Positions 1 to 64,000 of a stretch of DNA of 64,000 bases are shown here, in pieces. The stretch is from the NCBI GenBank assembly GCA_033816765.1, contig CM066291.1, forward strand, positions 3,720,001 through 3,784,000, given 5' to 3'. The DNA comes from Nothopassalora personata. Its lineage: Eukaryota > Ascomycota > Dothideomycetes > Mycosphaerellales > Mycosphaerellaceae. The position numbers were made by a program, and so were the translations under genes. Below the pieces are notes generated by a model, which worked only from the letters and a program-made list of their open reading frames with translations, did not search any database and was not told the origin of the DNA. How positions within the stretch are numbered: the first letter of the stretch is position 1; every line of letters starts with the position of its first letter.

Positions 1-326
1 AGTCGAGGGAAAGTAATAAAGTAGTAGCTATCTTGTCTTATAAAGACTAAGTAGCAGTAAGGTAGAGGTTAGGTTATAGTATATTCTAAATAGTAATATT
101 GAATAGTAAGTTAAACGTATCGAAACTATAAGGGATTCTTAGCGTTCCTAAATATAAAGGAGATTCGTAGATCTCGGTAATTAGTCTAATTAGTCTAAGC
201 ATAAGTAGTCTAATTAGTCCAAGTATAAGTAGTCTAATTGCCCTAAGTCTAAGCGCTTAGGTAGAATAAGTCACGTGCTCGTCTCGTTATTATAATTCTA
301 GGGTCTATAGGAATTATTCCGTAATA
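1..326 (-). repeat. Partial LTR of Ty3/gypsy family A, cut by the window edge
   Basis: The sequence ends in CCGTAATA, which on the minus strand is the LTR start TATTACGGAAT, a RIP-mutated TGTTACGGAAT. It is closely similar to the solo LTR at 24882-25261, in the same orientation. Two to three copies of a roughly 23-bp unit containing TAGTCTAATTAGTC lie around 178-245. The other end of the LTR is outside the window. Confidence 0.8.
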
Positions 327-976
327 GCTTACTAGATATAGGTAGGCCCTTTCTACTATTACTAGAAGGATGCTTATTAGGATCGTTACCGTTACTAGAG
401 CTAGTTCTACTACTAAAGACATTACTAGTATTACTAAATTAGTTTATAGGAGTCTACTTAATAATATCTACTATAATACTACTTATAAGTTAGTAAATAC
501 CCTTAAAATATTATTATATATATAGCATACCTTACTAAAGCTTCTTAAGAAGCTTTAAGAGTATATATATAGTAGTTATTAGTATATATAAGTATATATA
601 GTAGTCTAGAGGGGGGTAAGAGAGGTATAAAGTAGTATAAAGTAGAGAGAGTTACTTAGTAAAGAACTAGCTTCTTTTATATATACCTATAAGGCCTATA
701 CGCTACTACCTAGCTATAGGAGCCTTCTTAAGCCGAGAGAACCTTCTATTTGCTTCTAAAAGCAGAAAGATAAGGCTATAATATATTTAAAGTAGGTCTA
801 GTCTATAAAGATCTCTTATATAAGCAGATCTAATAAGATCCCTATCCTTAGTATATACTTACTTATAAGGAGGAACCTAGTGTCTAAAGCTAGTAAGGTG
901 TTCGAGACTAATATAGCAATATAGGTAATATTAAGTTAATTAGACTACCTTTATAGTAGTTAGTCTAAAGGGGGAG
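327..976. repeat. RIP-degraded retroelement remnant with polypurine tract
   Basis: This stretch is AT-rich, nearly free of CpA and TpG, and broken by stops in all frames. I could not assign a protein domain. It ends in a purine run, AAAGGGGGAG, directly before a TGTTATAAA terminus, as a polypurine tract precedes a 3' LTR. It is probably the 3' internal end of the element whose LTR follows. Confidence 0.5.
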
Positions 977-1153
977 TGTTATAAATCAGGTAACTAATAG
1001 CTATGTTAGTTAGGACTTAGCACATACACACCCTATATTACACTGTTTCTATAGCTAGATAGTTATACACTGTGTGCAATTTATAAGGGTTACTAATCTA
1101 CCCTATCGTTTCAATCTAGAAGCTTGTACTCGTCAAATATCCTATCTACAACA
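977..1153 (+). repeat. Short LTR, probably Ty1/copia type
   Basis: A 177-bp segment begins TGTTATAAATCAGG right after a polypurine tract and ends CTACAACA, the canonical TG...CA termini. It is less mutated than its left flank. It marks the border between transposon DNA and unique DNA. No second copy is visible in the window, so the right boundary is inferred from the terminal dinucleotide. Confidence 0.45.
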
Positions 1154-2049
1154 TGCAATCCGCAATTAGGCTCTTGATACCATTCAGTCAGTTGTAATGT
1201 GTCCCGAGTGGCATAGCCAACTTCCGCTCGCTCGCTTCTTCGGCACCGCTTCGTGATCGTCCTCTAGTCTTGGGCTTTACCATCGCAGCGCATCGACAAC
1301 CGTTCTTGGTCAAGCGGGGGCAGCATATTTTGTGGTCGTAGCCGGTCTTGACGAGAAGCCAGCACTGTTTGATTCGAAGCTTGCGGTCTTCGTGGTCTCA
1401 GGTCTTCATGATGGCTGGAACTTCCTGTAGTTGAAGATTAGGAGTCAGGAGATTAGCACGGAGGCTATCAATCATCAAAGGAATGCAAGATCCTGGTATG
1501 CAGTCCGCACTAGCCGACTATAGCGAGACATCAAAACTTGAAATAGGCCAGCTGGTGTCGGAAGGTTTGGCAAAATGGAGGATCCTTGGAGGGAGGCCCT
1601 TGAATAGTTCATTTTCTTGAGCCGCTTAGCAAATGTAAAACCATAAACAAATCACAGCAGCGTCCGTACATCCATGCTGTACAAAGATGAGTCGCAAGAA
1701 GTCTAGAGCATCGCATTGCTGTCGACTGTCCAGTCTGCTCGTCGACAGCGATGTACTTTTTCGCCAGGAGACCGCATGTGCACAGCAACATTAGGCCATT
1801 GTCCTTTACTTGCTGAATGAATGACTGCCAGGCAAGCATTCTGGTGAACATCATTCAATATCGCGGTCACGAGGAAGTTTGCCGCTGAGAGAGCTGAAGA
1901 AAACGTCAAGTCGCCATTCAGAAGATTGTTGGCCACTAAAACCGGGTGCCAAATACCGAGACTGATCTGAGTGAGGGAGTATTGAAGATGGAGATCGAAC
2001 AGAAGTTGGCGGCGCTGTAGATTGACGTCGACCAGACAAGCGGTACTGT
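1154..2049. other. Unique DNA without a supported gene
   Basis: Base composition is balanced and shows no RIP signature. Short open frames exist on the minus strand (for example 1609-1854 and 1703-2074), but none has a recognisable domain or clear splice structure, and the longer one starts inside the adjacent inverted-repeat element. I see no supported gene. Confidence 0.5.
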
Positions 2050-2323
2050 ACAACCCTAGGCATAGCTTGTACATTCCCTATCTTCTTGCTATTCCTAATT
2101 AAGAAGGATGTGTTCACTTCTAGGCGTACACTACCTCGTGTAGCGTCCCTTTGTGGAGTGCCTACGTCGTTCCCTTCTTAAAATTAGTTATGCTACGTCC
2201 TCTACCGCATATAGACGCGTGTATATAAGGTTGTCAAAAAGATACAGAGGGAACAACACCTCCCATTTTGACTAAAAGGTAAAGCGTATAAACAGGGGAT
2301 GCATAAGCTATGCCTAGGGTTGT
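2050..2323. mobile_element. MITE-like element with terminal inverted repeats
   Basis: The 19-bp sequence ACAACCCTAGGCATAGCTT at 2050-2068 recurs as its exact reverse complement at 2305-2323. The inverted similarity continues inward for about 14 bp with a few mismatches. The 274-bp unit has no open frame of note. I see no convincing target-site duplication. Size and structure fit a miniature inverted-repeat transposon; the superfamily is undetermined. Confidence 0.7.
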
Positions 2324-2854
2324 GAAGGGATCGGTGCCTTTGAACAGCCGTCGCATGTCGTCGAAACCCGAATCACGTCACGTGTTGACGGCGTCCAGGT
2401 TTGTGGTTGGATGATGGTTCAGGACGTGGTCATTCAAGCCCGCACTGCCGGTGAAGTAGCGGCCATTGGATGCGCCGCAACAGATCTCCTGCTAACGTTT
2501 CGAGGCTTTGTTGTGGTACGTCATCGGAAACGAGTGGTGGATCACACCGACTCAGCGGGCTCTCAACTTTACACCGATCCCTTAATGTACTGTATCCTTG
2601 CACACATTCTGCTTTCCGTGGACCACTGCGATGTGCCGTTATGATTGATTGAATGGCCTGGAAGAATATTTCCGTCTGGGCTTTCTGGTTGGCATGACAT
2701 AGTAGACATTCGTTGAGCCCGCAATTATCTCAAGATACTCGCCTTGCTTTGGGAGAAGGGTGCTTGTCTAGACATCGCTTTCGGGCGATTCCTGAGACAG
2801 ATTCTCCATGGTGTGTTGGTGCGCTGAAGGGAATCGACATCACTCGCACGAAGC
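2324..2854. other. Unique DNA without a supported gene
   Basis: Balanced composition and only short overlapping frames on both strands. No recognised domain, RNA gene or repeat was seen. Confidence 0.4.
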
Positions 2855-3457
2855 CTAGTCGCAGTACTGCAAAGATGCCTCTGGGCGGTATCTTGCGGCA
2901 CAGTTGTTGCAGATGTCGTTGGTCGGACTCCTAGGTTCTTCGACGGACTCAGCACTCTGATCCTTGACGTCCATCGGGGTCCGGGAGGAAGCTGTAGGGT
3001 GGCTTGGTTGCTGGTCGTCAGTAGCAGGGGCAATCTCGTGGAGATCATCAGCACCGGGAGCTGCTGTCTGTGGCATACTGTCGAGGCGCTAGCACAGGAA
3101 AGGATGAACAATCATCTCACTTACCAAAACTCGGATCCTTGCCTCATTTGCCTCTCGTGAATTGGCCAAGTCGTCTGCGATGTTTCGCCACTACCGTGTC
3201 GCCACATTCCTGGTTCGAGTGTAGTTCTTGAATTTCTGCTCGGCCTTGCACGACGCTGATGTTAACGTGTCGAGAGCGTTCTGGCCGGCGGAGAGCTGAT
3301 AATCGATGACGGCCTCCTGGTCTTCCAACACAACACGACGTGTTTGGAGAGCGTCAACCTCGACAACAAGAGTGTCGGCGCGTCTCTTCGAGAGAGCCCT
3401 CGTCAAGGTCCTCACATGGCAGGGCTTTCCCTTGCCATGCCCCTTGCTGCAGGTCAA
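2855..3457 (-). pseudogene. Candidate decayed hypothetical gene with in-frame TAG stops
   Basis: One minus-strand frame stays coding-like across about 600 bp. It begins near 3457 with a basic, helix-prone segment rich in Lys, Arg, Glu and Gln, and continues through an Asn/Arg/Glu-rich stretch near 3130-3190. It ends in an acidic, Ser/Pro-rich tail with a short CNNC motif, stopping at 2855. The frame is interrupted by TAG at 3191-3193 and again by TAG near 3090. A GTAAGT donor sits just after 3127, and the second TAG would be removed if a 36-nt intron were spliced, which is unusually short. Either this is a gene with one nonsense mutation or a pseudogene with two. I do not recognise a family. 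Confidence 0.35.
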
Positions 3458-4226
3458 TGATGTTTGTGGTCAAATCTGTGTGAGTAGACAGGGAATAGCT
3501 GTCATGACGAGGAATTTAGCTTGGAGATGCCGCGCAGGGAAGGCACCTCAATTCATGGCGGCTTTGCAGTGTGTACATTCTGCTGCAGAATCGGGACATC
3601 CAGGCGACTGCAAGACGCCATGCCGTTGACTTGTGCGAGATTCCATCACCTTTGCTACTTTTGAGCAAATAAATGTCATGCAGAACCTAGCGGGAGACAT
3701 TCTTCACTTGAAAGATGATGCGAGTGAAGTGAAGCTGGTGAGATGTGAAAGTGAAAAGATGCAGGAGGTGAAGTAGACGCGCAGACTTGGCGGAATCTTC
3801 CTTTTGCATATACACGATATATCGTATGCAAGATGGCACGCTATGCCTACGGCCGAAATTAACATAATCGTAGACAACTCTTACAATCTTAAGATTATCG
3901 TGGCGCGGGACTCGGTACCCACTCGACCCCCCTCAATATGCTGTTAGTCAAAGTATATTATTATGGTCATCTAATCGTCATAAACGACGTCGCAAGCAAT
4001 CTAGTTCTAAGGCTACGCGCGTCGTTCTCAACTTTACGCAGTGCGACTCCACGGCACGCTGTTTTGCTCCATCCCCCTACGACTGTACAAGGCTCAGCCC
4101 CTCGCGAATCGAAGACGACTTCGAACTAGCACAGGACAGCAAGAGATTGGTAGGCAGTACAACGGAACCTGTGGTAGTTGGTCGGCCTCGATGTCGAGGT
4201 TGGGAGGTAGGTCAGCATAAGTGATA

Positions 4227-4261
<35 letters not shown>

Positions 4262-4284
4262 ACAGACAGGGAAAGCCACAGACA
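3458..4284. other. Intergenic region upstream of the RWD gene
   Basis: No supported gene. A 12-bp perfect palindrome, ACGATATATCGT, lies near 3813-3824, flanked by TTGCATA and ATGCAA. The right end holds a (CT)15 microsatellite listed separately. Confidence 0.4.
4230..4265 (+). repeat. (CT)15 microsatellite, possible 5'UTR intron 3' end
   Basis: Thirty bases of CT dinucleotide repeat run straight into TTCACAG, 19 bp upstream of the start codon at 4285. A GTAGGT donor candidate lies at 4207. A 59-nt 5'UTR intron (4207-4265) would use the microsatellite as its polypyrimidine tract. The repeat is directly seen; the splicing is inference. Confidence 0.55.
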
Positions 4285-5142
4285 ATGGCGGAGACACTGC
4301 CCGTAGAGATGCTCGAGTCCCAGCTAGACAAAATAGAGCTGCTGTGTGCAATGTACTCGTCTGAAGAGTTGGCTGTAGAAGACGAGATTGATGATACACT
4401 TCGCCAATATCGATCTTGGTGCGAGGATCCAAGGAACCCAGTGCCTGCGATACCCGAGGAGATCACGTTGAGACTCACGCTACCCGTGGGCGAAGACGAC
4501 GAGAAGCAGATCTCGATGGACATCCTCGTACGGTTGAAGAATTCCAGCGGAAAGAGCGAGCTGCCGACAAGTAGAGTCCGTCCCGTCCAGCCTTCCTGGC
4601 TCACCCGAGCAGAAACGTCCCAGCTCTCATCAACCAACATCCCTACAGACGATATCCTCTCCGCCATCGAACACGTCCGCGAGCAAGCCAAGCTCCGCCT
4701 CTCCGTCCTGTCCCGGCGCACCCCACCTGTCTTCGATAGCGTGTCCCAACCCCTCGTTCGAGTCTGGTTCTATTTCCCCTCAATCAGCACCCGCGCCAAA
4801 CGCTCCGACCTCGTAAACCTGGCACCAACGTACTCCCTGACCGGCTTCCTCCTCGCCGGCAAACCCGGGATCCTCTGCCTGGAAGGCGGCGCTCAAGATG
4901 TTGACGACTACATGAGATACATCAAGACCGAGTCTTGGGGAGACATTCCCAGCCAGCACAAGAAGGTCAGTGAACGGCATAGGGAAGTGAAGGATGTGAA
5001 GAGGCAGTTTGAGGGCATGGAAGAAATTACGGGCGAGATGGAGATGAGGGGGCAGAGGGGGAATCGGGGGGATATGAGAGCTTTGGAAGCGTGGTTGGTG
5101 GAGAGGGGATTGGAGCGGCGGTTGGGGAGGGTTTTGATGTGA
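4285..5142 (+). CDS. RWD domain-containing protein with C-terminal DUF1115 (RWDD2-like)
   Basis: A single uninterrupted 285-residue frame. The N-terminal third (about residues 8-130) has the layout of an RWD domain: a helix beginning MLESQLDKIELLCAMYSSEE, followed by strands with the proline-rich turn IPEEITLRLTLP. The C-terminal half (about 155-250) matches DUF1115, with WFYFPSIS, a Ser-Leu-Thr-Gly-Phe-Leu segment, KPGILCLEG and DDYMRYIKTESWGDIP. Eukaryotic RWDD2 proteins share this RWD plus DUF1115 architecture and a length near 290. RWD domains mediate protein contacts in ubiquitin- and translation-related pathways; the exact role here is unknown. The first ATG of the open frame is used. 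The C-terminus is basic and rich in Arg and Glu. No introns interrupt the coding part. Confidence 0.85.
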   Translation: MAETLPVEMLESQLDKIELLCAMYSSEELAVEDEIDDTLRQYRSWCEDPRNPVPAIPEEITLRLTLPVGEDDEKQISMDILVRLKNSSGKSELPTSRVRPVQPSWLTRAETSQLSSTNIPTDDILSAIEHVREQAKLRLSVLSRRTPPVFDSVSQPLVRVWFYFPSISTRAKRSDLVNLAPTYSLTGFLLAGKPGILCLEGGAQDVDDYMRYIKTESWGDIPSQHKKVSERHREVKDVKRQFEGMEEITGEMEMRGQRGNRGDMRALEAWLVERGLERRLGRVLM

Positions 5143-6093
5143 TGTCTTTGGTGGTTCTGTTCGGCGCGGCGCGTGGTGCTTTGCGTCCATCTTCTTGCTC
5201 ATCTTGTATACTTCTGGTGTCCTTGCCGGACTGGACTCGCGGGAGCTGGCGTCACTCTGTTCTGGTGTGGCGGACATTGCTGCTGGCTGGCGATCTGTAC
5301 ACATGAGACTGTTAGAATCATGTAAACGATGGATTCCCTTCACATCCAGCTGGAGTGCGGCGGACAGCAAGGCGAGCAGAGAGGCACGTGCAAGGCTGAG
5401 TCGAAGCTGAGAGAGTCTGGAAGAGAGGGAGGGAATTCTTTGTGCTTCGTAGAGCTGCGACCGTTGGAGCGCTCAGCGCGGGGCTGCAACGGTTGCCAAG
5501 CTTCACACATCTTCAGCAGTATGGAAGGCACGACAGCATTTCGCAACTTTCGACTGAACTTACACATGTACGTACTCGAGTCTGCGCCATCGAGGCAATA
5601 AGTAGTAGAATTACCAATCTTACAGCTACAGACCAACTCAACGATCAACCTTCCAGCGATCAGCACTTCACCCTACTGTGTATTGTATTGTATTGTATTG
5701 AGAGAGGGCGTCTCGAGCTAGGAGTCGACACATCATTCAAGGCCATCCCTCTTGATGTTATGCGTTTGTTCTCGCATCACCCGCAAGTCGTGGACATCAT
5801 GTAAGTGTCCGTCCAATGCGGTGCAAACATGACGACACGTGCGAAGAAGCTGCCAATAGACGGCCGAGGCTTTGAAAGACATATCGCTGGCTGTGAGTTG
5901 GTACGAATCCATGATGTCGAGTGCCAAGCGGCTGGACATATCGAACTCCATGAGATTGCTTGCTATGACAAGTGTACATCTCCTTCATTCATGAATGCGC
6001 GGTGAGGCGCTGCGCCACAGAACGCCGGGTAATCGTATGTACACACCTCGCTCTGCCTTTTCATGCTGTTCCTCCTCATATACTTGCTTGGGC
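5143..6093. other. Intergenic region between convergent genes
   Basis: This separates the RWD gene (plus) from the complex I gene (minus), both ending here, so it should hold their 3' ends. A short (TATTG)n microsatellite lies near 5678-5699. Overlapping short frames have no recognisable domain. Confidence 0.4.
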
Positions 6094-7591
6094 CTACCGA
6101 TCAACCTCACCGAACACCAAGTCCATGGTACCAATGATGGCGACGGCATCGGCGAGCAAGTGCCCTCTCGAGATCTGGTCGAAACACGACAAGTGAGCAA
6201 AGCCAGGTGCGCGAATCTTGCATCGGTATGGTCGTTCACTGCCATCCGATACGACATAGACACCCATCTCACCCTTTGGTGCCTCAATCGCAGTGTACGT
6301 CTCGCCGGGTGGTACGGTGTAACCCTTGCTGTAAAGCAGGAAGTGGTGGATCAAAGCCTCCATGTTCTCCTTCATGGCGGCACGTGGAGGTGGCGAGATC
6401 TTGTAGTCCTCGACCTTGACTGGACCAGCTGGCATCTTGTTCAGGCACTGGTGGATGATGCGGAGGGACTGTCTGAACTCCTCCATTCGGCAAAGGTAGC
6501 GGTCGTAGCAGTCTCCGTTCTGGCCGACTGGGACGTCAAACTCAACTTCGTCGTATGCGTCGTATGGTTGCGACTTGCGGACGTCCCAAGGCACACCGGA
6601 TCCTCGAAGCATAACACCAGAGAAGGACATGTTCAGCGCATCGGCGGCATTGACGACACCGACACCCTTTGTTCGGCCGATCCAGATGCGGTTGTCTGTA
6701 AGCATCTCCTCGGTCTCGTCAATGCGGTCGCCGAATTGTGTTGCCCATTGGTAGATGTCATCAAGAAGACCGAGGGGAAGGTCCTGAGAAACACCGCCAG
6801 GTCGAATGTAGGCAGCATGGAGACGGGCACCAGAAACACGCTCGTAGAATTCCTGGCTATTGTTAGTCTTCTACGCTTGTACATCCACTTTACCACATGC
6901 TTACCATAAGCTTCTCACGCTCTTCGAAGCCCCATAGGAAAGGTGTCAAAGCACCCACGTCCATAGCGTGTGACAGCACAGACATGAGGTGGTTCAAGAT
7001 GCGGGTGATCTCTCCGAACAGTGTCCTGATCCACTTGGCTCGCTCCGGGACCTCAATGTTCAAGAGCTTCTCCACGGCCAGCGAGAAGCACTCCTCGTTG
7101 GTCATCATACTGACATAGTCCAATCTGTCAAAGTATGGCAGTGCCTGCAGATATGTCTTGTACTCGATCAACTTCTCCGTGCCACGGTGCAGCAGACCCA
7201 CATGAGGATCTGCGCGCACAATCTCTTCTCCGTTCAGCTCCAAAATCAGTCGCAGCACACCGTGAGCTGCCGGGTGCTGTGGGCCGAAGTTGACAGTGTA
7301 GTGGCGGATTTTCCGTTCCTCCGGTGTGGCGGCACCTTCACTGGTCGCGTTCTTGTTCGGGTCGACGGGGTTGCCAAAGGATGGGTCGACGGGGACCAGG
7401 CGGGTGCCGCCGTGAGCTGGGAAGGCGTTGCCATCGATCGGGTTGGGAGGCGCTGCGGTGGGTGTGGCCATTCGTCGTGCAGGCGAGGTCGACAGCCAGC
7501 GCAGGGAGTTCTGGGTGAGCGTCTGGCGCACTGGGCGGAGACAGGCTCTCTGCAGGCCATTGGAGGCCAACCGAGCGAAGGGCGCTGCCAT
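6094..7591 (-). CDS. nuo-49: NADH:ubiquinone oxidoreductase 49-kDa subunit, mitochondrial (NDUFS2-type)
   Basis: Two exons on the minus strand: 7591-6905 and 6852-6094, giving 481 residues. The 52-nt intron starts GTAAGC, has the branch site CTAAC and ends CCAG; splicing joins EKLM to [10 protein letters not shown] in frame. The N-terminus (about 1-45) is Arg/Ser/Ala-rich with almost no acidic residues, as in a mitochondrial presequence. The body carries family signatures: [43 protein letters not shown] and the C-terminal DLVFGEVDR. The protein is a core subunit of the peripheral arm of respiratory complex I and helps form the quinone-binding pocket with the PSST subunit. Length matches other fungal orthologues (about 475-480). 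It is divergently transcribed from RPC40, 309 bp away. Confidence 0.97.
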
Positions 7592-7900
7592 TGTCCTTTG
7601 CTGTGATGGCTGCGCGGGGTGGTGAGGCGGAAGAGAGGAGAGTGTTTTGTATGTGATTCGGACGTGTTCAGAGGTGTTGCGCCTCTGGAAAGTGTGTGGC
7701 CAATGGGAGAATCGATGATGGCAATGATTGCGACCAGGATCTGGGATGAGGGCCCGGACCGCGGATCCGACGGGAGCAGCTCCACTAAATTTCTTTCGAG
7801 GCAGAGAGATATGCACTGTGTATGTACTAAAGTGGCTCTGGGATACAATTCATAGCAACACACACACACACGCACACACACACATGCAGATAGTGCAACA
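7592..7900. promoter_or_regulatory. Divergent promoter region between nuo-49 and RPC40
   Basis: A 309-bp interval separates the two start codons, so both promoters must fit here or overlap the transcripts. An imperfect (CA)n microsatellite at about 7857-7884 lies 17 bp before the RPC40 start. No individual factor site was assigned. Confidence 0.5.
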
Positions 7901-9082
7901 ATGCCTTCCTGGGCGCCGCTCACTGAAGAGCAGCTCGAAGCTCGTCGCATAGTCAACGTCAACGCCGAAACCGTCACCAACACCGCATCCACCGACATTC
8001 CCGGACACTATGGACCCAAGCAGGACGATGATTGGGACCTCGAGCGCTTCAGCCAAAACCTCAAAGTCGACTTCCACCACAACAAGCCCTTCGACAGCGC
8101 CTTCTCACTCGTCGGCGTCGACTCCAGCATAGCAAACGCTTTTCGCCGGATACTACTCGCCGAACTGCCCACGCTCTCGATCGAGGATGTCTACTTCTTC
8201 GATAATACCAGCATCATCCAAGATGAAGTGCTCGCGCACAGATTAGGCCTGATACCCTTGACTGGCGGTCGCAAGGGACTGAGGGAGATGCGATGGTTCA
8301 AGAAGCCGCCGCCAAAGGATGACTTCGCGGCACGAGCACAGTGGGACCAGGAGCGGGCAGAGAATCGGGTCGACACCGAAAACGATGCGCCGAACGACTT
8401 CAACACGGTGGTGCTGTCACTGCAGGTGGAGTGCCGGTGGAAAACGATGGAGGAGGACGGCGTGGATGGGAAGAAGCTTGCGAAAGATGGAGGGACTGAC
8501 CCGAAAGAGAAGTACGTCAACAGCAACGTCTACGCCCATCAGATTCGGTTCGAACCCCAGGGATACCGGCAGGCGAATTGGTTCAGCGGGGAGGATGTCA
8601 TCAGGCCGGTCAACCCAGACATCTTGATCGCGAAGCTGCGACCGGGCCAGCGCATCAATGTGCGGATGCATGCGATCAAGGGCATAGGCGCCGACCACGC
8701 CAAGTTCTCGCCTGTCGCCACTGCATCCTATCGACTTCTGCCAGACATCAAGATCATACAGCCCATTCTAGGCAAAGATGCAAAAGCTTTCCAGCATTGC
8801 TTCCCTCGAGGGGTCATCAAGCTGGAGGACGATCCAGAATCTGGTGAGAAGAAGGCCGTGGTGGATGACCCATTCAAGGACACTGTCAGCAGGGAGGTGC
8901 TGAGGCATGATGAGTTCAAGGGCAAAGTCAGACTCGGTCGGATACGAGACCATTTTATCTTCAGCGTAGAGAGTACTGGACAATTCGAAAGTGACGAGCT
9001 GTTCATCGACAGTGTGAGGTTGTTAAAGAAGAAAGCGAACACTTTCAAGGGCTTCATGGATAAGCTGGAACTGGGGAAATAG
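7901..9082 (+). CDS. RPC40: DNA-directed RNA polymerases I and III subunit RPAC1 (AC40)
   Basis: An intronless 393-residue frame. It contains the RpoA/Rpb3/RpoD-type dimerisation signature: residues about 68-122 read SIANAFRRILLAELPTLSIE, then DVYFFDNTSIIQDEVLAHRL and GLIPL. An inserted domain (about 125-260) holds VLSLQVECRW and the segment around IRPVNPDILIAKLRPGQ. The C-terminal dimerisation part contains VRLGRIRDHFIFSVESTG. AC40 pairs with AC19 to form the alpha-like platform of RNA polymerases I and III in the nucleus. Family length is about 335-390, so this is full length. The start codon follows the (CA)n tract directly and is the first ATG of the frame. Confidence 0.96.
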   Translation: MPSWAPLTEEQLEARRIVNVNAETVTNTASTDIPGHYGPKQDDDWDLERFSQNLKVDFHHNKPFDSAFSLVGVDSSIANAFRRILLAELPTLSIEDVYFFDNTSIIQDEVLAHRLGLIPLTGGRKGLREMRWFKKPPPKDDFAARAQWDQERAENRVDTENDAPNDFNTVVLSLQVECRWKTMEEDGVDGKKLAKDGGTDPKEKYVNSNVYAHQIRFEPQGYRQANWFSGEDVIRPVNPDILIAKLRPGQRINVRMHAIKGIGADHAKFSPVATASYRLLPDIKIIQPILGKDAKAFQHCFPRGVIKLEDDPESGEKKAVVDDPFKDTVSREVLRHDEFKGKVRLGRIRDHFIFSVESTGQFESDELFIDSVRLLKKKANTFKGFMDKLELGK

Positions 9083-9432
9083 GGATTTGTCAATTCGCGA
9101 CTCTGGCTGGCAAGAGGTCCTGTTTTGATGCATAGCATAGCGGTGGCGTTCATGGGCTGGGGACGACGATGACCTCGGGTAGAGTGAGGTTGTGGATGTA
9201 TGCTGCTCTCGTGGTTTGATGAGCGACCAGAGTCGACCCTTTCGGAAATGAAAGCCACACCCTGCTCGAACAGGTCCAAACAGCTTGTCCACGGTAGGCT
9301 CACCATTGTGTGGTTGGCTGAGCATTCCTCGATCGGAATGGCAACAAGTTCGAGCTTCAAAGCCGAAACAGCGCGTCCGGGCGTCGAAAATACTCGCCTC
9401 GTGCGCATTCCACATCCTTTGATCCATTCCCC
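9083..9432. other. Intergenic region downstream of RPC40
   Basis: Normal composition, with no supported gene or RNA seen. It should contain the RPC40 3' UTR. Confidence 0.4.
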
Positions 9433-9921
9433 ATGTCCTCCAAGATTGCCGCATCGAGAATGGTCATCGCGGTAAGCTGTATGCGTTGGCTTGCTTCGCA
9501 CGTGGCAACCCGCTCCTTTGGCAACCGACTGCCACGAATGCGTTTGCACGATAGACGTCATGTTGCAAACGACACTCCACTTTGGCCGAAGAAGGGCCCA
9601 GCTACATTTCGGATCAAGGAACGCGAGCTAATGTGTGGTTACTGCGAGGGTGGGAGGTTACGAGGCGAGGGCGACTACTCCAACATAAAGGCTTTGCGAG
9701 CCCATGTTTGGACTTGTCATTTGAGGAAGCAGGAGTATCCTGGTGTTGAGCTGCTGTAAGGATACTCTGCTAATGATTACATACCAGTGCTGATCTGATC
9801 CTATAGAACTGGTCGCAAACCTCAACAAGCACCACCTTCGCATTCAAGCAAGAAGAAGAGGAAGAGGCAGAGCACGGAGAAGCATAGTCTAGGAATAATG
9901 CGCTATCTTCTTTATCTTTAG
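9433..9921 (+). CDS. Putative C2H2-like zinc-finger protein, 3' end disrupted by transposon DNA
   Basis: Frame 9433-9755 continues after a plausible 51-nt intron (9756-9806; donor GTAAGG, branch CTGAT, acceptor TATAG) into exon 2, ending at 9919-9921. Exon 1 contains one Cys/His cluster, CGYC followed 19 residues later by HVWTCH, which fits a C2H2-like or BED-like finger. Exon 2 begins TGRKPQQAPPS and then has a very basic run, KKKRKRQ, that could be a nuclear localisation signal. RIP-degraded DNA starts at about 9890, so the last ten or so codons probably come from the transposon and the native C-terminus is lost. The true start is uncertain; a GTAAGC within exon 1 could mark another intron. 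Protein family not identified. Confidence 0.4.
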
Positions 9922-12545
9922 CGCTATATCATCTAGATTCGTCTAGAAGATTACTAAATAATCCTTAGAGAGTAAATGTCCCTATATTTACTCTTAAACT
10001 TTAACTTATAGAGGTAATAAAAGACTCGTATACGTCCGTTAAATTATTTAAAGCCTAAGCTATAATAACTTACTTAGGTAGTTCTATACCCTTAGACTTT
10101 AAATCGTCGTATGAACGGCGAATAGTAGTCGTATATTTCTCTATCGAATTATTACTCTTAAAGAGCGTAGTATTAAAAAGCTCTCTTAAAAGTAGGAACG
10201 AGGAATTAAAATCTTTAGGACTATATAAATCCTCTAGGGTATTCTACGCTTCTAGGGCGGTATTCTTAGTTTATATTTATAATAAAGGCCCGTCCTTAAT
10301 AGATAATCTTATAACGGTAAGAGCTTTTTGCTTTATATCTTCCTTATCCGTAATAGGTTCCTCTATAGCCTCAGTAAGGCCTTCTTTTATAAGGTACGCT
10401 TTAATTCTTAAGGCCTAAAATTAATAATTAATTTAGCCTTAAAACGCGTAATATTAAATATCTTATCGTTAATAGACATTATTATTACGCTTTATAATTC
10501 TAGCATTTTGTGTTTCTAGAATTAGGGATAGAAGCGTCCTTAGAAGGAAAAATAAGAGCAATTTTTAATCCCTTAGAAATGCCTTATCCTTTTTATAGAG
10601 AAATAAGTATAATACTCTAGCTACTTTCGTAGGGTCCCCCCTGAAGATTTCGCTATTTTTTGTCCTAACGTATTAGTATATAGATTACTAGTAGGTTCCC
10701 CTTAAGGATTTTATACTACTAGTAACGCTAAAACTTCTAATTACTTAGAATAGCGCTCCGTAGGGACTTTATAATGCTATAGACTCTCGAGAGGAAAATC
10801 CACCTTATATAGACGGTTTAAAAACAGGTCCGTTTGTATTTTTAGCTCGTAGGGTCATTAAGATATTACCGTTTCTAAGAACGGTAAACTTTTTAGAGGT
10901 TAAAACACCCTAGGTTTTAAAAATCCGGGGTCTTTCCTAATTAGGAAGGTATATCAAGATTGGCTATGTCGCGTCGCTAGGTTATATATACCTCCTAGGT
11001 ATTATTATTTTAGGTATAGTACCGGTAATAAAGGTAAGGGAAATCCTTATCCGAGTCGAACCTTATTTGTTTTTCGAAGGTTCCTACTTACTTCTCGCTA
11101 GGTTTCGCTTATTTTTGCTTAGTTTCGTTTGTTTCTACGCCTAACGGTATAAATAAGGCGTAGGTATTACTTTCTAATTAGTAGGGACGACTAGGTTCCT
11201 TAGGCTAAGAGCTATTCGGGCTTATAACCTATTAGAAGGTAGGTATAGAGTAGAAGTAAGCCTTAGGATAGTCGTAGTAAATAGTAGGTATAAGAGGTAT
11301 AGGAGTAGTTAGTAGTAGGTATAATAGTAGTAAGAGTAGTAGAACTTACTTTATTACTTATACCTATCTAGAGGACTAATTCTACTTTTATTTATATTCG
11401 ATTATAGACTCCTAGAACTTTCTATACTACGGAATCTATTACGTAGGCATATATATTCTTAGAAGTGGATTCGTAAGAAGTTATAGCTAGAACACTCTCT
11501 TTAATTCTATAACTTAACTTCTAGACCGCGTAGAGCGTTCTAGATTTTTATACTATTAGAAACTTACACATTCTAATTATGCTAGAAGCCGCTAGTCCGG
11601 CTCTAGACTATTACGGCTATAGTCGAGTTATTTATAGCGCTATAAATGAAAGTTCTAGTATTCCACTATCTTAGGATTGTAAATAAGATAGTAACTACTA
11701 AGAATAGTAGTCTATATCCACTTTAAGCTAAGAGCACTTCGCTAAGTAGCTATATAAAGCTTATAAACTAATAATAAATAGTAGAGATGCTTACTTTAAT
11801 ATAGCTATAATAACTAAAGAGTATAGAATTAAGTTTATTAATTAGCTATAATAAGTATTAGTATAAAGTATTTAATATAATTCATAAGACACTAAGTTAT
11901 ACTATTATTATAAAGATAATAAGAATTACTTTACTTTATAGAAAGTAGATTAGATAGGAACTTGTAATTAAAGAAATAGAGAGAAAGGTAGAGAAGGGAA
12001 TATATATATATAGATTCTAAATAGAACTACTATAGAAGCTAACTCTAGCCTTACTAGTTTAGCTCTAAGATAATATATATACTATTAGATAAGATACTAT
12101 TAATAGCCTAAGACACGTAGAGGAGTGCGTAGCCTAGTATAGGTCTATAGTATATATCGTTAGGATACTATCGTTACTAGCGTTTACTAAGTTTCACTAA
12201 GATTTTCTCCTCTTATTTAATAATGGGAAAAGTCCGTACGCGTTATTTCCCGCGCCCGGGGCGTATAAAACATTATATATACGTCTTAGTCCTATTACTT
12301 TTATTAAATACCTCTATTAACTCTACTACTTATAACAGTTTAGTTCCGTAGGAAGCTAGAATTACTAACCTATATATAACGTACTCTATTTTAGCATTCG
12401 AATACTAAATAGAAAACATAAAGGCATAACTAAGGCGACGATTAAGTACGATATCTCGCCCTTATAGAGCGTAAATAGAGTAAGTAGAGTTATAATAGAG
12501 ATATATAATATACGGCTATACCCGGCTTTATAAGCCGTACGTAAC
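9890..12545 (-). mobile_element. RIP-degraded Ty1/copia-type remnant with gag relic
   Basis: Reading the minus strand from an ATG at 10479 down to about 9900 gives a frame riddled with TAG/TAA. It still shows the pattern of a copia-type gag polyprotein (UBN2/gag-polypeptide): MSINDKIFNITRFKAK near the start, then LSIKDGPLL, a TLEDLYSPKDF segment and ELFNTTLFKSNNSIEKY. The part from 10480 to 12545 has the same composition but no domain I can name. CpA and TpG are strikingly rare throughout. The left border truncates the zinc-finger gene; the right border is the 5' LTR at 12546. Confidence 0.6.
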
Positions 12546-12966
12546 TGTTACGGATTGATATAGCGAAGACTTCCGTCTAACTAATCGATGCTTTATAGCT
12601 TATAGAGACGGTATAAGCTAATAAGACGTAACGCGACGCTATAAGAGCGCGACGACTATCGAGCCTACGATATATCGAGCTAGCGCGACATAGCGCGCCT
12701 ACTAAGAGCTTCGAGCTAGAAGCATTCTCCTTTATATTTAGGAACGCTAAGAATCCCTTATGGTTTCGATGCGTTTAACTTACTATTTAATATTACTGTT
12801 TAGAATATACTATAACCTAACCTCTACCTTACTACTACTTAGTCTTTATAAGATAAGACAGCTACTGCTTTATTACTTTCCCTTGACTTCCTATCGGCCC
12901 GAAAATAGACCCGATTAAGCTTATCTTCTTAACTTGTAATATTATTAGGTTATACTAAACCTAATA
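12546..12966 (+). repeat. 5' LTR of element 1
   Basis: 421 bp, starting TGTTACGGATTG (un-mutated TG) and ending AACCTAATA (CA mutated to TA). The right half matches the solo LTR at 24882-25261 in reverse complement, while the left half (U3) does not. Confidence 0.75.
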
Positions 12967-15900
12967 GCTTTAAACGCCCTCTACGATAGGAGACCGATAG
13001 AGTAAACGGAGAACACCCGCCCCTAGTAAAGTAAGTAGAGCCTGACGACCTTAGACCGCGAACGATACTATTAATGCCTTAGCTACTTATATAGGTAACG
13101 ATACCCTTAAGGTTAGTAAGCCGGAATACTACTATAGCGACCGAGACAAGTTTAACACTTAGGTTTCTTAGATAGATATATACTTCTTATTTAACTCTAT
13201 GCCTAAGAACCTTAAGCCTATCTTTACTACTACCTTCTTAAGAGGACGAGCATAGCATTAGGTTAAACTATTCCTTAGGAAATACCTAGACAGTAACAGA
13301 GAAGATAATGCCGACGGAATCTTTAGGTTATATAACTATCTTAAGTATGCTATAAAGAGCGTCTTTAGTGTCTCTAATAAGATTACTACTACCGTTCGTG
13401 TTATTTAGCATTTAACCTACAAGACATCTACTACCGAATATACTACTAAATTCTAGGAATACGCGTAACTTACCGATTAGGACGACGAAGCACCTTAAGT
13501 TATATACCAAAGAGGACTAAAGGAGTACATTAAGGACGAGTTAATAAGGGACGGTCGGAAGATTGATAGCTTAGGCGACCTCGTTAGAGTTACGATTAAT
13601 CTTAACGATAAGCTCAACGAGAGAGCTATAGAACGACGATACGACTCTAAGATATCCGGAAAGGCTAGATATATACTAGGCTACGATAACCGTAATAGAG
13701 GCTTCTACGATAACTATAATAATAAGCCTAGGGACAAACCGTACTACGGACTATAGCTAATAGAGCTCGATGTTACCGAGAAAGGTCGTAAGATTAGGAT
13801 TAGTAACGGGAATAGAGCATCCCGGAGTTCGAAAGAAACACGAACTTACTATAGATATAGTAAACCTAGCTACCTAGTAAGGGACTGCCGCGGTAAGAAT
13901 ATAGTACGCCGCGAATAGTTTAATATAATACAACCCCGAGCTAGTAAATCTAAGAGTAGCGTTAGATCTCGAGGAGATACCGACTATACTCGGAGAGTAG
14001 GGGAGAGAGCTAGTAATAGAAGCACGACGCCTCTCCTAGACCCCTTAGAAGGACGAGGAGGGTACTATAAGTAGTAAATAGTAGTGATTCTATTTAATGT
14101 AAAGAACTAACTACGATAGTTTAATATAATAACACAAAGAGTCGACTACGAGATTAAATCCGAATCTCGAAATAGTTATAGAAGCCTTTATTAGCGATTC
14201 TATTACTAAGACTCGTATTAAGTTTACTACGCCGCGAAGTTAGGCGTAGGGTATTAGCCTTAATAACTAAGAGGAACCCTAGGAGCAACGTATAGGTAAA
14301 ACGCTACGCTCCGAGAAGTAGACATCGACGAATCCTACTTTAACGATAATAGAAGCGATAAAGAAAACTAAGACCTAGGATAGAACAAACTATAGTTACC
14401 GGAACTATAGGAAGAAAGTTAAGAAACTACCGGGCTAGATACTATCGAGGAAGACTAGGATCCGGAAGAATTAAGCAAAGAAGATTCCTCCGAAGGAGAA
14501 GAGAGCGACACTAACGGCGACAATAAACAATTAACCTTTACGATCGATGCACCTAAGAAGCTATACGATATAATCGTTTATCTATAGAGAAGGTATAAAG
14601 GAATTCCCACTAAAAATATCGGGACGACGAATACTATACCTAAACGAGTTTGATAAAACCCTTAATATATTACGAGTAATAGCTTAGACATACCTAATTA
14701 TAAGTGTTATAGAGAATCTCGCGATAGTAGTTACCGAACGACTACCTCTAGGAAGTAGAGTAATAGGTACGGGATACCTTATACCGTTAGGAACATTTAT
14801 ATCGAATAAATTACGTAACGTAGTATAACACGTACGCGTACTCTATTAGAAACGTAGAAGATCTAGGAACGTTACTAAATGTAGGTACGGATATAGAAAG
14901 GCTCGCGCTAGGTTTAAGCGGAGGCCTCGAGACACGAAGTACGACGTTCTATATACGAATAGGGAAAAGGATTAACTCCCTAGGGATAAGCGACCGAAGG
15001 GAGTTATACGATATAGAAAAGGCTTGAGTATTACTAACGATAATAGTGTTTCGAACTAAGATTATTATTAACGGGCATAAGATAGATGCTATAATGGATT
15101 CTGGAGTAAGCGGGAACTTTACCTCCGAATTATTTATTATAAGATATAAGATCGCTACCTATAAAAAGAAAGAGGGTTACGAATTAATCGCGGTAGACGG
15201 ATTATCCTTACCTAGTATAGAGCGCGAGACGATACCGCTACTACTTGCTATCTAATAGTACTACGAGGAGATTATCTTAGATATTACTAATATATCTAGT
15301 TATAATATCGTACTAGGTATACCTTAGTTAAGAAAGCATAATCTAGTAATCGACTAGAGAAGAGGAGTACTTATATTTAGGGAATGCGACTGCATTATCG
15401 ACATTTAGCCTACGTAGCGGTAGCTTTTGCTAGTAGATAAGGTAAAGAGACAGCTAAACAGGATATAGCTTACGCCGAATAGAAGGATAGAAGAACTACC
15501 TTCGACCGGGATAGATACTAGCGTAGGGCCGCCGGGTTACGAAGTTACTAGTAGTAATAGAAGTAACGTACTATCGAAGGATACTAACATCTTAGAGTTA
15601 AGTATTCCTAAAGAGTATCGTAAGTAGTCGCGACTCTTTAAAGAGGAAAGAGGTAAGGATGCCTTACCTAAGCACTAACTATAGGATTATAAGATAAACA
15701 TTTAGCTAGGGAAAGAGCCTCTATAGGGACGCCTATATTAAATGTCTAAGAAAGAGTTATAGACCCTACGAGAATAGCTACAGGAGAAGCTAGCTAAAGG
15801 ATAGATAAGAAGATCTACCTTAAGTATAGGAACTCTATATATATTCGTTCTAAAAGCAAACGGGAAGTTACGACTCGTATAAGACTATAGGAAGTTAAAC

Positions 15901-17645
15901 GAGATTACGATTAAGAACCGATACCCGCTACCTAACATCGAAGAAGCATAAGATAGATTAACCGGATTAGACTAGTATACGAAGATTAACCTACGAGATG
16001 CCTTCTACGCTATAAGGATAGCGGAAGGAGACGAATAGAAAACCGCTTTTAGAATAAGATACGGAATTTACGAATTCTTAGATTTCTACTAATAGGATTA
16101 ACTAACGTACCCGCATCCTACTAGGACCTTGTTAATAAAACACTTAGAGACCTACTCGTCGTATACGTTATCGCCTACATAGACGACATACTAGTCTATA
16201 CGAAAGATCCCTTTAGAATTACATAAAACAAGTCTAGGATGTATTCGAACGACTTAAGCGTTTAGGATTGAAAACAGTACCCGAGAAATGCGAATTCTAT
16301 AAGAAAGAAGTTAAGTTCTTAGGCTTTATTATTAGTACTATAGGGATAACGATCGACCCTACGAAAACATAGTTAATTAGAGAATAGCTAGAACTAAAAA
16401 CAGTTAAGGACGTATAATTATTCCTTAGACTAGCGAACTATAACCGGAAATTTATTAAGGACTACGTAAAAACAGTAGTACTAATAACGATACTTACGAG
16501 AAAAGACATTACCTAGGAATAGGGAAAGGAATAGATTAAAGCGTTTAAGAAACTTAAGGAACAATACGCTTTAGCCCCTACGCTTCGACTATTCGATAGT
16601 AGTAAGGAAGTCTACATCGATACCGATACGTCTAATATAGCAATAGGCGCGTGTCTAATATAGACACACGATAGGTAGAGACACCTAGTAGCCTATTACT
16701 CCCGGAAAATAACCTATAGCGGAATAGAACTACGACATCTATAATAAAGAGCTTCTAGCTATTATTACTACTATATAACATTAGAGAGTATACGTCGAGG
16801 GCCTACCGAAGTTAACGATTCTTTCTAACTATAAGAATCTTACGTACTTTACGACGACGAAAGAACTTACCCGAAGGCAAGCCCGCTAGTCGGAGCTACT
16901 AGGATAGTATAAGTTCGAAATTAGATATACTCTAGGACGAGAAAATAGCCGCGCCGACGCGCTAAGCTAAAGAAGCGACTATATAGAAGGAAAAGAACTA
17001 GTGTAACATAAAGTACTTAGGATAAACCCCGACGGAAGTCTTAGCGCTAATATAAGAGAATTTAACAATATCGTAAGGACACTAGGCGACAAGGACGAAC
17101 AATTCCCTATATCGTAAGGAAAATACTAAGTACCTAAGGATTAAGAAGAAGAATATATACGATAACATTACGACGGACTAATATATAGGCACCCTAGAAC
17201 TTTAAAGACAATAGACCTAATATAACGTAGTTTCTTATTCCTATAGATAAGACTTAAGGTGTTACGCTATATTAAATAATACGTATACTACTAACGAAAC
17301 AAGGCTACGAGACATGTAAAATACGGTTACCTATAGTTTAGGACACTACCGACGAAACCATAGGACGAAGTTATAATAGACTTTATTACGAAACTCCTAC
17401 CGTTAAGAGATTAAGTTATAAAACAACTATACGACATAATACTAGTTATATTTAATAGACTTACGAAATACGTACACTTCATTCCTACATTAGAAAAATA
17501 TAATATAGAGTAGCTCGGATACCTCGTACTAGATAGACCTATCCGGTACTACGGATTCCCTTAAGCGTTTATAACGGATAGAGATAAGCTCTTTACATCG
17601 AACTACTAGAAGACGCTTATAGGAACGATCGGAATTAAATATAAG
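12546..17645 (+). mobile_element. Ty3/gypsy chromovirus-like element 1, RIP-degraded, truncated in integrase
   Basis: A 5' LTR (12546-12966) is followed by a plus-strand gag relic at about 13120-13670, with a zinc knuckle near 13848-13897 whose Cys codons are partly Tyr. The protease relic at 15046-15255 keeps the MDSG active-site motif. Reverse transcriptase at about 15720-16480 keeps YIDDILVYT near 16180, RNase H lies at about 16560-16990, and the start of integrase follows. It stops at 17645, where the LTR of element 2 begins; the matching place in element 2 is inside the integrase. Gln and Trp codons are repeatedly TAG/TAA, so nothing is functional. No 3' LTR of this copy is present. Confidence 0.8.
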
Positions 17646-18005
17646 TATTACGGAATAATTCCTAGGGACCCTGGAATTATAACGATAAGACAAACACGTA
17701 ACTTATCCTACCTAAGCGCTTAGACTTAGAGCGATTAGACTACTTATGCTTAGACTAATTAGACTGCTTATGCTTAGAATAATTAGACTAATTACCGAGA
17801 TCTACGAATATCTTTTGTATTTAGGAACGCTAGAAACCCTTATAGTTCTAATACGTTTAACTTATGTTACTATCTTACTAATTAGAATATAACTCTTATT
17901 CTAATTATTTATCTTCGCTTAGCTTACTTTAGCCTCTCTAAAGAATACCGCTACGTGACTTAACTTATCTCTCCTTTAAGACTAGCCCTAGAACGACATA
18001 TAACA
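17646..18005 (+). repeat. 5' LTR of element 2
   Basis: 360 bp, from TATTACGGAATAATTCC to ATATAACA. Its U3 half matches the solo LTR at 24882-25261, including a repeated TAGACTAATTAGACT unit. Its right half matches the 3' LTR of element 2. Confidence 0.8.
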
Positions 18006-21000
18006 CTTTAAACGCCCTTAGGATAAGCGCTACTTAAGTAGCTAGTAGGGGAACACCCGCCCCTAGCGAAGTAGGAAGCATCCGCCGTACGCTACTATAA
18101 TAGACTACTACGAAGGACGATAAGTCTAATAACGATAACGAGCCTACTCTAAGGAAGAACGACGTTAAGGCTACTAAGCTAGACCTCTTCTATAGAGATA
18201 GGGCTAAGTTCGACGACTAGATTAATTAGATAGATATATATCTTATGTTTAACCTAGTCGATGCTAATAAAAGAACTATCTTCGCTATAACGTACCTTCG
18301 CGAAAGTACGTAGAACTAGATTAAACCTTACCTTAAGGAATACCTTGAAGGTATAGAACGATTAGACCCTACCGGAATATTTAGGAGCTATACACTCTTT
18401 AAAGAAAAGATAAAATTAATCTTTAGAACCTCGAACGAAGTCTAATAGGCTATACAAATCATTTAACACCTAAAATAGAAGACGTCTACTTTAGAGTATA
18501 CCGCTAAATTCGAAGAATACGGACAAATTACCGGATAGGACTAGACGGCGTTAATAACTATGTTCCGACGTAGACTTAAGGACTCCGTTAAGGACGAGTT
18601 AATAAGATACGGGGGACGGATTACTAATCTCGAAGAGCTAATAAAGGCGTCGATTAATATCGATAACTAGCTCTAGGAACGACACTAGGAAAAGAAATAC
18701 GACTCTAAAGTAGGAGGTATAGTAGGATACGCTCCGGATCGTAGACCCTTAGGAGGATATATTACGAAGGGAGAATTCTTACGATAAAGCTAGCCCTACT
18801 ATAGACTATAGCTAATGGAACTAGACGTTACCTAACGAGGACGGAGGATCGATAAGAGTAGGGGCTACGGAAAGCCCTTTAAAGAAAAAGGAAAACTTAT
18901 ATACTATGCCTATAGTAAGGAAGGTTATATAGCGCGGGATTGCTACGGTAAGAATATAGTACGCCGCGAGCAGTTTAATATAATATAACTAAAGGTAGGC
19001 AAATCTAGGAGTAGTATTAGACCCCGATAATTTAACTATACCTAGAGAGTAGAGGAGAAGGATAGTAACCGGGTTACGACGCCTCTCCTAGACCCCTTAT
19101 TAAGCGAGGACTTATCCAAAGAAGAAGAGAGCGATACCGACGACGAAAACAAAGTATATATATTTACGGTAGATACGCTAAAGAAACTCTATAAGTTAAT
19201 TATCTACCTCTAACGAAGGTACGAAGAATTCCTACTAAAGTTCTTAGGGAAACGATACCTAAACCCTAATAAATTCGATAAGATACTCGATATAATGAGG
19301 GGTATAAGTATAGGGCTACCTAACTATAAACAATACTAAGAACTTAGCTAAAGCGGTTATCGAACAACTACCTATAGGAAGCCGAATAACAGATACCGGA
19401 TACCTAATACCGGTAGGAACTTTCGTCTTAAACGAACTACGAATAGTAGTATAGTATATACGGGCTCTCTACTTAGAATCGTAGAAGATCTAGGAACGTA
19501 ATAGACTATAAGTATAGATATAGGGTAACGGGCTATAGGTTCTAGCCGAAGCCTCTAGGCACGAAGTATAGCGAACTATATACTATTCGGGAAAAGGATT
19601 AGCTCCCTAGGAATAAGCGACCGGAGGGAGTTATATAATACTTAGGCTTACGTATCGACATTAAATATAGTTTTCTAGACATAAGCAATCGTTAACGGAC
19701 ATAAGACTAGTGTTATAATCGACTTAGGAGTAGCGGGGAATTTTATCTCCGAGTCTTTTATAAGAAGAAACGGGTTAGCTACCCTAAAGAAGAAATAGAG
19801 TTACGAGTTAATCGCGGTAGACGAATTATCGTTACCTAGCGTAGAATAGAAGACGATACTATTGCTACTAGCTATCTAATAGCACTACGAGAATATTACC
19901 TTAGATGTTACTAATATAGCTAGTTATAACATAGTATTAGGTATACCTTAGTTAAGAAAGCATAATCTAGTAATCGACTAGAGAAGAGGAGTACTTATAT
20001 TTAGGGAATGCGATTGCGTTATCGACATTTAGCCTACGTATCGACAGCGGACGATAGTAGATAAGGTAAGGAAATAGCTTAACGCATTCGAGCTTACGCC
20101 GAATAGAAGGAATTAAGAACTACCTTCGACCGGGATAGACACTAGCGTAGGGCCGCCGGGTTACGAAGTTACTAGTAGTAATAGAAGTAACGTACTATCG
20201 AAGGATACTAACATCTTAGAGTTAAGTATTCCTAAGGAGTATCGTAAGTAGTCGCGACTCTTTAAAGAGGAAAGAGGTAAGGATACCTTACCTAAGTACT
20301 AACTATAGGATTATAAGATAAACATTTAGCTATAGAAAGAGCCTCTATAGGGACACCTATATTAAATGTCTAAGAAAGAGCTATAGACCCTACGAGAATA
20401 GCTAAAGGAGAAGCTAGCTAAAGGATAGATAAGAAGATCTACCTTAAGTATAGGAACTCTATATATATTCGTTCTAAAAGTAAACGGGAAGTTACGACTC
20501 GTATAAGACTATAGGAAGTTAAACGAGATTACGATTAAGAACTGATACCCGCTACCTAACATTAAAGAAGTATAAGATAGATTAACCGGATCGGACTAGT
20601 ATACTAAGATTAACCTACGAGATGCCTTCTACGCTATACGAATAGTAGAAGGAGAAGAATAGAAAACCGCTTTTAGAATAAGATACGGACTCTACGAATT
20701 CTTAGTTATGCTAATAGGATTAACTAACGTACCCGCATCCTACTAGGACCTTGTTAACGAAACACTTAGAGACCTACTCGACGTATACGTTATCGCCTAT
20801 ATAGACGACATACTAGTCTATACGAAAGGATCCCTATAGGAACATATAAGACAAGTCTAGGACGTCTTTAAACGACTTACGTAATTAGGATTTAAGACGG
20901 CACCTAAGAAATGCGAATTCTATAAGAAAGAAGTTGAATTCTTAGGCTTTATTATTAGTACTATAGGGATAACGATCGACCCTACGAAAACATAGTTAAT

Positions 21001-23159
21001 TAGAGAATAGCTAGAACTAAAAACAGTTAAGGACGTATAATTATTCCTTAGATTAGCGAACTACAACCGGAAATTTATTAAGGACTACGTAAAGATAGTA
21101 GCACTAATAACGATACTTACGAGAAAAGACGTTACCTAGAAATAGAGAAAGGAACAAATTAAAGCGTTTAAGAAACTTAAGGAATAATACGCTTTAGCCC
21201 CTACGCTTCGATTATTCGATAGTAGTAAGGAAGTCTATATCGAGACTAATACGTCTAATATAGCAATAGGCGCGTGTCTAACATAGGCATACAATAGGAA
21301 AAGACACCTAGTAGCCTATTACTCCCGGAAAATAACTATAGCGGAACAGAACTACGATATCTATAATAAAGAGCTTCTAGCTATTATTACTACTATATAA
21401 CATTAGAGAGTATACGTCGAGGGCCTACCGAAGTTAACGATTCTTTCTAACTATAAGAATCTTACGTACTTTAGACGACGAAAGAACTTACCTAAAGGCA
21501 AGCCCGCTAGTCGGAGCTACTAGGGTAATATAAGTTCGACATTAAATATACTCTAGGAAAGGAGAATAGCCGCGCTAATGCGCTAAGCCAAAGAAGCGAC
21601 TATATAGAAGGGAAAGAACTAGTATAACATAAAATACTAAAGACGAACTCTATAGAAGGGAAAGAACTAGTATAACATAAAATACTAAAGACGAACCCTA
21701 ACGGAAGCCTTAGTACTAACACTAGAGAATTTAATAACATCGTACGGATATTAGGCAATAAGGACGAACAATTCCCTATATTGTAAGGAAAATACTAAGT
21801 ACTAAAGGATCGAGAAGAAGAATGTATACGATAACATTATAACGGACTAACTTACGGACACCCTAGAACTTTAAAGACAATAGACCTAATATAGCGTAGC
21901 TTCTTATTCCTATAGATAAGATAAAAGGTACTACGCTATATTAAGTAATGTATGCACTGTTAACGAAACAAGGCTACAAGACATGCAAAATACAGTTACC
22001 TACAGTTTAGGACACTACTAATAAAACCATAGAACGAAGTTATAATAGACTTTATTATAAAACTCCTACCGTTAAGAGACTAAGTTACGAAATAACTATA
22101 CGACATAATACTAGTTATAGTTAATAGACTTACGAAATACGTATACTTTATTCCTACATCGGAAACATACAATGTAAAATAGCTCGGATACCTTATACTA
22201 GATAGACTTATCCGATACTATAGATTCCCCTAAGCGATTATAATAGATAGAGATAAGCTATTTACATTAAATTACTAGAAAACGCTTATAGGAACGATCG
22301 GAATTAAACATAAGCTATTAATAGCATATTATCTAGAAATAGACGGATAGACCGAGAGGATAAATTAGACGCTAGAACAATACCTACGGCACTACGTTAA
22401 CTACGTATAAGACAACTAGGTTTTATTACTGCTAATAGCGTAGATCGTACTAAATAACTACAAATCGGAGACAACTTTAACGATACTATTTTATACGAAC
22501 TTTAGTAAAGATCCTAACTTATTTAGAACACCTAGATCCTATCTATAGGCCGAAAGAGCAATCGTAACGACGGATACTCTTAAGGAAGTACATAAAGAAA
22601 CACGTAAGGCGATCCAAGATATATAATAAAAACTGTCTTAATAACAGTAAGATATAGGGAAAACGGCACCTCTACTAAAAGAGGGGGATAAGGTCTATCT
22701 CCTTGTAGAAAACTTAAGAATAAGAAGATAGACTAAGAAACTAGATTACGTTAAGGTCGGACTATTTTCTATTGATAAAGTTATAGGACTAGTTAACTAC
22801 CGCCTACAACTACTATACGACGCTAAAATCTACCTAGTCTTCTATATCTCTAAGCTAGAACCCGCGGACGCTAAAACACCTTACTAAGAAAGCTTCTATT
22901 TTAAACTAGAAGTAGAAAACGAATTTAAAGTCGAAAAGATCCTAGATAAGAAAGGTTAGCGATATCTTATTAAGTAGAAAGGATATAACGAATCGGAGAA
23001 GACCTAGGAACTAGAAAAGAACCTACAAAATTGTTAATAAAAGATCTAGGAATATAAGAAAGAAAGACACGTACCTAAGAACTAGAGGGAGTAGGATCCG
23101 AGGAAGATACAATAGCCTCCTCTAGAGTAGGGTAGGCCTAGAGAGCATTATCCGGAATT

Positions 23160-23700
23160 AGCGATAACTCCTCCTACAAAGAAATCGGCATTTAGAAGAC
23201 CGCTTGTAATTCCTTAGGAGTACCCTCGGGAACGAGAAGACACGACGAAGGGGTAGAAAGCGCTTCTATACCCTCGGCTAGAAGTTTCTATAAATCCTCG
23301 AAATCCTTCGCGATCGCTTTCTCCTCGCGCTCTTTAGTAACGCGCAATTGTTTACGTAAACGATAAACCTTTAACATTGCCTCCGTTACCTTCTCTTTAG
23401 TATCGTCGAGTTCCCGCTTAAGCTTTCGACGTTAATTACGGAGTCTCTCCTATTCGGTCTAGGTAATAGTTACGTTACACTTTACGCCTTTCCGGACGTA
23501 TTCCGAGTAATACCTAAATCGAACGTCTACTATACATCGCGGACGACTCTTCCCTTTAGAAACCCGCGCCTTTTAATAACCGGTATATAGAGACTGCATT
23601 TCGCGACCTTCGGACTCGATACCTAACGCTTAACGTTCTTAACGCTCTTAACGAGTTAGCGGCTCTCTACTTATAGTACGATAAAAAACAGACATACCGA
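23160..23700 (-). pseudogene. RIP-destroyed antisense gene relic (Cys-cluster plus coiled coil) in element 2
   Basis: On the minus strand, opposite to gag-pol, a frame beginning near 23682 retains a recognisable relative of the intact antisense protein at 40598-41237. Shared features in order are a Cys-rich region with several Cys codons now Tyr (RYYSEYVRKGVKC against GRCSECNEHNIKGC), a TE-ERLR/AEWKSLQ segment, and a long helix (VYRLRKQLRVTKEREEKAIA against ARLRRQLELHEKREGEAIA). At least seven in-frame TAG/TAA stops are present. It sits between chromodomain and polypurine tract, the same place as in the intact element, so the antisense gene belongs to the family and was not picked up recently. 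Confidence 0.65.
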
Positions 23701-23742
23701 GAAAATTAAGACTCGGGACGAGCTTAGCTAAGAGGGGGATAG

Positions 23743-24162
23743 TATTACGGATTTAAAGAACGAGAGAAAGAGAGTCCCGTAAGATACGTACTAGGAATAT
23801 AGAAACTAGAAGATAAGGTCTAATTGCTTAGATCTCTAACGCGATTAGGTTACGTACGCGACCGTAGCGAACCTACATAGTCAAACACGTAAAGCTAGGC
23901 GACTAGACGACTAGACGACCGGTCGACTAGTCGGATAGTTAACTATAGAGCTAAGACATAGCAGTGTCTCCTTTATATTTAGGAACGCTAAAAACCCTTA
24001 TAGTTCTAATGCGTTTAACTTATGTTACTATCTTACTAATTAGAATATACTCTTATCCCAATTATTTATCTTCGCTTAGCTCGCTTTAGCCTCTCTAAAG
24101 AATACCGCTACGTGACTTAACTTATCTCTCTTTTGAGACTAGCCCTAGAACGAGATATAACA
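23743..24162 (+). repeat. 3' LTR of element 2
   Basis: 420 bp, starting TATTACGG right after the polypurine tract and ending GATATAACA. The right half is nearly the same as in the 5' LTR, but the left (U3) half is unrelated to it, which is abnormal for two LTRs of one insertion. Confidence 0.8.
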
Positions 24163-24881
24163 CTTCTTAATTTCTAGGACTTTATTAGATAGATCTTTCT
24201 TAAGAAGCTCTACGCCTTCTAGTAGTTTAATGTATAAAGGTCTATTAATGTTAGGGTTTATAAATACTATTTTAATATTAATCTATCTCCTCTTCTAGCT
24301 AAGAACTATATATAGGGCTAGGAGAATTCTACTTATTAGTAGCCTTAGGGTTAGAGTAAAGGTCTTAATATAGTCTATACCTTACTTTTAAGTAAATGCC
24401 TTAGCTACCTATCTAGCTCTACGCTTCTTAATAGACCTATTAGGAAGATACTTATAGTATAGGATCTATTTTCCTATAAGTAGTTTCCTACCCTTAGGGA
24501 CTTTCTATAATAGGATCTATATAATATATTCTATGTCTTCTAAGGAGTTAAATTCCTTTCTAATTGCCCTAATCTATTTAGCTCTATTAGGTCTGTTTAA
24601 TGCTTTAGTTAGGGTAGTAGGATCTATAAGCTTCCATTTCTTTATATTATCTATAGCTAATATAGCGAATACTTTCTTGAGTTTACTATAATTATAATTA
24701 GATCTATTCTGTCTTAAACTTCTCCTTATTAGCTTAGGATAGACCTTAGCTTACTTAGTCTTTATAGGCTTATAAGTCCTATCTCTCTTCCTCTTACTAA
24801 TATATAGGGTAGGGTAGAATAGTGTTATAGCCTAATTAGGGTCTTCTTATATAGCTAGGGCTATGTCTTCTTAGGTAGTAG
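24163..24881 (-). mobile_element. Ty1/copia reverse transcriptase fragment, RIP-degraded
   Basis: The minus strand reads a copia-type reverse transcriptase start: IRAIRKEFNSLED, PKGRKLL and IGK, a RARQVAKAFTQ-like segment with a stop, GIDYIKTFTLTLR and LLALYIV. It is broken by stops and joins, across the solo LTR, to the integrase part at 25262-26529. Confidence 0.7.
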
Positions 24882-25261
24882 TGTTAGGTTTAGTATAACC
24901 TAATAATATTACAAGTTAAGAAGATAAGCTTAATCGGTTTTGTTCTCGGGCCGATAGGAAATTAAGGGAGAGTAATAAAGCAGTAGCTATCTTATCTTAT
25001 AAAGACTAAGTAGCAGTAAGGTAGAGGTTAGGTTATAGTGTATTCTAAACAGTAATATTAAACAGTAAGTTAAACGTATCGAAACTATAAGGGATTCTTA
25101 GCGTTCCTAAACATAAAGGAGATTTGTAGATCTCGGTAATTAGTCTAATTAGTCTAAGCATAAGTAGTCTAATCGCCCTAAGTCTAAGCGCTTAGGTAGG
25201 ATAAGTTACGTGCTCGTCTCGTTATTATAATTCTAGGGCCTATAGGAATCATTCCGTAATA
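24882..25261 (-). repeat. Solo LTR of Ty3/gypsy family A with 5-bp target-site duplication
   Basis: 380 bp from TGTTAGGTTTAG to CCGTAATA as read on the plus strand; element orientation is minus. AGTAG at 24877-24881 is repeated exactly at 25262-25266. Both flanks belong to one copia element, so this is a nested insertion later reduced to a solo LTR by LTR-LTR recombination. Confidence 0.88.
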
Positions 25262-26529
25262 AGTAGGAGCTACTTCTTTATATTATAGCTCTTTAGACTA
25301 AGAAGTCTAAGGCTTATGCTCTATAGGAGATTATTCTTAGAGCTAGGGGATATATCTCTAAATAGTAGATGTAAATCTTCTATTATATACTCCCCCTAAG
25401 ACTAACCTTAGTTAGGGGAGTCTTATTACGAAGCCCTTTATGCTTTAGGTTAGTTACTATGCTACTATAGCTCCCCCTCTAGCTATATAGCTCCCCCTAA
25501 AGGTTTATATAGTTAGTAACTCACTTCTAGCGCGTATAGCGCTTTATAAGGTATATAAATGCCCTTATGTTTATAGTAAGGGTTCTTAGGGTCTTCCTAG
25601 GGATGTCTTAGGAAGGTAATCTTATTATCTAGGACAGCATTCTTATTACTAGTAGTAAGCTAGGAGCTCTTAATAGTCTGTCCTATCTACTCCCCCTAAG
25701 TAACCTACTTACCTATAGGGATTTAGTATTGCGTGTTCTATAGGAAATCCTTATTAAAAGTTATATATGGGGTATAGGCTATCTTATAGACCTATTTACC
25801 CTTCTCCTACTATAGCTTCTATAGTAGGTAGTTAGTTAATAAACTACCCTAGAATCCTATATACTACTATATATCCGCTCTTATAGAGAACTTCTTAGAC
25901 TTAGTATAATTGTCGTTATATTTATATACTTTAATATTCTAGGTCTTTTTTAAAGTCCTTCTATAGTATATTCTTTATTATTAAGTTGAAGAGGCGGTTC
26001 GTAATATAGTATACAAAGTCTATAGCTAGGGGCTAGAGGTTCTATAGTAAGCTAGAGTCTATAAGCATAGCTCTAGCCCTGTTAATAATAACTTTATTAG
26101 AAGCTTTAGCAATTCTATTTTGCTTAGGAGTATATAGTAATACAAAGTCCTATCTAATCCCTTTATATTAGGTACATATTCTAAGTTTAATATTATTAAA
26201 CTCCCTACTACTATCTAAGAACTAGATCTTAGGCGTCTTCTTATAGTAGTTCTATATTATAGTAAGCTAAGTTTTAATTACTACTAGAGTATTACTCTTC
26301 TTTAGAAGTAGTAAGCACTATCTTATCCTAGTTTTAGCGTATATAAGCATAAGGTAGTATACGTAACTATTATAAGAGATTAGAGTAATTAGACTAATAA
26401 GGTTAGTATAGATTTTATCTAATGCCTCTAGTATAGGTCTCCTAGGGATTCTTAGAATAACTCTCTATAACCTTATAAGCTTATAAGTCTTAGAATGTCC
26501 TAACTCTATAGTATTAATATCTTCTAGGC
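25262..26529 (-). mobile_element. Ty1/copia integrase fragment, RIP-degraded
   Basis: The minus strand at about 25900-26480 retains the copia integrase core: EFNNIKLRICTQYKGIRQDF with stops, LLYTPKQNRIAKASNK, VIINRARAMLIDSSL and LAIDFVYYITNRL. The stretch left of it would be the integrase C-terminus and linker to reverse transcriptase. It is the continuation of 24163-24881, split by the solo LTR and ended on the right by the LTR at 26530. Confidence 0.7.
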
Positions 26530-26727
26530 TATAAGGACCGTAAGGCTATAAGGGGATATCGTAATGTATAGTACGCCTATAATCTTCTAATCGTAGATAA
26601 ACTAAAGCTTACTTTCTTCTATAGACGCTATACGCGTCTCCTAGTGTATATATACGCGTTACGTACGGCATGCTAAGCCGGGCATAGCCGCATTATATAT
26701 AAGGGTTAGCTATAGGCTACCCTTATA
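26530..26727 (-). repeat. 3' LTR of family B element
   Basis: 198 bp with inverted termini TATAAGG...CCTTATA, RIP forms of TGTAAGG...CCTTACA. It matches the plus-strand LTR at 31403-31600 in reverse complement over the full 198 bp. Confidence 0.8.
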
Positions 26728-27499
26728 GCTGCCTCCCCTTCTAGGACGAGCTACCCTTAGCTCGCGGCTTTAGAAGGTTTCTATATAAGTAATGTATCCG
26801 CTTCTCGTAGATTCCGTTACTATACGACCCGCCTACGGGTCTCGTAAGTGTCGTTATCGGGGTGTAGGTAGGTAAAGTTATAGTTACTAGGTTAACTAAC
26901 TCGAGGGTTTAAGAAGCGTACCCTCTCCCTCCTTTTCCTTTTTTTTCTTATATTACGTCCTCGTAGCATACCGTACCCGTACTACTAGTGATCTACTAGC
27001 TCCTCGCTAGCGACTATCTAGCGACCCGCTAGTACTACTATAGCTTTAGACGAAGCTATCTAAGACTAGCTCCGCTAGGAGACCCTTATAGGGGGCCTAT
27101 TAGTACTACTAACACTATTACTAGTACTACTACTATAGATGTCTAGCGCGCTTAGCGTACTAGACACGCTAGCGAAGCGTAAGTTTAGCGTACTAGGGCC
27201 GTAGACCCCTAAGTTATTACTAGCTAGGCGCCTAGGTATAGGCATTAAGATATATATACGGTATCTCCTATACTTCGTAACTAGTAAGTATTCGCTACGC
27301 TCTTCGCTTACGATACGCTTACTAATAGTATAGTAGACGAGTAGGATACGTGTAATTGTATTACTACCGGCGAGTTACTTAAGAAGTATAGGCGCTATAG
27401 AGATAATAGGCACCCCTATATTAGTAATACTAGCGTCGCTATCGCGTAGATAGTAGCTCGTCTACGTACCGCTCGCGCCTAGCGCGATAAGCTTATCTA

Positions 27500-28090
27500 G
27501 GGGCTTAGTAACCCTATTACTAAGTAAGAGTAGGATACTCTAGACTAGTAGTACAAGGTCTACGCCTAGCTAGGCGAGTAGATCTTAGAGGTAAGTACTA
27601 CGCCTCGCTAGCGCTCTCTACGCTCGTTACGTAAGGTATACTATCGCTCCCTATATAAATCGGCTAATCTCCTCGTAGGCTAAGAGGCAGTTTAGTACCT
27701 ATAAGAATAAGCGCCTTGGCGATACCCGCGTACGGTTTGCCGGCGCCTCCGCTACTACTACCCCCTCCTCCGCCGCCGCTACTACGTCCGTAGTTCTATA
27801 GTAAGAGTAGAATAGGGCCCTTAATAGGCTCTTCGAGCTCGGCCGTACTATAAGTACTATATATATCGTATACGTGTCCTATACTAACCGTAGTTATAGT
27901 TCCTATAGGCTAGAAACATCGATACTACTATAGCCGATAGGGCCTTCCTACTACTAGCCCTACGGGGCGAGTATAATAAGGAGGATAATAAGGATAATAA
28001 TAACGAGTAATCGCGCGCTCCGCGTATACTAGCCGCCTACTACGCGCCTATCTTTTATCTACGTAGCGCCGTAGCGCGCCTAGAAAAGTT
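27500..28090 (+). pseudogene. Candidate antisense gene relic in family B chromovirus
   Basis: The plus strand, opposite to the element's gag-pol, has a frame that reads protein-like apart from TAG/TAA stops. It shows a region of regularly placed Tyr codons that may be former Cys (RYVRYTIAPYINR, then QFSTYKNKRLGD near 27690), an Ala/Thr/Ser/Pro-rich linker near 27740-27800, and an RLFELGRTIST segment. Position and orientation match the antisense gene of the other chromovirus family, but I see no clear residue-by-residue similarity. Boundaries are approximate. Confidence 0.35.
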
Positions 28091-31000
28091 TATTTTAAAT
28101 AAATAATCTTCTCTCTACTCTTCTCTCTCCTTACCTCCCTCTCTAATGTTATTACTATTAGGGGTGTTTACTTAACTAAGTAAGCGAGCCTTTTAGACCG
28201 ATAGAATATACTAAGAGTTAGTGTCTTATATATAGGTTATAGCTAATATTACTATTATAGGTAGAGACTACCGTTAATATAGATACTATCGGATAGGCCT
28301 CCCCCCGTATTATTAGCAAAAAGAGATAGTTATGTCTAAAGGTAAGGTCCTTATATCCGGCTACTAAAGGGTTAAGGCCTAAATGTATAACCTATACCCT
28401 TACTTTAGCGCCTTATACGGCCTTCGTAGACACCTTATATTTAACTACTATACGTGTAGCATTCGCGAGTCCTTATACTAGCTCCTAGCTATTATATTCC
28501 TGGAGCTAGCCCTTCTATTGTACTAGGTACTATACCTTACCCTTATACTTACGCTTTCCTAGTACTACCTCTACTTTATATTCCCCGTCTTTATTAGCGA
28601 GGGGTATAGTGCCTCTATCCTTCTCGCTACCCGCGTACGGCTCGAGGAGGAATATATAGAATATAATATAAATCCTTAAGTCGGCTAGTAGTACTAGGCG
28701 GTACGTCTACGAACCGATAGCGTCGATAATACGGTACGGTCTAATAAACTTTAGACCTATCTTCTTCTTCGGTAATACTAACCTTAGGTTCTTTATAGAT
28801 AATAAGACTATGTTACCTACGCGATAGCTCTTAGCCTTATAAGTCTTATTATAGTAGCGAGTCTAATCGGCTACTACGATCTCCTAACGCTTCGTAAGCT
28901 TAGCGCGTACTTCTCGTATACGGTTAACTAAGTCTACCGCTACTAGTACCTCCCCTTCCCGGATCTCGCCTCGAGATCCTATAGGTGTTAGGGTAATCTT
29001 AGGTTTCTAACTATACGCTATCTCGAATAGGCTTATACGTAGCGTAGGGTAGACGCTATTATTATATACGAATTTAGTAATAGCTAGCTACTTGGCCTAC
29101 TCTATCTAGTTCTTACTATAGTAATAACGAAGGTACTATTCTAAGGTTTAGTTTACCCTCTTAGTCTAACTGTTAGTCTAAGGGTAAAAAGCTATAGATA
29201 GCTTACGCTTTACCTACGCCTCGAAGTAGAAGTTACTCTAAAACTTGCTCGTAAATATTAACCCGCGGTTACTTACTATACCCGCTATAATACTATAATG
29301 CCGTACGACTTCGTCTCGTAAGATCCTCGTAAGCTCCGCGGCTATATATATCTTAGTCGTAGGAATATATAAGTTTATTTTAGAGTAGCGGTCGACGATT
29401 ACTAGGATTGTATTATATACGTATTCTCCTCGCTTACTTAGCGGTAGGTCCGTAATAAAGTCTATAGTAATTTCCTACTATAGACAGTCTAGCCTAGGTA
29501 GTAGCTATAGCTTACCGTAGGATCGATAGCGCCTCGCCTTCGAGGTCTAATACGCTCTATAGTTTCTAATATACTCCCTTATATCCTTACTAAGTAATCC
29601 CTACTAGTAATAACGTCGTAGTAGCTCTTTAGTCTTTACCTTACTAAAGTGCCCTACTAGTAGGTCGTTATAATATATATAAAGTAGCTATGCTCTTACT
29701 ATATAATCTTCGGGTACTATAATTGCGTTTCTACGATAGACTAGCCTGTCTTTTATATACTAGTCCTTAGCGTCCCCTTCGCTAGGCGCCTACGATAAGT
29801 ATACGACGTACCTTCGTCTCTCCCCTATACGATTTTTATTAGTAGTATAAGTAGTTTACCTAGGCCGCCTTATATTATTATAGCGTATACTCTTACTAGT
29901 AGCGATCGGGTCCCCTACGGTTTGTAGGCTCCTACTACCGTTATCGTTACCTTATCCTATATCTTCTCGTAGGTAACGGTTATAAGCCTTACTATAGGCT
30001 CGTCCTCTCTTAATAGGGATTCCTTCTAGAAAGATAGCTTACTTTATAGCGTAGGAAGTAAGTTCGACGTCTACTACGCTACGCGTACGTAGTTACTACG
30101 TCGTGATAGCGTATCGGCTAGGTTATTCTTCCCCGGCCTATACTCTACTACGAAGTCGAAAGATTATAGAAACGTCGCCTATCGAGCTTACCTCCTATTT
30201 AGCTACTTTACTATTATAAAACCCTATAGGTTCGCGTACTCGACTAGTACCTAAACCGTATACGATACGCCTTCGAGGTACGGTTACTAATGCTTAAATA
30301 CCTCTACTACTACTAGTAGTTCCTAGTTATAGGTCTTATAATTATACTTAGTAGATACTATCTTACGAGAATAGAAGGTAATAGGGTACTACTTAGTACT
30401 AAATAGCTAAGAGATAATACCTATAATTATAAATCCTAAGGTATCCGTTTTAACTCTCGTACGTAACGAAGGGTCGAAGTACCTTAGGATAGGTACTCTA
30501 AGGAACCTAGCTTTTAGCCGTTAGAACGCTTACTCCTCGTAAGCGGACTATATAAGAGGCCCTTACTTCTTACTATTCTTATATCCCTTTAGTAGGTCTA
30601 TTAATAGCTTCGTAATCCTTAAGTACCCTTTAACAAAATGCCTATAGAAGTTATAGAATCCTAGAAAGGATTAAACCTTATAAAAACTCGTAGGCGTAGG
30701 CTATTCCTTAATTGCGGCTACCCTACTCCTATCTATCGATACGCCTACGACGCTTACGATAAATCCTAGGAACTTAGTACTCTCCTAGAAAAAGCTATAC
30801 TTCTTTAGGTTCGTAAATAGGGCGAACTTCCGTAGCCTCTCTAGTACTACGCGTACGGCTCGTACGTACTCCTTACGTATTACGCTATAGATAAGGATAT
30901 TATCTAGGTAGACTACGTAGATGTTATCTACTAACCTAGTAAGGGCCTTATTGATATACCCTTAAAAGGTAGCTAGTACGTTAGTTAACCTAAAAGACAT

Positions 31001-31402
31001 AATTAAGTACTCGTAGTAACCGTATCGCGTACGAAACGTAGTCTTCTACTTGTCTCCTTACTTAATAGGAATACGGTAGTAGGCATCCTATAGGTCGATT
31101 ATAGTAAAGAGCCTTATACCCTATAGCCTATCTAAGGTCTTACTAATTAGGGGTAGTAGATATTAGTTCTTTACTATAATCTTATTTAGGCCTCTATAAT
31201 CTATATAGAGCCTAAGAGTATTATTCTTCTTTAGTACAAATAGAATAGGCGTACCCGCCTCGCTTACGGATTGCCTAATCTACCCCTTCTCTATTACTTA
31301 CGTAAGGTACTCTTTTAAGGCCTCTAGCTAAGTTAAGGACTAGTAGTATAGCGGCTTAAAAGGAGGTTTCTTTCCTTCGACGAGATTAATCGTATACTTA
31401 AC

Positions 31403-31600
31403 TATAAGGGCAGCCTATAGCTAACCCTTATATGTAATGCGGCTATGCCCGGCTTAGCATACCGCACGTAACGCGTATACGTACATAAGGAGACGCGCAC
31501 AGCGTCTATAGAAGAAAGTAAGCTTTAGTTCATCTACGATTAGAAGATCGTAGGCGTACTATATATTACGACATCCCCTTATAGTCTTACGGCCCTTATA
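31403..31600 (+). repeat. 5' LTR of a second family B element (plus strand)
   Basis: 198 bp, TATAAGGGCAGCC to GGCCCTTATA. It contains the family motif GCGGCTATGCCCGGCTTAGC. It interrupts the protease/reverse transcriptase border of the minus-strand family B element and is followed by its own gag. Confidence 0.8.
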
Positions 31601-32764
31601 GTTCTAAAGCTTCCCTTCGTTATAATCTATATACGCTATAGAGCCCGATCGTAACGCATACGACGGCGAGTCGCCTACGCCGCCCCTAAGCCCTAGAGCA
31701 TAGCAGTAGGCGCGTCGTATAGCCTTAGTTACGAGAAGAGAGGCCTTACGGGCTAAGATTAAAGAGTAAGAGATATAGCGGGAGATCGAGCGGCTAGAGA
31801 TCTTACGCGCTATAAGCGTACCGCCTCTAGAGCGTATAGGAGGGAGGAGAGAAGATCACCTCCCTACTATAACCCCTACCTCTATCTCTCTAACTACTAA
31901 CGATAATATTGTAGTACGAGGCGCGGCCGTAGCGCATACGACGCGACCGCGTCTAAAAGAGCCGACGCCTTTTAGAGGGGACTCGATAAGGAAGGTAAGG
32001 GTATTCCTTCGGGAGCTCTTACTTATCTTCGCCCTCTTAGGCACTATATACGCGATAGACGAATTAAAGGTCCTATATAGGGTTATGTACCTTAGCGGAG
32101 AGGCAAGCGAGCGATAGGATACTAACTATAGCGCCGTTAACCTTATAGGGTATATATACTAGGACTTTAAGGAGTTCTACCGAGACGTATGCGGCGATCC
32201 TATAAACCGCGTGCTTAACGTAATGTTAGAGTATAAGGCGGTAAAATAGAAGGATAACTAGACAGTACGTTAGTTTACGACTAAGCTAGATATTATAGAG
32301 AATTAGTTAGGGGACTATACGGAGGCATAACGCGTGCGACACATGCTCGCTAAGCTTACGCCTAGCCTACGGTCCGTAATCGTTAAGTTTTATAACATCC
32401 TAATAACTAGAGAGGAACTAGTAATCCTAGCCTCGCGTATCGAAAGCACCGAGCGCCGAGGTAGTAGCGGAGCCTACGACCGCGGGTAGCATATGCGTCG
32501 TAAGCGTAAAGCTAAGGGCGTATATAAGCGGGCCGATCGCCTAAAGCAATAGAAGTAGAGTTAAGTACCGGGCGCCTCGGGTACGAGTTAGTAGCGAGAC
32601 CCCGGTAGCTCGTCTTTAACTAGCTAGAAGTCGAAAGTAGAGTACTACGGCTATGGTAGGAAGGGTTACTATAAGACGGAGTACCGGAGTAGACACCTAT
32701 AGAAAGACCGCGACGCGTAAGCGGTTCGTAGGTTAGAAACTATCGAGGCTTTAACTAAGAAGGG
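31601..32764 (+). mobile_element. Family B element, gag relic ending at the telomere
   Basis: After the LTR, the plus strand encodes a gag relic: an N-terminal coiled coil near 31730-31810 (KEQEIQREIERLEILR with one stop), TPFRGD, the capsid-like part (YIYQDFKEFYRDVCGDPINR, near 32150-32215), and a zinc knuckle at about 32640-32700 read as YYGYGRKGYYKTEY with Cys codons mutated to Tyr. The reading frame stops abruptly at about 32764, where telomere repeats start. Protease and the rest of pol are absent, so the element was cut by chromosome breakage and telomere addition or by assembly. Confidence 0.75.
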
Positions 32765-32944
32765 TAGGGTTAGGGTTAGGGTTAGGGTTAGGGTTAGGGT
32801 TAGGGTTAGGGTTAGGGTTAGGGTTAGGGTTAGGGTTAGGGTTAGGGTTAGGGTTAGGGTTAGGGTTAGGGTTAGGGTTAGGGTTAGGGTTAGGGTTAGG
32901 GTTAGGGTTAGGGTTAGGGTTAGGGTTAGGGTTAGGGTTAGGGT
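32765..32944 (+). repeat. Telomere repeat tract, about 30 x TTAGGG
   Basis: An uninterrupted TTAGGG array of about 180 bp. The G-rich strand reads 5' to 3' toward higher coordinates, the orientation expected at the right end of a chromosome. It abuts a 100-N gap. Confidence 0.97.
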
Positions 32945-33044
32945 NNNNNNNNNNNNNNNNNNNNNNNNNNNNNNNNNNNNNNNNNNNNNNNNNNNNNNNN
33001 NNNNNNNNNNNNNNNNNNNNNNNNNNNNNNNNNNNNNNNNNNNN
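32945..33044. other. Assembly gap (100 N)
   Basis: Exactly 100 N, the conventional size for a scaffold gap of unknown length. The left side is telomere; the right side is the middle of a gene. Confidence 0.99.
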
Positions 33045-34150
33045 TGAGCTGTACCACTCATCCCAAGGTTGGGTGTGCGTCATTGGCGATGTTTCTGATA
33101 GTCCATATGCTTGGTTGACCTTGATGTTGAGCTTCTTATGGACGGTGTCGACCAATTCGCGGCCCAAAGGGGCCGCTCCAGATGTGATCATCCTGATACT
33201 GCTGAGGTCGTAGTTCTTCACTATGTCATCTCGAGCTAGACGCACAATGACTGGAGGCGCAACGTAGATGAACGTTATTTTGTGCTTGTGCACACTTTCG
33301 AGGAACAGCTTCAGGTCGAAGGCAGGCATTACCACAAGTTCAATACCTCGATGTAGCGGCTGATGAACCAGTCCCGTGAGACCATATATGTGGAAGAACG
33401 GAAGGACGCCCAAGATCTTATCCTGACCAGACTGGTAATAATGACCAACCGAGCCTTTGATTTGGCAAAGATCAGCTACTACATTAGAATGTGACAGCAT
33501 CACGCCCTTAGGCAGTCCGGTAGTGCCTGACGAATAGACCAAGAACGCGAGATCTTTTGAAGGATTGCTGACTTTCTTCCTTCGATATCGATTCTCCAGC
33601 GATGCCTTGGTAATATCAGTCCAGTGGCGGTATTTGCGACTTGTGTCCCGCTCCTCGCCGAGGAGAATAATTCTGTTCTCCGGGATGTGAGCTTTCTTCG
33701 CAGCTTTCGTAGCGGCTGGGAGAAAGGCTTTGGTCGTCACGATAGCTTTGCTCTCAGAATTGCTGAGCTGGAACGCAAGTTCATCGGGCGAGTACCCAGG
33801 GTTTGCGGGCGACACGATGCCGCCAGCGAAGAATGTGCCAAATATGATGGGCCCGACGTCGACATCGTTGGGTGCGTAGATGTTTAAGACGTCACCTCGC
33901 TGCCACTCCCAGGCTTCCTGAAGACCTTCGCCGAACGATGTAGCGGCTTTCTTGACATCTTTATAGGTGTACTTTCGATCTCCAATGCTGGAGCGATATA
34001 TCACTGCCGTTGTCAGTACCGCACGTTGAAGGAGTCGGAGCGCACCCTACCCTGGTCATCGCTGAAGTCTCGATCTTTCCGCTCAAACAAGAAAGCCCAC
34101 AAGTCTACATCTGGTATGTCAATCTTCTGGAAGGACGATTCTGTGGGCAT
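33045..34150 (-). CDS. 4-coumarate-CoA ligase-like adenylate-forming enzyme, 3' end missing in gap
   Basis: Exon 1 is 34150-34051 and exon 2 runs from 34003 into the gap at 33045. The 47-nt intron (34050-34004) starts GTAGGG, has the branch CTGAC and ends GGCAG. About 353 residues are present out of an expected 550 or so. The AMP-binding P-loop motif is intact (YSSGTTGLPKGVMLSHSNVV, near residue 190), as are VLPFFHIYGL, FIYVAPPVIV, SGAAPLGREL and the adenine-contact motif YGLSETSP. The C-terminal hinge and catalytic-lysine domain are lost in the gap. Family members activate aryl or fatty carboxylates to CoA thioesters; substrate cannot be read from sequence. The exon 1 start fits the family N-terminus (IPDVDLWAFLFE). 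Any apparent continuation leftward into Pro-Asn repeats is only telomere DNA translated. Confidence 0.9.
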
Positions 34151-35220
34151 CGTGGCGAAGACAATGATCTGATGATGAGGAAGTTCCGCGCGATTGCTGA
34201 GATTGCTTCTTATTCAAATGCCAGTGCGGGCTTGTAATCTCATATGTCGTATGCGACCCTGTCGTCGATCATGCAACAATGAATGCAATCAGGCCTACTG
34301 TAGGCAGCGGGCGAAACTCGCAGCAGAGATCAACCAGCGAGCTTGTCGTAATGACCGAGAGATCTCCACGGGGCAATGATGGAGAAGCTCCAGACCCAGC
34401 CATCGCGTTTTCGGCAAAGCGGAGATCGGATGACGAGTGGGAGAAATAGCCGATCCGGTGACCAAAGAGACTTCATCTTGCAATATGGGGCGACATGCTA
34501 CGAACGAACATTGAAAGGTTTCAATGAAGATGTTCTTGTTTGTGTCGTTGATGAAGAAGACGAAGAAGGAGCCGTAAAGGAGATTCCAGTAACGTGGATG
34601 CCCTCGCGAGAACTTCGGTCTCGAAACTGCCAAGCATCCCTAACGACATCTCCTCTTCGTAACCACAACTTCACGACAACGACCTGCACCACACAGATTC
34701 GTGCTGCTTTGTCATCTGTCAGAAACTCGTCATCGGCATCCCACTGGTCTCATCAGCCGAATATGGCAACATAAGAAGCGACAGGCGAGATGAAGTTCTG
34801 GGAGAAGCTGTGCTCGGTCTCGAACATTCGTTTTTGAAAGGCATAAGAACAGCGCAAAATGCTCGGTTATTGAGACCCTCAGCAATATTGCGACGCCGCT
34901 GAGGCCGCTGCTCAAGCTATACCTTTTGAAAACATTGAATGTCATGAAAATACCGTTCCTGGAAATGTGCGGAAAACAAACCGTCCTACCAATGCTTGCT
35001 TGGAGGCATTATCTGAACGCTGGTATCTTCTGTGCTGGCCGGGCTCCAGGAATGGTACGCAGTCGTCCGTGAGCCACCTGTCTGACTCTATTTGCTAGAC
35101 CAAGCTCCTACTGCCGAGGCGCCTCGTTGTCGCTACTCAAGATGTCCTTGACCTGCTCTTTCACCTTGACCGTGGGCTGGGATCTTACACATGGGACTAC
35201 CATCACAAGTACTTGCACAT
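34151..35220. other. Unique DNA upstream of the 4CL-like gene, no supported gene
   Basis: Balanced composition. Open frames up to 132 codons occur on both strands (for example 34376-34774 plus) but overlap each other and show no known domain. Confidence 0.4.
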
Positions 35221-35687
35221 TCAAAGTGGATGCCTCACCATGTGAGCAATGACTGGATCTGCAAGGCTTTCATGTGTGGCATCTTGCTCGCAAAGTATGT
35301 TCCAAAGGTAGTGGATTGAAGACCCGGTTTCAGACAGCCAGTTGGTAGAGAATTCGCCCACCCATGGCCAAAGTGCTGCTTTCTGAGGTGCGGTTTTCCT
35401 ACAATCTGACGTCTGCAAGTTCCGTACTCCCCATGAATGGCCTAATTTCCTCGGACGAGAAACGCTCTGGCTTAGTCGGCCCATTCGAACCTTGAATGAC
35501 CAATGAAGTCCAATACCTCCTGGTAACCGAATGAACGACGATATTGCTCCTCAATCTTATCGCAAGTAACCGTCAAAGCCTCGAATCGAATTGCTGGCTC
35601 CCGCAGTGCCGCCGCTAGCCGAGCCGTGATCAGCAAATTCTTTGCAAAGGCAGGATGAATACCTTTACACAACGTAACAAGTGTCAT
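35221..35687 (-). pseudogene. Candidate decayed hypothetical coding region
   Basis: The minus strand 35687-35472 reads a plausible 71-residue segment with amphipathic helices (FAKNLLITARLAAALREP, CDKIEEQYRRSFGYQEVLDF), ending in TAA. A second coding-like stretch follows in another frame at 35484-35221. The frame change and stop suggest a decayed gene or an unresolved intron. No family recognised. Confidence 0.3.
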
Positions 35688-35779
35688 ATATTATTGTGGC
35701 CGTGTGAATGCATAATATACCGGACAGATGGGTGCGTTCATTTGACATTTCGAGTGCTTCAAACATTTACTAACATCTA

Positions 35780-35962
35780 TCCAGCCGAGCGGTCTAAGGC
35801 GTACGTGGCTCGATATTCATGCACGTCTAGTTCGAATCTCACAATTTACAGGCCACGTTAAGGCAATATCCCATTCCGTATGGATCTACCACGTCTGGCT
35901 TCAAGCTAGATACACACTCCGTGGTCTCGTCAGAGGCGTGAGTTCGAATCTCACTCTGTGTT
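35780..35962 (+). other. tRNA-like fragments (possible tRNA-Leu relics)
   Basis: 35783-35801 resembles a tRNA D-arm of Leu/Ser type (AGCCGAGCGGTCTAAGGCG). At 35938-35954 a perfect T-arm occurs (GTGAG-TTCGAAT-CTCAC). A partly similar TTCGAATCTCAC also follows the first fragment at 35831-35842. A 5-bp stem with loop CTTCAAG precedes the second T-arm. No single stretch folds into a complete tRNA with matching acceptor stem, so these look like relics or a disrupted duplicate. Confidence 0.25.
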
Positions 35963-36687
35963 AGTTCAACTACATCCGCAACATAGGAAGACAAGCTTCT
36001 AACATTCATGTCTAGTCAACATCCTACAATTCTTCGGAATTCTTTTATGCCTTCTTTTTAACCTCTGACTTGGAGACGGCACATTTCCATATCAGCATGT
36101 ACCCGTCTCTTGTAAGCATCCTTTTGCCATTGACATGGCTTCGAAGCCTTGTTGAACCGCCGGGACATCGTGAGTTGAAGATTTGGCCTAATTATGAAGA
36201 TCTGGGACATACTCGGGCTAGCAACCCTTATTTTGGACTTACAAACTTAACGAAGCGGCTCTCCGGTGTCCATTATCTTCCCCAGCCAGCTGGTACGGGT
36301 TTTAAATCAATACGGCGTCGCAGCTGCATATGAACATCACGCTGAGCTGTCTCTTGCCAAGAATTTAGTATGCGTAACATGAAGCATCTAGACTGCAAAG
36401 CCGGTACAACGACAGCAGCCTAGGTCAATGAGCGTACTTTCTCAAGAATTACATCGTCGCATGATTATCGATAGAGTGATGTCTTGAAAGTCGCCTCATG
36501 CAGTCTCTGCCCCGGCATTGGTTGATTTCATGTCTGACAACCAGGCTACTAGTTCTTAAGCCTATGGACTTACGGTACGCGCGCGCAGGGTGAGTTCATA
36601 CATGTAGACGAACACATCCTTCCAACTTATGATCACTCCGTCAACACTTCCAAATCACCACCGCGCCACGTGATCTTACCTTCCAGC
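35963..36687. other. Unique DNA, nothing recognised
   Basis: Balanced composition, short frames only, no repeats or domains recognised. Confidence 0.35.
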
Positions 36688-36983
36688 ATGAAGCTCTTCA
36701 GTCTCCTAGTCCCTAGCATTCCGGCCACTTCAGCCCTCTAGTGCGAGAACGGCTCACAAGGCGATGGCAGCTGCCTGGTCAACGGACAGCATCCTTACTG
36801 TGCACGTTCAGCAGCTCAATTTTGTCAGAGGTGACGTCCCCATTGGCGCAGTGTGCGACCGATCCCACCGGTCAAGCGAAGATATACTCGAACCGGAGAG
36901 ATGTGACAATTGGTTCTAAGGAGCGACATGGCGATTCTTGGTGTGGTCCTAACGACCAGTTTTCGCTCTTGTCCTGCGCATGA
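36688..36983 (+). pseudogene. Small cysteine-rich secreted protein relic (effector-like)
   Basis: ATG at 36688 opens a short hydrophobic signal-peptide-like start (MKLFSLLVPSIPATSAL) and is stopped at codon 18 by TAG (36739-36741). The same frame continues past the stop with a Cys-rich segment (CENGSQGDGSC, HPYC, AAQFC) to TGA at 36832. A second Cys-containing segment in a neighbouring frame (QCATDPTGQ... SWCGPNDQFSLLSC) ends at 36983. Size, leader and Cys density resemble fungal small secreted proteins. The nonsense codon and frame change indicate it is broken. No family assigned. Confidence 0.4.
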
Positions 36984-37660
36984 GCTGTGAAAATTCCCCA
37001 ATGGCGCTGTTTTGGGGATCAGCTAAGTGCAGGATCGTCCGACTTCATGCCTCTTCACGATATGCACAAGAGAAGCATGGAGCTCTTGCAGACCTCTGGA
37101 TTCTGCGCTACGTTGCATAATGCCATCTTATCCTGTCCTGTCCATATCATCGATCCTACTCAGTCTACTCTACGCTTCGAATGAGAGCCGTTGGACATGA
37201 TGTGGCCATGAGGTTTCCTTGTTGGCTTCCAATCATACTAGCTTCCGGTATGGAAGCACTATTTGCTCAACAAGAAGAAGTCGGAACGAACGTAGTCGAG
37301 GTCTCAGCAATTTTCAGTCAGGATCAAGCACAGCGTTGCCGTCGAGGCGAGAGGAGGAGCCAGCACAGACCGAAGGCACGTTACCGCATACTCAGTTCAG
37401 CTTCATTCCATGTGCAGAGAAAGGCTACTTTGTCGCTTCGATAGACGAGGCGTTCCCGCTGAGCAAGGATGTCCTATACGTCGGGATTATGGACACCAAG
37501 ATCGCGTTCAAGCTTTTGCGCGCTGGAATATCGGACGCTGTGTGGGTATACTGCAGGATCCGTTAGAGGCCAGCACATTTGCCGTGCTGAGAGCCATTCA
37601 ATGCGAGGGGCAAATACGATCGGCACGTCGAAGTTTCGAATCTTTCTCTTCCATCATTAT
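36984..37660. other. Unique DNA with coding-like fragments
   Basis: A plus-strand frame near 37380-37565 reads FSFIPCAEKGYFVASIDEAF and DVLYVGIMDTKIAFKLL before a stop, which looks like decayed coding sequence. It could not be joined into a gene. Confidence 0.3.
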
Positions 37661-37663
37661 AGC

Positions 37664-39461
37664 TCACAATAGACTTTCACGGTTCCAGTCCCTTGCCCTG
37701 ATCTCTTGCTCCGCAGCAACACTTGCATATCCATCCGATATAGCCACCTCGCTATTATGCGGCCCCGATGAAGCAGTCCCCTTAATTGACAAGGTATGAA
37801 TGTTCTCGTTACTCTCAGGTAATCGGCCACTCCCCGTGTTTGTGCTAACCTTCGTCTCAAGTCCTTGAGCCGACATCTCCTGCGCATTATCACCAAGGAC
37901 AGCCTTGATATAGACAGCCGAGTCCAAAATGTCTCGATAGATTTAAAAGTGCAAGGATCGTCAATTCAAGTCCGGGCGTTGTCAGATCATGGCGAGAATC
38001 GATAACACCAGCAAAACAACAGGGCAGGCAGTCCGTACTGATACTTCTTGCCTTCACTCACCGCCGAGTTCCTTAACCACATGGCATTCAGCAGGGCATC
38101 TGCTCTGGCGACAAAGGTGTCCTTGCACGTGTCCACACTACAACTCCATTCAGGAGCCATGGGAAACTTTTCGTCTGCGACATTGTGTGTCTCAGACTCA
38201 TTCCAGAGAGTTGGTTTATCTGGCCACGTCACACCCAAATACTGCCCGGGCATACAAACATTCCCGTTCACGATGTAGAACCTCTCAGCATCGATGGACT
38301 ACTCAAACCATGCAGATGTGGAGTTGACATTGTCGTGGTATGAGCAGTTCCCGTGCGGTTGATCATGCAATCCGTCCAGACAAGGACGATCGCTTTGATA
38401 CGAAGGTGAGATCCATGTGGTACCACTCGTTGCAGTCGAGATGCCATGTGTGAGCCACTGGGAGTCTTGTCAGAGTCAGGAATCGAATTGTGACTCGCTT
38501 ACAAGATAGCTGGCTGGCGTACAAGAGATCTTCTTGCGATGCTGAGCAGAAATACTGATCCCAAGTTTTGTCCCTTGCCAGGCCCGGAAAGCTATAGTTC
38601 ACATTTATGCCATATAGCCAGGTCACGTCGAAAGTATACTCGTACAACGCCAGAGCCGACGTGAGGGGTTTGCCTGTGGGTTGTCATCTTCATTGACGAA
38701 CCACCTCAGTCGTTCATTGGAAGCTGCATACGCTGAATCACGCTTTGTGGACTGATTATGGCCGAGGTCTTCGGATCGAATGACAGCGGCTCCATTCTGG
38801 TGCGAAAGCCTGTCATTGCAGACAAGATCGTGCTGAAGGCCAGTATTTATGCGATCATCAGAGCATAGAACAGGAACTCAAGGCGGTGTCTGGTCTTCCT
38901 CAACTTGAAATTGAAGTCCACCAATTGAATAGACCTTTCGGAATGACCTCCGGGATGGATCGAGCGTAGCGAAGCCCAGCAAGTTCTTCAACGAAAGCTG
39001 TTTCACTACAGCACAAAGACCAAGTATGCAGACCAGGTAGAGCGGCACGAGCTGCAACAGGAAGATGCTAGTCGCAATGGCGCAATGAGGTCAGCTGTGA
39101 TTTCCTTGGCGTCCACAATGCCATATATCCCAAAAGAAACTGCCCGCCTCTACCAACGACTAGGTCCACAGCAACGTCGATGAGCTTTCACCCTCCCTAA
39201 TTCAAAAAATCCCCGTGCGGGGGCGTTGCTGAAGAAGCACCTGAAATCCCAAGCTGGCTTGATCATCTCATCCGGAAGGATAAGCGTACCATCAGGAGAG
39301 CATTGGAACGTACCGCTTTTGCAGAGTGGTACTGCGAGCTTGCTAACAAGGACAACCAAAAAGATACTTAGACCCGTGATCAAGACTGCTGGTAACCGGC
39401 CGTTAAGAAAGATTTTCTTCCATATGAGCCGATGCTGGGTCAAGACCTTCATGCCTGCCAT
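37664..39461 (-). pseudogene. Multi-pass membrane protein gene or relic, uncharacterised ascomycete family
   Basis: Coding-like blocks follow one another on the minus strand. 39461-39150 has a basic start and a strong membrane segment (AVLITGLSIFLVVLVSKLAV), then the motif DLVVGRGGQFLLGYMALW near 39150-39100. Next, about 39090-38880 holds a second membrane segment (FLLQLVPLYLVCILGLCAVV) followed by SLKNLLGFATLDPSRRSFRK. Then come 38647-38363 (ectodomain-like, several Cys and Trp), 38271-37987 and 37927-37664 (hydrophilic tail). The order suits a large family of uncharacterised ascomycete membrane proteins with a GRGGQ motif, recalled from general knowledge. At least one in-frame TAG (near 38302) and unexplained frame changes between blocks suggest a pseudogene, though introns could explain some. 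Confidence 0.45.
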
Positions 39462-39634
39462 TAGAATTGTGTAGATAGAGATATCCAGATGGTGTTGGGC
39501 TGGGCCTCAGGTCGAGAAGCCAGCAAGATGTGAGGTAAGAAGTGAGGCCTGAGTCCCCATAGCAGAGGTGGTAGAGTGCCTGAACGTGGCGCAGTCCATG
39601 TCGTGTCCTAGAAACATGACCACATAGAAGTCAT

Positions 39635-40205
39635 GTGCGCGTCGCGCACGGTCGCACATCAGGCACGCGACGCGTTTTCTTGGCTATTCTTCTCACCTTT
39701 ATATCTTACTACACAATGGACGTATATAACTATGCGATAGCTTATTTGAATCAGCAAGATAAGCCTAATATCGCTGCGGCCGCTAGGAAGTTTGGTGTTA
39801 AGCGCTCGGCACTTAGCAAGCGCTAGAACAAGCTTACTAAAAAATCCACCTTAAAGCACGAAGAACAGCGCATTCTTAACGACTAGCAAGAGCGCACTCT
39901 TGTAGACAATCTCAACACCCTATCTAAGCGCGGCCTACTACCTACACCCTTAATGCTCCTTAATTTCGTCGAGGATATCGCTAAAAAGCGTCCCTATCGA
40001 ACCTAGGTGTCTAGATTCTGCAATAGGCACTAGGACAAGATTCTTTCTATTTACCTTAAGCTATTCGATAAGGAACGAAAGAATGCAGACAGTAAGCATC
40101 ACCTCGAGTCCTACTTTCGATTACAGCAAGAGAAGATTAAGAAGTACGCTATTAAGCCTACAAACACCTATAATATAGACGAGAAAGGCGTACTTATCGG
40201 CTTCC
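39635..40205 (+). mobile_element. Pogo/Fot1-type transposase, N-terminal fragment, lightly RIP-mutated
   Basis: ATG at 39716 begins MDVYNYAIAYLNQQDKPNIA and continues AARKFGVKRSALSKR, the helix-turn-helix (psq-like) start of Fot1/pogo transposases. The Tc5-type binding domain and the beginning of the catalytic domain (NTYNIDEKGVLIGF, ending at 40205) follow. In-frame TAGs replace former Trp/Gln codons (for example 39827). It ends exactly where the LTR at 40206 starts, and the remainder of the catalytic domain is not found beyond 44688. GC-rich inverted motifs near 39635-39670 (GTGCGCGTCGCGCAC) may be its terminal repeat. Confidence 0.75.
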
Positions 40206-40524
40206 TGTTAGGAACCGCTGTACGTTATCACAACTCGGGCTTGGATCTTTGCAGGGATGTCTCAATCAGTTATGAAGGTAGTGGTTCCAAACAGTATATG
40301 GTGTATACTTAAAATGAGTTGAGCACGAGGCTCCTATCTACTTGCAAAAGAGCGTCGTCTATATAGTGCCGTGTCTTGGCGTGATCTTTCCTGCTCTCTC
40401 TGCTCTCTCTGCTCTCTCGAGAGAGCACCCGAGAGCACTGAGAGCACTCTGCATACCGGGTGCATCCGCTGGTCTGCTGGCATCGATTGGTTGGCTACGG
40501 GCTTCCCCAGACCGATCCGTAACA
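40206..40524 (-). repeat. LTR 1 of the tandem (3' LTR in element sense)
   Basis: 319 bp; minus-strand termini TGTTACGGATC...GGTTCCTAACA. It contains an 18-bp perfect palindrome, TGCTCTCTCGAGAGAGCA, at 40410-40427 and a plus-strand TATA-like box CTATATAG at about 40359-40366, upstream of the antisense gene. Confidence 0.9.
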
Positions 40525-40597
40525 CCATCCCCCTTCTAGCCTAGCTTCGTCCCGAAGCTTACAAGATGTCATTCCTTTCCAACTTTGTCATCCAACG

Positions 40598-41237
40598 ATG
40601 TCTTCTTCTTCCCTTTCCCTTCCCGTCACTAAAACCAGTACGCATCGTCGCAAGAAGCTTGCCAAGTTCATTCGAGAGAACGGGATTACTATGGTCAAGT
40701 CGTGCTCTTTCTGCACTCGTGAGAAAAAGGTGTGCCGTGTCCACATCAAATCGGGCCGCTGTTCGGAGTGCAACGAACACAACATCAAGGGTTGTGACGT
40801 GCGAGTCACTCCTGCTGAGTGGAAGTCCCTTCAGTCCGTACGGGACAAGCTCACCCGTGAGCTTGAAGCGGTCCGTCATGATCTCGTTCGCAAGAGTGAA
40901 GAGATCGCGGCAGCCTATGCGAAGGAGGCGCGTCTTCGTCGTCAGCTTGAGCTGCACGAAAAGCGCGAGGGCGAGGCGATCGCTGTCGAGGAGGCGAGCA
41001 TCCAAGTGTTAGAACAAGGGGAGCTCGAGGCCGCTCCGCCTTCCATCCCGGAAGACTGGTGGTTTCCTGCCTCCGATCCTTCGGTCTTCGACCCTAGCTT
41101 GTCCTTGGATGGGAATCTCCTCCTTCCTGAATCCTTCTCGGAGTTGGTCTCGTCGTAAGTTCGTCCTTTATCTGTTTTCCGTGTCGTAGTGTTGACTTCT
41201 GTGTCCTAGGTCATCAAATCAAGAAGCCGCTGTTTGA
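40598..41237 (+). CDS. Antisense retroelement protein: Zn2Cys6-like cluster plus coiled coil, copy 1
   Basis: Exons 40598-41154 and 41210-41237 give 194 residues. The 55-nt intron has GTAAGT, branch TTGAC and acceptor CCTAG; without splicing the frame stops at 41156. Residues about 35-65 have the spacing C-x2-C-x6-C-x8-C-x2-C-x7-C, beginning CSFCTREKKVC and ending GRCSECNEHNIKGC, which fits the fungal Zn2Cys6 binuclear cluster. Residues about 75-135 are a charged helix suited to a coiled coil (RDKLTRELEAVRHDLVRKSE). The C-terminal part is acidic and rich in Pro, Trp and Ser, possibly an activation region. The N-terminus is basic (HRRKKLAKF). It ends 25 bp from the gag stop, convergent with gag, and starts 73 bp from the LTR, probably driven by antisense promoter activity of that LTR. 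An earlier ATG at 40566 lies in another frame. Function unknown; DNA binding is inference. Confidence 0.8.
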
Positions 41238-41262
41238 TGCCTTTATCGTCAGGTCGTTTCTG

Positions 41263-42261
41263 CTAGGCAGATTTCGAGAGAAAGCTCTCGCATTCCTGGT
41301 ATGCATTCTCTTCGCGAATCATTGCGTTGAACTCGCGGCTAACTATGTTCTTTTTCTTGCAGTTCCTTGCATAATGGCCTTGCTCGCCACATACGTAGCA
41401 GGTGGAACCTTTGCTCTTCAGCCCCCTTCCTGTCCTACGTTCCGTTACGTCCAATTCCATTGGGTCTCCGTAACCATTAGGGTCCTGACTTCTGGCCTTG
41501 AAGCCCCCTCTTCCGCCCGCGGCGGGTCTCTGGTATCCAGGCTGTACGTGTCGGTCGTACCTCAACTCCTGGAGCCTTTCGTCGATCTCCTTTGCTGCCT
41601 TGATCATCGCCCCTAGCGTAACGACGCTGGCGTTTCGGGATAGTTCGGCTTTGACGTTGTCTTTCAGCCCGAGGTAGAACTGCGATCGCAAAGCTGCGTC
41701 GTTCCATTCCAGGTCGGCGGCATATCCTTGGAATTCTGAGGCGTACAGCGCTACAGAAGTAGTCTGTCGAAGTTGTCGGATATGTCGGTCGGCGTATACC
41801 TCCTCATTTGGTATCCCGTATAGATCATCGAGTTTCGTCTCAAACTCGTCGTAGTCGTGGAAAATTTTTCGAGTTTCCGTTTTCGGTGTTTCTCCCTCGC
41901 CCTGGTTGTGTAGCCAGTCCTTGAGGTATGGTCGGAATCCTCTAGCTGCTTTTCCTCGTAGGAAGGATGCGGCGTACAAGACCTTGCTGGCCTCGCCTTG
42001 AAACTGGTGTGCGTTGAAGTGAAGGTACAACTGAACCTGCAGTTGAAAAGCCTCCAGTTTGTCCTTGGTCCCGTCGAACGTCTCCGGCGTAGACACCTTA
42101 GGTGCACGGTGGTGGTCCAATGGGTTCAGCATACCCATAGGAGTGTTGTTGTTCTTGCTGCTTCCTGTAATCGACATTTCGCTCATTCGTTCCGTGATGC
42201 CAGTTGACTGTGGCTGTTGTCGTGACGGACTCCGGGTAGCGTCTCTCCCAGACATATGCAA
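41263..42261 (-). CDS. Gag protein of non-autonomous LTR retrotransposon, copy 1
   Basis: An intact 332-residue frame starting 26 bp inside the LTR. The N-terminus is Ser/Thr/Gln-rich. The central Retrotrans_gag-type capsid domain spans about 55-235 and includes TPETFDGTKDKLEAFQLQVQ, YAASFLRGKAARGF and YASEFQGYAADLEW. A Gly/Arg-rich linker (RPAAGGRGGFKAR) precedes one CCHC zinc knuckle, CYVCGEQGHYARNC, near 289-302. It ends with no protease or polymerase fused or following. It should form the particle that packages element RNA, with reverse transcriptase and integrase supplied by a related autonomous element; that dependence is inference. The capsid pattern resembles the degraded gag of the chromovirus at 17646-24162. 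Confidence 0.92.
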   Translation of the reverse strand: MHMSGRDATRSPSRQQPQSTGITERMSEMSITGSSKNNNTPMGMLNPLDHHRAPKVSTPETFDGTKDKLEAFQLQVQLYLHFNAHQFQGEASKVLYAASFLRGKAARGFRPYLKDWLHNQGEGETPKTETRKIFHDYDEFETKLDDLYGIPNEEVYADRHIRQLRQTTSVALYASEFQGYAADLEWNDAALRSQFYLGLKDNVKAELSRNASVVTLGAMIKAAKEIDERLQELRYDRHVQPGYQRPAAGGRGGFKARSQDPNGYGDPMELDVTERRTGRGLKSKGSTCYVCGEQGHYARNCKKKNIVSREFNAMIREENAYQECESFLSKSA

Positions 42262-42287
42262 AGGGCCCTGGTGGTGGTGCTCAAAGT

Positions 42288-42606
42288 TGTTAGGAACCGC
42301 TGTACGTTATCACAACTCGGGCTTGGATCTTTGCAGGGATGTCTCAATCAGTTATGAAGGTAGTGGTTCCAAACAGTATATGGTGTATACTTAAAATGAG
42401 TTGAGCACGAGGCTCCTATCTACTTGCAAAAGAGCGTCGTCTATATAGTGCCGTGTCTTGGCGTGATCTTTCCTGCTCTCTCTGCTCTCTCTGCTCTCTC
42501 GAGAGAGCACCCGAGAGCACTGAGAGCACTCTGCATATCGGGTGCATCCGCTGGTCTGCTGGCATCGATTGGTTGGCTACGGGCTTCCCCAGACCGATCC
42601 GTAACA
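42288..42606 (-). repeat. LTR 2 of the tandem, shared by both units
   Basis: 319 bp. It is the 5' LTR of unit 1 and the 3' LTR of unit 2. It differs from LTR 1 at a C/T site (CATACCGGG against CATATCGGG). Confidence 0.9.
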
Positions 42607-42679
42607 CCATCCCCCTTCTAGCCTAGCTTCGTCCCGAAGCTTACAAGATGTCATTCCTTTCCAACTTTGTCATCCAACG

Positions 42680-43319
42680 ATGTCTTCTTCTTCCCTTTCC
42701 CTTCCCGTCACCAAAACCAGTACGCATCGTCGCAAGAAGCTTGCCAAGTTCATTCGAGAGAACGGGATTACTATGGTCAAGTCGTGCTCTTTCTGCACTC
42801 GTGAGAAAAAGGTGTGCCGTGTCCACATCAAATCGGGCCGCTGTTCGGAGTGCAACGAACACAACATCAAGGGTTGTGACGTGCGAGTCACTCCTGCTGA
42901 GTGGAAGTCCCTTCAGTCCGTACGGGACAAGCTCACCCGTGAGCTTGAAGCGGTCCGTCATGATCTCGTTCGCAAGAGTGAAGAGATCGCGGCAGCCTAT
43001 GCGAAGGAGGCGCGTCTTCGTCGTCAGCTTGAGCTGCACGAAAAGCGCGAGGGCGAGGCGATCGCTGTCGAGGAGGCGAGCATCCAAGTGTTAGAACAAG
43101 GGGAGCTCGAGGCCGCTCCGCCTTCCATCCCGGAAGACTGGTGGTTTCCTGCCTCCGATCCTTCGGTCTTCGACCCTAGCTTGTCCTTGGATGGGAATCT
43201 CCTCCTTCCTGAATCCTTCTCGGAGTTGGTCTCGTCGTAAGTTCGTCCTTTATCTGTTTTCCGTGTCGTAATGTTGACTTCTGTGTCCTAGGTCATCAAA
43301 TCAAGAAGCCGCTGTTTGA
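42680..43319 (+). CDS. Antisense retroelement protein: Zn2Cys6-like cluster plus coiled coil, copy 2
   Basis: Second copy, 2082 bp downstream. Exons are 42680-43236 and 43292-43319. The exon 1 protein is identical to copy 1, including all six Cys. A C/T difference near 42712 is silent. One intron position (G in copy 1, A in copy 2, within GTCGTARTG) differs without touching the splice signals. Both copies remain open, which argues for recent duplication or selection on the antisense frame. Confidence 0.8.
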
Positions 43320-43344
43320 TGCCTTTATCGTCAGGTCGTTTCTG

Positions 43345-44343
43345 CTAGGCAGATTTCGAGAGAAAGCTCTCGCATTCCTGGTATGCATTCTCTTCGCGAA
43401 TCATTGCGTTGAACTCGCGGCTAACTATGTTCTTTTTCTTGCAGTTCCTTGCATAATGGCCTTGCTCGCCACATACGTAGCAGGTGGAACCTTTGCTCTT
43501 CAGCCCCCTTCCTGTCCTACGTTCCGTTACGTCCAATTCCATTGGGTCTCCGTAACCATTAGGGTCCTGACTTCTGGCCTTGAAGCCCCCTCTTCCGCCC
43601 GCGGCGGGTCTCTGGTATCCAGGCTGTACGTGTCGGTCGTACCTCAACTCCTGGAGCCTTTCGTCGATCTCCTTTGCTGCCTTGATCATCGCCCCTAGCG
43701 TAACGACGCTGGCGTTTCGGGATAGTTCGGCTTTGACGTTGTCTTTCAGCCCGAGGTAGAACTGCGATCGCAAAGCTGCGTCGTTCCATTCCAGGTCGGC
43801 GGCATATCCTTGGAATTCTGAGGCGTACAGCGCTACAGAAGTAGTCTGTCGAAGTTGTCGGATATGTCGGTCGGCGTATACCTCCTCATTTGGTATCCCG
43901 TATAGATCATCGAGTTTCGTCTCAAACTCGTCGTAGTCGTGGAAAATTTTTCGAGTTTCCGTTTTCGGTGTTTCTCCCTCGCCCTGGTTGTGTAGCCAGT
44001 CCTTGAGGTATGGTCGGAATCCTCTAGCTGCTTTTCCTCGTAGGAAGGATGCGGCGTACAAGACCTTGCTGGCCTCGCCTTGAAACTGGTGTGCGTTGAA
44101 GTGAAGGTACAACTGAACCTGCAGTTGAAAAGCCTCCAGTTTGTCCTTGGTCCCGTCGAACGTCTCCGGCGTAGACACCTTAGGTGCACGGTGGTGGTCC
44201 AATGGGTTCAGCATACCCATAGGAGTGTTGTTGTTCTTGCTGCTTCCTGTAATCGACATTTCGCTCATTCGTTCCGTGATGCCAGTTGACTGTGGCTGTT
44301 GTCGTGACGGACTCCGGGTAGCGTCTCTCCCAGACATATGCAA
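43345..44343 (-). CDS. Gag protein of non-autonomous LTR retrotransposon, copy 2
   Basis: A 332-residue frame identical at the protein level to copy 1, with the same capsid domain and CCHC knuckle. It starts 26 bp inside LTR 3. Confidence 0.92.
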   Translation of the reverse strand: MHMSGRDATRSPSRQQPQSTGITERMSEMSITGSSKNNNTPMGMLNPLDHHRAPKVSTPETFDGTKDKLEAFQLQVQLYLHFNAHQFQGEASKVLYAASFLRGKAARGFRPYLKDWLHNQGEGETPKTETRKIFHDYDEFETKLDDLYGIPNEEVYADRHIRQLRQTTSVALYASEFQGYAADLEWNDAALRSQFYLGLKDNVKAELSRNASVVTLGAMIKAAKEIDERLQELRYDRHVQPGYQRPAAGGRGGFKARSQDPNGYGDPMELDVTERRTGRGLKSKGSTCYVCGEQGHYARNCKKKNIVSREFNAMIREENAYQECESFLSKSA

Positions 44344-44369
44344 AGGGCCCTGGTGGTGGTGCTCAAAGT

Positions 44370-44688
44370 TGTTAGGAACCGCTGTACGTTATCACAACTC
44401 GGGCTTGGATCTTTGCAGGGATGTCTCAATCAGTTATGAAGGTAGTGGTTCCAAACAGTATATGGTGTATACTTAAAATGAGTTGAGCACGAGGCTCCTA
44501 TCTACTTGCAAAAGAGCGTCGTCTATATAGTGCCGTGTCTTGGCGTGATCTTTCCTGCTCTCTCTGCTCTCTCTGCTCTCTCGAGAGAGCACCCGAGAGC
44601 ACTGAGAGCACTCTGCATATCGGGTGCATCCGCTGGTCTGCTGGCATCGATTGGTTGGCTACGGGCTTCCCCAGACCGATCCGTAACA
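44370..44688 (-). repeat. LTR 3 of the tandem (5' LTR in element sense)
   Basis: 319 bp. It shares the T variant with LTR 2. Its right flank (GTAACTTCC) belongs to RIP-degraded DNA unrelated to the left flank of LTR 1. Confidence 0.9.
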
Positions 44689-46250
44689 GTAACTTCCGAA
44701 AAGATGCGGACGAGGCTTACTTAGGTCTAAGTAGTATATAAGTGTATTAGCTATCGGCTATCTTCTATAACATTATTCGGTCCTCCGACTTAGTACCCTC
44801 TACTATTAAGATAGGACGCGCACTACTACTAAGCTAACGAATGTTACGTAACTACTTATCTCTAAGCTTAACTAACGGTACGATTTGAATAGTAATGCGA
44901 TCTATAAGAACACTATACGTATAAAATATTATACTCTTACTAAACCCGGTCCGTGCAATTAATAGGGTATCTCCGCTACTAAAAATTAGACGCCGTAGTA
45001 CGCGGACCTACTAGTAGTATAGCTCGAATCTATATAAGTTATATAGATACTAATAGATAACACGCTACTAGATGTTTACATAGCGCACGTCTCGAGCTTT
45101 ATCTATAGCCTCCTTTAGACGCTCTCGGGGATAACGATGTCGAATGGCATCGAGACGAGAGGCTAAGGATGTCGTCGTATCTAGCGTATACGGCTTTAGA
45201 CGTTTCGCCTTCGCCCGCTTACCTCTCCTATCGGCTTTTCTAGACGACGTATTCGCTACTAAAGGCATGTTCGAAGCGTGCTAAAGCGTGCTAAAGCGTG
45301 TAGATCGGTACTAGCCCGTAAAAAGGGTGTCGTTAAGAAGCGAGCGTAGAGATCCGTTAAGCTACTAAGACTACTACGCGTACCGCCTACTACTATAGAT
45401 AACGCGGTATACGGCACCTAGCGCTGCCCTCTTATTAGCTAAACCGTACGAAACGGTACTAACCCGTTAAGACCTATATAAATGGGGGTAAATAGAGTGT
45501 TTAAAACACTACGTAAACTACGCTCTTATTACGTACTAATGTTCTACTATAGCGACATAACTACACTAGCACGACTACGAAGCGTACGATTAACTAGGAA
45601 GGTATACGTATAGCATACGGCACAATAGACAATTGCGCGCTATGTAATAGACTTAATAGTTATATATCTACCTAGCTTCGCGTCTTAGCGCGCCTACCGA
45701 ACACAATGCACTACCTTTAATATTAACAACTCTTACTTATTTAGCCTAAGGAATCGAATAGGGGTAGTAGTATACTCGTAAGAGGCGTTAGTAGCTCGCT
45801 AGCTAATATTAGTTTAAACTGTATAAAGTCGGTTTTACATTCGAGGATGTACTTCGTACATAACGCGCTATTGGATCGTTACGTTCTCGACGCCGTTGTA
45901 ATCTCTACTATCGGCGCTATTATTTAAATCTATAGGAGCTCGGCCGGGCGTAGTAATCGGTTGCTATCGCGTACTAAAATATGGTGGTAGTGCTGCATAG
46001 CTTTAAGCTACACTAAAACAAGCCCTATTCGATCTTAGACGCTTCGCAAAGGCTCGCTGCTGCGGAATCACCCGATTGGCTGAACGGTGCTGAACCGTGC
46101 TAGCCCGTGATGATCGGAGCTAAACGGTGCCGAGCCGAGAAAGAAGCGACTGAGCTTGCTGAGGTAAGAAGAGCTAGGAGGTAGGTCACAGCGATAACGT
46201 GATCGTGCCAAGACGCGGGCGGAACGTGTAGCCGATCGTGTTAGAACTAT
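44689..46250. mobile_element. RIP-degraded transposon remnant, type unknown
   Basis: Strong CpA/TpG depletion and stops in all frames. One 66-codon minus-strand frame (45268-45068) survives; it is Lys/Arg-rich (SSRKADRRGKRAKAKRLK) and could be a DNA-binding N-terminus. A motif like CGGTACTAGCCCGT recurs near 45304, 45449 and 46093, and AAGCGTGCTA is tandemly repeated at 45274-45298. No transposase core recognised. From about 46000 the composition returns to normal. Confidence 0.5.
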
Positions 46251-46396
46251 CTTACTAACGCAAGCTTCCTCGTGCTTGCATGAAAGACCGCCGTGTTCGC
46301 TCTCCGCCTGCGCCGCAGGTCGTAAAGACGATGTCGAAGTAAGCTCCTCAGCTGGCGCACATATACCTGAGACCTGTAAGCAAGTCCCAGCGTTTT

Positions 46397-47227
46397 ATGG
46401 CCGGTCCTCACGTCGTCGTGTATCCTCCACGGAACGCCAATCCTGCGCACGACGGCGATGCCGCCTCTCAGCATGACACAACAAACGGTGAAACACAGCA
46501 TACGATACCTGCTTTCTTAAGACTCCCTCGTGAACTGAGGGACATTGTGTATCAATGTTTGCTGGATGAGAGGAAGGAGCTGCCCGAGGATCCAGACCAA
46601 GCCAGCGAAAGATCGTCGAGCTCTCAATCAGCGCCAGGTGCCATCTACTTCGAAGCTCGATCGCCCAAACCTGCTTTACTGCAGTTGAAGCTCTGCTGCT
46701 GGCAGGTATGCGCGGAGGTGAAGGACCTTCTGGCGAAACATGACGACGCAAATTCGAGCTCCGATGCTGGCCACCTCGATGTCATGATAAGAGGCTCGTC
46801 CATCTGGCCAACGTGGACTGTGTTACCCTTGACAGCGAGACTCGATCCGGTCATTGACATCAATCTTCGCATCTTCGAGACGGCGGGCTCCGGCAATGAG
46901 TTCAGAACTGGTGCGTACAGAGCACTCTGGTCGCTGTTTAACCGCATGATTTTCAGAGGTCCCTGTTTGATACATTCTCGCAACCTGCGTCGACCTCTCT
47001 CGGTGGCAAGGCTTAGGTTCAACATCGTGCTCTGCTACCCGACTTTGGTGGATGACCTTTTCGGAACGTACAGAGACGTGTTCGACCGTTTGGAGAAATT
47101 GGCGTACGATAATGTTGGATTGGGTCATGTTGGCACAATCGAAGCGCGTCTTGGTGCAGACAGGAGGGTTTGGAAGTTGAAGCAACTGCCGACAGAATTG
47201 ACCTTCGCTAGCAGGCAAGTAGAATGA
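46397..47227 (+). CDS. F-box-like (2EXR-type) hypothetical protein
   Basis: A 276-residue frame. After a polar N-terminus, residues about 37-60 read IPAFLRLPRELRDIVYQCLL, the leucine-proline motif of fungal F-box-like/2EXR proteins. The rest resembles the usual C-terminal part: a WQVCAEVKDLL segment, then DPVIDINLRIFE, and a hydrophobic RLRFNIVLCYPTLVDD. Such proteins are abundant in Dothideomycetes, and most have no known partner. The extreme C-terminus (RQVE) runs through a possible weak GCAAGT donor, so the native end may differ. It is flanked by transposon remnants and the RNase H-like gene and looks intact. Confidence 0.7.
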   Translation: MAGPHVVVYPPRNANPAHDGDAASQHDTTNGETQHTIPAFLRLPRELRDIVYQCLLDERKELPEDPDQASERSSSSQSAPGAIYFEARSPKPALLQLKLCCWQVCAEVKDLLAKHDDANSSSDAGHLDVMIRGSSIWPTWTVLPLTARLDPVIDINLRIFETAGSGNEFRTGAYRALWSLFNRMIFRGPCLIHSRNLRRPLSVARLRFNIVLCYPTLVDDLFGTYRDVFDRLEKLAYDNVGLGHVGTIEARLGADRRVWKLKQLPTELTFASRQVE

Positions 47228-47446
47228 TGAGGCCGGCAAGACCTGTTCAGGCTGGACAAGGGTATCGTGTTGGGGATAATGGACCCAAGAGTTGATGTGT
47301 CGTGGACTGTGCTGTTGAAGTTGTAGGTTGTATCTGGTTGACAGTGAAAGAAGCCGCGAAACGGCCATGCGCTAGTTCCCGCATCGAAGCTGCCTAACGA
47401 GCTTGCCGCCACGCCCACTTCGAATCACAAACGAAGGAAAACAGAC

Positions 47447-48449
47447 ATGGGAAATATGGCATCCCACTCCCACATCATCGACCTCACAGAGAGCGACGAT
47501 GACCAGCCCATTATACCTCCACGAGCACCAGCAAGAATACCCGCCAACGCAGAGATCATCGAGATATCCGATGACGAAGACGAACTCCAAACTGAAGATG
47601 ACAACGAACCCGCACATGAAGACGGCGACCTAATCGGACCGCTCCTGGCTGCAATCACAGATGGGCCCCAACAAGCACTTGGGCCGCCGATAGAGCTACC
47701 ATTGTCGCCGTCCACGCGTGCGCCAAGATCTGCATCGCGCCGGCGCAACATTCCTGCCGCCGGACCTGAAGTCGTGCTCCATCTCTTCTCGGATGGCTCC
47801 TTCATCAACAACCGCTTTGGAGGTGCAGGAGTCTCGTGGCGCGATCGAAACAATATCTGGCACGGCGGCGCAGTAGCTCTGGGCAGGGTGAAAAGCAGCT
47901 TCATCGCAGAAATGCATGCAATTCTCGAAGGTATCAAGGCAGCACATGTGATTGTAAATCGCCGACCAGATGTGACAAAGGTCATCGTGCAGGTGAGGCC
48001 GGGCAGCCACATGTGAAAGGCGGCATGGCTGACATAAACAGACTGACTGCGAGTCGTGTATCACGGCTTTAGGGCAAGCCCGTGCCGCTGGGGGTGGTCA
48101 TTACGGCCTGCTAGAAGAGACGCTCCATCAAGAAGCCCTGCTGAAGAGCCGCAACCTTGAGGTCAAGGTATGGTGGGTGAAAGGTCACTCGGATAGTGTG
48201 GGCAATGATATCGCGGATAATCTGGCGCGGTATGGCGCCGATCAGTCCAAGACATCGCCTGCCAGCTGGGGTGTGACTTATTTTGACCCTCCTTCAGCCA
48301 AGCTCGACCGTGCAAACAAGTTGCGCCACGGCGATAGAAAGCCTCGAACAGCGATTGCGGCGGCGCAAGATCGATGGATTCGGAAGCAGGCGAAACGACG
48401 CGCGAGGGTGGGAATCTTCGAAGTGGCGACACAGGCTGAGGAACTGTAG
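47447..48449 (+). CDS. RNase H-like protein with N-terminal acidic SIM-like motifs
   Basis: Exons 47447-47992 and 48042-48449 give 317 residues. The 49-nt intron has GTGAGG, branch CTGAC and acceptor AACAG; splicing joins VIVQ to TDCESCITALGQ in frame. The RNase H fold runs from about 108 to 250. All four acidic positions are seen: Asp in FSDGSF (about 116), Glu in FIAEMHAILEG (about 155), Asp in TDCESC (about 184) and Asp in GNDIADNLA (about 241). WWVKGHS matches the His loop. The N-terminus holds two hydrophobic-acidic motifs, IIDLTESDDD and EIIEISDDEDE, typical of SUMO-interacting motifs. The substrate would be RNA in RNA-DNA hybrids. It could be a host RNase H1-like enzyme or a domesticated retroelement domain. 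No hybrid-binding domain was recognised. The C-terminal tail is basic. Confidence 0.85.
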
Positions 48450-48878
48450 TGAGCGGATTGCTACCATAATCGCGTTCAGGGAATGGACCATCGAAATACT
48501 TGACAGTTGCTTAAATTTCTACCTGTCACTTGCATCTGCCATCGACGATACCACCAGAGCGCTTAGGGGTGTCGTACTAACCATCCTACGTTGAGCATTT
48601 CAGCGGGCAATTGGCCGTCTTACCGTCTTCGATCGATGTAATCGTTGTTGGACGTCGATGGCTACCCGCCCTCCGATTCGCGACGATTTAGATTGTTCAA
48701 GGCTCTCGAAGCACACTGTTTGACGAGTCGGACTCCATTGAGTCACTGGGATGACATTCTTCGAAGTTTGTGAAAGAGTCGTCCCTTCTCCACGATGGCG
48801 CAAACGACAGTGGCCTAGGCTTACAAAACCGGCAAATACCCGCATTCAAAATTCGCAATCCTCAATCCTCATTATTAT
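48450..48878. other. Intergenic DNA
   Basis: Normal composition and no supported gene. It grades into RIP-type DNA at about 48875. Confidence 0.4.
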
Positions 48879-51005
48879 AGACTCGCTATTTGTCTTATAG
48901 ACTCGCTATTTGTCTAATAGCACACTCGCTACATTGCTTTATATAATGCCACGTCTAGCGATCGATCTAGAGCCCTTTCGCATCGATATCGAGCTATAGA
49001 CTGCCGCTAAATTTATATAGGCAGCTATTCGAGATAACCTCTTCAATCTCTACGGTGTTTGAATTAGCGAACGGACCCTCCGCTAGCGACTCGTAGAGTA
49101 GCGAGGGACTCGCGAGGATAATTAGGCTTATAATTAGGCTCGCTAGGCCGAGCTACGCTAGCGAGTCGAGGAACTATTCTAGAAATATAGCCTCGACGAT
49201 AGCGAGTCTTATGCTATCCTCCGCCTCGATAGATTCGACCTTACTCTTCGCTAGTATTAAGAGCTACGAAGAGGTATTAAATTAAAGCGTAGTCTTAGTA
49301 AAGAATAAGCTCTAGCTATAGAGCCTAAGATATAGCGAGTCCTTTAGGAAGTTATAAGTAGTAGCTATTAGTAAGACTAGGGCTATCGTAAGCTAGTAAG
49401 AGAGCTACGTAAGAGTTATTATATTATTAGACGATAGGATAGACTTGGTGTCTATAGACTCGTAGACTAGACTCGCTAACTTTATTAGCGACCGTATTAG
49501 GACACTCGCTCGTACGATTAACCCTGTCCCTTTTGTCTCTCGCAATCCTATAATACGAGACCCTATAATACCGCGGTATATAAGGCTAAAAGTAGAAGGT
49601 CCTAACGACGTCTAGTTAATCGATACCTTTCTAAAATACGAGCGCTTTAAGATATAGATCTACGCTTATATCAACGTCTACTCTCGGCGGGTTATCTAGT
49701 ACTATATAGGACCTATAGCGAAGACGAAGTTCTCTATATTTACTTAATACGTTAGAGTAATATATTACAGTAGTAGGGTGCTAAATCGCGTACGATCTAA
49801 TTAGGGCGTTAAGACGCCTATACTAGCCGATGCCTATCTACGAGTCTGAGAGCGACTCGCTAGTAATCTACTTACGTTCGATAAGGCCTTCTAGTATACC
49901 TTAAGTAAGGGCAATTAAACTATCAAACACTAGTAGGGCGAGGGTACTAAGGCTACATTTAATCGCTAGAGAGACCTCTTTAATTAGTATATTATAATAG
50001 GACTCTTTAAGGAAGCATTAGCCGTAGATAGGATAGCATTCGCTACTATCTATATTCTAATCCTTCGAAGTGTTATATTATCGTTCGTTAACGAGTAGAA
50101 CCGCTATCGTATCCGTCGTTATAACCTAGAATCGTATATAAACGGTATACCGGATATCCTATATAACTACCTAGAGTTAAAAGGAGTACGACTATATAGG
50201 TATCTACTTAACCCTAAGGACGAGGAGCTTCGCTAGTAGAAGGAGCGAGTCGATTAGTACGGTACGTTAATCCGGGGTGTCTATAGTAGCGAGTCTAGCG
50301 CTACTGTAGCTACGAGTCCTAGCTTAGCTAAGGGAGGACTCGCTATAGCTTAAGTGCGGACTCGCTGTAGCTTAAGTGCGGACTCGCTACTACTTCTACT
50401 TAACCGAGTCTACAAATCCTATAGCTAATACCTTATAGACCTTACTATATACTTACCGCCTCTAACGCTAGAGTAGGTTAATAAGAAGCTTACTACTACT
50501 AGCTATCCATTAACACTAGACGGTAGCGAGGCCGGCCCTAGCCTAGGCCCTAAGAAATTGTATATCTACGCCTATTAGTATCTACGAAACGAGACTACGT
50601 AATATCTCCGAGGTAGAGGGGGACTCGCTAAGTATATACCGCCTACTTGCCTTAACGGATTAGAGCTAACGGAACGAATAATAGACTTGTTCGCTTAAGC
50701 CGGTAAGCTATTATAGGTTATATAGTAACGAGTCTACGTCCTACGTCCTTTTTCCTACGAGTCTTTTCCTACTACTTCTAATATTATATTAGCTCTAACT
50801 TAGGACGATCTTTGTATGTATAAGTTAGTAAAGACTTCTCTAGTTTATAGCGAGGTCTACGGCTATCTACTAAGGTGTAGTAAATGTAGTATACCTAACC
50901 TAGCCTTTATCGAGCCTAGCGAGTCCGTAACGAGTCCGCCTTTACCCTTATTGCCGATCCCTAGTACCGAGACCCCTTTGAAACCGAACGGCACTACTAG
51001 ATACG

Positions 51006-51650
51006 TATAAGGAGCAGCCTAGTAGCTAACCCTTATATGTAGCCTTATATATAACATACGGTCGCGACCGGCTACTAAGCCGCACGTAACACGTATACGT
51101 ACACCTTACGACGCGTAATACGTCTTAAACAAAAGGTAAGAATTAGTTCATCTACGACTAGTAGGTCGTAGGCGTGCTATACATTACGACATTCCTTAAC
51201 AGTTCTAATTCTTCTCTTCGTTACAATCTATATACGCTATAGAGTCCGAACGTAACGATAGTAGCGCTACGCCTACGGCTCCCCTAAGCCCTAGGGCCTA
51301 GTAATAAGCGAGGCGTATAGCCTTAGTCGTAAGGAGGGATGCCCTTCGGGTAGAGGTTAAGGAGAAGGGGATATAGAGGGAGATTGAACAGTTAGAGATC
51401 TTACGGGACGTAAGCGTGCCGCCGGCGGACCCTTAGGGCGAATCCGGCGGAGAACCATCCCCTACTCCCCCTCCCCCTCCTCTATCTATAGTAACTGACG
51501 ATAATATCGTAGCTCGAGGCGCGGTCGCATCGTATACGATACGTTTACGTCTTAAAGAACCTACGCCTTTTAAGAGCGAGAAGCGTCTAGCGAGTCGTAG
51601 CTTACCGTATCGACATGCTATAACTCTAATCGCCGAGTCTCTAGAGTGTA
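51006..51650 (+). mobile_element. Family B LTR plus gag 5' fragment nested in the integrase-type element
   Basis: The LTR at 51006-51201 (196 bp, TATAAGGAGCAGCC to TTCCTTAACA) matches 31403-31600. The following sequence matches the gag start at 31601-32000, including KGIQREIEQLEILRD and a proline-rich stretch near 51455-51485. Similarity ends near 51650, with no pol and no second LTR. Confidence 0.75.
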
Positions 51651-51949
51651 TTAATCTTATAGCTAGTAGCCCTTAATCCTCTTCGTCTTCGTCTCCGTAG
51701 CTAACGGGGTTTAGAGCCCCCTCTCGATAGTAGAATTTAGTGTTTATAGGGAAAGATTTAGGTAATAAGCTAGTAAGTACGTTAGCTAGCGAAGCATCGG
51801 TTAAGAAGGTAAAGGAAGAGCGTACGAGTCTAGCTACGAGTTAAATTAGAGAGATTAAGAAGGAGTCCTTAAGCGAGACTATAGTAGTAACTAGTGCCTT
51901 AAGCGAGTCTATAGTAGTAACTAGTGCTTCGATAATTACATAGCTAGAC

Positions 51950-52010
51950 TCGTAGCTAGACTCGTAGCTAGACTCGTAGCTAGACTCGTAGCTAGACTCG
52001 TAGCTATTGC
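51950..52010. repeat. 12-bp minisatellite (GCTAGACTCGTA)5
   Basis: Five consecutive near-perfect 12-bp units. The unit contains the GACTCG core related to the AGCGAGTC motif of the surrounding element. Confidence 0.85.
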
Positions 52011-53225
52011 TTTAGAGTCTACCTAACGATAACTAGCGTATAAAGGCACCGAGAAATAGGCTTGTTATCGAGCTATCTACGAGGTAGCTAAGACCGAAAA
52101 AGTAGAGGGAAGTATAGACTCGTAGTACATAGATAGGAGGTAGACTACTTAATATTATATTATTACTAAGAGCGAAATTTAGCAACTAACTCGCTACCTA
52201 GTAGACCGCTAATAAATTTAATTAAGCGGCTAATAGTACCCTCTAATTACTAAATACGATCCTCCGCCGCGGCTAAGCGAGTCGATGTATTATTAGTAGG
52301 GCGAGTACTAGACTCGCTAGCCTCGCTAGAAGTAGTTAAAACACCCTCGACAGCCTTAAATAAACCATTGCTAGACTCGTTAGACTCGCTAGGCTCCTTA
52401 ACTAACTTACGAGAGTTGTAGCGAGCCTTCGCGTAACGCTTATAATACGCGTAAGTCTTATCGGCATTAGTAGTAAAGACTATATAGCGTACACTAGCTC
52501 TCTTACACGCATCGTAGTCCGTCTAAGCCGGCTCACCTATTAATACGAGTTAGTATATATAGTATAGCGAGTCTACTATAAGACATATACCCTCTTTAGT
52601 CTCTATAATACGGCTAGCCTAGTCGAACTTACGTAAATTATTCTTCGTAACCTTTATACTACCCTTGTCTATCTTCTACGAGTCTCCTAGCTATTATGCC
52701 TATGTCGACTCGCTTACGTAGTAGAAATCGTCGGTATCGGCGGTACGAGGGCGGCGGTATGCACTATAGGTTTAAACATTAGTCTACCTACGTACGCCTA
52801 ACGAGTCGGAATCGTACTTACGCTATCGTAAGCTATAGTAATAACCGCGTTTATAAGGGTAAGCGCGGATTAGGTGTACTGTCGCTATCGCTATCGCTGT
52901 CGCTATCGTTATCGTTGTTCTAAGGCTAATATCGCTAAGTAAGTCGTCTATAGTTAGATTTGTATATATCGATAAGTGTAGAGTCGAAGAAATAGTAATA
53001 GTAGTAGAAGTTAATATACCCGCCGCTATAATGTAACAATAGCAAGTGAGGTAAGCTCCTTAATACTTACTATCTGCTATTATTAAGGAGCCTAACTCAC
53101 CTACGCAGTAAGAGGAAGCGACAATACCGCCGCGACTCGCTACGATTGTAGGCGACAATGGCGAGTCGCAGCAGTATTGTTATACGACAATAGCGAGTCG
53201 CAGCAGTTAGCGAGTCGCAGCAGTA

Positions 53226-53649
53226 TTGTTAATGGTTGTTGAGGAAGAGCGAGTGCAGCGAGTGAGGATTTCGAATACGCGTATTTGCCGGTTTTGTAAG
53301 CCTAGGCCACCGCCAAACCCGTTTCTCGGGCCTTGGCTTCCGCTAACCCTGGTTTCTGTCTCAAGATCCTTGGCTCCCGATCCCTGTCAACCGATCGTAA
53401 ACAAAACAATGGAGTTTCGTGAAGAAGTCGCGCTCTGTGCGCGTTTACACAGAACCACAATTCGCGCGACCTCAGCGACACCCTCCCACCGCCGCCTTCT
53501 TGGAACACACGCAAAGCATCATACCAAAGCATCATCATCTTGGCTTCACCTACATCGCAAAGCTGGATCTGGCATCACGTTGGTAGCGCCAGTATCCGCC
53601 CCGACTCAGCGAGTCGGCCTACGTCGCAGTCGAGAGCCACCAGTACACG
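53226..53649. promoter_or_regulatory. Upstream region of the basic repeat-protein gene
   Basis: Normal composition resumes here. A short hairpin, CCGACTCAGCGAGTCGG, lies at about 53602-53618, 30 bp before the start codon. No assigned promoter elements. Confidence 0.35.
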
Positions 53650-55836
53650 ATGGGTCGCATAACGCGCGCGAAGGCGGCTGAAGTCGCGGAGAAAATGCAC
53701 ATTGACGAAGATGCTGTCTTGAAGCTGCCCAGCCATGCGATCGACCCCGCGCTTTGCGCGCCAACCATGTCCGACCGTCCAGCGTTGGGAGAACTCGAGC
53801 CAAACAGCGCAGGAAGTGGACACACCGATGTCGACCTTCCCACAGATGCGGAAACGACTCGTCTCAAGAAGTCGACACGGAGCAAGAAGGCAAAGAGCGA
53901 CACTCGTAGCTCAGAAGCTAGTGCTGAGAATTTGCCAGCTCCAGCACTACCAGAAGTCATGGCAGATGAGGTCGATGTCGCTGGATCTCCAGCAAGTAGA
54001 GCAGCCTCAGAAGTTCTGATGAAAGAGCTCCCAGGATGTGAGTTTCTACCCTTGCCAACAGGAGGCTCCTCAAGGTCACATGACGCTAATACAGCGGTTG
54101 CCTGCGCAGTGGAAATGGCTCATTTGCCAGTTCACGACATCAGACCGCAGTCGCCACCGAGCTGTGCTGTCAGACTTACGACAAGCCAAATTCGGGAGCA
54201 GAGCAAGGTCGAAGCACCGGCAGCACAGCGAATAGAGGCAATCTCAAAGCCCGATTTGGCCGCCATACCGAAACACAGCGGCGAACTCCCGGAAAACATG
54301 CCGAACTACCTTCAAACCCTGAACTCTGGCCAGGCTGACTATGCTTTGAGTGATGCGATGTCGAATGAGTCTACTTCTGGCGCACGGGGTCTCGACCAGT
54401 CGACTTACGACATCCTCGAGGCAGCCGCAGTGAAGGCTCAGACGCCACCAAAATCCGGGAGAATGTCTTTTGGAAACGACGATGCGATCACTGAGATGGA
54501 CGCGCTCGACGATGCAGTGGAGCAAGTGAGCGCTGAGGTGCCGGAACTCCAGCCCTCGCCACAGAAGACGAAGCATCGAAAATCATCAGCTCCCATTGTG
54601 CGAATGAGCAAAGCAGCACAGGCCAGAATTTCCCTTGCTCGAGGGAAAGACATTGTCAAGCCCCCTGCTCTCGCCAAGAGTAGGGCGTCCATGGCAGCAC
54701 TTGGGGAGTCGCAGCGAGTTGCTTCAACCTCAAGCGACGGAGCATCGGAGGCGACTGAGAAGAAGGAAGCTGTCATCCCGCACAGCAAGCGCAGGCCAAT
54801 ATCTATTCAGTAAGTCTTCCTCATGTAGTCGTGTCTGAGCTGGCGATGGGTATCGAAAGCGCCGAGCTTTCTTGTTCGAGACGCTCAGCCGATCAGCAGC
54901 AAAGCCCATGAGCTTTCTTAGGACAGTGCCTTTGCCCGCGTTTCCGCACTGAACATCTATTGACTTATTCTCGACAGGTTCCCGACCCCACCGCCCCCGC
55001 CAAAATCGAGCAAAGCCCCTACCCAGAGCACCTTCCGCTTGCCAGGCGAAGAAGTTGCCGCAAAGCTCAAAGCAGCCAAGGAAGCGCGACTGGCGCGAGA
55101 GGTTGAAGAGCAGACCAAGAATGTCTTCAAAGCACGACCTGCACCTGTCACTGCCAAAGCACCAGCAGTGCGTCAGACAAGCACTGGTAAGGCACGTGAA
55201 TCTATCGCTGGTGGCGAGGAAGTGAAGCCAAAGGCTTTCAAGGCCCGACCAGCGCCGACAACCACTAAGGCACCAGAAGTGCGGCAGACGAGCGCAAGCA
55301 CGGCACGGATGTCCCTCATGTCTGGCAAGCCTACAGCCACAGCGACCTTAGGTGTACACAAGCGTGCGAACAAAGTTGCTACTGTGAGGCGGTCGCTTGG
55401 CGCGAAACCGGGCACCGTTAAGACCTCCGCCGCTCCAGCCAAGTTGCTGAGTGTGTCAAAGCGACCAGCAACCGCGATGGCAACCACGAACAGGCCACGG
55501 TCTACCTTCGCGCCGCGAGCTTCTATCGCACCTGCTACAAAGCCGAAGGCTGCCGTCACTACTTCCGAGCGACCAAACTATCTTAGCAGCTCGACACGTG
55601 TCAATGGTGCATCGGGAGCATCGAAGGGCAAGGAGGTCTTCGACCGCGCTGCGAACGCCAAGATCTCTGCTGAGCAGCAGAAGCGCGGAAAGGAAGAAGC
55701 TGCCAAGCAAGCGCGTGCTAATGCAGCCGAGCGAAGCCGTCAGCTTAGTCGCGAGTGGGCAGAGAAGCAGAAAGTCAAGAAATTGGCTGTCAAGGTTGAT
55801 CCGAAAACCAAGGAGAATGCTGCACCAGGCCCTTGA
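53650..55836 (+). CDS. Large basic low-complexity protein with duplicated KARPAP motif
   Basis: Exons 53650-54809 and 54978-55836 give 672 residues. The 168-nt intron (GTAAGT...GACAG) joins RRPISIQ to FPTPPPPPKSSKAPTQSTFR in frame. The N-terminal half is disordered, rich in Ala, Ser, Glu and Pro, and begins with a basic MGRITRAKAAEVAEK. Exon 2 has a helical block (PGEEVAAKLKAAKEARLARE) and two copies of a 40-residue unit containing FKARPAP-T-KAP-VRQTS. A long Ala/Lys/Arg/Thr-rich segment follows, and a C-terminal charged helix (QQKRGKEEAAKQARANAAER) that could form a coiled coil. The FPTPPPPP-STFRLPGE junction recurs in fungal hypothetical proteins as I recall. The basic, repeat-rich layout resembles microtubule- or nucleic-acid-binding proteins, but no domain proves this. 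Confidence 0.75.
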
Positions 55837-56481
55837 GCATCGGCTGAGGCGGAGACATCTGTGCGTGCTGGAACAGCAGCAGAAGCGTAGAATGGCATCG
55901 ATACCAGTCGGATTGTCGAATCTCGATTGGATACTTTGGAGGCCACTACTGGATATTGAGGCGTTGTGTATGGAAATGCTCCTGATCACATTGGGCGGAC
56001 TCTGGCTGTAGTCACTAGCGACGAACGGACGACTTTCTTTTGTGCATGAAGCGATGGAGCACTTTTGTCTATTGGTGGGTTGACAGCGATGGCGCTTTGC
56101 AGGTGTCTTGTTTGGTGTGCTCCATGCCAGTACATACCGTAGGCATAGACATGAATGTATGAGAGATGTGTTGACTGCAGGGCCTTGGCCGTCTCCTTGT
56201 CACACGCCATCGGCTTCAACGATGACGGTCGCCTCACGGTTGCTTGCTCTGTATGCCACTCATCAAAACACGAGCTCGACCATGCCGCACTTGCTGATCA
56301 CATGCAAGCGGTGACTTGACGTCTTAAGCACTTAGTGCTACTGCCGTGGCGAGACAACATACTTCTACCTTTCTTGCAACACTGACCCACCACAACATAC
56401 AGCACAAACCACTACAACACAACCCACTATCACACAACTCGCCATATCCTCGAGGCCGTACCAGCCGAGCACCTTGCAGAT
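55837..56481. other. Intergenic DNA
   Basis: No supported gene; short frames only. It holds the 3' end of the preceding gene. Confidence 0.4.
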
Positions 56482-57270
56482 ATGGCAAAGACTCAACAGC
56501 ACACATGGAAAGACGTCAACCACTCCGCCAAGTACTGGAAGGAACCGCCTTTCCACAGGAAGACGATGCTAGAACTTCAGGCGTACCTCACCAGATAACA
56601 CCATCCCTCTCACAGAACCGACGGCAAAGACAGTCTCGCAGAACTAGCTGGTCTGTGCCATCGTCGTCTACCTCGTACCACGGATGCAGCATCCAAGAGC
56701 TCGAAGGCTCTGCTCGTGCTCGCAGTCTGCCAGTGCTGACAAGTCTAGGCAAAAACATGGATATCAAAAGAGCTTGCCTCATCTCAGCACTCGAGGATGC
56801 CGGAGAATGCTTCGTCAGGAGGTTCTCCCAATCTTCTATTAGATTGTGCACCCAACACTCTCACACGCCTTCCTTAGCAGGAGCTACAGTGATCGCATCA
56901 ACAACGCACATGTCAAGCTTATGCGTCGAGTGGTCTTGAAGAGGCTATTGCGTACGTCAGACACGAAGAGTTCAACTCTTCAGTCGTTCGACATCGTGGT
57001 AGTCGTGAGACCGGGTAATGGACGCAGTGCAAAGCTCAGATTTTGTCTTTCTAGAAGTTGTCACTCACAGTCCTGGGTTCGAAAGACAAGGCTTCATGTC
57101 GACTGCAAGTCGCGTGGAAGCCAAACCATGTCGCCCAAGATCCGCCGAAAAGCGCCCAGTACGAGGAGATCAACGCAGCTTTGGGCAGTGCAATCAAGCA
57201 GATCAACGCGAAAGGAGATAAGACGTTGTGCAAGGATGAATTGCAAGCACTTCACAAAGCCGCTCTGACT
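56482..57270 (+). pseudogene. Frameshifted gene of a SAP-like/F-box-like fungal family
   Basis: ATG at 56482 starts MAKTQQHTWKDVNHSAKYWK and continues to HRKTMLELQAYLTR, then TAA. A different frame carries the expected next part (YHGCSIQELEGSARARSLPV, then KNMDIKRACLISALEDAGE, about 56690-56815). A further segment near 57120-57270 reads EEINAALGSAIKQINAKGDK and LQALHKAALTGLRF. These pieces match, in order, a Dothideomycete family with repeated SAP-like helices followed by an F-box-like domain; recognition is from general knowledge. Several stops and at least one frameshift mean it is inactivated, unless unusual introns are present. Confidence 0.45.
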
Positions 57271-58041
57271 GGCCTTAGGTTTTCAGCCTGTGGTAGAAAT
57301 GGACGTTCCCACCGCGCACTTTCCCACAGAAGATGCAGAGATGGTTCCTGGATGCAGCCGAATAGACACCAGGATGCTATCAGTGGCGACAGGCTTTCCT
57401 TGAGCTGGAGAAGGGGTGGCGACCGAGGTCGATGCGCAGTATTGCGTTTAGACTGGTCGTAGCGAGAGACATATATTAGTGTAGGACACGCAGCGCAGAA
57501 GATATGGGTGCCCCCATAGCTCACTTCATCATCTGCCGGGCGGAGAAGTCGAAGTTGATTGATTCCAGAAGACTCCCGAAAGTCGCATGCTTCACGATGC
57601 ATGAGAATCATGGCGACTTGTCTTCCATATCTCGAAGCTCTGGGCGAAGACGTTGCCTGGAAATGTTCGAAGCTCGGCAAGAACAGTCCCAGGTACGTCA
57701 GCCATTGTATCTCGGAAGCAAAGCATCTAGTGACGGCTTCGACTATCTCCAGAGATCTCGCTGGAGCTGGATTTGAGCCTCAAACATAATGTGTCGCACA
57801 GCCGGCTGTATACATGTGCATATGCGTGCATACCGCAGTGGACACTACGCAGCAGCAAACGCCACGATCACGATTCCGCACCGCGATTCCGCACTTTCCA
57901 TGTCTTCCGTATCCGCACTTGTTGAAACACTCAGCTTTCGTCAAGCGAGTTCGGAAAAATGCACACCACTTTTCTGATCCCAATCGCGGTGTCTGACATC
58001 CAGAGAACCGATCGGCCGAGCAGCTCAAGCAAAACCCCACT
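57271..58041. other. Unique DNA without a supported gene
   Basis: Two overlapping plus-strand frames near 57504-57789 are open for 76-90 codons but have no recognised domain. Confidence 0.35.
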
Positions 58042-58341
58042 ATGATCCGCCAGTACTCGGCGAAGAAGGATAAAGGACGTGTTGAGAAGTTGATACACTC
58101 TGTAGCGCTCAAGTATCACCTCATCGACGCGGGCCGCCCGGCGCTTGTCAATGTTACGGAGCAGGAGTGCAAGCATCTCTTGCAGGAGCAGGCTCGAGAT
58201 CCAACGGTCAGAGCGAACGCGTAGAGATACAAGGAGAGATACCCCAAGCTGGTCGGGCCTTCTCAAGAGGTAAAACGCGGCTCGGAGGATTGGATGATAT
58301 GCAGCGTCTGCAGGTACGGGATTTACTCGATGTTTCTATAA
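58042..58341 (+). pseudogene. Small hypothetical coding region with one in-frame TAG
   Basis: ATG at 58042 opens MIRQYSAKKDKGRVEKLIHS and runs 60 codons to TAG at 58222-58224. The same frame continues RYKERYPKLVGPSQEVKRGS to a short CSVC motif and TAA at 58339-58341. Coding character is similar on both sides of the TAG, so a single nonsense mutation in a gene of about 100 codons is likely. Family unknown. Confidence 0.4.
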
Positions 58342-58909
58342 AGACATGAGGAGCAGCAGCTCGACTGTGCTCCCTCAGAACAGTGATTGCAGAAGGTGAC
58401 TGCAGCAATTCCGGGTCATCTCAGGCTGTCTCGATCTCTCGCCAGCAGCGCTGACCGCCAAGACTATAGGGCCTGAGGGCTATGCGAACATATGACGAAA
58501 TTCTAACAGAAAGATCTCTGAGTACTGGCATCGTTGCGCGTTGCTCGGGACCTTCAATTGTCATATCAAAGGCTACTTTGATATGCGGGATCTTCAGCAG
58601 TAGCGATCTTTGGTGGCCTACACGTAGCACAAGTACAAGTCATAGCACGGCAAAGGTGCTTTGAGACCCTAACCTGCAGTCAACTGGGGAGGAATCGAGA
58701 CCATACTTGAACAATCCTCCATTGCACGAGTGCAAGCATTGCTAAGTCGGCGTTTGTCGGGACAACGTCGCCGTAGAACATGACCACGCAGGCCGACTCC
58801 GGTGGAGGTTTAGAGCAGTACTGAACAGTACGAATGAGCGAGAGCTTGTAGATAAGAACGAAGTGGGCCAACGCATGTTCTTTGTCATCATATAACATAT
58901 CTTAACGAC
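58342..58909. other. Unique DNA without a supported gene
   Basis: Short frames only; nothing recognised. Confidence 0.35.
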
Positions 58910-59029
58910 ATGAAGACCACTGTAATCTACACCGCCCTCGTGGCTCTCATTGCCTGCATTATCCCTATCGTTGCTCGAGCCGACCCGAATCCCCCTTCGA
59001 CCGATGCATACGCGTTGGTGGAGGTGTAA
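58910..59029 (+). CDS. Small predicted secreted peptide (39 residues)
   Basis: The ATG at 58910 opens a 39-residue frame. It begins MKTTVIYTALVALIACIIPI, a textbook signal peptide with a Lys near the start and an unbroken hydrophobic core. An Ala-Arg-Ala cleavage site is followed by DPNPPSTDAYALVEV, so the mature product would be only about 15 residues, without Cys. The frame may instead continue through an unrecognised intron at the weak GTGTAA near 59024. It lies alone between decayed genes and a transposon. A secreted peptide or the first exon of a small secreted protein are both possible. Confidence 0.45.
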   Translation: MKTTVIYTALVALIACIIPIVARADPNPPSTDAYALVEV

Positions 59030-59604
59030 ATTGAGATCGCTCTGGCGGCTGCGGCTTGACTGGGAAAGAATTCCGTACTTACTGACTTTGGGTAGGGCGC
59101 ATGTGTCAAGCAATCCGATGGAACATCATGCCACTTCTACATAAGTAAGAGGACTTGCGAGTTCGAACCTCTCAGGGCCTGACACGAGGCTGTGGAGAGA
59201 TGGCCAGTGCTCCTCGCACATCTCGTGTTTAGGGCTCCACCCGAGGTTTCCAGTAAGACATGGCCTGCGGCAAGGAGAGCGGGGACTCCTTTCGTCTGTA
59301 GTTTACTCAAGCCATCGTAGTTTCCGCATCACTGATTATCTGCTGCGATCGATGGAACCTGCTGCATTGCTGTTTGAGACTGTGCATGGTACCATATCCG
59401 GCTTCTGTGGAAGTCTGGGTGGTTATCTGTCGTCGAAGCCCAAAAGTCAAGTAGACTGGTGGCTCGGCGTCTCAAGCAGGCTTCGTGCTCAGGAACTACA
59501 ATGACGCCTCCCAGACATGTCAATGTAGCAACGTCATGTTCTCGTAGATAAGAGAGAAGAGACAGAAGGAAAGGAGAGCAGAGTACTGTATGGTAGATAG
59601 GGTT
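59030..59604. other. Unique DNA without a supported gene
   Basis: Balanced composition; nothing recognised. It ends at the left inverted repeat of the transposon. Confidence 0.35.
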
Positions 59605-61760
59605 CGCTAGAAGTCTTCCCCACCTGCCGCACGGTCCCCCCTGCTGCACACCTCCCAATGCATTCTAGCTCATTTCAGTCGCAATCTTTCGCAACACACT
59701 ACTATAGCTACAGACGACCAATATAAGCTCGTAATAGCTTATTTAAGAGCGCAGGAGAAGCCGAATATCACACAAACAGCTAGGTCCTTTAGGGTTGAGC
59801 GTACTAAACTTAGCAAGCTCTAGAATAACAAGTAAGGAACGAAGTAGCAGCAATATAAAGAACAGCGATTATTAAGCCATGCACAAGAGGAGGAGCTATG
59901 CAGATATATTAACACCCTTACAGAGCTAGCTCTACCACCTACGCTAATAATAACACGTAACTTCGCACGCGAGCTCTACGGTACTAAGCCTAGTAAGAAC
60001 TAGGTTGCCAGGTTCAGAAACAGGTAGTCTTATACCTTAGATGCAGCCTATCTTAGAGCATTGGATAAGGCCCGGAAAAAGGCTAATAGGTACGTCTCCT
60101 ACGCCTAGTACTATTCACTGCTTAAAGGGATAGTAAGGAAGTATAATATCTAGCCTAAGAACATTACTAACATAGATAAGAAGGGCTTTATAATTAGGGT
60201 GTTGTCTAAGGCTAAGAGGATATTTACTAAGAACGCAGCTAAGTAAGGTAAGCTAATAGGACACCTTTAAGACGGTAACAGAGAGTAGGTTACTTATATA
60301 GCAGCTATATTAGCTAATAAGACAAGCCTACTACCTTGCCTTATCTACAAGGCTACATCTAGTAATCTACAAGACACCTAGGTTAATAATGTAGATCCTA
60401 AGCAACACACAGCCTTCTTTACGAGCTTACCTTCTAGCTAGACTAATAACGAGCTAGGTTATTAGTAGCTTATAAAGGTGTATAACAGATATACTAAAAA
60501 GAAGGCTCGTAATAGCCGTAACTAGAGGCTCCTAATGGTTAATAGCTATGGCTTACACCGTACTATAAAGTTTATCGATTAGGCTCTAAAGCACAAGATA
60601 ATAGTAGGTGTGTATCTACCTTATTCGACACATAGGCTACAGCTACTAGATGTAAGCGTATTCGCTGCCCTTACGTCTTAATATTTGACAGCCTTAAATA
60701 ACTAGCTATACCGCTCTAGCGCTATCTAAGGTATTACGAAGAGGGCGTTCTTTATTATCTTCTAGCAAGCCTAGCAACTAGTAGTAACTAATCGAAACAT
60801 TAAGTTAGCCTTTAAAAAGACAGGTATTCATCTATTCGATCTATAGATAGTGTTAGCTAAGCTCCTACCTCCGAAGAAGTTAGGCTCTACAACATTAGGC
60901 TCTCGGCCTACTTCTAAGTCTTCTACTAATAGTAGCATAACCGCACCTAAATAGAGAAAGATAGGGAGGCTAAGTAAAGACGCTATCGATGAGAAGGACT
61001 ACTCTAGAGTCCTGTGCTTACGGAACAAGGTCGACACCCTAAAGTTATAAAACACCCTCCTTACAACGCAAGTAAATAGCCTTCGACAGGCCCTATTCGA
61101 CGAGTAGAAGCGCCGCAAGCGTAGCAAGAAGCTATTCGAAGATCTACGAGCTAAAGACGGCTCTACTGCTACCTTTTATTCCCTATCTAAGCTATAGCGA
61201 GCTAAGGTCCTACTTAAGAAGAAAGAGTAGGCTAAGGTTACTACTACTACTAAGAAGTAAGACGAACAGCTATAGCGATAACTTAAGAAGCAATACAATA
61301 TAACTTTAAAGCAGTTAGAGGCTATACATAAGCAGCTTAAGGCAAAGGAAAAGAAGGCAAGGCTTACTAAGGAGGCCTATAACAGGGCAATACTTAGAGA
61401 GGTCGCTACAGCCTCGAAACAACTTAACAACACCCTCCAAGACAGTATAAGGAAGCCTAAGAACCCTCTAAGGCGTGTTATGTTCGAACAGCCTAAAGAA
61501 TAGGTGTATAGTGTTACTCTAATTAAGAAGGGGAGGGTTTCAGCCAAAACAAAACAACGACAGTCTATAATAGTAAAGCTACCTATATGCACACAAGAGT
61601 AACACCATTCGATAGAGCGTAATCACAATACTCATTCGTCTTGATATTAGCTCAATCCAACAACACCTCGTTGAATAACACGGTCGCAATGTTGCAGCTA
61701 GAAACACCTTCAGCTGTGCACGAGGTGGGACCGTGCGTCAGGTGGGGAAGACTTCTAGCG
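59605..61760 (+). mobile_element. Pogo/Fot1-type DNA transposon with ~45-bp inverted repeats, inactivated by RIP
   Basis: CGCTAGAAGTCTTCCCCACC at 59605 is repeated in reverse complement ending at 61760; the match extends about 45 bp with a few mismatches. Inside, a plus-strand relic at about 59720-61600 reads YKLVIAYLRAQEKPNITQTA, ARSFRVERTKLSKL (psq helix-turn-helix), NITNIDKKGFIIRVL, DGNRE, then the catalytic end LPYSTHRLQLLDVSVFAAL. A Lys/Glu-rich coiled-coil tail lies near 61200-61400. The second catalytic Asp appears as Asn (MVNSYGL), and more than ten Gln/Trp codons are stops, so it cannot move. A flanking TA duplication is not obvious. Confidence 0.8.
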
Positions 61761-62068
61761 TCGATCTGCTCTCAGCCAATGCGAACCCTGCTTACACGCG
61801 TTGCCACGCCACCGGACCCCACCTCCGTGTCGTTTTGGTGGATCTTCTTTGGCGGCTTCATTGATCATGATCAAAGCAGCTTGTACACTACCTCTACAGT
61901 ACGACTTTACGAACACGTATCGGCCACAGTACACTACATTCACCCCTAAAGCGCCGGTTGCTCCCGAATCTGGCACGCGACAACGACATCAACGGCTCCT
62001 CAACGACTTCCCTCTCAGATGAGATAACCATTGCAATACTCCCATAACACACCTCCACCGCTGCCACG
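61761..62068. promoter_or_regulatory. Upstream region of the DUF3405 gene
   Basis: 308 bp of normal composition between the transposon end and the start codon. No specific sites assigned. Confidence 0.35.
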
Positions 62069-64000
62069 ATGGGCAGCCGCTACCGCTCCCTCAGCGGCGC
62101 GCTCATCGACCCAGAGAAACAACGCAACAGCAACGACTACGATTCGGACGAAGCGCCCTCCCTCATTTCCTCCCGCAACACTTCCTCCTCGCACATGCCC
62201 ATGCTGGGCCAACACCCCTCAAAACCTTCCTTCGCCTACCACCTCCCGCGGCGGCGTTTCTCCCGCTACTTCACGCTCACAATCGCCACAATTCTGGTCG
62301 TCTTCATCTACTATTTGTACCACTCTGCATTCACGAGTCGCGCAGAAGTCCAGCTGGGTCTGAAGAAGCCACCTCCGCCTCCGCCAGCGTGGGAGAGTTT
62401 TCCTTTCTTGAGGAGGTATCATGGTGGAATCAGGACGCTGGTCGATCGCGCTGTGAATAAGGCGGAGTACCCTGCGGATGAGGATGTGGAGGTGCAGAGG
62501 TTGAAGGATGAGGCGTTGAGGCTGAAGGAGAGTATGGATGCTGAGACACGGAGGGAGAAGGGTTTTCAGAAGAGGGAGGAGAGGACGTGGCAGGATAGGG
62601 CGGTGAGGTTCGATCCGTATGTGAAGGAGGGGAAGGAGTTTGAGCCGGCCGTTAAGTGCTACCTGGACAATCAGACCAAGATGGAAGTGCCGCAGTTGTT
62701 GAGCTATACAGGTGTCACGGAAGGGTTTCCAGAGCCTGTGATGGGGAGTTATGATTTGCTGGGTTTGAGGAATGATGTATGCTTTGAAAGATATGGAAGA
62801 CTTGCACCGTATGGCTTTGGGTACAGCAAGAGGTATGGCGGGAGTGGTGCTGGTATGGAGGGTGAGAAGGAGGGAGCTGAGAAGGTCTGGGGAGACGAGC
62901 TGGAGATTGACTATACCAAAGTCAGGTGGGCAGATGTGCAAGAGCAGTGTCAGCAAGCAAATGCGCATCGTTTCAAGCCAAAGCCGAAGAAGCACAGGAA
63001 CCACTTCTACTCTGCGATGCCGAACGGCGGTCCGGCGGAGCAGAAAGAGTTGCAGGACGAGGTAATCAAGACCGTGTCGAACAGTGGCAAGCAGCTACTC
63101 AATCGCACGGCAGTGGTGATCCGGACGTGGTGGGACTTCCAGTACGATGATGAAGACATGTTCTACCTGCGAGCGTTGATGAACGAGCTTTCATTGCAGT
63201 CTGGAGCTGAATACGATGTGCACTTTTTGATCCATGTCAAAGATGACAATATGCAAATCTGGTCCGACGACGAGACCTATCAACGTGTTCTGGACAATGC
63301 TTTACCCGAAGAGTTCCGCGGCATGGGCACCCTCTGGTCGGAACGGCAGATGGGCTTGATCTACGGTGGCGTGCACGAATCGATGTACAGAGACCTACCG
63401 GTTCATGGCGCGTATCGTAGCACTTACATGCCAGTGCAGTACTTCGCCCATATGCACCCCGAATACGACTTCTTTTGGCACTGGGAGATGGACATTCGAT
63501 ATACCGGCCACTTCTACCACCTCTTTCAGCAAGTCTGCCAGTGGGCGAAGCAGCAGCCGCGTAAGGGTCTGTGGGAGCGTAATGGTCGGTTCTATGTACC
63601 TTCGGAACATGGCAGCTGGGAAGACTTCCGGCAGATGGTTCGCGTCCAGACTGAGCATGGCACAGCGAGCAAGTCGAGCGTGTACAACAAACTCGCTGCC
63701 GATGCAGGAACCGCCAATCCTATGGACGAGGCGTCCCGCCAGCCCGAGACACCGATATGGGGTCCTCTTCGTCCCAGTGGTGAAGGCGATGAAACAGACC
63801 TTCCCGACAACGACCCAGTCCCACCCACGACTTACGATAAAGATACATACGCTTGGGGCGTTGGCGAAGAAGCAGACTTCATCACTTTCAACCCTCTGTT
63901 CGACCCTCACACAACAAACTGGATCTTAGCTGAAGACGTCACGGGCTACAACACCACAGACAACAACTACCCTCCTCGTCGCGCCGCAATCATCACGGCA
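62069..64000 (+). CDS. DUF3405 family type II membrane protein, C-terminus beyond window
   Basis: An open frame of 644 codons from ATG 62069 to the window edge, without introns or stops. Residues 1-60 are a polar cytoplasmic tail. Residues about 67-86 form one membrane anchor (YFTLTIATILVVFIYYLYH), followed by a Pro-rich stem and a coiled-coil-prone region (about 125-185). From about 330 the DUF3405 pattern is clear: NRTAVVIRTWWDFQY, FYLRALMNELSLQSGAEYDV, MPVQYFAHMHPEYDFFWHWE and MDIRYTGHFYHLFQ. The Asp-rich, Trp-rich lumenal domain and type II topology resemble Golgi glycosyltransferases, but catalytic function for DUF3405 is not established to my knowledge. The family is about 650-800 residues, so the last tenth to quarter is missing. 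The frame was checked for continuity near 62780 and 63840. Confidence 0.9.
   Translation, partial: MGSRYRSLSGALIDPEKQRNSNDYDSDEAPSLISSRNTSSSHMPMLGQHPSKPSFAYHLPRRRFSRYFTLTIATILVVFIYYLYHSAFTSRAEVQLGLKKPPPPPPAWESFPFLRRYHGGIRTLVDRAVNKAEYPADEDVEVQRLKDEALRLKESMDAETRREKGFQKREERTWQDRAVRFDPYVKEGKEFEPAVKCYLDNQTKMEVPQLLSYTGVTEGFPEPVMGSYDLLGLRNDVCFERYGRLAPYGFGYSKRYGGSGAGMEGEKEGAEKVWGDELEIDYTKVRWADVQEQCQQANAHRFKPKPKKHRNHFYSAMPNGGPAEQKELQDEVIKTVSNSGKQLLNRTAVVIRTWWDFQYDDEDMFYLRALMNELSLQSGAEYDVHFLIHVKDDNMQIWSDDETYQRVLDNALPEEFRGMGTLWSERQMGLIYGGVHESMYRDLPVHGAYRSTYMPVQYFAHMHPEYDFFWHWEMDIRYTGHFYHLFQQVCQWAKQQPRKGLWERNGRFYVPSEHGSWEDFRQMVRVQTEHGTASKSSVYNKLAADAGTANPMDEASRQPETPIWGPLRPSGEGDETDLPDNDPVPPTTYDKDTYAWGVGEEADFITFNPLFDPHTTNWILAEDVTGYNTTDNNYPPRRAAIITA

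What the first reader, a model, noticed from the sequence alone, without database searches (positions are those of the whole stretch)
40598..41237. Antisense Zn2Cys6/coiled-coil gene inside an intact gag-only LTR retrotransposon
The element encodes gag on one strand and, convergent with it, a 194-residue protein on the other. It has six Cys spaced like a fungal Zn2Cys6 cluster, a coiled coil and an acidic tail. The gene starts 73 bp from the LTR, which has a TATA-like box pointing the right way. LTR retrotransposons normally code only in the sense direction; an antisense regulator-like protein is rare. It could regulate the LTR promoter, tether the element, or counter silencing. Directly seen: frames, Cys spacing, orientation. 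Inference: DNA binding and role.
Basis: partly seen in the sequence, partly recalled or inferred. Interest (0 to 1): 0.9.

Follow-up and report, generated by a model that had tools for sequence, protein, structure and literature searches.

The report
Antisense regulator-like gene in fungal retrotransposons
A jumping element of a fungus carries, on its reverse strand, a conserved gene that looks like a small DNA-binding regulator; in eleven related families read closely such a gene lies beside the element's promoter, which in ten of them holds a row of short repeats resembling a docking site, so these elements may control their own switch.

Summary
Window 40206-44688 is a tandem pair of gag-only LTR elements (three 319-bp LTRs). 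Each unit has gag on the minus strand and, convergent, a 186-codon gene with six cysteines in Zn2Cys6-like spacing, one long helix and an acidic tail. Chance is excluded: profile searches gave 147 and 198 homologs, and the same genome holds many diverged intact families with dN/dS below 1. The model's best solved-structure matches are Zn2Cys6 domains, but weak, and Pfam's cut-off is not reached. In full Ty3/gypsy relatives the gene lies between pol and the 3' LTR, the position of Boty's brtn, so the kind is known. New, as far as searched: near-identical gag(-pol) backbones carry unrelated antisense genes, exchanged together with the adjoining U3; ten of eleven U3s hold GA[T/G]C sites spaced mostly 8-10 bp beside the TATA box. 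Three families fetched after the arrays were noticed agree, though core and spacing range were relaxed after seeing them. Best reading: a self-encoded regulator of its own LTR (0.5). Against strict pairing: protein and array similarity do not correlate, and two families share half an array but not the protein. No expression or binding data exist.

The parts
40598..41158 (+). antisense gene, copy 1: 186 aa, Cys module at residues 36-66, helix 72-145, acidic tail
42680..43240 (+). antisense gene, copy 2; one synonymous difference from copy 1
41263..42255 (-). gag, copy 1 (330 aa; Retrotrans_gag and zinc knuckle)
43345..44337 (-). gag, copy 2, identical to copy 1
40206..40524 (-). LTR 1, 319 bp (3' LTR in gag sense); the antisense gene starts 73 bp beyond it
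42288..42606 (-). LTR 2, shared by the two units
44370..44688 (-). LTR 3 (5' LTR in gag sense)
40383..40446 (.). U3 array of LTR 1: TGATC/TGCTC sites at 40383, 40393, 40402, 40411, then inverted sites at 40423, 40433, 40442; same in LTR 2 (chain from 42465) and LTR 3 (from 44547)
40359..40366 (.). palindromic TATA-like box CTATATAG, probably of the gag promoter
   Evidence: role inferred
42277..42284 (-). primer-site stretch complementary to R of the same element (TTGAGCAC at 42401-42408; also 44359-44366); self-priming inferred
40525..40537 (-). polypurine tract (also 42607-42619)
40543..40559 (.). inverted repeat AGCTTCG-TCC-CGAAGCT (also 42625-42641); arms vary between families with pairing kept
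41155..41209 (+). putative intron that would give the 194-aa form; unproven

Best explanation
The antisense gene encodes a small DNA-binding regulator (cysteine module for DNA contact, long helix for pairing of two copies, acidic tail for contact with the transcription machinery) that binds the array of repeated sites in the U3 of the element's own LTR and sets LTR transcription, more likely as activator than as repressor. In the 5' LTR the array lies just upstream of the gag TATA box; in the 3' LTR the same array lies upstream of the antisense gene, so one array could serve both transcription units. Regulator and U3 travel as a cassette between backbones by recombination. Shown: conserved coding frame, domain layout, arrays, exchange of gene and U3 between backbones. 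Inferred: zinc and DNA binding, dimerisation, binding to this array, sign of regulation, expression.
Against: Mantel test of cysteine-module identity against U3 array similarity in ten families: r -0.08, p 0.69. F6 and F8 share the first 223 bp of the LTR, with part of the array, at 90.7% but carry different proteins. One template switch in reverse transcription would move U3 and antisense gene together without functional coupling. F1's own GAKC count is not significant (151 of 1,000 shuffles), though its repeated 6-mer is (0 of 300); F8's repeated 6-mer is not (73 of 300). F2, F11 and F15 have chains of three sites only, F18 none. F18 has a zinc-cluster-like gene without a regular array. Zn_clus is below cut-off and absent at E <= 1 in F8, F9 and F18. 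A Zn2Cys6 pattern recalled from PROSITE fits F1 but only 10 of 156 homologs. No transcript or binding data.
Confidence: 0.5

Rival explanations
1. The U3 arrays bind a host transcription factor, and the antisense protein serves the element otherwise, for example in nuclear import, chromatin tethering or nucleic-acid handling.
For: Protein and array similarity are uncorrelated; F6 and F8 share part of an array but not the protein; the review passages on plant antisense ORFs discuss a role near nuclear import.
Against: A common core and spacing recur in ten families whose U3s are in part unalignable; F18, with the most distant antisense gene, lacks the regular array though its gag is 98% identical (one case only).
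Confidence: 0.22
2. The protein does bind U3, but all family members recognise the shared GA[T/G]C core, so they cross-regulate; linkage of gene and U3 is a by-product of template switching and no cognate pairing exists.
For: Shared core in ten families, null Mantel test, shared half-array of F6 and F8; R-U5 conserved while U3 differs, with recombination at the template switch proposed, is described for crapaud (passages).
Against: Bases beside the core differ by family (GAGAGCA in F1, CAGATCA in F2, CTGATCA in F7 and F9, ACAGATCC in F15).
Confidence: 0.18
3. The antisense transcript, not the protein, matters: it makes double-stranded RNA with the gag end and tunes silencing.
For: The two genes are convergent, 104 bp apart, and overlapping antisense transcripts are discussed in the review passages.
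Against: The protein is what is conserved: dN/dS below 1 with saturated synonymous sites, six cysteines near-invariant in 126 sequences.
Confidence: 0.05

Closest known systems
brtn, antisense gene of Boty-like Ty3/gypsy elements of Botrytis cinerea (Zhao et al. 2011; title seen in reference lists and citing passages read, paper not held)
   Same: Fungal Ty3/gypsy with chromodomain; extra antisense gene between pol and 3' LTR
   Different: Homology untested, as BRTN was not at hand; the passages read mention no U3 arrays, cassette exchange or gag-only carriers
Retand antisense TRP28 ORFs of plants (PMC11963269, abstract and passages)
   Different: TRP28 (PF04195) not found in ours at E <= 1; plant, non-chromovirus elements
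Antisense genes of maize Grande, rice RIRE2, bean PvRetro13 (PMC7264820, passages)
   Same: Position and orientation; nuclear location reported for the Grande protein
   Different: No similarity to known proteins reported there; no zinc cluster mentioned in the passages read
HTLV-1 HBZ (named in passages; details recalled)
   Same: Works-like: antisense gene read from the 3' LTR, a regulator acting on sense transcription
   Different: bZIP protein of a retrovirus; no family relation claimed
crapaud of Podospora anserina (PMC10787394, passages)
   Same: Subfamilies differ in U3 while R and U5 stay alike; recombination and U3 diversification discussed
   Different: Figure legend lists two ORFs, gag and pol; no antisense gene in the passages read
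Fungal Zn2Cys6 transcription factors (Pho7, Hap1, Ppr1, Leu3, Lac9)
   Same: Cysteine spacing and weak fold match, followed by a helix
   Different: Below the Pfam cut-off; about 186 aa; encoded in a retrotransposon

Membership tests
Fungal Zn2Cys6 (Zn_clus, PF00172) | six cysteines in Zn2Cys6 spacing | tested here: met
   F1 C-X2-C-X6-C-X8-C-X2-C-X7-C; a lax spacing pattern fits 149 of 156 retrieved proteins
Fungal Zn2Cys6 (Zn_clus, PF00172) | Pfam profile score above cut-off | tested here: not met
   10.4 bits against 21; in alignment A2 5 of 12 members match at E <= 10, best E 0.064
Fungal Zn2Cys6 (Zn_clus, PF00172) | fold of the Zn2Cys6 module | tested here: inconclusive
Fungal Zn2Cys6 (Zn_clus, PF00172) | basic residues in the first loop (pattern recalled from PROSITE) | tested here: not met
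   Fits F1 but not F2, F3, F6-F9 or F18, and 10 of 156 homologs
Fungal Zn2Cys6 (Zn_clus, PF00172) | zinc and sequence-specific DNA binding | not testable with these tools
   needs protein
Ty3/gypsy (Metaviridae) chromovirus | RT, RNase H, integrase, chromodomain in pol | tested here: met
   met in autonomous relative L031; the window's element itself has gag only
Ty3/gypsy (Metaviridae) chromovirus | LTRs, primer site, polypurine tract | tested here: met
   the primer site is an 8-nt self-complement
Boty-like elements with brtn | antisense gene between gag-pol and 3' LTR | tested here: met
   L031, L032, L033, L035
Boty-like elements with brtn | sequence homology to BRTN | not testable with these tools
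Retand TRP28 proteins | PF04195 domain | tested here: not met
   not among matches at E <= 1

The most novel reading that the evidence does not exclude
These retrotransposons carry exchangeable immunity-like cassettes: an antisense-encoded zinc-cluster-type regulator plus its own U3 operator array. Swapping the cassette changes which copies an element switches on or off, so that families sharing one gag(-pol) backbone are insulated from one another, much as lambdoid phages are by their immunity regions (analogy recalled).
Probability: 0.25. Interest if true: 0.92.

Novelty: new variant of a known kind. Interest (0 to 1): 0.74.

Why it matters
The review read in passages says that the function of antisense genes beside the 3' LTR is not known. 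Here the gene family is intact, multi-copy and diverse in one genome and stands beside a compact candidate target, so that function can be tested by a simple binding assay. If confirmed, it would be a retrotransposon-encoded transcription factor acting on its own LTR, with a modular exchange that could explain how many families share one gag(-pol) backbone.

Full report
WHAT IS THERE. The window lies in a 54.5-Mb genome of 40 contigs, taken to be a fungus from its elements and from the named hosts of homologs. At 40206-44688 sits a tandem pair of gag-only LTR elements with three LTRs; the 2,082-bp units differ at three bases. Each unit has gag on the minus strand (330 aa; Retrotrans_gag E 8.3e-11 and a zinc knuckle) and a convergent plus-strand gene of 186 codons. 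TG...CA ends, a polypurine tract beside the 3' LTR, and a primer site complementary over 8-9 nt to the element's own R (TTGAGCAC in gag-only families, TTGAACGC in autonomous ones) fit a self-priming Ty3/gypsy element (the Tf1 comparison is recalled). CTTCC flanks both sides if four extra bases at 44689-44692 are allowed (read; tentative).

THE GENE IS REAL. One search gave 8 homologs, a profile of 12 sequences 147 (only the 7,998 candidates sharing most words were scored), a second profile 198. Named ones come from Elasticomyces, Aureobasidium, Bathelium, Hortaea, Sporormia, Cercospora and Elsinoe; UniRef calls those of the last three genera Zn(2)-C6 fungal-type. In the host genome, searches with four family proteins each scored 150 matches of 725-859 candidates, so counts are lower bounds; many frames are intact, and many hold stops, mostly TAG, as C-to-T decay would give. 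I numbered families F1 (window) to F18 (F4 and F5 were dropped as F3 copies). Eleven were read as DNA: F1, F2, F3, F6, F7, F8, F9, F10, F11, F15, F18; F10, F11 and F15 only in part. Of 36 pairs among nine families, 34 had at least 50 aligned codons, and all 34 had dN/dS of 0.14-0.55; synonymous sites are saturated and in ten pairs dS was set to 3.

WHERE ITS RELATIVES SIT. In four elements with a pol frame (L031, L032, L033, L035; domains checked for L031: RT, RNase H, integrase, chromodomain) the gene lies between pol and the 3' LTR, convergent with pol. Their two LTRs are identical where aligned; those of F2 differ in the number of an 80-bp repeat. The layout matches the position given for Boty's brtn.

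CASSETTE EXCHANGE. F3 and F7 share 98.3% over 4,472 bp of gag-pol and 98.1% over 206 bp of R-U5; blastn (E 1e-5) finds nothing between their U3s or antisense genes except 48 bp at the polypurine tract. F9 has the same R-U5 (99.5% to F7) with a third antisense gene and U3; its pol was not read. Of gag-only elements F1, F6 and F8 the part with 5' LTR and gag is 95.5-97.2% identical, the antisense gene unalignable by blastn, and the 3' part 82-86%. 121 gag copies of 98-100% identity were scored; 69 of 121 lie beside a known antisense type (F1 30, F8 13, F15 11, F10 6, F6 3, F17 3, F12 2, F14 1; F17 is 94% like F6 over residues 1-125), 52 of 121 stayed unassigned, and one of those, when read, holds F18, a far relative (hhalign probability 74%, E 2.9e-5 for one pair). 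One template switch in reverse transcription would move U3 and antisense gene together, so linkage alone does not prove function.

ARRAYS IN U3. In whole LTRs the most repeated 6-mer exceeds shuffles in F1, F2, F7, F9 (0 of 300) and F3 (1 of 300), weakly in F6 and F8 (27 and 26 of 300). From these I noted GA[T/G]CA sites at 9-10 bp spacing as a prediction for unseen families and fetched three. Under that strict form F11 fits, F10 has eleven sites but mostly 8 bp apart, and F15 fails because its site ends in C. I then used the core GA[T/G]C and 8-10 bp, so the test on these three is partly after the fact: U3 sites F10 13 (1 of 1,000 shuffles), F11 10 (0), F15 7 (23); in the first seven families F1 151, F2 0, F3 5, F6 1, F7 0, F8 0, F9 0 of 1,000. 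Gaps of 8-10 bp: 42 of 72 in the first seven, 19 of 27 in the new three, random placement 8.9 and 3.7, 0 of 2,000 each. In R-U5 halves shuffles reach the count in 40-961 of 1,000 and no 6-mer repeat stands out. Chains of four or more sites occur in the 64-kb window only in its three LTRs; seven of the ten arrays reach four, F2, F11 and F15 reach three. F18's U3 has 7 sites (32 of 1,000), irregular, with no repeated 6-mer. The array begins 9-25 bp from the TATA-like box on its upstream side in gag sense and faces the antisense gene on the other.

READING. Layout, array and tail point to a self-encoded LTR regulator. Against a strict key-and-lock pairing stand the Mantel test (r -0.08, p 0.69), the shared half-array of F6 and F8 with different proteins and the mechanical linkage above. 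I put 0.5 on the protein regulating its own LTR through the array and 0.25 on the full immunity-like reading.

KNOWN AND NEW. Known: antisense ORFs in this position in plants and in Boty (passages) and U3 diversification in crapaud (passages). Not seen in the ten searches named under Tried and rejected: a zinc-cluster-like antisense protein, U3 arrays beside it, or exchange of both as a cassette.

Noticed in passing
L032:5351-5428 (+), L033:4447-4524 (-), L071:1123-1197 (+), L072:172-246 (-): Families F3 and F9 carry a tRNA-like gene (Rfam tRNA 50.6 and 52.5 bits) with anticodon CTA (ARAGORN: Pyl), on the antisense gene's strand near the pol 3' end; by eye the acceptor stem keeps pairing through paired changes, the anticodon arm is imperfect, and RNAfold does not give a cloverleaf. 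40 copies scored in the genome; none in L031, L034, L035, L036, L085 or the window. A tRNA that reads UAG, in a genome full of TAG-broken elements, would be striking; function unproven.
   Followed up: partly
window 40543-40559, 42625-42641; leaders of 11 families: An inverted repeat beside the polypurine tract is present in 11 of 11 families with six different arm sequences (6-8 pairs, TCC centre in most); shuffled F1 leaders reach its score in 0.35%. RNA hairpin or palindromic DNA site.
   Followed up: partly
window 41155-41209; equivalents in L034, L036, L085: In gag-only F1, F6, F8 and F18 the stop codon overlaps a GTAAGT donor-like site, with an AG acceptor-like site some 50-60 bp on; splicing would add SSNQEAAV in F1 and F18. 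F3 and F9 have GTAAGT 14-15 bp past the stop, F2 and F7 none there.
   Followed up: partly
G000:C12:1356314-1367583: Six gag copies in a row at 2,056-bp spacing, a longer tandem array of this kind.
   Followed up: no
G000, F3 rows such as C1:185797 (L076): Nine F3-like rows each show one TAG in the antisense gene; its place was read only in L076. A copy with a stop may have multiplied.
   Followed up: no
L032:9358-9360 (-): In-frame TAG within the second gag-side frame of one F3 copy, where the F7 copy has Q.
   Followed up: no
window 39640-40205: The element seems to sit in a degenerate, TAG-rich transposase-like frame (read by eye, not tested).
   Followed up: no
window 12001-28000: G+C is 0.37-0.38 here against 0.41-0.55 in the other 4-kb bins.
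   Followed up: no
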